Part shown: positions 1 to 27,366 of the stretch, piece by piece
How the letters are laid out: each line of letters opens with the position of its first letter
Numbering within the stretch: the stretch's first letter is position 1
IMG/VR virus record: IMGVR_UViG_3300040961_000088
Coordinates: 1-27,366 of that record
DNA from: a virus
Length of the DNA: 27,366 bases
Reading direction: 5' to 3' (one strand)
The notes under the pieces: generated by a model
The model's database searches: none
What the model saw: the letters and a program-made list of their open reading frames with translations, nothing else
Told to the model about the DNA's origin: nothing
Program-made: the position numbers and the translations under genes

Positions 1-198
1 ATGCCTCACAAATTCACCTTCAAAGAATGGGTCCAGGCGTTCGGAATCAACGCCACGGCAACGCTTTGCAGCGTTTCTGAACGGACTGTATACAACTGGT
101 TAACAGGGCACACCCGGCCCTCTCACGCCAACTGCCTCGTGATCTTGCAGCGGGCCAAGCGCCTCTCTTACGCCGACATCGTAGGGGGTGCGCAGTGA
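1..198 (+). CDS. small helix-turn-helix DNA-binding protein
   Basis: A 65-residue protein starting at the first base of the window, so its promoter is not visible. Residues 14-50 look like a helix-turn-helix: a short helix ending in TATLCSVSERTVYNWLTG, where 'VSERTVYNWLTG' has the shape of a Cro/YdaS-type recognition helix, followed by 'RPSHANCLVILQRAK'. Such proteins commonly act as phage early regulators. Its stop codon overlaps the GTG start of the exonuclease gene (GTGA at 195-198), so the two are probably translated together. No family name can be assigned with certainty. It may be Cro-like, or a transcription regulator of the recombination operon. Confidence 0.6.
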   Translation: MPHKFTFKEWVQAFGINATATLCSVSERTVYNWLTGHTRPSHANCLVILQRAKRLSYADIVGGAQ

Positions 199-1247
199 GC
201 ACAGCCACCCTCCAGACCCCCCACATTTTTGACGGACTGCCTTTGGCATCCCTTGCCCAGCAGGACGACGAAGCCCGCAAAGCCGCCTGGCTGGCCGAGC
301 GCCGGACCTGCATCACCGGCACCGACATTGCGGCCATCTTCGGCCTCAACCGCTTCGCCGGCCCCATCGACGTGTGGCTCTCCAAAAAGGCACCCGTCGC
401 CGTGGAAGCCAACGACGCCATGGAGTTCGGCAACCGCTTTCAGCGCCCGGTGCTGGAGGTCTACTCCGAGCGCGTTGGGATGCCCATCGAGTTCGCAGAC
501 CCTTGGACGCTTCACCGGGTTCCCGGCTTCCCACTCCTCGGGGCCTCGCTTGACGCCCGCTGGATCACCGGCGACCACCGCCCGGTGGACGCCAAGACGG
601 CCGGCTGGAAGTCGAGCGAATGGGGCGAAGCCGGGTCCGACGAATTCCCCACTTCCTATCAACTGCAGCTTGCCGTCCAGATGATGGCCACCGAGACCCA
701 GGTCGCCGATCTGGCGGTCTGTTTCGGCGGCTACGGCGGTCACAAGTTCGCCCGCTACACCATGGTGGCTGACCCAGAAGTGCAGGACGCCATCAGGGAC
801 AAGGCTGCTGACTGGTGGCAGAAACACATCATCGGCGACGTTCCCCCCGAGCCTGACGGTTCCGAAAACTACAGCGAATACCTCAAGGTTCGGTTCGCCC
901 GCTCAACCATGGTCACCAAGCCGGTCACGGCTGAGGTTGCCGAGTGGGCCGCATCGCTTCGGGAGGCCACCGAGCGCCTGAAGGTCATCGAGGGCGAAAA
1001 GGAACGGCTTCAGCAACTCCTCAAAACCTACCTCGGGGAAGCGTCCGCCATCCCCGGCATTTGCACCTGGAAGAACAACAAAAACAGCCTCAAAACCGAC
1101 TGGCAAGCCGCCTTCGGTGATCTGCGGAGCTACGTTCTGGACCCCGCAATTCAAAAGCTCTCCACCCCGCTCGACGCGGTAAGTCACGCCGTCGATTCCA
1201 ACACGCACGACATGCCCGGCGCCCGCGTTTTCAGGCTCGCCAAGTAA
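195..1247 (+). CDS. YqaJ-like (lambda exonuclease family) viral recombinase
   Basis: A 350-residue protein of the YqaJ/lambda-exonuclease family of PD-(D/E)XK nucleases. These enzymes digest one strand of linear double-stranded DNA and hand the 3' overhang to an annealing protein. Visible family features are 'RRTCITGTDIAAIFG' (residues 36-50, the R-x-x-x-I/T-G-S/T-D/E entry motif), 'MEFGNRFQRPVLEVY' (76-90), the acidic residue D120 in GASLDARW, and D132-x-K134 in 'VDAKTA', followed by the 'SYQLQLAVQM' helix. The start is GTG, which overlaps the upstream stop. The recT gene follows after 16 bases, the standard exonuclease-annealase pairing of phage recombination modules. The C-terminal third, beyond about residue 225, looks like a helical extension (ERLKVIEGEKERLQQLL). 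Confidence 0.92.
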   Translation: MSTATLQTPHIFDGLPLASLAQQDDEARKAAWLAERRTCITGTDIAAIFGLNRFAGPIDVWLSKKAPVAVEANDAMEFGNRFQRPVLEVYSERVGMPIEFADPWTLHRVPGFPLLGASLDARWITGDHRPVDAKTAGWKSSEWGEAGSDEFPTSYQLQLAVQMMATETQVADLAVCFGGYGGHKFARYTMVADPEVQDAIRDKAADWWQKHIIGDVPPEPDGSENYSEYLKVRFARSTMVTKPVTAEVAEWAASLREATERLKVIEGEKERLQQLLKTYLGEASAIPGICTWKNNKNSLKTDWQAAFGDLRSYVLDPAIQKLSTPLDAVSHAVDSNTHDMPGARVFRLAK

Positions 1248-1263
1248 CAGGAAAGAGACTCGC

Positions 1264-2205
1264 ATGGCAGATAACAACCAACTCGTAGCCCTCAACAGCG
1301 TCAAGGCCCTGCTGAATGCCAGCAAGGACGCCATCGCTTCCCGCCTCCCGCGTCACCTGACGGCAGACAGAATGCTCAAGGTTGCGCTCACCAGCATCAA
1401 CAAGACCCCCAAGCTTCTGGAGTGCTCCCGCGAAAGCCTCATGATGTCGATCATGCAAGCGGCCGAGTTGGGCCTTGAGCCCGGCGGCGCTCTCGGGGAA
1501 GGCTACTTGATCCCCTACAACTGCAAGGTCAAGGATGCGGACGGAAAAGAGCGCTGGCAGCAGCAATGCCAGTTCATCCCCGGCTATCGCGGCCTGATTG
1601 CCCTTGCCCGCCGCTCCGGGCAAATCGTCAGCCTTGAGGCGCATGTGGTTCACGCCAAAGACACCTTCGCTTGCCAGCTTGGTTTGAACCCTTCCCTCGA
1701 ACACACCCCCGCATGGGAAGAGACCGACCCCGGAGCTCTCCGCTTTGTCTATGCCGTCGCCAAGCTCAAGGACGGCGGGACTCAGTTCGAGGTCATGAGC
1801 AAGGTGCAGGTAGAGGCGATTCGCGGCCGCTCCAAGGCTGGAACTTTTGGCCCGTGGGTCACCGATTACGAGGAGATGGCCCGCAAGACGGTGGTTCGCC
1901 GCCTCTTCAAGTACCTGCCCGTATCGGTCGAGATGGCCCAGGCGTTGGAGGTCCAGGCATCCGCCGAATCCGGCGAGTTCGTGACCTTGGACGGCATCGA
2001 CGAAACCCCGGTGTTCACGGCGACTCAGCCCGTGCCGGAACTGACCGGCGAGACCCAGCCCGCAACCAGCGGCAAAGGCGGGGCCGAGCGGCTGCGGGAT
2101 GCGGTTAAAAGTACCACCAGAACCACAGCGCCAGCCGAAGCCCATCCTGTCACCACGGTCAAGCCGAACGGTCACGACACTGGTGATTCCGAGTACTTCA
2201 ACTAA
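1264..2205 (+). CDS. recT: RecT-family single-strand annealing protein
   Basis: A 313-residue RecT-family protein. RecT coats single-stranded DNA and anneals complementary strands, working with the exonuclease just upstream. Recognisable family segments are 'RMLKVALTSINKTPKLLECSR' shortened here to its core 'ALTSINKTPKLLEC', then 'SIMQAAELGLEPGG', 'GEGYLIPY', 'QCQFIPGYRGLIALARRSGQ' and 'WVTDYEEMARKTVVRRLFKYLP' (core 'EMARKTVVRRLFKYLP'). The last 80 residues or so are low in conservation and rich in T, A and P, as usual for RecT tails. An AAAGAGAC-type ribosome binding site lies just before the ATG. It is part of the plus-strand early operon. Confidence 0.95.
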   Translation: MADNNQLVALNSVKALLNASKDAIASRLPRHLTADRMLKVALTSINKTPKLLECSRESLMMSIMQAAELGLEPGGALGEGYLIPYNCKVKDADGKERWQQQCQFIPGYRGLIALARRSGQIVSLEAHVVHAKDTFACQLGLNPSLEHTPAWEETDPGALRFVYAVAKLKDGGTQFEVMSKVQVEAIRGRSKAGTFGPWVTDYEEMARKTVVRRLFKYLPVSVEMAQALEVQASAESGEFVTLDGIDETPVFTATQPVPELTGETQPATSGKGGAERLRDAVKSTTRTTAPAEAHPVTTVKPNGHDTGDSEYFN

Positions 2206-2241
2206 CCGCAAGCCGAACTGAGACCCGAAAAGAGGTTTGAC

Positions 2242-3408
2242 ATGGCAGCACTCGCGAACAACCTGACCATCTTCGAGGGGCGCACTGACAACGCGCCCCA
2301 ACTCGAAGTGGTAGACGACGGGGAAAGGCTCTCCGTAAACGGACAATTTGCGCTTCGTGACCTTTTCACCACAGAGGGCGGATTGGCCCCGATCATCAGC
2401 GCAATCGAAGACAAGGTGCGGGAGTTTGAACCCGACATGACCACAGCCAAGGGCCGCGCTGAAATCCGGGCAATGGCTCACAAGGTCACCCGCTCAAAGA
2501 CCTACCTTGAAGGCGTCGGGAAGGACGTAGCAGCCGAATACAAGGACTTGCCCCGCCGCATCGACGCCAACCGCAAGATGATGCGCGATAGCCTTGACGC
2601 CCTGGCCGAGCGCACACGCGCCGATCTGACCGCCTACGAGGAGCGCACCAAGGCCATCAGCGACCGGCTGAACAGCATCGACTCCATGCCGGTCATGTAC
2701 GCGCCCTCGACCAGCGCGGAAATCGCCGCGCAGATTGAAACCCTCGTCAACATGCCCCTGACGGCCGAGGCCTGGGAAGGTCTCCTCGATGAGGCATTGA
2801 CCATCACCCACCGCACCATCGCCGCTCTCAGGCAGATGCACACGGAAAAGGTCAGGGCCGAGACCGACGCCGCCGAACTCGCACGGCTCCGGGAGCAAGC
2901 AGCGGAACGTGAGCGCAAGGATGCCGAAGCGCAACGCCTGGCCGACGCGCAAGAGCGGGGCCGTCGTGAAGCCGAGCAGCGGGCCGAGAGTGAGCGGCAA
3001 GCGGCGCTGGGGCGTGAGGCTGAGGCGAACCGGCAAGCAACGCTGGCGCAACAGCAAGCCGAAGAGAGTGAACGCCGCCGGGTGGAATCCGAAGCGCGGG
3101 CCGCACAGGCTGCCATCGACGCCAGAGTGAAGGCCGAGGAAGACGCCGAACGGGCCGCAATCCAAGCCGTGGAGGCCGAGCAGGACCGGCAAGCAGCGGT
3201 GGCGCGCAAGGAAGCCGAAGACAAGGCAGCGCGGGAAGCCAACAAAGAGCACTCCCGCAAGATCAACTCCGAAGCCCTCGAAGGCATCGTCCAGGCCATC
3301 GTAGGCGCAAACACCAGCCTCGACGCTGACCAGATAACAGCGGTCGCCCGCGCCGTCACAGTCGCAATCATCAAGGGCGAAGTTCGCCACACCTCCATCA
3401 CCTACTAA
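2242..3408 (+). CDS. coiled-coil phage protein of the recombination module
   Basis: A 388-residue protein with an alpha/beta N-terminal part (about 1-110) and a long highly charged coiled coil (about 195-335), rich in Ala, Glu, Arg and Gln with repeated 'REAEQRAESERQAA'-like stretches. The N-terminal segment 'TTAKGRAEIRAMAHKVTRSK' with 'RRIDANRKMMRDSLD' resembles a protein commonly found beside recT in temperate phages, which some annotations call DUF1351-like. I regard that link as tentative. Its place between recT and the 3428 gene suggests a role in DNA recombination or replication. AAAAGAGG precedes the ATG. The coiled coil produces long antisense open frames that are not genes. Confidence 0.8.
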   Translation: MAALANNLTIFEGRTDNAPQLEVVDDGERLSVNGQFALRDLFTTEGGLAPIISAIEDKVREFEPDMTTAKGRAEIRAMAHKVTRSKTYLEGVGKDVAAEYKDLPRRIDANRKMMRDSLDALAERTRADLTAYEERTKAISDRLNSIDSMPVMYAPSTSAEIAAQIETLVNMPLTAEAWEGLLDEALTITHRTIAALRQMHTEKVRAETDAAELARLREQAAERERKDAEAQRLADAQERGRREAEQRAESERQAALGREAEANRQATLAQQQAEESERRRVESEARAAQAAIDARVKAEEDAERAAIQAVEAEQDRQAAVARKEAEDKAAREANKEHSRKINSEALEGIVQAIVGANTSLDADQITAVARAVTVAIIKGEVRHTSITY

Positions 3409-3427
3409 CCAGCAAGGAGACCGACAA

Positions 3428-3796
3428 ATGGCAGAAACGACAGTGAAGTGCAAAGAGTATCTCCGCTACCCGTTCACGGAAGAGGAGACGAGGGAAATCG
3501 CTAAGAACCTGGCGCTTTCCGTAACCGCCAAGACGCGCGCCGAGGAAGAGCAGAAATCCGCCCAGGCACAGTTCAAGCAGCGCATCGAGATTGAAATCAC
3601 CCAGATTCAGCGCCTCTCGAACAACATCAACATGGGCTGGGAGATGCGCGAGATTGAGTGCGTCGTCGAGTTCCACAAGCCCCGGCAGGGCGTGAAGCGC
3701 ATCATCCGCCTCGACACTGGCGAGATCGTCCGCGAACAGCAGATGTCCGGCGGCGAACTGCAAGAGAAGCTCTTTCCGGCAAACGCAACCGCCTGA
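3428..3796 (+). CDS. hypothetical phage protein with helical centre
   Basis: A 122-residue protein I cannot assign to a named family. Residues 15-65 are helical and charged (EEETREIAKNLAL, then EEEQKSAQAQFKQRIEIE). The C-terminal part looks like beta strands carrying 'VEFHKPRQGVKRIIRLDTGE'. The ATG has an AAGGAGA ribosome binding site eight bases upstream. It follows the coiled-coil gene by 19 bases and is clearly in the same operon. Similar small proteins sit in the recombination block of other temperate phages. No enzymatic motif is visible. Confidence 0.75.
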   Translation: MAETTVKCKEYLRYPFTEEETREIAKNLALSVTAKTRAEEEQKSAQAQFKQRIEIEITQIQRLSNNINMGWEMREIECVVEFHKPRQGVKRIIRLDTGEIVREQQMSGGELQEKLFPANATA

Positions 3797-3856
3797 CAAC
3801 CGCACTCAACCGGGGCGGTCTACCCGCCGCCCCCATAACCCGCAAGAGGAGGAACG

Positions 3857-3973
3857 GTGGGAACAACGATCACATTACGCGAACACGCCGCCCGGATGAA
3901 CAGCGTGTTGCACCTGACCGCGAAGGCCTCGGCCATACCTCAGGCGGTCACTGTACCAGGGTGTTTCGGCTAG
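3857..3973 (+). pseudogene. 5' fragment of a gene cut by the inversion breakpoint
   Basis: A GTG start at 3857 sits four bases after a strong AAGAGGAGG site (3844-3852). It opens a 38-codon frame beginning VGTTITLREHAARMNSVLHL and ending at a TAG at 3971-3973. It overlaps the 3' end of the minus-strand replication gene by about 100 bases, which is unusual for a real pair. Up to V31 (GTC at 3947-3949) it reads as a plausible N-terminus. If that codon is joined to the minus strand at 6836 the frame continues without a break as LSYASMRLRYPG and onward, giving 164 residues. I therefore read it as the first 31 codons of the gene whose remainder lies at 6435-6839. Confidence 0.6.
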
Positions 3974-4666
3974 GTAGGCACACGCGGCGCGGAAGTCGGG
4001 CAGCCAGCCGGGTTCCTTGAGCCGGGTTTGAATCACCTTCTGGCGGTTGAGCGTGCTCTTGGCCTGGGGGAGCTTGCCCTGGGTGAGTTCATTCCAGATC
4101 GTGACCACCTCGGCAGATTTCACAGCGGCGGCGGTCGATGCAATCGACGAAGGCTCTTGTTCTTTCTCTGGCTCTGGTACAGGACTCTGGCTCTGGACTC
4201 TGGTACAGGACTCTGGCTCTGGTAGTGGCATTTCGTGCGATTCTGTGCGCATTTGTGCGCACGGCTCCTCGTAACGTGCGCACGCTTTCTCCCTTTCCTT
4301 AAGCGAAAGGCGGCGCATCCGAGGCAATTCGCCGTTGGCATACCTCATGCCGTTGCGGGAGAGCTTGTTGTCGGTGGCGTCGTCGCTGTGGATATGCCAG
4401 TCGTGGACAATGAGGCGGTGTTCATCGTTCGCCTCAAGGAAGCCGGACTGCACCAGGGCAAGGACCATGGCCGATGCGTCACCGTCGTAAAACATCTCCA
4501 TGGCTATGTCTTCGTCGGTCATCTTCCCGATAGCGCCCGTCGGGGCCTGTTCGCCCGTTACATGCCAGAGAGATTCGACAATACCGAGAGCGAAGCAAGC
4601 GGGGATGTGCATCAGGTTCCCTAGGCGCCGCGTCTTTCGGTGAGTAAGTGTTCCCCTCAGTGCCAT
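3875..4666 (-). CDS. phage replication initiator-like protein, C-terminus replaced
   Basis: A 263-residue protein. It resembles phage replisome-organiser proteins: an N-terminal winged-helix-like domain (about 1-105, 'GALVQSGFLE'-type wing seen as 'VLALVQSGFLEANDEHRLIV' core 'LVQSGFLEAND', then 'VHDWHIHSDD'), a Pro/Glu/Ser/Gln linker (145-175) and a DnaT-like C-terminal domain beginning at 'VVTIWNEL' and reaching 'PDFRAACAYLAETPWYSD' (to D240). The usual next motif, N-D-R-G/Q-W then A-x-F/I-D-F, is missing. The final 23 residues are antisense to another gene's start. The missing motif is found at 6837-7088 on the other strand. The start is ATG at 4666 in a TGATG overlap with the nuclease gene, with AGGAG upstream. 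As written, the protein is probably impaired. Confidence 0.8.
   Translation of the reverse strand: MALRGTLTHRKTRRLGNLMHIPACFALGIVESLWHVTGEQAPTGAIGKMTDEDIAMEMFYDGDASAMVLALVQSGFLEANDEHRLIVHDWHIHSDDATDNKLSRNGMRYANGELPRMRRLSLKEREKACARYEEPCAQMRTESHEMPLPEPESCTRVQSQSPVPEPEKEQEPSSIASTAAAVKSAEVVTIWNELTQGKLPQAKSTLNRQKVIQTRLKEPGWLPDFRAACAYLAETPWYSDRLRYGRGLRGQVQHAVHPGGVFA
4172..4222 (-). repeat. 25-bp tandem repeat, period 26, in the linker of the replication gene
   Basis: Two identical 25-bp copies (4172-4196 and 4198-4222) built from CTCTGG units lie one base apart. The 26-base period is not a multiple of three, so the second copy is read in a different frame. The same DNA gives PEPESCT in one copy and QSQSPVPEPE in the other. 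Both frames are rich in P, E, S and Q, so the linker stays disordered. Confidence 0.85.
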
Positions 4667-5148
4667 CAGCGTGCTCCTGTCAAGAGTTCCATCAAGTCAT
4701 CCGGTGACCAGATAATTCCCACCAGCGCGCCGGCCTCGGCCATGGTGTCGAGAAAGGCAAGCTGCTCATCGGATGGTTTGCCCGGTGCGGCCTTTTGGAT
4801 CAACCGCCCTGTATTGGGCGATCTGGTCAGCCACTCAGGCGCTTTGACTTCGATGTAGAGCGCCCGGCCGCCGGGGAGAGTGCCCAGGATGTCGGACAGG
4901 CCAGCGGAGCAAGCGCCCTGTGTGCCGCCCTTCATGATTGAGGCGGTGTTGCGGACTCCAGCGCTTTTGAGCATCCTGCAAGCCCTGCCACGTAGCTTTG
5001 CGCCCCCGGCATCAACGGCCAGGGCGGGGATGCGATGCAGGTTGAGGGTGGCGAGTGCGTTCTTCTGGACGGTGGCCTCGGGTACGCATCCGAGGAGATA
5101 GGCGTCGTTGTAGCGGGAGCGGTCGAAGGTGTCGCGATAAACCCTCAT
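4666..5148 (-). CDS. VRR-NUC domain nuclease
   Basis: A 160-residue protein with a VRR-NUC (PD-(D/E)XK superfamily) core. The visible motifs are 'SAGLSDILGTLPGGRALYIE' with D86, then E100-V-K102, and 'GKPSDEQLAFLDTMAEAGA' with the family's Q and a hydrophobic helix, ending in 'VGIIWSPDDL'. Such phage nucleases are thought to act on branched or flap DNA during replication and recombination. The start is chosen at ATG 5148, which forms an ATGA overlap with the upstream stop (5147-5145). A GTG at 5175 would add nine residues but lies inside the previous gene. The stop overlaps the next start (TGATG at 4666-4668). Confidence 0.85.
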   Translation of the reverse strand: MRVYRDTFDRSRYNDAYLLGCVPEATVQKNALATLNLHRIPALAVDAGGAKLRGRACRMLKSAGVRNTASIMKGGTQGACSAGLSDILGTLPGGRALYIEVKAPEWLTRSPNTGRLIQKAAPGKPSDEQLAFLDTMAEAGALVGIIWSPDDLMELLTGAR

Positions 5149-6110
5149 GCCGTCACCGCCGGGAACTCTTTCCACTCGCGGCCGTCGAGCATGGCGCCAG
5201 CGGCGTCCTTGCCGAGCCGATAGACGTCAGGCGCATCGTCGCGGTGCAACTCTTCGCTCTGACGGGGAGTCAGCGAATCGTAAAGCCAGCGGCCATTCCA
5301 CCAGGTTGCAGTCCGCTCGGCGCGGGAAGGCAGAGAACCGGCGCATGCCCCAGGTGCCCACTCGCCCCATTGCTTGAAAAAGAAAGGTACCCCAGCGGTT
5401 TGGCACTGATCACGCAAAGAGCGCGCCCATTTAGGAAGCATCGGCCGTGCATTCGGCCCGCTTTCGCCTCCGCAGATCACCCAGTCGAGCCGCCCATGCT
5501 CCGGGCCGTCGCTTACTTCGCCGTGAATCGAGTGGTAGATGTCGCCTTCGTCGAGCGCGCTGAAGTGCCATTCATGGTCATCTGGCGCTGTGATGCGGGT
5601 CAGGTCCACCGGCCCAACCATCGGCTCGACGCTCACGCCGTGGACCGCCGCTGGTATCGAGAGCAGGATCGGGATGCGCAGATCGGCCATCGGCTGATTC
5701 TCGGCAGTGACCATGAGCCAGACGTTCGGGTAGCCGGTGCCCCAGTCGGCCGGCAGACATGCCGCGATGCGCTCGGGGCGCTTGGTGCAAAGCTGGTAGG
5801 TTAGGTTCGGCGTCTGCCGGATGATGGCCCAGGCTTCAGCGCGCCAGGCGTCGGCCTCTTCGATGAAAAAGTCAGACCACGAATCGACGAACACGCGGTT
5901 TATGTGCCCGTACTTTTCGCGGTTTTGTGCCCATTTCAGCGGGGCGTTGAAGGTCGCCGCGGCGGAACGAACCACCACATCGGGGGTCTGTCCATACCGC
6001 TTTTTGTCGGTGAACATGTAGCAGTTCTTGCAGCCGGGCGAGACCTTATGGCAGCCCTGCCAGCAGTTCCACGTTGCATCGGTCCAGGCAATTGCGGTGC
6101 TAGCGCCCAT
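5145..6110 (-). CDS. phage Gp37/Gp68 family protein (DUF5131)
   Basis: A 321-residue protein matching the Gp37/Gp68 (DUF5131) family: 'STAIAWTDATWNCWQGC' at the N-terminus, then C20-x6-C27-x2-C30 in 'CHKVSPGCKNCYM', 'FVDSWSDFF', 'QLCTKRPER', 'VSVEPMVGPV', 'WVICGGESG' and 'PFFFKQWGEW'. The three cysteines resemble a radical-SAM-type iron-sulfur site. The biochemical role of the family is not established as far as I know. The start at ATG 6110 fits the family beginning and has GGGGGTGG upstream. Fourteen more residues upstream (to 6152) look non-homologous. It overlaps the preceding gene by 11 bases. No TcmP-like partner gene is visible nearby. Confidence 0.9.
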   Translation of the reverse strand: MGASTAIAWTDATWNCWQGCHKVSPGCKNCYMFTDKKRYGQTPDVVVRSAAATFNAPLKWAQNREKYGHINRVFVDSWSDFFIEEADAWRAEAWAIIRQTPNLTYQLCTKRPERIAACLPADWGTGYPNVWLMVTAENQPMADLRIPILLSIPAAVHGVSVEPMVGPVDLTRITAPDDHEWHFSALDEGDIYHSIHGEVSDGPEHGRLDWVICGGESGPNARPMLPKWARSLRDQCQTAGVPFFFKQWGEWAPGACAGSLPSRAERTATWWNGRWLYDSLTPRQSEELHRDDAPDVYRLGKDAAGAMLDGREWKEFPAVTA

Positions 6111-6435
6111 CGGCCACCCCCAGGAAGAGCAGCGACTTCCAGACCTGCACATTGCGCCGGCGCGCAGATACCCGGCTCGACTTACGGAACCGGCTTGTCT
6201 GGGTGATGAGTCCGTTCCCCGCGGCGCGGCGGAATGCGGCCCCTACTGCGTTCGGGTGCAGAAAGTTGGTGACGGCGACGGCCTCAAGGATGGTCCAGAC
6301 CTCATCGGACGTAATCTCGGGCTGTTGCGCGGCGGCGGTGGCGATGGCGATGTAGCAGCGGCTGAATTCGGCGGTTGCGATGACCTTCTCAATGCCTTCG
6401 TCGCGATAGAACGCGGATAGTTGGGCAGACAACAT
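6100..6435 (-). CDS. putative winged-helix phage protein
   Basis: A 111-residue protein starting MLSAQLSAFYRDEGIEKV. The C-terminal half ('AVGAAFRRAAGNGLITQTSR' core 'FRRAAGNGLI', then 'RRRNVQVWKSL') has the layout of a winged helix: a recognition helix followed by basic wing residues. The same arrangement occurs in small proteins next to phage replication genes. The start is ATG 6435-6433, in a TGATG overlap with the upstream stop, with GAAAGGAGA eight bases before. A longer frame to 6465 is inside the previous gene. Function unknown; DNA binding is inferred from the basic C-terminus. Confidence 0.7.
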   Translation of the reverse strand: MLSAQLSAFYRDEGIEKVIATAEFSRCYIAIATAAAQQPEITSDEVWTILEAVAVTNFLHPNAVGAAFRRAAGNGLITQTSRFRKSSRVSARRRNVQVWKSLLFLGVADGR

Positions 6436-6821
6436 CAGCGGTCTCCTTTCAGGAAGTAGCCGCATTTGCAGCCTTCAACGGTGCAGCGGCATGGTTGGCC
6501 CGTCTCGTTGCGGGCGTGCTGTTTGATGTGGTGGCCGCAATAGGCCTTGTCGCACTGACATGCGACGATTTCACGCATGAGGCGGAAGGTGCGGGGCGCG
6601 TAGGTGTCGGGCTCGAACTGGCGGGGCATGCCCATCTCTTCGATGGCGGTTTCTTCAAGCTCGGCCCACTCGGCAATGAGCAGCGGCCAGGCTGAATTCT
6701 TCACCGCGCTCAGGAATTCAAAGGCGGGCTCACGCATCCACGGGTGATCTTTCAGCAGCCGGATACATGCGCCAAGCTCAGCGGGCTTTGTCGGTGCGCT
6801 GCCAGGGTAGCGGAGGCGCAT
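6435..6821 (-). CDS. Cys-rich hypothetical protein, 5' end lost at the inversion breakpoint
   Basis: The readable frame from ATG 6821 encodes 128 residues (from a GTG at 6848, 137). Neither start has a ribosome binding site. Residues up to about 70 are helical ('ELGACIRLLKDHPW', 'AEWAELEETAIEEMG'). The C-terminal 45 carry eight cysteines and a pair of histidines: C-x-C-x4-C-x-H-H, then C-x-C-x4-C-x-C, consistent with metal binding. The frame is open up to the breakpoint codon GTC at 6839-6837 and joins in frame to the fragment at 3857-3949. The intact protein would then be 164 residues with a strong ribosome binding site. Family not recognised. Confidence 0.65.
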   Translation of the reverse strand: MRLRYPGSAPTKPAELGACIRLLKDHPWMREPAFEFLSAVKNSAWPLLIAEWAELEETAIEEMGMPRQFEPDTYAPRTFRLMREIVACQCDKAYCGHHIKQHARNETGQPCRCTVEGCKCGYFLKGDR

Positions 6822-6836
6822 CGACGCATAAGACAG

Positions 6837-7088
6837 GACACCGGGCACAACGACCGGCAGTGGGTTGCAAACATCGACTTCGCGTTACAGGCCGGCAAGG
6901 CTACCGAACTGGCAGAGAAGGCCACACAGCAAGCACCGCAGAGTGCAGGAGCAATGAACCATGGGAACGTCCAGCATCACCGAACTGCTACCGACCAGCG
7001 CTACATCGATCAAATTGCCGCCCGTGATGAACGGCGGGCGCGTGAGGCCACCGAACACCCCGAGGCCGCTTTGCCGGTCCTGCAATAG
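6837..7088 (+). pseudogene. C-terminal fragment of the replication protein
   Basis: A plus-strand frame from D-T-G-H at 6837 to a TAG at 7086-7088 encodes 'TGHNDRQWVANIDFALQAGK', then ATELAEKA and a polar tail ending LPVLQ. The NDRxW-x2-A-x-I/F-DF pattern is the hallmark C-terminal motif of the replication proteins to which the minus-strand gene at 3875-4666 belongs, and that gene lacks it. There is no start codon with a ribosome binding site here. Joined after codon 240 of that gene it yields 'ETPWYSDTGHNDRQW', exactly the expected layout, and a 322-residue protein. It overlaps the start of the helicase-loader gene. Confidence 0.75.
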
Positions 7089-7857
7089 CAAGCCCTCGAT
7101 GAGCGAACCAGAGCCCGAGTTTGAGGGTCTGTGCTGGGGCTGTTGGGAAGACGCGCAAGCCATCCGGTATGCCGAGACGGAAGCCAAGCGCATCGAGACC
7201 GAACTTGAATCCCAGGTCACCGAGGATCTTCGCCACGTCTGCGGCCTAGCCTCCCGCGAGTGCAAAGCCGACTGGCAAAAGGTGCCCGAAGCCATCAAGC
7301 GGGCCATGCCCCGCCCTATCCTGCTTGCGCTCAGCGGCGGCAACGTGCCCGCAACCGGCTTCGGGTTGGGTGCTGACACCGGCTCAGGCAAGACGATGGC
7401 GCTGGCGGCGATCCTGCGCGGATTCCAGCGGGCCTATCGGAAGGCTTACGCCATCCGGCTGGTGGAAGAGACCCGGCGCCACGGTAAACAGGCCGACGTG
7501 AGGTTTCAACATCAGGCCGTGTGGCTGAGTTGGCCCGACAGCGTCACCGCCATCCGGCTCCATGCCATCGACGGCATAGCCGAGCAGATGCTTGAGCGGG
7601 CTGAGTCCGCGCCGCTGCTGATCCTCGATGACCTCGGCCGGGAGCGCATCAAGGGCGCTTACGTGGACGACTTCGCCGCATCGCAGCTTGACCGCCTCGT
7701 GAATCATCGCTACCGCGAAGAACTGCCGACGCTCTGGACCTCAAACCTGCCCGAAATCGACCTGACCAGCATCTATGGCGCCGCGCTGGTCTCACGGCTC
7801 ACCGAGGACGCGCCCCTGATCTGGCTCGACAAGCTGCCGAGCATGAGGTTGAAATGA
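6961..7857 (+). CDS. DnaC/IstB-like ATPase, putative helicase loader
   Basis: A 298-residue AAA+ ATPase. Walker A is GADTGSGKT at residues 137-145 and Walker B is LLILDDLG at 219-226. The downstream 'LDRLVNHRYREELPTLWTSN' with its sensor-1-like T-S-N and 'ALVSRLTEDA' matches DnaC/IstB-type loaders, which place the replicative helicase on origin-bound initiator. The N-terminus holds a four-Cys cluster (C38, C41, C58, C61), a possible zinc finger. The ATG at 6961 has AGGAG nine bases upstream. ATG 7027 is a possible alternative that shortens the overlap with the replication fragment. Placement directly after the replication protein's C-terminus is the expected initiator-loader order. Confidence 0.88.
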   Translation: MGTSSITELLPTSATSIKLPPVMNGGRVRPPNTPRPLCRSCNSKPSMSEPEPEFEGLCWGCWEDAQAIRYAETEAKRIETELESQVTEDLRHVCGLASRECKADWQKVPEAIKRAMPRPILLALSGGNVPATGFGLGADTGSGKTMALAAILRGFQRAYRKAYAIRLVEETRRHGKQADVRFQHQAVWLSWPDSVTAIRLHAIDGIAEQMLERAESAPLLILDDLGRERIKGAYVDDFAASQLDRLVNHRYREELPTLWTSNLPEIDLTSIYGAALVSRLTEDAPLIWLDKLPSMRLK

Positions 7858-8657
7858 CCGCTTTCACGTACATGTCCATGTGTTCCGGCATAGAAGCGGC
7901 GTCTGAGGCGTGGTCTCCGCTCGGTTGGCGGCCGACCGTCCTTTCCGAGATTGAGGACTTCCCGCGCAGTGTTCTGATTCAGCGTCAAGGAGCAGAGGAT
8001 ATGCGCTACGCACGGGCCGAGGTTGGCCCCGGCCTCTGGGGCGACTTCACCGCCCTCCGGGTCCGTCACCTTCGCCGGTTCGGTGTCCCGATGCCGGATG
8101 TTCTCGTGGCCGGAACGCCCTGCCAAGCATTTTCGGTCGCCGGTTTGCGTAAATCCCTTCAGGATGACCGCGGAAATCTAACCCTTTCCTTCGTGAGGCT
8201 AGCCAATGCAATTGACAATGTTCGACTTCGAGAGGGCAGTAAACCCCTCACTGTTGTCTGGGAAAACGTACCCGGAGTGCTCTCCGTTGGAGACAACGCC
8301 TTCGGTTGCTTCCTCGCCGCGCTGGTGGGAGCAGACTCCCCACTCGTTCCGCCAGCAGGACTCCGCTGGACAAACGCAGGTTTGGTTACTGGACCCAGGC
8401 GAACCGCAACGTGGATCGTCAAAGACGCTCAACATTTCGGCGTGGCCCAGCGACGGGAGCGCGTGTTCGTTATGGCAAGTGCTGGAGACCCAGCCTATCC
8501 CGCGCAAGTATTTTTTGAGCGCAAAAGCCTGCATGGGCATCATCCGCCGCGCCGGGAAGAGGGGCAAGGCTTTACCCACGATGTTGCTCCGAGCCTTATG
8601 GGCAGTGGTCGAGGCGTGGAACGGGGGGGGGGAAGAGCAGAGGACAAGATCCAGTAA
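7854..8657 (+). CDS. C5-cytosine DNA methyltransferase, truncated by frameshift
   Basis: A 267-residue frame carries the catalytic motifs of C5-cytosine methyltransferases: motif I 'MSMCSGIEAASEAW' near residue 8, the catalytic PCQ of motif IV in 'GTPCQAFSVAGLRKS', motif VI ENVPG and motif VIII 'AQRRERVFV'. Phage enzymes of this type usually run on through a long variable recognition region to motif X. Here the frame ends soon after a run of ten G at 8623-8632, and motifs IX and X are absent. The GRGVERGG before the run would continue as KSRGQDPV if the run were 8 or 11 bases. The ATG overlaps the loader's TGA (ATGA at 7854-7857). The protein is probably inactive as written. Confidence 0.85.
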   Translation: MTAFTYMSMCSGIEAASEAWSPLGWRPTVLSEIEDFPRSVLIQRQGAEDMRYARAEVGPGLWGDFTALRVRHLRRFGVPMPDVLVAGTPCQAFSVAGLRKSLQDDRGNLTLSFVRLANAIDNVRLREGSKPLTVVWENVPGVLSVGDNAFGCFLAALVGADSPLVPPAGLRWTNAGLVTGPRRTATWIVKDAQHFGVAQRRERVFVMASAGDPAYPAQVFFERKSLHGHHPPRREEGQGFTHDVAPSLMGSGRGVERGGGRAEDKIQ

Positions 8658-8769
8658 TTCCGGTATTCCAGAGGTCTCAGGAACTCTCGGGGCGCACAAA
8701 ACCGGGGGATGGGGAGCAGACCTCGATACGACCGGCTGTTTCATTCCCACAGGTTGTGGGTGCTCTTAG
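8206..8769 (+). CDS. overlapping ORF within the methyltransferase gene
   Basis: A 187-residue frame, shifted +1 relative to the methyltransferase and lying mostly inside it. It starts at ATG 8206 with GAGG eight bases upstream. The segments 'PSLLSGKTYPECSP', 'ACSLWQVLETQPIPRKYFLS' and 'GIIRRAGKRGKALP' match a small phage protein I know from other genomes (typical core CSLSQVLE then ILRRAEKRGKxLP) that is encoded across a methyltransferase gene. The two frames pair as expected: RRAGKRGKALP in one, PPRREEGQGF in the other. Its function is unknown. Beyond about residue 145, past the G run, the frame probably reads methyltransferase-type variable sequence and not its own. Confidence 0.65.
   Translation: MQLTMFDFERAVNPSLLSGKTYPECSPLETTPSVASSPRWWEQTPHSFRQQDSAGQTQVWLLDPGEPQRGSSKTLNISAWPSDGSACSLWQVLETQPIPRKYFLSAKACMGIIRRAGKRGKALPTMLLRALWAVVEAWNGGGEEQRTRSSNSGIPEVSGTLGAHKTGGWGADLDTTGCFIPTGCGCS
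8623..8632 (+). repeat. run of ten G at a frame break
   Basis: Ten consecutive G inside the methyltransferase gene. Nine, or 8/11, would join its 5' part to one of the two alternative downstream frames that keep methyltransferase-like sequence. Slippage or a read error here would change the protein. Confidence 0.9.
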
Positions 8770-8980
8770 CGACGGCGCTCATTTCGGGGGGGCAGAATGG
8801 TCAGGACGCCTATTCTGGCCGAATCATCCCTTGCTCATTCGGTGACGTGCCATCAGGTCAAGGGCGGCGACCCGACAACCGACAACTATGTGGTAACCGG
8901 GGGTTTCTTTGACCAGCCAACGCATAGTCTCCGGGCCGATGGATTCGACGCCTCTGAAGACGGGACCGGGCGCGGAACAC
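8658..8980 (+). pseudogene. frameshifted remnant of the methyltransferase variable region
   Basis: No single frame is open, but pieces typical of the variable region of phage C5-methyltransferases appear in turn in different frames: 'VSGTLGAHKTGGWGADLD', then 'VVGALSDGAHF', then 'GQNGQDAYSGRIIP' (after a run of seven G at 8786-8792), then 'SLAHSVTCHQVKGG' and finally 'GFDASEDGTGRGTP'. At least four frame changes are needed within about 320 bases. The sequence ends abruptly near 8980 where tail-gene sequence begins. Motifs IX and X are never reached. This is either a decayed gene or a stretch of base-calling errors. Confidence 0.65.
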
Positions 8981-8981
8981 C

Positions 8982-9218
8982 ATTGCCACCGGCAACAACA
9001 TCGATCTGAACAACCCACTCATGGGCTCGGCTACCATCTTCAAGCTCAACGCCTTCAACACCTACGGCGGGAAGCAGTTCGGCTACACACTCGCCGCAGT
9101 CATCTTCCCGAAACTCTCCCTGGCGTCCAAGCAGGACGATCACACCGAGATCGATTTGGAATTCCAGGCGTTCGCCGACTCTCTCGACAACGTCATCAAC
9201 GTCTACACCGCACAGTAA
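8982..9218 (+). pseudogene. C-terminal fragment of a major tail (tube) protein
   Basis: A frame running to TAA at 9218 encodes about 78 residues: 'TIATGNNIDLNNPL', 'FKLNAFNTYGGKQFGYTLAA' and 'LEFQAFADSLDNVINVYTAQ' (core 'LEFQAFADSLDNVINVY'). Beta-rich sequence of this kind, followed at once by tail-chaperone genes, fits the end of a siphovirus tail-tube protein. These proteins are normally well over 150 residues, and the N-terminal part is absent. An ATG at 9021 has no ribosome binding site. The frame starts inside sequence that belongs to the methyltransferase, so the junction near 8980 is a fusion of unrelated genes. The tube assignment is by position and shape, not by a diagnostic motif. 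Confidence 0.55.
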
Positions 9219-9278
9219 CCCGGTGCGCGCCGTCTGAGAGGGCGGCGCGTTCCTATCTCAGCCATGGAGGCCGAAAGC

Positions 9279-9611
9279 ATGAGCACCGTCACGATTCAAG
9301 GCACCGAGTACGATCTTCAACCCTTCACCGCCGGGCAGTTGCGCCACCAGGCGTCTGCCAAGTTGGCAGCTATCGACGAAATCAACGGCCAGCTTCAGGC
9401 CGGCACAATCTCACCCATGAAGGCCATGCCTGAGATGGTTGGTCACTGCTGCGATCTAGTTCACCTTTCGCTGTCGAACAAGTACCCCGATCTGACCTTG
9501 GAAGCGGTCGAGACGATGCCCTTTGCGGAGATCCAGAAAGCCGTCATCGGCGTTGCGGAGGTCTCCGGACTCAAGGGGGAAGCGAAGCCTCAGCCGAAAA
9601 AGAGCCGCTGA
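9279..9611 (+). CDS. tail assembly chaperone (gpG-like)
   Basis: A 110-residue protein, 'MSTVTIQGTEYDLQPFTAGQ' followed by a helical middle and a basic tail 'KPQPKKSR'. It lies between the tube fragment and the tape measure, the normal position of the tail chaperone that wraps the tape measure before tube assembly. The ATG at 9279 is preferred because GGAGG lies eight bases upstream; an ATG at 9264 is upstream of that site. The 3' end carries AAA-AAG codons just before the stop, where ribosomes can slip into the next frame. Confidence 0.75.
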   Translation: MSTVTIQGTEYDLQPFTAGQLRHQASAKLAAIDEINGQLQAGTISPMKAMPEMVGHCCDLVHLSLSNKYPDLTLEAVETMPFAEIQKAVIGVAEVSGLKGEAKPQPKKSR

Positions 9612-9832
9612 ACTGGGGCAGGTTGTACGGGCTTCTCATCACCGCAACCGGATGGACGGCGCGCACTGTCGATGCGACTCCATGGCCGGACGTTTTGGAC
9701 CTTCTGGATTATTGGAAGGTCAGCCCGCCGGTTCATGTGCTGGTGCGGGCTTACATGGGCGGCGGAAGTGAAGAAAAGGCAGTAACCCCGATGACTGAGG
9801 CCGAGCTTGCGGCTGGCATCGTCGGATTCTAG
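9599..9832 (+). CDS. tail chaperone extension made by -1 frameshift (gpT-like)
   Basis: A 77-codon frame, one base back from the gpG-like gene, beginning 'EPLNWGRLYGLLITATGW' and ending AAGIVGF. It has no good start codon (a TTG at 9623 without a Shine-Dalgarno site) but is open across the end of the upstream gene. Moving back one base on the AAA AAG codons (tract GAAAAAG) gives a fused chaperone of about 184 residues. Lambda G/GT and many other tailed phages use exactly this arrangement. 'DVLDLLDYWKVSPPVHVL' is of the usual type for the extension. The slip site is not a perfect heptamer, since the P-site would pair imperfectly. Confidence 0.7.
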   Translation, partial: KEPLNWGRLYGLLITATGWTARTVDATPWPDVLDLLDYWKVSPPVHVLVRAYMGGGSEEKAVTPMTEAELAAGIVGF

Positions 9833-9840
9833 GAGGCACC

Positions 9841-12459
9841 ATGGGCGCGGGCGATAATCCCGATCCAATTCAAGTAACGATTACCGCCCAAATCCAGGGC
9901 CTCATGGATGGGCTGAGCGATGCCACCGCCGGCGTGAAGACTGCCACGTCTGAGATGGCCGACTCGTTCTCTGGAGTGAAGGGCGAAAGCGCTGATGCGT
10001 TCGAGGAAATGGCGGGGCAATCCCGTGAAGCCGCCGAAAGCATGGAGGGCGATTTCTCCCGCACAGAGGCCCGCCACGCTGCCCACATGCTGGGGATGAA
10101 CCGCGCCGTCGGTGGCTTCGTTGCCACGCTCCCCGGCGTCGGTCAGGCCTTGTCGATGGCCTTTGCACCGTTGGCGATCATGGAGATGATTGAGTGGATT
10201 GCCAAGGGCGTCGAAAAGCTGATGGAGTTCCGGGAGGCCGGGAAAAAGCTGACTCAAGACCAGGGGGATTTTGAGACGGCCGTAAACAACTCGTTCAACT
10301 CTCTGGACGAGAAGCTGATTCAGGCCGAGAAAAAGACCGACGAACTCGCGGGCGACCATTTAGGCGCTCTACAGAAGGAACTCCAGCTTATCGACATGAC
10401 GTCGATGAAGGATCTGGTCTCCGAGTTCGACTTGGTCGAAAAGGCGGCGGATAAGGTCTTTGCTGACCTGTCTAGCCACTGGTACACGTTCGGGAAGGGC
10501 TCAGACGGCGCGAAACACGCCATGGATGAGTTCAAGGGGCAGTACGACAATCTGCTTTCGCAGGGCAGGGATAAGGACGCGAGCAACCTGCTCTCGGGCA
10601 CCTTGCAGACAGCCTATGACGTTCTGGCGGCTCAAGAGACCATCGCCAAGAACCGCAAGAGCGGCGATGGCCCGACGGATGAGAGCCACGCGGCAGAGCA
10701 GGTGCTTGCCACCCACAAGGTGAGCCTGACCGTCTCTGAGGATGAAGTTGCGGCACAGAAGCTGCTAGTCGAAAGCCTGGGTCAACAGGTGATGGCTCAG
10801 GAGACGATTAACCAGCTAAAGACGACGGACGTCACGAACGCCACGACTCAGGAGCACAAGAAAGGCAACAGCGCGGCTCAGGCGCAAGCGGAAGCGCGGC
10901 TGAAGGGCATCGAGCAGGGAAACGCCGCTGCCTTGGAGGCTGAAGACAAGGGCGCCGATGAGGCCCTGAAGTTGCAGGAAGCCGCCATCAAGCAAGAAGT
11001 TGCGCTTGCCATCGAGGGCGGTCAACTCAAGGCCGCGGCTGAGCTCGCCGCGCTGCCGAAGTACATCTCCACTCAGCAGTCTTTCACCCAGGCCAAGTTG
11101 ACGGCTCTGGACAAGGACCACGCGGCGCAATTGAAGGCCAACGCGGACGAGCGGGCGATCTTGGAGGCGGGGAATTCGGGCGGCCAGAACAACGCCAAGC
11201 TGATCGAGAACGCCAACCAAAAAGCGGCTCTCGAATCGAAGTACCAGACCGAGCGCACGTCGATCATCGCCGCCGGCAAAGCGGCCGTCATGCAACTGGA
11301 GACGGAAGAGGCCAATCAGCGCACAGAACTTGCCCACAAGGGAGTCGAGGCGCGCGTTGCCCTGGCCGAGGAAGAGAGCAAGCGGAAGGAGAGCGCCGCC
11401 AGAGACGCCGCCGCCGAAAGCATCAAGCGGACTCAGCAGAATGCACAGGAAGAATTGAAGGCCGTCGAGGTAAGCCTTCAGCGCGGGCTCATCACCCGTC
11501 AGGCAGCGTACAACGCAAAGAGGGCCATCTTAGAGCGGGAAAAAGCAGACGTTGACGCGGCCTACGATGGTGAAAAGAGCAAACTGGAGGGGCTGATTGC
11601 TGCCTACCAGGCTCAGCAAGCCACCCTCAGCGCAACCGATCCGGAGTACAAGAAGCTCACAGCGGACATCAACCAGCTTCAGGCCGCTATCGCCAAGGCG
11701 CATTCGTCTGAGGTCGAGTTCGGGTCAAAGATGGACACCGACGTCAAGGCCCTGAGCAACGACTCCCGAACGATGACCACCTCGTGGACCCAGTTCTTCA
11801 CCAAGTTCCAGGTGGATGCCAAACAGGCCACCGACACTCTGCGCACCGGCCTTCAGGCGTCCATTACCCAGATGAACACTGGGCTTGCGAACGCCTTCAG
11901 CAAGAGCATAGTGGAGGGGAAGAGCTTCGGTCAGGCCATGCGTCAGGTGACCGGCCAGATCCTTGAGCAGTTCATCAGCATGTGCGTGAACATGGCCTTG
12001 CAGTGGGCTGAGAGTCAACTGATGATGGCTATCCTTGGAAAGGCGACTCAGGCCGCTTCAGGGATTACGCAGGTGACGAGCAACGCCGCTGTCGGCGCTT
12101 CTGCGGCTATGGCATCCACATCCGCGATTCCCATCGTCGGGCCGGGGCTAGCTCCCGCTGCGGGCGCTGCGATGTTCGCCGGTATTCTTGGCACTTACGG
12201 GCCGCTGGCATCGGCGGCCGGCGGCTGGGAGCGCGTCCCGAATGACACCTTATCGATGCTGCACAAGAACGAGCAGGTTCTCCCGGCCAGCTACGCGCAA
12301 GGCCTGAGAGACTTGGTTTCCGGGGGCACCAGCGGCGGCGGAATCACGCACATGGAACCGCACTTCCACGGTGTCATCGACGCCAAGAGTTTCTTTCAGC
12401 AGAATCAGGGCCACCTTGTCTCGACGATCAAGGACGCGGTGGGCAATCGACGGACTTAG
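9841..12459 (+). CDS. tail tape measure protein
   Basis: An 872-residue protein, the longest tail gene before the fibre. It is mostly helical, charged and Ala/Gln/Lys/Glu-rich with long coiled-coil stretches (about 290-620), as expected for the molecule that sets tail length. A hydrophobic segment lies near residues 87-120 ('VGGFVATLPGVGQALSMAFA' region), and a second Ala/Gly-rich hydrophobic region near 740-790. The end carries the family-like 'GGWERVPNDTLSMLHKNEQV' followed by LPASYAQGL. An AGGAGG site lies before the ATG. The stop overlaps the stop of the convergent gene at 12456 by three bases. Confidence 0.9.
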   Translation: MGAGDNPDPIQVTITAQIQGLMDGLSDATAGVKTATSEMADSFSGVKGESADAFEEMAGQSREAAESMEGDFSRTEARHAAHMLGMNRAVGGFVATLPGVGQALSMAFAPLAIMEMIEWIAKGVEKLMEFREAGKKLTQDQGDFETAVNNSFNSLDEKLIQAEKKTDELAGDHLGALQKELQLIDMTSMKDLVSEFDLVEKAADKVFADLSSHWYTFGKGSDGAKHAMDEFKGQYDNLLSQGRDKDASNLLSGTLQTAYDVLAAQETIAKNRKSGDGPTDESHAAEQVLATHKVSLTVSEDEVAAQKLLVESLGQQVMAQETINQLKTTDVTNATTQEHKKGNSAAQAQAEARLKGIEQGNAAALEAEDKGADEALKLQEAAIKQEVALAIEGGQLKAAAELAALPKYISTQQSFTQAKLTALDKDHAAQLKANADERAILEAGNSGGQNNAKLIENANQKAALESKYQTERTSIIAAGKAAVMQLETEEANQRTELAHKGVEARVALAEEESKRKESAARDAAAESIKRTQQNAQEELKAVEVSLQRGLITRQAAYNAKRAILEREKADVDAAYDGEKSKLEGLIAAYQAQQATLSATDPEYKKLTADINQLQAAIAKAHSSEVEFGSKMDTDVKALSNDSRTMTTSWTQFFTKFQVDAKQATDTLRTGLQASITQMNTGLANAFSKSIVEGKSFGQAMRQVTGQILEQFISMCVNMALQWAESQLMMAILGKATQAASGITQVTSNAAVGASAAMASTSAIPIVGPGLAPAAGAAMFAGILGTYGPLASAAGGWERVPNDTLSMLHKNEQVLPASYAQGLRDLVSGGTSGGGITHMEPHFHGVIDAKSFFQQNQGHLVSTIKDAVGNRRT

Positions 12460-12707
12460 TCGGATGGGGCGATGCAGAGGCTCGTGTACTTTGCGTGAGC
12501 CAAGCAGTCAAGGTATGCAGCCGCCCGCCGCGCCCGCTCGTGTTCCGCTTCCCGCCGCTGGTTTGCTGCCGACTGAAGCGTCCAGCCGATCCACGCCAGC
12601 AAGACAACGACGGCTAAAGCAAACCAAGGCTTCCAGGACCGGGGCTTTTCTTCCTCGGGCTCTAACTCGTAATCAGACGTGGAATCTTCGAGGGACAGCA
12701 TCGACAT
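12456..12707 (-). CDS. small single-pass membrane protein (cargo gene)
   Basis: An 83-residue protein on the strand opposite to the tail genes. An acidic N-terminus (LEDSTSDYELEPEEEKP) is followed by one transmembrane segment 'WFALAVVVLLAWIGWTL' and then a basic amphipathic helix 'NQRREAEHERARRAAAYL'. The start at ATG 12707 has AAGGAG eight bases upstream; a longer frame to 12758 is unsupported. Its orientation and position right after the tape measure mark it as an inserted cargo ('moron') gene. Such single-pass proteins often act on the host envelope, for example in superinfection exclusion, but nothing here proves that. Confidence 0.65.
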   Translation of the reverse strand: MSMLSLEDSTSDYELEPEEEKPRSWKPWFALAVVVLLAWIGWTLQSAANQRREAEHERARRAAAYLDCLAHAKYTSLCIAPSD

Positions 12708-12821
12708 GGTGGTACTCCTTGCCCTTTCATCTTCACCGCACCAGGTGCTGGGCGTCAAAGGTTCGCCTCAGTTTCGCGCATAAAACCCCAACCCACACAA
12801 CAAGATGCAACCCACAGGACA

Positions 12822-12850
12822 TTTACAAAACACGGCAGATGCGCTATCTT
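12822..12850 (+). promoter_or_regulatory. sigma-70-type promoter for the 12864 gene
   Basis: A -35 TTTACA (12822-12827), a 17-base spacer and a -10 TATCTT (12845-12850). The transcript would begin near 12857, only a few bases before ATG 12864, giving an almost leaderless message for this cargo gene. Confidence 0.5.
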
Positions 12851-12863
12851 GCAGGCTGAAGCC

Positions 12864-13115
12864 ATGCCGCCAAAATACGCCGCAACCCGACGCCGCCTGT
12901 TGGCCCGAGAGAAGGAACTCCTCAAAGAGCTTGAGGACGTTCGAACCTCGATTGCGGCTTGCAAGCAAGCGATGGAATGCCCAGCGCCCCTGATGAAGGA
13001 ATTCAAGGAAGAGGGGCGTATCACCTCGGGGCGTTCCGCCAGCGCAAGGGCTCTCCATTTGCGTGATGCGCGTCTGGGAAGCACGGACCCCGATCCCGAC
13101 CGCAAGCCCAACTGA
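12864..13115 (+). CDS. small hypothetical cargo protein
   Basis: An 83-residue basic protein, 'MPPKYAATRRRLLAREKELL', with a helical N-terminal half (REKELLKELEDVRTSIAAC) that could form a coiled coil, and a polar tail ending DPDPDRKPN. A frame from TTG 12849 is possible, but ATG 12864 suits the promoter spacing better. Its stop lies six bases from the convergent hicB stop. It is outside the tail operon in function, with its own promoter and neighbours that are cargo genes. Family not recognised. Confidence 0.55.
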   Translation: MPPKYAATRRRLLAREKELLKELEDVRTSIAACKQAMECPAPLMKEFKEEGRITSGRSASARALHLRDARLGSTDPDPDRKPN

Positions 13116-13121
13116 CCGCGC

Positions 13122-13538
13122 TTAGACCGCCCGAATCTCCAGATTCTTCCCCAGCACCTTCAGCGCCCCGGCGATACCGTCAATCTTCGACGTGTGGCGC
13201 CAGTCAATCAGCCTGTTCACTTCCTGCCTGGTCATCTTCAGCCGCCGCGCCAACTCGGCCGGCCTGACCTTCTGAGCCGCCATTTCATTCAAGAGCAGGA
13301 TCTTCGCGGCGTAGCTGGCCGGGAGTTCTACCACATGCTGGCCGCGCTTCAGTTTCGACGGCGCGGGAATGGGTAGACCCTCCTCGATGTAGTAATCCAA
13401 GGCTGATTCCAGAACGTCTGCTGCATGGAGCAGAGCGTCTTCCACGTCTTCACCCTGGGTGATTGCCTCGGGGATGTCGGGGAAGGTGACAACGTAGCCG
13501 CCTTCCTTTTGCAGTGCGAGATGTGCCGGATAGCGCAT
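13122..13538 (-). CDS. hicB: HicB-family antitoxin
   Basis: A 138-residue HicB antitoxin. The N-terminal half is the partial RNase-H-like HicB fold: 'MRYPAHLALQKEGGYVVTFP' then 'DIPEAITQGEDVEDAL' and 'ESALDYYIEEG'. Residues about 92-125 ('RPAELARRLKMTRQEVNRLI') are a helix-turn-helix, which binds the operon's own operator. It neutralises HicA and represses transcription. The ATG at 13538 is five bases after AGGAGG, and the gene starts eight bases after the end of hicA, in the hicA-hicB order. Confidence 0.93.
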   Translation of the reverse strand: MRYPAHLALQKEGGYVVTFPDIPEAITQGEDVEDALLHAADVLESALDYYIEEGLPIPAPSKLKRGQHVVELPASYAAKILLLNEMAAQKVRPAELARRLKMTRQEVNRLIDWRHTSKIDGIAGALKVLGKNLEIRAV

Positions 13539-13546
13539 GTTTCCTC

Positions 13547-13723
13547 CTATTTGAGCCCTAGCTGCTTTTTGATGCCTTCGACCAGCCCGGTCTTAAGTTC
13601 CTTCGAGTGCATCGGCAGGAAGGATGTCTTTCCGTTCAGCTTCACCTTCAGATGGGAGCCTTTCGCGCCCTCGAATGTCGCTCCCTGTGCCGTCAGCCAC
13701 CGTTTGAACTCCGTGCTCTTCAT
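13547..13723 (-). CDS. hicA: HicA-family toxin (mRNA interferase)
   Basis: A 58-residue protein beginning MKSTEFKRWLTAQGATFEGA and containing AKGSHLKVKLNGK, with the conserved catalytic histidine in G-S-H, then SFLPMHSKELKTGLVEGIKK and a C-terminal QLGLK. This is the double-stranded-RNA-binding-like fold of HicA, which cleaves mRNA. It is complete at the usual length. The ATG at 13723 has no Shine-Dalgarno site; the promoter places transcription start at or next to the start codon. It is the upstream partner of hicB and probably stabilises the prophage in its host or acts against other phages. Confidence 0.93.
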   Translation of the reverse strand: MKSTEFKRWLTAQGATFEGAKGSHLKVKLNGKTSFLPMHSKELKTGLVEGIKKQLGLK

Positions 13724-13729
13724 GTATCC

Positions 13730-13758
13730 AATGTACGCAATATTGCTTACACTGTCAA
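13730..13758 (-). promoter_or_regulatory. hicAB promoter
   Basis: On the minus strand, -35 TTGACA (13758-13753), 17-base spacer and -10 TACATT (13735-13730). The expected start is about 13723, the A of the hicA ATG, so the message would be leaderless. The operator palindrome lies in the spacer. Confidence 0.75.
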
Positions 13759-13773
13759 GAGAAATGTAAGCAA
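13732..13773. promoter_or_regulatory. probable HicB operator, three TGTAAGCAA-type half-sites
   Basis: A near-perfect 20-bp palindrome, TGTACGCAATATTGCTTACA (13732-13751), lies between the -35 and -10. A third half-site TGTAAGCAA (13765-13773) lies just upstream of the -35. Such sites suit autorepression by the HicB helix-turn-helix. Confidence 0.65.
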
Positions 13774-13839
13774 AAATGAATACTATTTTCCTTTTCCCGT
13801 TTCGCGGTGTGGGAAGGCGGTTTTTGGCCCCCGTTTCGC

Positions 13840-13857
13840 TCTAAACTGTGTCTAAAC
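13840..13857 (+). repeat. TCTAAAC direct repeat upstream of the DUF2460 gene
   Basis: TCTAAAC occurs at 13840-13846 and 13851-13857, eleven bases apart, i.e. about one helical turn. It lies 40-57 bases before the start of the distal tail operon and could be a regulator site. Confidence 0.35.
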
Positions 13858-13896
13858 GGCCACACAACGCGGCCAAAATGATACAGAGGGCAGCGA

Positions 13897-14496
13897 ATGA
13901 GCACCTTGCTTTTCCCGTCCGGCCTCAAAGGCCTCGACATCGAGGTTGACCGGACCTCGCAGTTCGCCACGCTGATTCAGACCGGCGCCAGCGGTAAAGA
14001 GCAGCGCGCCACGTTCTGGACCTCGCCCCGGTGGACCTATGAATGGACGCTGAACTTTGTCCGTCAGGCTGGTTTCAGCGCCAAGACGCTCTCTGACGAG
14101 CTTCTGCAGCTTGCCTCTTTCTTCAACACCATGCGCGGGGCCTGGGATTCCTTCTACTTCATCGATCCGGTGAACGGAAGCCCGACAGCCTGCCCGTTCG
14201 GGACCGGCACCGGCGCGTTGACCGTCTTCCAGCTTGTCGATAACGAGGGCTTTTCGGCTGGAATCATCCAGTCCGCGGCGATCTACGTCAACGGCGTCCT
14301 GCAATCCTCTGGCGTGAGCTACAACGCAACGACCGGGGTTGTGACCTTCACGACTGCCCCTGCCAACGGCTTGCCCATCACCTGGACCGGCCAGTTCGCC
14401 CGCATCTGCCGGTTTGACGACGACAACATGACCTTCAAGCGCTTCATGCAACTGGCCTGGGACGGCGGAACGGTGAAGGTGATCACTCTCAAATGA
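13897..14496 (+). CDS. DUF2460 distal tail protein
   Basis: A 199-residue protein of the DUF2460 family, found in lambda-like phages and gene transfer agents as the protein linking tail tube and tip. Typical features are the N-terminal 'LLFPSGLKGLDIEVDRTSQF', 'RWTYEWTLNFV', 'LASFFNTMRGAWDSFYFIDP' and C-terminal 'FKRFMQLAWDGG'. A GAGGG site lies six bases before the ATG. Its TGA overlaps the next start (ATGA at 14493-14496), so the distal tail genes form a coupled operon. Confidence 0.88.
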   Translation: MSTLLFPSGLKGLDIEVDRTSQFATLIQTGASGKEQRATFWTSPRWTYEWTLNFVRQAGFSAKTLSDELLQLASFFNTMRGAWDSFYFIDPVNGSPTACPFGTGTGALTVFQLVDNEGFSAGIIQSAAIYVNGVLQSSGVSYNATTGVVTFTTAPANGLPITWTGQFARICRFDDDNMTFKRFMQLAWDGGTVKVITLK

Positions 14497-15362
14497 AATA
14501 CGCCAGCCCTGCTCTTATCGCCTATCTCAACTCGAACGCCGTCTTCACGATGGCCGACTGCTACACGATCACGCTGCAATCGGGCGGCGTCTACCGCTGG
14601 ACGAACGGCGACATTCCGCTGACCCTGAACAGCCTCCTGTTTACCTCATCGATCGATCAGGGCGGCCAGCCTCTTGTGAAGCGCGGGGCCATCCGCAACG
14701 CCAGAGGGACCGAGGTTGACACGCTCGACCTGACGCTGATGGCTGGCGGCTCGGCTCAACTCATGGGCACGAACATCAGCTTGGCGGCCCACAACGGCGC
14801 TTTCGATGCGGCGCGGGTGCGGGTGGAGCGCGTCTTCTCTGCCTACCCCGGCGACACGTCCATGGGTTCGGTGGTTCTGTTCGAGGGCAACTGCGCGGGC
14901 GTTGATCCGTCCTCGACTCAGGTTGTCTTGCACGTCAAGTCAGACCTCGAGCTTTTGCAGTACCAGATGCCCCGGATTCTCTTCCAACCTGGCTGTGCGA
15001 ACTGCTTCGGTGACTCAGGTTGCGGCATCAGCTTGCCGAGCCTCACGACGGCCGGCAGCGCGCAAGGAACCCCAACATCAACGGCTATCGCGACGGGCAT
15101 CGTCGGTAAGGCGAACGGCTACTACAACCTTGGCGTTTTGGTCATGACCTCCGGGGCTGCATCCGGCTCACGGCGCACGGTGAGCAGCTACGCCAGCGGG
15201 ACGGCCGTCTTGACCGTGCCACTGCCTCAGACCCCGGCAACGGGCGACACGTTCACTATCTACCCCGGTTGCGGGCGCACCGCTTCGGCCTGTGCCGGTT
15301 ACTCCAACAGCAACAACTACCAGGGATTCCCCTACGTCCCAATGTCGAGCACAAGCCTATGA
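14493..15362 (+). CDS. DUF2163 (phage BR0599) distal tail protein
   Basis: A 289-residue protein of the DUF2163 / BR0599 family. The N-terminal half carries 'ADCYTITLQSGGVYRWTNGD' and 'LDLTLMAGG'. The C-terminal domain carries the characteristic cysteines ('FQPGCANCFGDSGCGI') and the end motif 'YPGCGRTASACAGYSNSNNY' and GFPYVP. The family lies between DUF2460 and NlpC/P60 in many phages and in gene transfer agents and takes part in building the tail tip. Start and stop overlap both neighbours by four bases. Confidence 0.9.
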   Translation: MKYASPALIAYLNSNAVFTMADCYTITLQSGGVYRWTNGDIPLTLNSLLFTSSIDQGGQPLVKRGAIRNARGTEVDTLDLTLMAGGSAQLMGTNISLAAHNGAFDAARVRVERVFSAYPGDTSMGSVVLFEGNCAGVDPSSTQVVLHVKSDLELLQYQMPRILFQPGCANCFGDSGCGISLPSLTTAGSAQGTPTSTAIATGIVGKANGYYNLGVLVMTSGAASGSRRTVSSYASGTAVLTVPLPQTPATGDTFTIYPGCGRTASACAGYSNSNNYQGFPYVPMSSTSL

Positions 15363-15817
15363 CCGCTCTCGAAGTGATGCTGCAACGCGAGGATGTTGTC
15401 ACCGAGGCACTGTCGTGGGTTTCGACACCCTACCATCACCACGCCCGCATCAAGGGCGCTGGCGTCGATTGCGGCATGATCCTCTGCGAAGTTTACGAGC
15501 GCGCAGGAATCCTGCCCCATGTTGACCCCGGCGAATACGTTCAGGACTGGTTTCTCCACCAGGATGAGCCGGTTTACTTGAACATCGTCGAGCAGTTCGC
15601 GGCTCGAATCGAAGGTCCCGCACAGCCGGGCGACATTGCGATGTACCAGTTCGGGCGCAACCCGGCACACGGCGCAATCGTCATCGAGTGGCCGCTGATC
15701 GTTCATGCCTACGCCAACGCCGGAATGGTGATTCAGGACGATGCTGAGGCCAACAAAGACCTCAAAGAGCGGTTCGTGGGCATCTGGTCGCCTTGGGCGA
15801 AGAAAGGCGGCGAATAG
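15359..15817 (+). CDS. NlpC/P60 tail peptidase
   Basis: A 152-residue NlpC/P60 cysteine peptidase. The catalytic C38 is in GVDCGMIL and H104 in NPAHGAIVI, in the usual order and spacing. Tail-tip enzymes of this family cut peptidoglycan peptides during DNA entry. The start at ATG 15359 gives an ATGA overlap with the upstream stop. It is directly followed by the tail-tip gene. The His cluster YHHHARIKG before the Cys is typical. Confidence 0.9.
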   Translation: MTALEVMLQREDVVTEALSWVSTPYHHHARIKGAGVDCGMILCEVYERAGILPHVDPGEYVQDWFLHQDEPVYLNIVEQFAARIEGPAQPGDIAMYQFGRNPAHGAIVIEWPLIVHAYANAGMVIQDDAEANKDLKERFVGIWSPWAKKGGE

Positions 15818-18151
15818 ATGGGCGGTCTCTTCGGCGGCTCTTCCAACGCGACAACGCCGGTCAAGCTGGCGGGCATTCAGGTTTCGACGGCCATGTATGG
15901 CAAGCCGAAGCCGCTGGTCTACGGCTGCACCTTGATTGCCTCAAACATGATTGACTACGCCGGATTCACGTCCAAAGCTACCTCCTCGGGCGGCAAGGGC
16001 GGCGGGGGCGGGACCACCGGCTACAACTACTGGTCTGATGTGATTCTCGCGCTCTGCGAGGGAGGCCAGTCAGGCATTGTTGGCGTTCAGCGCGTCTGGC
16101 AGGACAAGGACTGCTACACCCTCAGCTATTACGGCCTCTCGCTCATGACGGGCGCTCGGCCGCAATCTCCCTGGGCATCTTGGGCTAGTAAGTGGGGCAG
16201 CCGCGCTCTTGGCTACAGCGGGACGGCCTATGTCGCCGCGCTTCAACTTGCTCTCGGGTCCGGTGGCAGCATCCCCAACTACAACTTCGAGGTTCAGGCG
16301 CTCCTTGGCACCGAGGTAGACCCGAACTGGGCCGGATCGTATGACGCCAAGCCGTCGGCGGTAATCCTTGACATGCTCTCGAACCCCTTCTACGGGGCCG
16401 GATTCAAAGCGGCGCGCATTGCCGACATGGTGACCGGCGCGGCCAGCTTCCAGACCTACTGCACTGCTTGCGGCTTTGCCATCAGCCCGGCTTTCACCGA
16501 CCAATCGGACGCGGCAACCTGCCTGCAAACAATCCTCGACGCAACGAACTCTGAGGTTGTCTGGTCATCCGGCACAGCGGGCATGGTCCTCAAGATCATC
16601 CCCTACGGTGACACGCCCATCACAGCCAACGGTGTCACGTACACGCCGAACACCACGCCCCTCTATAACCTCACCTTTGACGATTTCCCGGGGGCTGTCG
16701 GCAAGGACGGCAAGCCTACCGGCACGGACCCGATCAACGTCACCCGCTCAAGCACTCAGGACATCAAGAACGATGTTCCCGTGGAATGGTGGGACCGCAC
16801 AAACGGATATAGTACAAGCATCGTTGACACCCCGGAGCCTTCAGATGTGTCCCTAAATGGCCTGAAACAGGACTCTCCGCTCACCCTGCACCTCATTACC
16901 CGCGCCGCTCACGCAAAGCAAATCAGCGCCATCAAAGCACAGCGGAATGTCTTCGTCCGCAACACCTACACGGTCAAACTTGGATGGAAGTACATTCTGC
17001 TCGAACCGATGGACCTAGTAACCCTGACCGATTACATTTCAGGGTTGCTGCAAAAGATCGTCCGCATTGTCAGCATCGACATGCCGGACGAAACCAGCGA
17101 AGAGGACGGCCTGACCGTCACGGCTGAGGAGTGGCCATTCGGTATCGGAACGGCGGCACTCTACACCACTCAGCCGGGACAAGGCAACTCCCCAGCCACA
17201 AGCCCGGCCCCGACCGTCTCAGGCGCTGTCGTCTTCGAGCCGCCTACGCTCATGACCGAATCCGGAGGGCCTGAAATCTGGATCGGTGCTTGCGGAACCC
17301 CGACGCTCTGGGGCGGCTGCAATATCTGGGTGAGCCTTGACGGTGGCAACAGCTACGGTGTGGCGCCCGTCGGCATCATCGAGCAATCGGCGCGCATCGG
17401 GTCACTGACCGCAGCGCTTCCCTTGAACGCCGATCCTGACACCATGGACACGCTGGCCGTGAGCCTGGCTACCAGCCTCGGGACACTCAACAGCACCAGC
17501 GCCAACGGGCGCGATTCCTTCGCAACGGCTTGCTTGATTGGCTCGGAGATCGTCTCTTACCTCACAGCCACACTGACCAGCGCGAACGCCTACAACCTCT
17601 TCAATCTTCGGCGCGGCGGCTACGGCTCGACCATCGCCGCTCATGCGTCGGGCGATAGCTTCATGTTCCTCGACGACGCCATCTTTAAGTTGCCCTACGC
17701 CGCGGCGCTCATCGGCAAGACGATCTACGTCAAGTTGCAGAGCTTCAACGCCATGGGCTCGGGGTTGCAAAGTCTGAGCGCCTGCACAGCCTACAGCTAC
17801 ACGCCGAGCGGGACGATGTTCCCGGCCCCGCCTGTTGTGGCGCTGAGTCAGTCCTCCACCTACAGCGGTGCAAGCAGTTCCACATCTGGGGGCAGCCTCG
17901 TGACTACCAGCAACGGCCTGGCGGCGGCGGCTCAAGTGTGGCTCACGGTGTCGTGGACCTGGGCTTCCAACTTCCCAACGCCCACCGGGTTCAACGTGGT
18001 CATCTTCGAGGGGAATGACCCCACCAACGTCAGCAACTACATCGTGCCCATATCGGTCGTGGGAGCCACAGCCCGGAGCTTCACCATCGCTGTGACGCCC
18101 AACGCCTCTATGACCAATGTGAACGCCGCAGTGGAGGCCATCTATGCCTAA
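15818..18151 (+). CDS. tail tip (host specificity, J-like) protein
   Basis: A 777-residue protein beginning 'MGGLFGGSSNATTPVKLAGI', which is the usual opening of the large central tail-tip protein of phages with the DUF2460-DUF2163-NlpC module. It includes 'VYGCTLIASNMIDYAGF', 'LALCEGGQSGIVGVQRVW' and a later Ser/Thr/Gly-rich beta region with 'LVTLTDYISGL' and 'FNLRRGGYGSTIAAHASGD'. The protein forms the tip that contacts the receptor. It starts one base after the upstream stop, and its TAA overlaps the fibre start by eight bases. About 330 residues of the C-terminal part look like fibronectin-type or similar beta modules. Confidence 0.85.
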   Translation: MGGLFGGSSNATTPVKLAGIQVSTAMYGKPKPLVYGCTLIASNMIDYAGFTSKATSSGGKGGGGGTTGYNYWSDVILALCEGGQSGIVGVQRVWQDKDCYTLSYYGLSLMTGARPQSPWASWASKWGSRALGYSGTAYVAALQLALGSGGSIPNYNFEVQALLGTEVDPNWAGSYDAKPSAVILDMLSNPFYGAGFKAARIADMVTGAASFQTYCTACGFAISPAFTDQSDAATCLQTILDATNSEVVWSSGTAGMVLKIIPYGDTPITANGVTYTPNTTPLYNLTFDDFPGAVGKDGKPTGTDPINVTRSSTQDIKNDVPVEWWDRTNGYSTSIVDTPEPSDVSLNGLKQDSPLTLHLITRAAHAKQISAIKAQRNVFVRNTYTVKLGWKYILLEPMDLVTLTDYISGLLQKIVRIVSIDMPDETSEEDGLTVTAEEWPFGIGTAALYTTQPGQGNSPATSPAPTVSGAVVFEPPTLMTESGGPEIWIGACGTPTLWGGCNIWVSLDGGNSYGVAPVGIIEQSARIGSLTAALPLNADPDTMDTLAVSLATSLGTLNSTSANGRDSFATACLIGSEIVSYLTATLTSANAYNLFNLRRGGYGSTIAAHASGDSFMFLDDAIFKLPYAAALIGKTIYVKLQSFNAMGSGLQSLSACTAYSYTPSGTMFPAPPVVALSQSSTYSGASSSTSGGSLVTTSNGLAAAAQVWLTVSWTWASNFPTPTGFNVVIFEGNDPTNVSNYIVPISVVGATARSFTIAVTPNASMTNVNAAVEAIYA

Positions 18152-20858
18152 CTCAGCCTGGACAGAAACCGGAAGCGCCATCAGTCTTGCACCGAGCACG
18201 ACGCCCATCAACACCGGAAGCGACCCTGAGAACGTCAACTATCTGTCGAATCAGGACAAGATAAACCTCATAGCTCAGTACGCGGGTGAGCTCGCGATGA
18301 AGACTGCGCTCGATACGCTGACGAGTACCTGGTCTGTTTCCAGTAGCGCCTATGACGCGGCCGTCGCCGCCATCAGCACGGGGCTCATCAACGCCGGGGC
18401 ACCTTCCAACTGGGCAACCATCTGGCCGGACGGGGTGACCAGTGGACCATGGACCGGCATACAGACTTCGTTGGCTAATTGGTTTGCCCAGGTGGCCACC
18501 CAGCGCACGGCTCTTCAGTCCTCCATTTCAGCGGCTCAAGCGGCGGCGGCACAGGCGGCGGCGGTGACGGCAGCCGTAGCCCAAGCAATAGCCAACGCCC
18601 CGGTTGTTGTGTCGAGTCTCCCAGCGCTGCCCAATGCCGCGTACCCGTCCGGGCGGATAGTTTGGAACACGGCAGACGGACACCTCTACGTCAGCACCGG
18701 GAGCGCCTGGAACTCGCTGACACTGGCGGCGGCAAACATCACTGGGACGGTGACCGCCGCTCAGATTGCAGGCGTTGCCGCCTCGCAGGTCACAGGCGCA
18801 CTCACAGCCTCACAAATCGCCTCAGTGAACGCGACGGCTGTGTCGGGCACTCTGACGGCATCTCAGATTGCCTCGGTGAATGCTACCGCCATACAAGGAA
18901 CACTGACCGCTGCCCAAGTTGCGAGTGTTGCCGCCTCTCAGGTGACCGGGCAGCTAACCGCCGCGCAGATTGCGTCCATCGCCGCGTCACAGCTAACAGG
19001 ACAAATCACTGGCACTCAGATTTCAAACGGGGCCGTCAGCACCCCGCAACTCGCAGCCGGGGCCGTAACTGCCGCGACCATTGCGGCCAACACGATCACG
19101 GCTAGTCAAATCGCGGCTGGGGCCATCACGTCTGCACAAATCGCCGCCGGAACGGTAACTGCCGCCAACATCGCAGCGGGCACAATTCAGGCGTCGAACA
19201 TTGCCGCCAACACGATCACTGGCGCGCAAATTGCTGCGGGCTCTATCACTGTCACCCAGCTAAACACCCCCGGCGTGAACCTGTTGGATGCCTCGTGGTG
19301 GACGCCTGGGGCTTCGATTCCATGGAATCGCAATCAAGGCTCTGCGAACACTCAGGATAGCTTTGTCTCGGCGACGGCTCCCGACGGTTCAAACCGTGTC
19401 GTGTGGCAGGCGACTGCGGGCGCTAGTGACGGCTCCTTGGCTGGCGGTGGATGGGACGCCGGAGGCGCTGGAAACCAATTCCCGGTGAACACTGCGAAAA
19501 CCTATATGTTTGTTTGCTACCAGAGGCACGTCTCCGGAAACGGTACAGGATATTGGGGGGTTCAAGATAATAGCGTATGCGACCTAAACACCTCAAACGT
19601 GCAGGGAAATCCCTACTTCTCCGCTTTCGGGGTTCCCGTGGTCGGACGCTGGTATCTGGTCGTTGGCTGGGTCTATCCCGCCGGTTCAACGGGAATGAGC
19701 AATGCGCAAGCTGGCCTCTGGGACTGCACTACGGGGCAGTTTGTCCAGGGCGGTCTTTCATTCTGCTGGGAAGCTGGCGTTGCTTCCTCCGGCTCACGCG
19801 CTTATCAGTACTATTCGAACGGCGGTGTACATCAGTTCTTTGCGCCTGCCGTCTACATGTGCGACGGAACCGAACCATCACTAAACCAGCTTCTAGCGTC
19901 AGGGTCTCCGTCTGCCCTGAATCCGATCACAGCAGCGAACTCCACAACGTACATCGGTGCCGGGTCGATCTCCACCGGGCTGGTTGCCGCTCAAGCTATC
20001 ACCGCCGCACAGATCGCGGCTGGCACCATTACGGCGGGACAAATCGCGGCCTCTACGATCACCGGCACTCAAATCGCCGCCGGAACGGTAACTGCCGCCA
20101 ACATCGCAGCGGGCACAATTCAGGCGTCGAACATCGCCGCTGGCACCATCACGGGTGCCAATATTGCGGCTACCACGATCACCGCCGCGAACATTGCTGC
20201 GGATACCATCACTGCTGGTCAGATCGCGGCGGGGGCCATCACCGCGAGTGAGCTTGCGGCAGGGGCAGTCACTACCGCAGCACTCACGGCAGGGTGCGTC
20301 ACAGCGGGAAGCATAGCGTCGGGAGCTATCACCGCCAGCATGATCACCTCTGGCACGCTCAACGCAGCGAACGTCAACGTCACCAACCTCAACGCGAGCA
20401 ACATCACCACGGGCACTCTCAGTGCTTCTCAGGTTCTGTTCTCGGACGGAACCTCACTGAACTCGGCCAACCGGGTCGCGACAATGTTCAAGCAGCCATC
20501 TTCGGACAACATCGCCGTCGGGAGTTCAACCGCCCTGATTCCGGGGCTGAGTTGGTCGGTTACCGTCCATTCGGCAAACGATGTGTTCAACTTTTTCGGG
20601 GCGCTCACTGCCGAGCAAACATCCGGCACGACGAACAGCCCTGTAAATGTGTACTTCTACGTGGATGGAGTCTTCGGGGGTTCTTATCCGTGCGTCCCGC
20701 GGTTCCCATCGCTTAGCGTTTGGTACGTCTTCCCCATCGCCGCGGCGATTTCAGGGCTGAGCATAGGCGCGCACACCATCTCGATCTGGGCAAACAACAA
20801 CGGCTACCCATTCACGGTGAAAGCGGAGACTCGCGTCACTTGCCAGCAGATCTACTAA
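18144..20858 (+). CDS. tail fibre with Ala/Ile/Thr repeats and a central domain
   Basis: A 904-residue fibre. Residues about 195-370 and 615-730 are repeats of a short unit of the type T-I-T-A-x-Q-I-A-A-G, as in trimeric beta-helix shafts. Between them (about 375-600) lies a globular insert beginning 'NLLDASWWTPGASIPWNRNQ', rich in aromatic residues and probably a sugar-binding domain. The last 125 residues form a C-terminal cap with 'GLSWSVTVHSANDVFNFFG' and 'VNVYFYVDGVF'. The start at ATG 18144 is inside the previous gene, six bases after GGAGG. The fibre probably recognises the host surface. Confidence 0.85.
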   Translation: MPNSAWTETGSAISLAPSTTPINTGSDPENVNYLSNQDKINLIAQYAGELAMKTALDTLTSTWSVSSSAYDAAVAAISTGLINAGAPSNWATIWPDGVTSGPWTGIQTSLANWFAQVATQRTALQSSISAAQAAAAQAAAVTAAVAQAIANAPVVVSSLPALPNAAYPSGRIVWNTADGHLYVSTGSAWNSLTLAAANITGTVTAAQIAGVAASQVTGALTASQIASVNATAVSGTLTASQIASVNATAIQGTLTAAQVASVAASQVTGQLTAAQIASIAASQLTGQITGTQISNGAVSTPQLAAGAVTAATIAANTITASQIAAGAITSAQIAAGTVTAANIAAGTIQASNIAANTITGAQIAAGSITVTQLNTPGVNLLDASWWTPGASIPWNRNQGSANTQDSFVSATAPDGSNRVVWQATAGASDGSLAGGGWDAGGAGNQFPVNTAKTYMFVCYQRHVSGNGTGYWGVQDNSVCDLNTSNVQGNPYFSAFGVPVVGRWYLVVGWVYPAGSTGMSNAQAGLWDCTTGQFVQGGLSFCWEAGVASSGSRAYQYYSNGGVHQFFAPAVYMCDGTEPSLNQLLASGSPSALNPITAANSTTYIGAGSISTGLVAAQAITAAQIAAGTITAGQIAASTITGTQIAAGTVTAANIAAGTIQASNIAAGTITGANIAATTITAANIAADTITAGQIAAGAITASELAAGAVTTAALTAGCVTAGSIASGAITASMITSGTLNAANVNVTNLNASNITTGTLSASQVLFSDGTSLNSANRVATMFKQPSSDNIAVGSSTALIPGLSWSVTVHSANDVFNFFGALTAEQTSGTTNSPVNVYFYVDGVFGGSYPCVPRFPSLSVWYVFPIAAAISGLSIGAHTISIWANNNGYPFTVKAETRVTCQQIY
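19137..19201 (+). repeat. 65-bp direct repeat, copy 1, in the fibre gene
   Basis: Identical to 20070-20134. Encodes QIAAGTVTAANIAAGTIQAS plus three residues, in the same frame as copy 2. The copies are 933 bases apart. Confidence 0.9.
20070..20134 (+). repeat. 65-bp direct repeat, copy 2, in the fibre gene
   Basis: Identical to 19137-19201, with only flanking bases differing. Recombination between the two would remove 311 codons in frame, including the globular domain. Confidence 0.9.
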
Positions 20859-20867
20859 TTTAGCCAT

Positions 20868-20891
20868 TTCGCGCCCTTTGGGGGCCGAAAA
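20868..20891 (+). terminator. hairpin between fibre and lysis genes
   Basis: TTTCG-(C)-GCCC pairs with GGGC-CGAAA around a five-base loop (20868-20891), one bulged base. No run of T follows, so it may pause or process transcripts more than end them. Confidence 0.35.
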
Positions 20892-20941
20892 ACCACCAAT
20901 TTCTGACCGAGAATGAAGGCAAAGCCTCAGGAGCATACGGC

Positions 20942-21199
20942 GTGAACGCTGAAACAACTGCATGGATCGTGGCCTTAACCGGCGTCGTCGGCATCTTGTC
21001 CGGCCTCATCGGACAGGCGCTCTACTGGGGCATCTTCAAGGGGTCTATCGAAGCTCGGACCCTGGCGACTGAGGGGCAAGTGACAGAGCTCAAGCAAAGC
21101 CGCTCGGAGATGTGGACCGAAATCAACGCGCACGGCGAACGTCTGGCCACCGTCGAGGCTGCACTGAACATCAACCGCGCACTGAAAGCGAAGGGGTGA
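20942..21199 (+). CDS. membrane-anchored coiled-coil protein of the lysis module
   Basis: An 85-residue protein with one N-terminal transmembrane segment ('WIVALTGVVGILSGLIGQAL', residues 8-27) and a helical C-terminal part ('VTELKQSRSEMWTEINAHGE'). It sits just before the endolysin, where holins, holin partners or spanin-like proteins are found. GTG start with AGGAG eight bases upstream. The layout (one TM helix plus coiled coil) is like XhlA-type membrane partners of holin. The assignment rests on position and shape only. Confidence 0.65.
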   Translation: MNAETTAWIVALTGVVGILSGLIGQALYWGIFKGSIEARTLATEGQVTELKQSRSEMWTEINAHGERLATVEAALNINRALKAKG

Positions 21200-21200
21200 C

Positions 21201-21647
21201 ATGCAACTGCTTTCCCCACATCTCAGCCTCGAAGAGTTGACCTTTAGCTCGACGGCTGTTGCCCATGGCATCGACAACACCGCGCCGGCTGAAGTTGTCG
21301 AGCATCTGGCCGCGCTGGCTGCCAGCCTTGAGAAAGTGAGAGCGATTCTCGGCTCTCCGCTCCACATCGACTCAGGCTATCGCTGCCCAGACCTCAACCG
21401 CGTAGTGCGCGGCGTCCCTGACTCGGCACACGTCACCGGCTTCGCGGCTGATTTCGTTTGCCCGCAATTCGGCTCCCCGCTGGACATCGTCAAGAAGATC
21501 GTCTCCTACCCGATGATCCAGTTCGACCAGGTGATTCAAGAGGGAGCCTGGGTGCATTTCTCCGTTGCCCCGGCAATGCGGCAACAGGTTCTGACCGCTC
21601 ACTTCGTGGACGGCGTAGCGCGTTATCAGGAAGGGGTCTCAGCATGA
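21201..21647 (+). CDS. endolysin, peptidase M15 (D-Ala-D-Ala type)
   Basis: A 148-residue M15 metallopeptidase. The zinc site is H77-x6-D84 in 'SAHVTGFAADF' and H119 in 'WVHFSV', with the upstream 'SGYRCPDLNRVV' typical of phage M15 endolysins. It cuts peptidoglycan peptide cross-links to release phage at the end of infection. It has no signal peptide, so it needs a holin. The ATG lies two bases after the previous stop. Its TGA overlaps the holin ATG (21644-21647). Confidence 0.92.
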   Translation: MQLLSPHLSLEELTFSSTAVAHGIDNTAPAEVVEHLAALAASLEKVRAILGSPLHIDSGYRCPDLNRVVRGVPDSAHVTGFAADFVCPQFGSPLDIVKKIVSYPMIQFDQVIQEGAWVHFSVAPAMRQQVLTAHFVDGVARYQEGVSA

Positions 21648-21844
21648 CCTGGCCACAGCCCTTTTGGGCCGTACTACTCGCAATCTTGGGGGTGATCCTT
21701 GCTCTGGCAGTTCTTTTCCACCCTGACCCGATCTCTATCGGGACGGCAGTCCTCGCAGTCTCCAGCAACCTCGTCAGTGGCGCCCTCGGTGCCTTTGCCG
21801 GTCACTCCAGCAAAGACGCCCGATTTCCCGACTCAACCCAGTAA
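21644..21844 (+). CDS. probable holin, two transmembrane helices
   Basis: A 66-residue protein with two hydrophobic helices: 'PFWAVLLAILGVILALAVLF' (6-25) and 'GTAVLAVSSNLVSGALGAFA' (33-52). They are followed by a short charged tail. Small two-helix proteins directly after an endolysin are classic holins. The start is an ATG overlapping the endolysin stop (ATGA) with AGGGG upstream. A longer frame reaching back to 21458 is inside the endolysin gene and has no good start. Confidence 0.7.
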   Translation: MTWPQPFWAVLLAILGVILALAVLFHPDPISIGTAVLAVSSNLVSGALGAFAGHSSKDARFPDSTQ

Positions 21845-21869
21845 CCCGGTGCCAAAGGAGGCACCCACC

Positions 21870-22229
21870 ATGGCAAGTTTCACGAGCGTATTAAGCAACA
21901 TCGGCAAGGGCTTGAAAGCGTTCTTTACCAGCCCAATCGTCAAGGAAATCGAGACAGTGGCGGTTCCGCTGGCTGAGACCTTTTTCCCGGCTGCAGCGCC
22001 GCTCATCAACGGAGTCATGGTTGAGGTTGCCAAGGTTGAAGCCCTGGCGACATCTGCCGGCGCGCAGAGTGGGACGGGCGCACAGAAGCTCGCGCTGGTC
22101 ATTCAGACTTCCGAGAGCATCTTCAACGACTACGAGAAGTCTCGCGGCGTGACGATCAACCCCACCGGCAAAGAAGCCATCGTCAACGGCATTGTGGCGA
22201 TCCTCAACAACCTGCCAGCAGCAGCCTGA
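21870..22229 (+). CDS. hypothetical helical protein after the holin
   Basis: A 119-residue protein beginning 'MASFTSVLSNIGKGLKAFFT'. The sequence has a moderately hydrophobic amphipathic helix ('IETVAVPLAETFFPAAAPLI') and a C-terminal helix 'IVNGIVAILNNLPAAA'. No enzyme motif. The ATG has a strong AAAGGAGG site eight bases upstream and starts 25 bases after the holin. Could be a lysis accessory or a minor structural protein; I do not recognise a family. Confidence 0.65.
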   Translation: MASFTSVLSNIGKGLKAFFTSPIVKEIETVAVPLAETFFPAAAPLINGVMVEVAKVEALATSAGAQSGTGAQKLALVIQTSESIFNDYEKSRGVTINPTGKEAIVNGIVAILNNLPAAA

Positions 22230-22235
22230 CCGAAC

Positions 22236-22259
22236 GGCGGGGCTTTGACCGGCCCCGCC
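22236..22259 (+). terminator. GC-rich hairpin after the lysis genes
   Basis: Perfect eight-base stem GGCGGGGC / GCCCCGCC with an eight-base loop. No T run follows, so termination strength is uncertain, but it separates the lysis genes from the secreted-protein gene. Confidence 0.45.
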
Positions 22260-22288
22260 CACCTTCCCCACATTGACTAAGGAGACCG

Positions 22289-23251
22289 ATGAAACGCACA
22301 GCGCCAATCCTGATTATCCTTGCCCTCGCGGCTCTCCTGTTTCCGGTCACAGTGTTCGCGCAAGTTCCGGCCGGCTGCGTTCCAGTCTTCGCCGCGGGCA
22401 TCAAGAATTCATCCGGTGTGCTCTTGGCCAGCGGAACCATCACCTTCGCCCCTGTCAGCGCGTCGGGTATGCCCATGAGCTATCTGAGCCTTTGCGGCGG
22501 GGTGGCAGGGCAAGCGTCGGACGTGCCGATTACCGTCCCGATTAAGAACGGCGCGTTCACCATCAATCTGCCTGATGTGAGCATGACGCAACCGCCGAAC
22601 GTCTGCTTTTCCGCCGTAGCCAAGGAAACAGGCACTGGAGACCGCCTTCTCGCACCAGGCGGCTATACCTGCTTGCAGCCTCACGGAACGCCCCAAGGTA
22701 GCTCGGACTGGTGTCAGGCCGACGGTTGCAACTTCGACGCCTACGTGCCTACATTCAGCGCGCCCACAGCGCTCTATGGGCCTCCGGACTTGATGACGAT
22801 GTGGAACATGCTCATCGCCACCAACGGGCCTGTCTCGACTTCGACCGCGATTGACTCTGCCGTGGTGACCTTCAACGCCGCTGGCGCACCGATGAGCGCG
22901 TTCACCTTGCCGCTCTACACTCCCGCCGGGCCGTCGAACAACTGCGGTAGCGATGGCATCTTGCCTCTTTGCTACGCGACGGCCGACGGTATCACGGCGC
23001 GCACCATCAACGTCATTGGGCTCACGGCTGGCACGTACTTTGCGGTGCTCATCAACCCGCTGCATACCACCGCGCCAATCTCCTCGACGGCTCAGATGGT
23101 CACCTTCGGCACCGGCTGCAACTGGCAGTTCGCGCCTGGCCGGATCGTCATGTCGGGAACCACGCTGACTATCCCCAGTTGGGCGACGGGCAGCTATCTT
23201 GCGATCTTCCAGTACGACGGTGCGAACTGCATCGGGGCAATCGGCGACTGA
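22289..23251 (+). CDS. secreted Cys-containing protein
   Basis: A 320-residue protein with a clear signal peptide: 'MKRTAPILIILALAALLFPV', followed by a likely cut after 'TVFA'. The mature part begins with a prealbumin-like segment ('GVLLASGTITFAPVSASGMP') and holds about ten cysteines, and ends 'LAIFQYDGANCIGAIGD'. It lies after the lysis genes, a common place for cargo. Its own RBS is AAGGAGA eight bases before the ATG. Export to the periplasm or outside is likely. It might alter host surface or be a phage decoration/adsorption protein. No family can be named. Confidence 0.7.
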   Translation: MKRTAPILIILALAALLFPVTVFAQVPAGCVPVFAAGIKNSSGVLLASGTITFAPVSASGMPMSYLSLCGGVAGQASDVPITVPIKNGAFTINLPDVSMTQPPNVCFSAVAKETGTGDRLLAPGGYTCLQPHGTPQGSSDWCQADGCNFDAYVPTFSAPTALYGPPDLMTMWNMLIATNGPVSTSTAIDSAVVTFNAAGAPMSAFTLPLYTPAGPSNNCGSDGILPLCYATADGITARTINVIGLTAGTYFAVLINPLHTTAPISSTAQMVTFGTGCNWQFAPGRIVMSGTTLTIPSWATGSYLAIFQYDGANCIGAIGD

Positions 23252-23270
23252 CTTTGAACGGGGGCGCACC

Positions 23271-23471
23271 ATGGACCAAGTGATGAAGCTGAAAATCTGT
23301 GAGGGTTGCGGCCGTATCTGGTGCCGTCCAGAGGGTACTTCGGGCGCGTATTGCGCACCCTGCGAACTCAAGCTGGCCAGCTTCCCTACACCGGAGAGCC
23401 GGGTACGGCGCGGGCGGCGTCCATCGCACCGGGGGGGGGCAACTCATCCAGGTCTTCGCGGTTGCCGATGA
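23271..23471 (+). CDS. zinc-ribbon-like small protein, frame broken by a G run
   Basis: A 66-residue frame from ATG 23271. 'CEGCGRIWCRPEGTSGAYC' and APCELK give C-x2-C...C-x2-C, a zinc ribbon. The frame ends at 23471 after a run of nine G (23431-23439). With 8 or 11 G it would read on as GQLIQVFAVADETGGAQ to a stop at 23490, overlapping the GTG start of the next gene (GTGA at 23487). The latter would couple the genes as elsewhere in this phage. So the true protein is probably about 72 residues. The run may be a real polymorphism or a base-calling error. Confidence 0.6.
   Translation: MDQVMKLKICEGCGRIWCRPEGTSGAYCAPCELKLASFPTPESRVRRGRRPSHRGGATHPGLRGCR
23431..23439 (+). repeat. run of nine G at a frame break
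   Basis: Nine consecutive G in the zinc-ribbon gene. A run of 8 (or 11) restores a longer frame that overlaps the next gene's start by four bases. Confidence 0.9.
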
Positions 23472-23486
23472 AACCGGGGGTGCACA

Positions 23487-23966
23487 GTGACGAGCAAAAG
23501 CTACGTCAAGTGGAGCGACCGGAAGACGATCAAGCGTGAAGCCCCTCGGGTTGCCAAGCCGAAGCCCAAGCCTGTGCCGGAACCCTCCACGACGGACACT
23601 TGCCTTTTCCGCAAGCACACGCACGGGCTGTTGCGGCGCTATCTCTACTGCTCGATGCAATCTGCGCGTGTGGGGTCAAGCATGGCTGACCCGGTAGGCC
23701 GTGGCTGGGTCTCCAGCAAGCCGATCCGGACCTTCGAGGATGCCATCATCTTCGTCTACGACATGGAAAAGTGCATCAAGGCGCTGCCCTCGCTCGACCG
23801 GGACATGCTGGAGAGGATCGTCCTTCAGGAGTACACGCACACGGAAGCGGCGCAGTTGCTCGGGATGAGCGCCCGCACGATCGCGTACAAGTTCCCGGCG
23901 GCTATGGACCGCCTGACGGCAAAGCTGATTGAGTCGGGGCTGTTGATCTTGCCGGAAGCCGCTTGA
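23487..23966 (+). CDS. sigma-70 region-4-like phage regulator
   Basis: A 159-residue protein. The C-terminal half contains 'LPSLDRDMLERIVLQEYTHT' followed by 'EAAQLLGMSARTIAYKFPAA', the layout of sigma factor region 4 and of RinA/ArpU-type late-gene activators: D-R-x-M-L-x-x-x-x-L then helix-turn-helix. The N-terminal half is basic and Pro-rich (KPKPKPVPEPS). GTG start inside the previous gene's stop. It probably controls phage late genes or, less likely, is a sigma-like host factor. It lies just before a strong terminator, so it ends the plus-strand late operon. Confidence 0.75.
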   Translation: MTSKSYVKWSDRKTIKREAPRVAKPKPKPVPEPSTTDTCLFRKHTHGLLRRYLYCSMQSARVGSSMADPVGRGWVSSKPIRTFEDAIIFVYDMEKCIKALPSLDRDMLERIVLQEYTHTEAAQLLGMSARTIAYKFPAAMDRLTAKLIESGLLILPEAA

Positions 23967-24042
23967 ACTGGCGGCTGGCTGAGTAGGGTTCGCGGGCAGG
24001 TTGACGCGAAGGAAAGCGGTGAGCGGAATCCGCACAGCCGCA

Positions 24043-24074
24043 AAAAAGGGTGAGGCTCAGGCCCCACCCTTTTT
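24043..24074. terminator. bidirectional terminator between convergent operons
   Basis: AAAAAGGGTG (24043-24052) pairs with CACCCTTTTT (24065-24074) around a 12-base loop. The T run works for the plus strand and the A run, read as T, for the minus strand. The minus-strand gene's last codons lie in the right arm. Confidence 0.85.
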
Positions 24075-24323
24075 CTTTGCCTTCCCGCGAATTGGTTTCT
24101 TCGGGCAGACTGGCCAATGTCTTCGAACCTCAGCCGCCCCGAATATCTTCCCGCAGTGCTTGCAGGGCGTCGGGGTCTTTGGCTTGTGCCCCAGCTTCTG
24201 ACGACGCCGCCCAGCCTCCGCGATGATTGCCGCGTCTGGAACCTCGCTAAAATCCCACACGAACTCCTCTTTCTTCTTGCCCACGTCCAGCCTCCAAGTG
24301 CGCACCTTGCGACTTTTCAGCAT
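24057..24323 (-). CDS. small zinc-finger protein
   Basis: An 88-residue basic protein. 'CKHCGKIFGAAEVRRHWPVC' (C-x2-C-x12-H-x3-C) is a single zinc finger near residues 55-74. The ATG at 24323 is preferred over a TTG at 24338. No clear Shine-Dalgarno site is seen, and it starts 15 bases after the previous stop, so reinitiation is possible. The basic C-terminus KPIRGKAKKKGGA is partly encoded by the terminator arm. A DNA- or RNA-binding role is inferred from the finger. Confidence 0.65.
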   Translation of the reverse strand: MLKSRKVRTWRLDVGKKKEEFVWDFSEVPDAAIIAEAGRRRQKLGHKPKTPTPCKHCGKIFGAAEVRRHWPVCPKKPIRGKAKKKGGA

Positions 24324-24338
24324 ACCGCAGGGCGGCAA

Positions 24339-24782
24339 TCACTTGTACACGACGCCAGAGACAGGAGCCTGGCAGCCGGTCGAGAGGTATACGTTCGGCG
24401 CCACACAAACGGGCAGAAAGAGGTTGTGAATCGCGCTCGGGGCCGTGATGGCCACGTCTGCCATCGTCACCACGTAAGCCAGCTTGCGGTGATGGTGGGC
24501 GACCAGCTTCCGGGCAATCCAGTACTGCGCGGCGACCATGCCGGCCGAGTAGAGGGCCATCATCGGCGGATGGTTGGCGATGAAGCCGGGGAGCACCCGC
24601 TCTTTGTTGCCCGCTTGCTCTGCCCAGTGCGTCGAGTAGACATCCAGGCCCCGCACCGCGGCGTCAGTGGCCAGCAGGGACCATTCCAGGCGGTCAAGAT
24701 GTGGCTTGGGCGCATCCGGCAGGGCCTGACCGGACAGGGGCGCGGCGCAAATCATCAGCGCGCAGAGGATGAGGGTTTTCAC
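24339..24782 (-). CDS. exported protein of the acidobacterial type
   Basis: A 147-residue protein starting with GTG at 24782, GGAGG just before. A signal peptide 'MKTLILCALMICAAPLSGQA' is followed by 'LPDAPKPHLDRLEWSLLATD' and 'VRGLDVYSTHWA', then 'VLPGFIANHPPMMALYSAGM'. A hydrophobic middle and 'HHHRKLAYVVTMADVAI' follow. In my memory this layout is a host protein family of Acidobacteriota. No enzymatic function is known to me. It lies inside the phage operon and its start overlaps the stop of the preceding gene (ATGTGA). A frame reaching back to 25064 is not real. Confidence 0.7.
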   Translation of the reverse strand: MKTLILCALMICAAPLSGQALPDAPKPHLDRLEWSLLATDAAVRGLDVYSTHWAEQAGNKERVLPGFIANHPPMMALYSAGMVAAQYWIARKLVAHHHRKLAYVVTMADVAITAPSAIHNLFLPVCVAPNVYLSTGCQAPVSGVVYK

Positions 24783-24985
24783 ATTGCCTCCATGATAGCC
24801 GCGACCACCGCCGCAAGCAGCGTGAGGCCAGCGAACCAGTTGAACCAGTTGAGACGCCGGCGGCTCTTGTTGGCTGAGGGGCCGAGGATGTTGGCGAGTG
24901 GGTATTCGTGGCCCTGGTTGTATTCCTCCAGGGTGAGCCCGACAGGATCTGCGCGGCGCTGGTGAACTGCGTTCTGAAGGTTCAA
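24779..24985 (-). CDS. small single-pass membrane protein, TTG start
   Basis: A 68-residue protein. 'GLTLEEYNQGHEYPLANILG' is soluble and 'FNWFAGLTLLAAVVAAIM' at the C-terminus is a membrane helix. The TTG at 24985 overlaps the upstream TGA (TTGA) and lies five bases after GGAGGG. Frames starting further upstream overlap the previous gene. Family not recognised. Confidence 0.6.
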   Translation of the reverse strand: MNLQNAVHQRRADPVGLTLEEYNQGHEYPLANILGPSANKSRRRLNWFNWFAGLTLLAAVVAAIMEAM

Positions 24986-25092
24986 AGCACCCTCCAGGCG
25001 AACCACGCAAGGCACACGACAGCGGCCAGCGCGGCGTAGATGTAGAGGCAGTTGCGGATTCCACGGAAGCAACCGAGACCGTCGTCGATCAT
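24982..25092 (-). CDS. 36-residue membrane peptide
   Basis: A very short protein, MIDDGLGCFRGIRNCLYIYA followed by ALAAVVCLAWFAWRVL, which is mostly one membrane helix. ATG 25092 overlaps the upstream stop (ATGA) and has AGGTGA five bases before. The stop overlaps the next start. Size and coupling on both sides support it as a real gene. Role unknown. Confidence 0.6.
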   Translation of the reverse strand: MIDDGLGCFRGIRNCLYIYAALAAVVCLAWFAWRVL

Positions 25093-25319
25093 GCGTTCAC
25101 CTGGTGGTTCGGGTTGACGTTGTGAGTGGGAAGGACAGAGAAGAAGTGAACGCCGTCCAGGCCGTTCGTAGAGCTCTGGCTGCGCGGATACAGGGCGCGG
25201 CTGCAAACCGGGCATGTGACCATCAGCCGGCCGTCGCTGTCGTCGGTAGAGTCGAAGTCTGTAACCTCGACCGTCAGGCAGGAACCCGCGCAGGGGTTGA
25301 GTGCTTTACCTCTGGGCAT
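25089..25319 (-). CDS. small zinc-ribbon-like protein
   Basis: A 76-residue protein with cysteine pairs: C10 and C14 in 'NPCAGSC', and C36-x2-C39 in 'MVTCPVCSRALYP'. Such pairs suit a zinc ribbon. 'VEVTDFDSTDDSDGRLMV' between them is acidic. The ATG is in a TGATG overlap with the upstream stop (25319-25321), and its stop overlaps the next start. Function unknown; a small regulatory or anti-host protein is possible. Confidence 0.65.
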   Translation of the reverse strand: MPRGKALNPCAGSCLTVEVTDFDSTDDSDGRLMVTCPVCSRALYPRSQSSTNGLDGVHFFSVLPTHNVNPNHQVNA

Positions 25320-25513
25320 CAGCGGCCCTCCTCTACTACCCGCGCTTGCATGTCGTCGATGCGGTCGCCGCCGCGTGGTCTAGTGGTCCAGCAGTTGCGC
25401 TGTGCGCACTTCTGAGCGTTCAGCCACGTCTTGTACCGCTTCGGAAGTAACTCTGTCCGGTGCTCACCAGTGACGAAATTCTGATAGGTGCGCTCGACTC
25501 GATAGGTTGCCAT
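25319..25513 (-). CDS. small basic hypothetical protein
   Basis: A 64-residue protein, 'MATYRVERTYQNFVTGEHRT' then 'LNAQKCAQRNCW'. The ATG at 25513 lies within a GTGATG string that includes the previous stop (TGA at 25515-25513), so translation is coupled. Family not recognised. The composition (basic, few hydrophobic residues) suggests a soluble nucleic-acid- or protein-binding role. Confidence 0.6.
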   Translation of the reverse strand: MATYRVERTYQNFVTGEHRTELLPKRYKTWLNAQKCAQRNCWTTRPRGGDRIDDMQARVVEEGR

Positions 25514-25722
25514 CACAGCACCCCCAGTTCGGCGCGCAGATCGTCGAGCAGGTCAACTGCCGCGAAGTCATCGCAGGGCGCGTCTGGCGTGATGTGCTGA
25601 TAGAGATGGTCAGAGGCGCGGCGCAGGACCATGCCGACGGCCTCCCTCTCGTGCTCGGTGCCAGCGTATTTCTCCAGCACTTCCACGCTGTACGGCTGGC
25701 CGATGTCGATTGTGACGTTCAT
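25513..25722 (-). CDS. first gene of the minus-strand operon, hypothetical
   Basis: A 69-residue acidic protein, 'MNVTIDIGQPYSVEVLEKYA' followed by 'EREAVGMVLRRASDHLYQHI' and an end 'AVDLLDDLRAELGVL'. The ATG is preceded by GAAGGGG. A frame to 25920 lies in the leader and has no support. It opens a chain of seven genes overlapping by one to four bases. The transcript leader from the promoter is about 120 bases. Family not recognised. Confidence 0.65.
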   Translation of the reverse strand: MNVTIDIGQPYSVEVLEKYAGTEHEREAVGMVLRRASDHLYQHITPDAPCDDFAAVDLLDDLRAELGVL

Positions 25723-25850
25723 GCCCCTTCTTTCTTTCCGCCGCTCTGCCCGGTTACTTAACCGACTTATTGGCACTGCGCACAGCCGGGCGTCTCGTCC
25801 TTGCGAACCCACGCTTGAATCTGCGAGGCGGCGGCACTTGGTACTCACCG

Positions 25851-25878
25851 ACATTAGCACATAGGTCCTATGTGTCAA
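25851..25878 (-). promoter_or_regulatory. promoter of the minus-strand operon
   Basis: On the minus strand, -35 TTGACA (25878-25873), 16-base spacer, -10 TAATGT (25856-25851). The operator palindrome fills the spacer, so a bound repressor would block polymerase. Confidence 0.7.
25858..25874. promoter_or_regulatory. 17-bp perfect palindromic operator
   Basis: CACATAGG-T-CCTATGTG, two eight-base arms around one central base, inside the promoter spacer. This is the shape of a dimeric repressor site. The regulator that binds it is not identified. Confidence 0.75.
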
Positions 25879-25963
25879 CTGTGGATATAGCGATGAACAT
25901 CGACCCGTGACGGCTGTCACAGTCGCGTAGGTTTTGATGGGAGAGAGAAGCTGAAGCCCCGGT

Positions 25964-26161
25964 TTAACCTCGGGACTGTTTTTGCTTTAGGTCTTTCTTT
26001 AGCTGGCGCTCAGCGATAGATCGATCTTGTTCTTCACGCATCCATTCCCATAGGCGCGTCCGGATCAGGTTGCTGCGGTCAATTCCGGTTTCCTCGACCA
26101 TGCGCTCTAGAAACTGGTCAATCCTTGGCGTCACGGTGAGCATAATCCTTTTGGGCGGCAT
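25964..26161 (-). CDS. ribbon-helix-helix transcription regulator
   Basis: A 65-residue protein: 'MPPKRIMLTVTPRIDQFLER' gives a beta strand (RIMLTVTP) and helix, and 'ETGIDRSNLIRTRLWEWMRE' gives the second helix, as in Arc/CopG-type dimers. A charged tail follows. An AGGGTG site lies five bases before the ATG. It is divergent from the integrase gene, and direct AGTGCG repeats just upstream fit its own operator. It may repress itself and the integrase, or help excision. Confidence 0.8.
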   Translation of the reverse strand: MPPKRIMLTVTPRIDQFLERMVEETGIDRSNLIRTRLWEWMREEQDRSIAERQLKKDLKQKQSRG

Positions 26162-26185
26162 GATCGCACCCTATACCATTCCCCG

Positions 26186-26202
26186 AGTGCGGTAGAAGTG
26201 CG
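26186..26202. promoter_or_regulatory. tandem AGTGCG sites, likely ribbon-helix-helix operator
   Basis: AGTGCG at 26186-26191 and 26197-26202, eleven bases apart, one helical turn. Ribbon-helix-helix dimers bind such tandem sites. They lie 25-40 bases upstream of that gene's start. Confidence 0.45.
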
Positions 26203-26355
26203 CTAAACACATGTCACGATAACCTTTTAAGTGCATCGGTGAGGGGAGTCACGCTTCTTCGGCCCGGTGGCCCCTATAGTGAAGTCATCTTTCCAGACAG
26301 TTCATATCCCCATGGGCCACCTTCAAAGAAATCTCTTTTATTTTCCGGGGAAGTA

Positions 26356-26383
26356 TTGACAATTCAGACCAATGTGCTAGAGT
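26356..26383 (+). promoter_or_regulatory. integrase promoter
   Basis: A -35 TTGACA (26356-26361), 16-base spacer and -10 TAGAGT (26378-26383) with an extended TGC before it. Start of transcription about 26390. Confidence 0.65.
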
Positions 26384-26427
26384 CACCAATGAAGCGCGCT
26401 TTCAATGGGCTAAGGAAGGTAGCAGCA

Positions 26428-27366
26428 ATGGCCCAACCGAGAGTGAATTTTGCAGACTTCACAGAGTCCTGGGGTCCGAAGGTTCTACCGATGTGGAAAC
26501 CTTCCGCCTCCGTAACCGCAAGGCAGCATATCCGCCGGTTCCTGATTCCGGCCTTTGGTCAAATGAGACTTCAAGACATCAATTCCGAAGCTGTACAGGG
26601 CATGATCGCCGGGATGGTCCGGCTGGGCTCTAGCAGGTCATATGTTCAGAACGTGCTTTACACGCTCAATTCCATCCTCAGCACCGCCGTCAAGTGGGGG
26701 CACAAGGCGCAAAAGCTGAACTACGACAGCCTGACAATCCCCGTAGAGGGAGAGAAGCAGCGGGGCAAGACGTTCACCCCCGACCAGGCGCAACAGATCC
26801 TCGAAGCGGCCAAAGAGCCGGAACGGTCGATGTTTGTGACTGCTGTGATGACCGGCCTACGATCTGGCGAACTTGCCGGTCTATATTGGGAGGACATCAG
26901 CTTTGAGGGCGCATACCTTGAGGTGCGCCGCTCTTGCTACATGGGCCAGATGAACGCGGTCAAGAGCAGGGCCGGGAACCGGGTGGTTCCCCTGCCAGAG
27001 CCGCTTCTCAATGTCCTCCGGGCGCATCAGGAGCGTTCGGGCAACATGACCGGGCTGGTGTTCCGCAGTAGATCAGGCCGTCCGGTAGACATCAACTCGT
27101 GGCGGTCGCGCCGGCTGGCGCCACTGCTCAAGCAACTGGGAATACCGCACGCGGGATTTCATGCTTTCCGCCATGCGCTTGCATCGGTCCTAGTTGCAGA
27201 AGGAGCGAATCCGAAGGTTGCACAAAAGCAGCTTGGACACAGCAACATTCAGACCACGCTCGACCTCTACTCGCATATAATAGGCGACGAGCAACGCAAA
27301 GCAGTTTCAAGGGCGGCGGAAAGCTTTATGCCCACGCTTTTAACAGGGACCGGAAGAGTGAACTGA
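26428..27366 (+). CDS. int: tyrosine recombinase (phage integrase)
   Basis: A 312-residue tyrosine recombinase. The N-terminal half is the arm/core-binding region ('VTARQHIRRFLIPAFGQMRL'). Catalytic residues are R145 in TGLRSGEL, K179 in the VKSRAGN turn, H245 and R248 in FHAFRH, H271 in QLGH and the nucleophile Y281 in LDLYSH. It would insert and, with helpers, excise the prophage. ATG 26428 is chosen because AAGGAAGG lies eight bases before it and the promoter places the transcript start near 26390. A longer frame to 26239 crosses the promoter. ATG 26389 is an alternative. Ends at the end of the window. Confidence 0.9.
   Translation: MAQPRVNFADFTESWGPKVLPMWKPSASVTARQHIRRFLIPAFGQMRLQDINSEAVQGMIAGMVRLGSSRSYVQNVLYTLNSILSTAVKWGHKAQKLNYDSLTIPVEGEKQRGKTFTPDQAQQILEAAKEPERSMFVTAVMTGLRSGELAGLYWEDISFEGAYLEVRRSCYMGQMNAVKSRAGNRVVPLPEPLLNVLRAHQERSGNMTGLVFRSRSGRPVDINSWRSRRLAPLLKQLGIPHAGFHAFRHALASVLVAEGANPKVAQKQLGHSNIQTTLDLYSHIIGDEQRKAVSRAAESFMPTLLTGTGRVN

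Follow-up and report, generated by a model that had tools for sequence, protein, structure and literature searches.

A strong ribosome binding site before a 38-codon frame exposes an inverted segment, and a nearby deletion, in the record of a probably defective prophage

A viral record of 27,366 nucleotides (IMGVR_UViG_3300040961_000088; hereafter the window, i.e. the whole stretch of DNA that was analysed) contains what looks like an excellent gene start with almost no gene behind it. The sequence AAGAGGAGG (3844-3852) and a spacer AACG (3853-3856) precede a GTG codon at 3857, and the frame opened there is only 38 codons long, with its stop at 3971-3973. An earlier note on this DNA had ranked the site among the best ribosome sites in the window, and a count over both strands bears this out: the entire window has only six cases of AGGAGG 3-9 nt before an ATG, GTG or TTG codon. 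The short frame (3857-3973) overlaps an open reading frame (ORF) on the minus strand (3875-4666), as the note had also described. Its explanation was that the gene at 3857 had been cut off, and that the short piece was the missing start of a Cys-rich protein encoded at 6435. What, then, has separated this start from the rest of its gene?

In the window, the Cys-rich ORF occupies 6435-6848 on the minus strand and encodes 137 amino acids. When the two halves proposed in the earlier note were joined and viral contigs were searched with the product, a continuous protein of about 166 residues, including the first 31, was found in five records (L011, L012, L013, L014 and L015; L011 is the same contig as L002, the relative compared below). 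The alignments span residue 31 across the join in all five, and the 31-residue front end is conserved in each of them; the protein of L015 is one residue shorter than 166. No homologue was seen that starts at 6821 or 6848 and lacks the N-terminal part, and the Cys-rich ORF of the window matches the continuous protein from residue 34 onward. Positions 3857-4357 of L002 translate as a single ORF. Joined across the window, the coding sequence consists of 31 codons (3857-3949) and a Thr codon, after which it continues backwards from 6837. Its product has a native length of 166 residues, where 164 had been proposed, with the true breakpoints at 3952-3954 and 6838-6840. The front of the gene, consisting of 31 codons and two bases, is located at 3857-3951 on the plus strand, and its remainder, with a zinc-ligand-like Cys/His end and a match to phrog_1229, at 6435-6840 on the minus strand. 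The ribosome binding site and its spacer (3844-3856, plus strand) belong to this cut gene; in the relatives L011-L014, AAGAGGAGG or AAGAGGGGG stands at the same spacing before the start of the Cys-rich gene. The window by itself would also agree with coincidence, that is, with a stray ribosome site that serves no gene and an unrelated Cys-rich gene that has a start of its own. The five continuous orthologues, with the N-terminal part included, rule this out and leave it practically no probability.

The Cys-rich gene is found in two halves because positions 3952-6840 of the window are inverted, so that the rest of the gene runs from 6840 to 6435 on the opposite strand. The closest relative found among viral contigs, IMGVR_UViG_3300017988_000949 (L002), aligns with the window by blastn in three blocks, namely, 1-3954 in the plus, 3952-6840 in the minus and 6838-8978 in the plus orientation, the first two both at 100% identity. 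Re-inverting 3952-6840 makes window positions 1-8978 letter-for-letter the same as L002 over all 8,978 bases. The inversion therefore comprises 2,889 bp and is exactly reciprocal, with no gain, loss or substitution relative to L002. The left breakpoint (3952-3954, TGT) and the right breakpoint (6838-6840, ACA) share only these 3 bp, and about 6% of random pairs of sites would share at least three bases. No inverted repeats were found at the two breakpoints, where similarity was at background in windows of 30, 60 and 150 bp, and neither site has any dyad symmetry. The bases TGT are not conserved at this site either, being CGT or CAT in L012, L014 and L015.

Four relatives whose aligned parts are about 71-97% identical in DNA sequence (L003, L004, L013 and L015) are uninverted at both junctions, and L005 is uninverted at the one junction that it covers; this is the sole orientation in every other record with these junctions. 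The 23- and 24-mers that span the inverted junctions are absent from other viral contigs. The recognisable early-region genes around the minus-strand block (3875-6848) read on the plus strand. One identical contig, L010 (sample 3300014657), starts at native position 6854, 14 bp past the breakpoint; this may be chance, or it could hint at mixed orientation in that sample.

The other end of the inverted segment lies within a second gene, for an O-like replication initiator. Its native form has 320 residues (L002:6126-7088 is one ORF), and alignment shows it continuous through the join in L002, L003 and L004. In the window, 237 native residues are followed by about 26 unrelated ones in the truncated minus-strand gene (3875-4666; PHROG 9474/345), and the cut-off C-terminal part, corresponding to native residues 239-320, remains on the plus strand at 6841-7088. 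The phrog_345 match of the native protein reaches residue 264, across the break (7.5e-11), whereas that of the window version stops at residue 241 (4.2e-4). Between this gene and the rest of the Cys-rich gene, the inverted segment carries, all on the minus strand, a VRR-NUC-like endonuclease (4666-5175; phrog_93, 1.2e-10, with PF08774 below the cut-off), a DUF5131 protein (5145-6152; PF07505, 3.4e-77; phrog_2045) and a 121-amino-acid phage ORF of unknown function (6100-6465; phrog_27658, 3.3e-05). Because the relatives are uninverted, and because both proteins and the profile match are continuous through the joins in the native form, the alignments indicate that the inverted state is the derived one and that it breaks the Cys-rich and replication initiator genes. 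Within the initiator linker there is also a short direct repeat, CTCTGGTACAGGA, at 4172-4222 with 13- and 26-nt spacing, which codes for a PEPESCTRVQSQSPVPEPE stretch; it is possibly an iteron-like origin embedded in the gene itself, like the one in lambda O.

The inversion is not the only difference from otherwise identical records. A second contig, IMGVR_UViG_3300014658_000034 (L111), is identical to window positions 8977-18369, and upstream of 8977 it diverges; its sequence there and the end of L002 overlap by 883 bp (100%). Compared with L002 and L111 together, the window is missing 11,621 bp at 8977/8978, 2.1 kb beyond the inversion, with a 2-bp overlap (AC); a blastn 'mismatch' at 8979 is a mere extension past this junction. 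The lost part takes in the 3' portion of the C5 cytosine methylase region and the start of a tail gene. Profile searches of it gave candidates for the large terminase, the portal and the protease; it probably also held a capsid gene, judged from position and sequence with no Pfam hit, and a small terminase. The deletion junction occurs in no other viral contig. If the record is right, a prophage of this predicted gene content cannot form particles alone. Taken by itself, the deletion could be either real or an artefact.

The methylase frame is broken at two poly-G tracts (8623-8632 and 8786-8792). The first tract counts 10 G and the second 7 G in the window, in L002 and in L010; in the relative L004 the counts are 7 and 9. 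Because the frame is interrupted at tracts that differ between records, the sequences suggest that the methylase may be phase-variable via slipped-strand changes.

At exactly 27,366 bases, the record runs from an ATG to the stop codon that closes a tyrosine integrase gene (26239-27366, by profile search). In L109, a record of the relative L004, the window's left-end gene is followed by a gene that we take, from reading its sequence, to be holB (DNA polymerase III delta-prime). Because of these ends and of this neighbourhood, the window looks like a provirus trimmed at gene ends. The holB product of L109 shares 86% identity with a protein from a genome of the Acidobacteriaceae, and we infer that the host of this prophage copy is a soil bacterium of that family. 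No copy of the prophage turned up when 250 Acidobacteriaceae genomes were searched with the window DNA, and no tRNA was found near the prophage ends. A DNA search of a phage collection gave weak RecT and DUF5131 matches only and no close relative, and the DUF5131 protein had only distant homologues (33-51% identity) among genome contigs. The 904-residue tail protein contains, in the 19028-20356 region, many 30-nt (10-residue) repeats of the 'TITAAQIAAGT' type, and part of this region is without a match in the relative G004.

How did a segment of 2.9 kbp come to be turned round? One conceivable answer is a programmed switch, in which a recombinase of the prophage or the host flips the segment to and fro, turning the Cys-rich protein and the initiator on and off. 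The perfectly reciprocal event would suit such a switch, as would the tyrosine integrase of the phage and the start of L010 so close to the breakpoint, if both orientations were present in that sample. In phage Mu (G segment, Gin) and phage P1 (C segment, Cin), a segment of about 3 kbp is likewise found in opposite orientations in phages that are otherwise identical. Those systems, however, have inverted-repeat sites, a serine invertase beside the segment and alternative gene versions. Here the sites have 3 bp in common, their inverted similarity is no better than random, a profile search revealed no invertase among the neighbouring genes (only the integrase), no alternative gene versions are present, and the flipped state breaks the genes at both ends, both breakpoints being inside genes. 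The single orientation in all relatives also stands against a switch. Because inverted repeats and dyads are lacking and the site bases vary between relatives, a site-specific invertase is unlikely, and we give a programmed inversion very little credence; the particular form of it in which flipping would reversibly disable the initiator and so keep the prophage silent fares just as poorly.

A more serious alternative is that both rearrangements are chimeric joins, made when an intact prophage in the samples was amplified or assembled. The window has no substitution relative to L002 or L111 in 18.4 kbp, and two low-homology joins with 2-3 bp overlap, found in no other record, stand in one contig. 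Two large rearrangements with zero substitutions in 18,369 comparable base pairs are odd for natural decay and fit an amplification or assembly artefact too. In multiple displacement amplification, most chimeras join sites <10 kbp apart in inverted orientation, with 2-21 nt of overlap (PMC1855051), and in these respects the inversion resembles them. However, they arise by a mechanism that yields a single, non-reciprocal junction with an intervening deletion (PMC1855051), whereas the two junctions of the inversion are reciprocal, fall at exactly the same bases and involve no loss. Nor does the window contain Ns or any repeat of a length that could mislead an assembler. The exact reciprocity of the inversion makes a simple chimera or an assembly error less likely, and we consider an artefactual origin of the two rearrangements improbable, though clearly more probable than a switch. 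The inversion itself is probably real, because exact reciprocity is hard to obtain by amplification chimerism and there is no repeat to confuse an assembler.

We therefore favour, with a probability of roughly 70%, a recent illegitimate inversion and deletion in a prophage that is now defective, the 38-codon ORF being the front of a split phage gene. The absence of the inversion and deletion junctions from other viral contigs counts against this explanation. The rearrangements would have taken place in a cell: two double-strand breaks were most likely rejoined illegitimately and nearly free of homology (3 shared bp), giving the 2,889-bp inversion and splitting two genes of the early or replication region, those for the Cys-rich protein and the O-like initiator; the packaging and head genes of the same prophage would have been lost by the 11.6-kb deletion, with 2 shared bp. 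The outcome would be a recently inactivated (cryptic) prophage in an Acidobacteriaceae host. End-joining is the mechanism that we infer, since near-homology-free joining would account for the inversion, and the deletion junction, with its 2 bp, agrees with it. Genes for Ku, an end-joining protein, are present in three of the eight nearest genomes tested and were not found in the other five, among them the genome that carries the closest holB.

In its gene content the window resembles known cryptic prophages, being an apparent provirus that has an integrase, RecT/YqaJ and tail genes and has lost its structural and packaging module, with genes cut by rearrangements that show 2-3 bp overlap. Unlike those prophages, it has accumulated no substitutions and has a known intact counterpart at 100% identity, which makes the damage either very recent or artefactual. 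We regard the case as a commonplace rearrangement of a defective prophage, with an artefact as the less likely alternative; it is no new kind of system. For the phage lineage, gene order, gene starts and genome length should not be taken from this IMG/VR record. More generally, a genome rearrangement can be recognised from the raw sequence alone when a strong ribosome site is left stranded before a short ORF. If the inversion is real, the record would be a snapshot, nearly free of mutations, of how a prophage was inactivated in an uncultured host of the Acidobacteriaceae.

Follow-up and report, generated by a model that had tools for sequence, protein, structure and literature searches.

We put a probability of about 0.5 on the reading that the window, the whole 27,366-nucleotide stretch of record IMGVR_UViG_3300040961_000088 that was analyzed here, was a recently rearranged, nonfunctional copy of a temperate siphovirus-like phage made by short-homology rejoining. 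The intact phage was estimated to be about 39 kb long. The window differed from otherwise identical contigs by a balanced inversion, which cut a replication gene, and by a deletion, which removed the packaging and head genes. The 263-aa open reading frame (ORF) found at the cut should be read neither as a new replication protein nor as a switch, but as part of a broken or misassembled copy. Features of the window are listed in Table 1.

Table 1. Features of the window
Feature	Positions	Strand	Basis or remark
g166 codons 1-33 (166-aa gene, PHROG 1229, function unknown)	3857-3955	+	Source of antisense tail
Chimeric replication-protein ORF, 263 aa	3875-4666	-	Residues 1-238 authentic, 239-263 foreign
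Inverted segment, 2,889 bp (edges ambiguous by 3-bp seam)	3952-6840	.	BLASTN to L023
Left seam, TGT common to both partners	3952-3954	+	BLAST block overlap, sequence
VRR-NUC/Holliday-junction-resolvase-like gene, intact inside inversion	4666-5175	-	PF08774 below its cut-off; PHROGs 93, 5702
DUF5131 gene, intact inside inversion	5145-6152	-	PF07505, E 3e-77
121-aa gene, function unknown, intact inside inversion	6100-6465	-	PHROG search, tblastn mapping
g166 remaining codons 33-166	6435-6839	-	tblastn-type mapping to window
Right seam, ACA (reverse complement of TGT)	6838-6840	+	BLAST block overlap, sequence
Severed C-terminus of replication protein (residues 239-320, NDRQWVANIDF motif)	6840-7088	+	tblastn, intact protein on window
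DnaC-like helicase loader, just outside inversion, unaffected	6961-7857	+	PHROG 50, E 7e-23
Truncated start of second methyltransferase ORF (about 60 of 232 codons)	8797-9000	+	tblastn
Deletion seam, about 2 bp (AC) shared	8977-8979	+	11,621 bp absent relative to L023 and L027
Presumed tail-tube protein, last 79 codons (165-243), start deleted	8979-9218	+	tblastn; PHROG 8234 unnamed, role from gene order
Tyrosine integrase; stop codon is exact record end	26239-27366	+	PF00589, E 1e-25

The inverted segment and the chimeric replication gene

A search for relatives identified L002 (IMGVR_UViG_3300017988_000949), whose full contig, L023, was 19,456 bp long. In a BLASTN comparison with L023, window positions 1 to 3954 and 6838 to 8978 were colinear and positions 3952 to 6840 were reversed, all at 100% identity and with zero mismatches over 8,978 bp. 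The inversion was base-exact and balanced; its two junctions were reciprocal and lossless, and both were present in the window. Two genes were cut, the replication gene and g166, and both were intact in the uninverted contig (L002 positions 5001 to 5963 for the replication gene and 2732 to 3232 for the 166-aa g166 ORF). In that contig, all five genes of the segment were co-directional with their neighbors. In the window, the 5' frame of g166 now stopped after 38 codons.

The chimeric ORF ended in ...AETPWYSD followed by RLRYGRGLRGQVQHAVHPGGVFA, which amounted to 23 residues past PWYSD. According to the initial annotation, these last 23 residues came from the antisense of another gene. The antisense origin was correct, in that the tail was the antisense of the first ~33 codons of g166 (GTG at 3857 on the plus strand), but the foreign stretch was about 25 residues long and included S239 and D240, because the intact 320-aa protein of the uninverted contig read ...AETPWYTGHNDRQWVANIDFALQ.... 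The authentic C-terminus, of about 81 residues (TGHNDRQWVANIDF...), was found by tblastn on the opposite strand, 2.9 kb away, just where the annotation had placed the expected NDRxW/ANIDF motif. This displacement was not a chance similarity, since it involved a single inverted block in an otherwise colinear 100% match.

The intact L002 protein matched PHROG 345 (E 7.5e-11), PHROG 9474 (E 1.1e-10), and PHROG 10469 (E 1.5e-7), and the labels that it received from PHROGs were replication initiation O-like, replication initiation, and DnaD-like helicase loader. A DnaC-like gene (PHROG 50) was located immediately 3' of the intact replication gene. Thus, the 320-aa form resembled O-like/DnaD-like helicase-loader proteins both in its matches and in directly preceding a DnaC-like loader, whereas the window form was cut after residue 238 and continued into a meaningless tail. 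These matches agreed with the replication role that had been proposed, but they did not establish the exact DnaT label. A sequence search of the PDB yielded no match, and a Foldseek search with the model of mean pLDDT 51 yielded nothing at E < 1.

Among the relatives, the C-terminal domain was kept by L002 to L004, L008, and L010 to L014, and a more distant version was present in L005 to L007. The relatives that kept this domain ran on into a GxNDRxW or GDNDRRW segment, and none of them ended with the short tail, which bore out the earlier view that the tail after PWYSD was alien to such proteins. The conserved GxNDRxW...D segment of these relatives was absent from the chimeric ORF. The window form was a truncated initiator in which the N-terminal winged-helix-like part was kept and the conserved C-terminal end was lost; given the loss of this segment, it is plausible that the cut initiator would fail to start normal replication.

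AlphaFold predictions of the two versions, which the initial annotation had suggested comparing, were only moderately informative (mean pLDDT of 51 for the intact form and 49 for the cut form); the foreign tail was predicted with very low confidence (pLDDT of about 24 to 31), as expected of disorder. The intact C-terminus formed a helix at residues 243 to 268, and residues 10 to 80 were well predicted in both versions.

Some relatives had only one of the two domains in common with the replication protein: the N-terminal domain in L009 and L035, which had other C-termini, and the C-terminal domain in L008, L010, L013, and L014. Because relatives matched either domain alone, the linker looked like a domain-exchange point. 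The linker (window positions 4172 to 4222) also contained a 13-bp-spaced tandem repeat.

All of the family members that spanned the junctions were uninverted. Specifically, the uninverted order was also found in L003, L004, L010, and a 28-kb contig; the replication-gene junction was intact in L003, L004, L008, and L010; and an intact g166 together with a cassette co-directional with its neighbors was found in L003, L004, L010, and the headless contig G007. Neither inverted junction had an exact match in IMG/VR: 21- and 26-mers spanning them hit 0 contigs, a count from which the window's own record was possibly excluded. The 21-mer across the uninverted left junction was found in two contigs, that of L002 and the independent G007. 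A search for relatives based on the integrase returned the contig of L003 only.

Loss of the head block

The window departed from L023 at position 8978/8979, and window positions 8977 to 18369 were 100% identical to a second contig, L027 (IMGVR_UViG_3300014658_000034). L023 and L027 shared an 883-bp overlap of 100% identity, and joint placement of the window on the two contigs gave 11,621 bp as missing, a stretch located on L023 positions 1 to 10477 and L027 positions 884 to 2025. Lost with this stretch were the remainder of the methyltransferase, the large terminase subunit, the portal, the head-maturation protease, a 489-aa protein presumed from gene order to be the capsid (PHROG 13692), the head-tail adaptor, the neck and tail-terminator genes, and codons 1 to 164 of the presumed tail-tube gene. 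With the terminase, portal, capsid, and connectors absent, virions would be impossible whatever the replication protein does. Any replication defect of the cut initiator would be largely moot, since the same record lacked the whole packaging and head block.

The head block was in place in the 40-kb relatives G002 and G005. Eighteen contigs carried the tail-tube gene, and those with enough upstream sequence had capsid genes there, except for the lineage represented by G006 and G007. A 20-mer across the deletion seam matched one contig, where the 25-bp identity was due to chance and the surrounding sequence was unrelated, and the deletion junction was unique to the window record.

The G006/G007 lineage was an independent headless lineage, represented by two metagenome contigs whose sequences agreed to 99.99% across 18.2 kb. 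It lacked the loader, terminase, portal, and capsid genes, and its tail module looked complete. In this lineage, the replication gene ran on in frame into the final 22 residues of the head-tail adaptor (positions 3933 to 4943 in L038/L046 of G006 and 17396 to 18406 in G007). A tail-only particle from these phages is conceivable.

As a separate observation, a cytosine-methyltransferase-like gene was divided between two ORFs that lay in different frames (window positions 7854 to 8657 and 8797 onward; L002 positions 6729 to 8370). The split was also kept in L004, with 99 to 100% amino acid identity.

Origin of the rearrangements

The 3-bp seam of the inversion was near chance level, as 5.9% of random balanced inversions shared at least 3 bp. 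No seam-flanking inverted repeats beyond 3 bp were found, and the local inverted-repeat score was like that of random pairs (P of about 0.19). No invertase or recombinase was recognized in a scan of genes within and next to the segment, which covered the small ORFs in part, and the sole recombinase of the serine or tyrosine kind that was identified was the integrase, 19 kb away. With 2 to 3 bp shared, no inverted repeats above chance, and no invertase recognized nearby, the three seams fit either illegitimate joining or an artefact. Ordinary repeat recombination was not favored, because experimentally confirmed spontaneous inversions in Salmonella had at least 12 bp at the junction (PMC3411829), far more than the 3-bp seam. 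This gap, like the near-chance level of 3 bp, counted against a real copy.

If the copy was real, the inversion and the deletion would both be products of accidental illegitimate (short-homology) rejoining in a prophage free of selection, and the 23-residue tail would simply reflect the coding content of the strand antisense to g166, with no function of its own. In support of a real copy, one uninverted contig was 100% identical over window positions 1 to 8978, and a second one, identical over positions 8977 to 18369, supplied the missing 11,621 bp. In addition, G006/G007 had lost the head block independently, which suggested that headless derivatives exist in this phage family. Inversions and deletions have been described as building up in prophages that are unable to excise (PMC6379469), and the window was similar to such defective (cryptic, "grounded") prophages in that it kept the integrase and tail genes, lost the packaging and head genes, and contained genes cut by rearrangement. 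It differed from them in that its rearrangements were extremely recent, with no other substitution relative to the intact contigs, and in that host integration was putative. Nearly as likely as a real copy was an artefact of library preparation, assembly, binning, or record handling, in which case no such natural molecule would exist. The otherwise 100% identical contigs from other metagenomes were uninverted and undeleted, and the two rearrangements were accompanied by no other substitution in 18 kb, which would fit an artefact too; the 2- to 3-bp seams were within the range expected of chimeric joins; and both inversion junctions, like that of the deletion, were unique to the window record, no second record with either window junction being found. 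However, reciprocal and lossless junctions are unusual for chimeric reads, two unrelated chimeric reads would hardly give both, and k-mer assembly, which depends on shared stretches much longer than 3 bases, does not usually produce them either. The head-block deletion in the same phage family, seen in two assemblies, also argued against an artefact. If the copy was real, it was an unremarkable defective prophage sampled shortly after it broke, and its breakpoints were unusually clean to read because its intact parent was still sampled elsewhere. If it was an artefact, a virus-database record can hold a balanced inversion together with a deletion of 11.6 kb, and gene calling by itself would flag neither.

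Two further readings were judged unlikely. The initial annotation hinted that the window represented one orientation among flipping states, and the event was indeed balanced and exact, with genes on both sides hit symmetrically, as might be expected if a programmed 2.9-kb cassette flip (phase variation) swapped the C- and N-termini of the replication initiator and g166. In the Mu G, P1 C, and Qin P segments, such flips take place at inverted-repeat crossover sites with a serine invertase gene alongside, and the alternative gene ends are functional. The window segment was like the Mu G segment, the P1 C segment, and the PinQ-inverted P segment of Qin (PMC12529663) in being a few-kb flip that exchanged gene ends, but no crossover repeats, invertase, or functional alternative ends were found. 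The seam repeats were no longer than 3 bp, no serine or tyrosine invertase was recognized beside the cassette, all other contigs had a single orientation, and the inverted form gave junk tails instead of an alternative domain. A programmed switch was thus very improbable, and it was rejected for want of repeats, an invertase, or a second example; a reversible switch between replication-competent and replication-dead prophage states, driven by an unfamiliar recombinase with a 3-bp core, seemed slightly more improbable still. Hardly any weight was given to the short tail as a natural variant of the replication-protein family, with a gene that works as it stands. The N-terminal domain was unchanged and predicted with good confidence, and L009 and L035 likewise had this domain alone in common with the replication protein. 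However, neither a RLRYGRG-like tail nor an end at PWYSD was found in any relative, the tail was predicted at the pLDDT given above, and the missing C-terminus was intact nearby on the other strand. This variant was rejected on the strength of the homologues that continued into the GxNDRxW segment.

Record ends, host, and tail fiber

The record started exactly at an ATG (window positions 1 to 3) and ended exactly at the integrase stop codon (positions 27364 to 27366), and L023 ended at the same ATG, which suggested gene-based provirus trimming. The host was probably an acidobacterium; the only pointer was a single distant relative in a genome scan, a metagenome-assembled genome of the Acidobacteriales that shared the N-terminal domain. 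A large tail-fiber-like gene (window positions 19028 to 20356) contained 10 or more copies of a repeat of about 30 nucleotides, which encoded an alanine/isoleucine/threonine-rich repeat.

Follow-up and report, generated by a model that had tools for sequence, protein, structure and literature searches.

Can the middle of a phage tail fibre be gained or lost as a unit, and what do two identical stretches of DNA within the fibre gene record? The question is raised by a viral contig of IMG/VR (record IMGVR_UViG_3300040961_000088, positions 1 to 27,366); the whole stretch of 27,366 nucleotides that was analysed is called the window here. A preliminary description, made from its letters, had proposed that recombination between two 65-bp copies deletes the central domain of the fibre and could thereby change host range. 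The observation has been confirmed, while the interpretation as a whole is partly supported: the most that can be stated is that recombination left the 65-bp copies as a recent footprint, and that they bound an optional module of the fibre. The features concerned are the following:

15818-18151, + strand: tail hub or J-like protein adjoining the fibre (PF13550 Phage-tail_3, E 2e-21; PHROG tail protein, E 4.8e-99)
18144-20858, + strand: central tail fibre gene, 904 aa (ORF; PHROG tail-fibre matches, E 9e-27; parts at both termini conserved among the relatives in IMG/VR)
18144-18725, + strand: conserved N-terminal part, aa 1-194 (alignment; a relative is encoded at 33 loci)
18729-19022, + strand: 17-residue repeats, about aa 196-293 (read from the translation)
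19023-19259, + strand: left decapeptide array, about aa 294-372 (translation set out ten residues at a time; array finder: 287-376)
19137-19201, + strand: 65-bp repeat, copy 1 (exact-repeat scan)
19260-19949, + strand: interior globular domain, about aa 373-602 (non-array stretch between the arrays, 377-607)
19950-20429, + strand: linker and right decapeptide array, about aa 603-762 (translation blocks, array finder)
20070-20134, + strand: 65-bp repeat, copy 2 (exact-repeat scan)
20427-20855, + strand: C-terminal head domain, about aa 762-904, modelled as a TNF/C1q-like jelly roll (structure model, structural alignment)

The two copies agree at 65/65 positions with an offset of 933 bp, and start in the same frame at codons 332 and 643 of the fibre ORF, so that the product of recombination to a single copy would lose 311 codons, keep 593 of the 904 and leave the frame intact. 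The exact-repeat scan of the whole window thus reproduced the geometry given in the preliminary description to the base. No other exact direct repeat of this length exists in the window; the runner-up, among repeats of at least 20 bp, measures 25 bp (4172/4198) and belongs to a short tandem repeat at 4172-4222, with 25 identical bases at a spacing of 26.

Since both copies sit in arrays of 10-residue repeats, the tract is embedded in a wider repeat of 73% similarity, against which its identity has to be judged. In an in-frame self-comparison of the array region, the longest exact run at offsets other than 933 is 14 bp, and the longest run obtained by shuffling the matches of the 235-bp alignment was 37 in 20,000 shuffles. 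Within the tract 21/21 codons are identical, compared with 9/22 and 4/13 at the flanking positions that encode the same amino acid, and the probability of a 21-codon coincidence, given the peptide and the codon usage of the array itself, is about 1e-9. The edges of the tract are sharp (65/65 inside, 60/105 to the left and 49/105 to the right). Chance identity and protein-level constraint, considered as causes of the 65 bp, were ruled out by these run-length, shuffle and codon counts; as the codons match beyond the flank level and other offsets reach only 14 bp, the identity is a recent DNA event, not a by-product of protein constraint.

The fibre gene overlaps the 3' end of the hub gene by 8 bases at its 5' end, and in some relatives (L055 and the prophage-like loci L086 and L087) the hub and the fibre N-terminus lie in one long frame, a fusion which suggests that the fibre of the window is a central, J-like one. 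L087 also carries two similar interior domains in tandem. BLAST homology to the relative L030 resumes at 19920, and the linker pattern was found only in the L030/L031 contigs. The fibre matches no Pfam family at E 0.001, and the decapeptide repeat region does not reach the 45-bit cut-off of PF25296, for which L030 scores 13.6 bits (E 0.065).

The preliminary description had considered the segment to be removed as globular and probably sugar-binding. An interior domain does lie between the copies, and its comparison with Pfam, PHROGs and PDB sequences, which gave chance-level matches at most, yielded nothing convincing for sugar binding. No relatives of the domain were found in other IMG/VR contigs, and there was no match to PF02018 (CBM_4_9) at E up to 1. 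The single-sequence structure model (mean pLDDT 31.5) was unusable and no fold search was run with it. A similarity to the domain of L049 (24% identity over 131 aa, E 5e-4) counts as no more than a hint, and a profile comparison with the domains of eight relatives gave no support. In the relatives, PA14 and other quite different module families fill the same slot: the domain of L042 at this position passes the PF02018 cut-off (E 7.8e-8; 33.2 versus 25.9 bits) and that of L034 falls below it, while L047 and L048 carry PA14 domains (E about 1e-18). By analogy with the position of these CBM_4_9 and PA14 domains, sugar binding is a reasonable guess for the interior domain, which may be an accessory adhesion domain.

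The C-terminal head could be modelled with more success, as a monomer from 15 sequences (pLDDT 85). Its jelly roll can be aligned over most of the domain with TNF/C1q-like structures, the closest being the bacterial TNF-like lectin PLTL (9ib7; VIA-align Z 13.2, with 123 residues aligned at rmsd 2.3; Foldseek E 8.4e-5), followed by the N-domain of the lectin BC2L-C (Z 12.4); other TNF/C1q-type heads also align. Because of this lectin-like fold, the head is the first candidate for receptor recognition, although a shared fold is no proof of binding. The proposed deletion leaves the head intact, which weakens the earlier suggestion that such an event could change host range: the spared head being a better candidate for the main receptor binder than the domain lost, loss of the latter might, judging from the model, tune adsorption rather than switch the host.

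With the N-terminal part as query, 33 IMG/VR loci were obtained, 20 of them complete and with the same head type, corresponding to 14 distinct fibres. Left out of this count are fibres that run off the contig end (L036, L041, L050, L051 and L061), those of L053 and L054, whose ORF ends at 298 aa, and those of L055-L060, with a different layout; L074 and L076, in which only 611 and 768 bases of contig precede the match, were likewise excluded. Among the 14, an interior domain is absent from five and single in seven, while one fibre has two such domains and another three; fibres without the domain occur in L035, L039, L040, L043-L045 and L010. Full-length fibres in all relatives, named in the preliminary description as evidence against its reading, were therefore not what the comparison returned. 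In bacterial genomes (genome_contigs), the N-terminal part has matches at two loci, L028 and L029; a match is found in 5/77 genomes of the family to which the genome of L028 belongs, and in 3/396 genomes drawn from its phylum. The records of L028 and L029 bear the name Holophagaceae (Acidobacteriota); the matches link this soil phage group to that family and point to a host there, though they are no proof of it.

The tail genes of the window group with those of L010, L041, L043-L045, L049/L052 and L050 (94-96% identity in one tail protein). The N-terminal part of the fibre, on the other hand, is 80% identical to that of L030 and 61% to that of L010, whereas the hub is 86% identical to that of L010 and has only about 115 C-terminal residues in common with the hub of L030. 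Since the histories of the fibre N-terminus and the hub disagree, fibres have moved between phage backbones. From gene position 2275 onward, the fibres of L010 and the window share 86 bp exactly within a surrounding 511 bp of about 80% identity, which suggests that another exchange took place recently close to the tip, where the head region begins. Furthermore, about 350-400 bp within 24329-24734 of the window are 73-77% identical to the DNA directly 3' of the fibre in phages with the other backbone (L030, L032, L035, L037, L040 and L042); here this DNA lies 3.5 kb from the fibre. In L053 and L054, which have identical upstream DNA, the fibre frame at 6001 stops inside an apparent interior domain and reads like a broken or differently organised fibre. 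Finally, among the distant relatives, the fibre end of L057 (aa 614-673 in its ORF at 6001) has a PT-HINT match below the cut-off (E 5e-4), similar endings being found in L056, L058 and L059, the last with no PT-HINT match; these fibre ends read like a Hint-type self-processing domain, which would be unusual at such a place.

The fibres without the domain allow the empty site to be compared with the window. L035 has one uninterrupted array and no interior domain, as has the near-identical L036. When this array is aligned with the window, its best matches are 103/144 in the left block and 108/144 in the right block, at offsets which differ by exactly 933. The array of L032, the domain of which sits further along, gives 121/144 and 102/144, again with an offset difference of 933, the next-best offsets in these block comparisons reaching 85-93 matches. 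For L035, the change from left-type to right-type is best placed at 19125-19134, where copy 1 starts (19065-19227 within three matches), and for L032 at 19133 (19125-19202 within three matches), although with an array period of 30 the placement depends on a modest excess of matches; the reverse order, right-type and then left-type, brings no gain. L033 is ambiguous, with a right-block offset difference of 903 by 97 matches or 933 by 94. L030 has the linker and right array of the window with a different domain and without the left array. From these alignments, the fibre of the window resembles a left part of the L035 type followed by a right part of the L030 type, with the tract once in each.

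The motif itself differs between lines: the copies of the window match each other at 65/65 positions, and those of L027 (the same as L032) and L002 (the same as L030) at 57/65, from which it follows that the tract became identical after the L027/L032 and L002/L030 lines had separated. The difference of 933 bp may reflect a gain of the module by the window or a loss in the L035 line, both of which fit the alignments. Thus, of the deletion proposed earlier, one part stands, L035 and L036 being arranged as the expected product; the other is less specific, as the repeat may equally record a past insertion or swap. The empty-site alleles belong to a different phage backbone, with only about 70-79% DNA identity to the window.

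Exchange of whole interiors can also be followed between closer relatives. Around the fibre start, L030 and L037 have 95.2% identity over 1,700 bp, and yet their fibres are alike only at the two ends, for roughly 413 nt at the beginning and 559 nt at the end; L032 and L033 (93.5% upstream) have nt 1-1089 in common, then different domains, and similarity returns beside the second array. In these interior swaps, found on upstream DNA of 93.5-95% identity, the breakpoints lie in or beside the arrays. Conserved ends, different interiors and breakpoints bounded by arrays, as in a modular fibre, are therefore all present in the group.

The window also codes for recombination functions:

195-1247, + strand: YqaJ/RecE-like exonuclease (PF09588, E 1.5e-17; PHROG 434)
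1264-2205, + strand: RecT annealing protein (PF03837, E 9.9e-51; PHROG 148, E 1.2e-81)

The statement in the preliminary description that the phage encodes its own RecT is thus borne out, and the exonuclease can be added to it. RecT-type proteins anneal homologies of 65-bp length, and the RecT of the window is a candidate for acting on the two copies.

The reading which we favour, and hold to be probable, is that of a modular fibre in which array-bounded modules are gained, lost and swapped, the 65-bp copies being both a recent footprint and an in-frame exit route. The fibre would consist of a conserved N-terminal part attached to the tail, a shaft built from short repeats, an interior module that may be absent and a TNF/C1q-like tip. 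Across the phage group, interior modules would be gained, lost and exchanged through recombination in or beside the repeat arrays, adding, removing or exchanging whatever stands between them, with the frame preserved because each repeat unit has a length divisible by three. The identical copies would be the recent footprint of one such event; they bound exactly the segment that separates the window from the uninterrupted-array allele. Of this reading, the repeat, the arrays, the variation in modules, the 933-bp correspondence and the swaps at the arrays are observed. If recombination at the tract made the present allele, annealing could reverse it: RecE/RecT-type annealing or host recombination would drop the 311-codon module in frame, with shaft and tip staying in place, and the exact tract would be the best substrate in the fibre gene for the next event.

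Under a more dynamic explanation, the copies would recombine often within one population, so that long and short fibres coexist and adsorption or host range is altered. The in-frame homology of 65 bp at a distance of 933 bp, the RecT and RecE-like genes that the phage itself carries and the relatives holding an allele of the expected short arrangement speak for such a switch. Nevertheless, the short form of the window phage that the preliminary description envisaged was not found: the exact 65-mer is present in 0 other IMG/VR contigs, in a scan of exact matches which a short form with one change in the tract escapes. Nine groups of contigs have 100% identical 1.7-kb DNA around the fibre start; two were left out, one member being cut off, and fibre length differs in 0/7 of the complete ones, which is a weak test, as none of them has a long domain-flanking repeat. 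L051, a sister contig with 100% identity over 6,226 bp, breaks off after 226 bp of the fibre, short of the repeat site, and the phages collection has no near DNA match and three records with distant protein matches. Moreover, of the 34 fibre loci, itself included, the window alone has a domain enclosed by a long exact repeat; the remaining long repeats consist of tandem units at a spacing of 30 (36 bp in L032, 50 bp in L046/L047), and the same domain-flanking footprint, sought at the other swaps in the 34 loci, was not seen. This weighs against the favoured modular reading too, as do the value of 903 for L033, the modest excess of matches by which the switch is placed, and the different backbone of the empty-site alleles. 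With no length variation in the seven groups and no other domain-flanking repeat, occasional exchange over evolutionary time fits these comparisons better than a constant switch, and we regard the latter as unlikely.

Another possibility is gene conversion between two old arrays, by which a short tract would have been copied while the presence of the domain is unrelated. A short identical tract with sharp edges in flanks of 47-57% similarity agrees with it, as do the forms of the motif upstream of a domain in L027/L032 and downstream of one in L002/L030: as motif forms flank domains on either side in relatives, both copies could predate the arrangement of the window. Conversion by itself, however, leaves the switch of both L035 and L032 at this same tract unexplained, and is judged distinctly improbable. 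The record being an IMG/VR contig, with a domain and an exact tract that occur in no other, one may also think of two strains' fibres joined at a common 65-bp tract during metagenome assembly. Against such an artefact, the frame is open over 904 codons, the outer flanks of the two copies fit those of the relatives and a repeat of 65 bp is shorter than usual read lengths, which makes this the least credible explanation, with a very small chance of being right. The modular fibre with a recent footprint is therefore retained as the preferred reading. Its most far-reaching extension, in which the arrays would be a docking sequence for interchangeable adhesion modules across Acidobacteriota phage backbones, loaded and unloaded in frame by RecE/RecT-type recombination, with long and short fibres coexisting and differing in adsorption, strikes us as distinctly improbable too.

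Several known systems resemble the window in part. In the adhesin domain duplications of bacteriophage T4 described by Tetart and co-workers in 1996, host range is said to have changed through the gain of a small fibre domain by recombination; these duplications reportedly lie at the fibre tip, unlike the interior domain in a decapeptide shaft considered here. A close parallel is that of Brucella phages, whose long and short tail-fibre alleles likewise differ by a segment between direct repeats: a region of 2,443 bp is reported as deleted between 9-bp direct repeats, and the authors suspect repeat-driven recombination (PMC5350156). Same-frame repeats which exactly bound a variable segment are found in the window as well (65 bp; 933 bp against L035 and L032). 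In the Brucella case, two genes are affected and the phages are otherwise nearly identical, whereas here a single in-frame domain is concerned, the repeat lies within peptide arrays and short alleles are known only in distant relatives; in the IMG/VR comparison, the two alleles were not encountered together, be it within one stock or among phages of near identity.

In the antireceptors of Streptococcus thermophilus phages, variable regions are separated by collagen-like repeats, suggested in the relevant part of the source to be recombination hotspots (PMC5601072), and PMC7242381 cites work by Desiere et al. as well as a deletion that arose spontaneously at one of these repeats in Sfi21. The likeness lies in variable tail-protein domains separated by peptide repeats; the repeats described there are collagen-like and the phages from dairy, while those of the window are decapeptides in an Acidobacteriota-linked phage, with whole interior domains present or absent. 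In lactococcal phages, optional carbohydrate-binding modules, as in the evolved Dit, aid adsorption or bind host cells (PMC10688798 and PMC6669499). These are also optional globular insertions in a tail protein, but they are placed in Dit, neck or tail tube proteins and their function was tested, whereas the window is known from its sequence alone. The virophage Guarani has an in-frame deletion of 81 nt in a collagen-like gene, selected together with host expansion (PMC7242381); the loss is likewise inside a repetitive gene, although Guarani is not a tailed phage and, as reported there, the repeats themselves were lost and not a domain between them. PMC6410104, considered as a further parallel, was rejected, since the part concerned deals with point changes in a phage and not with repeat deletions. 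A literature search for decapeptide repeats in phages brought nothing relevant, which is no claim of absence from print, and one for Sfi21-type deletions gave a secondary mention only.

Fibres decide to which bacteria a phage attaches, and new fibre architectures are usually inferred from distant comparisons. Here, an identical tract, an insert-free allele and several array-bounded swaps come together in one phage group. Since other phages already illustrate the general idea, the window provides a clear new case and no new principle. What it offers is a testable route by which recombination between shaft repeats would gain or lose a whole module of the fibre, with the frame and the tip unbroken.
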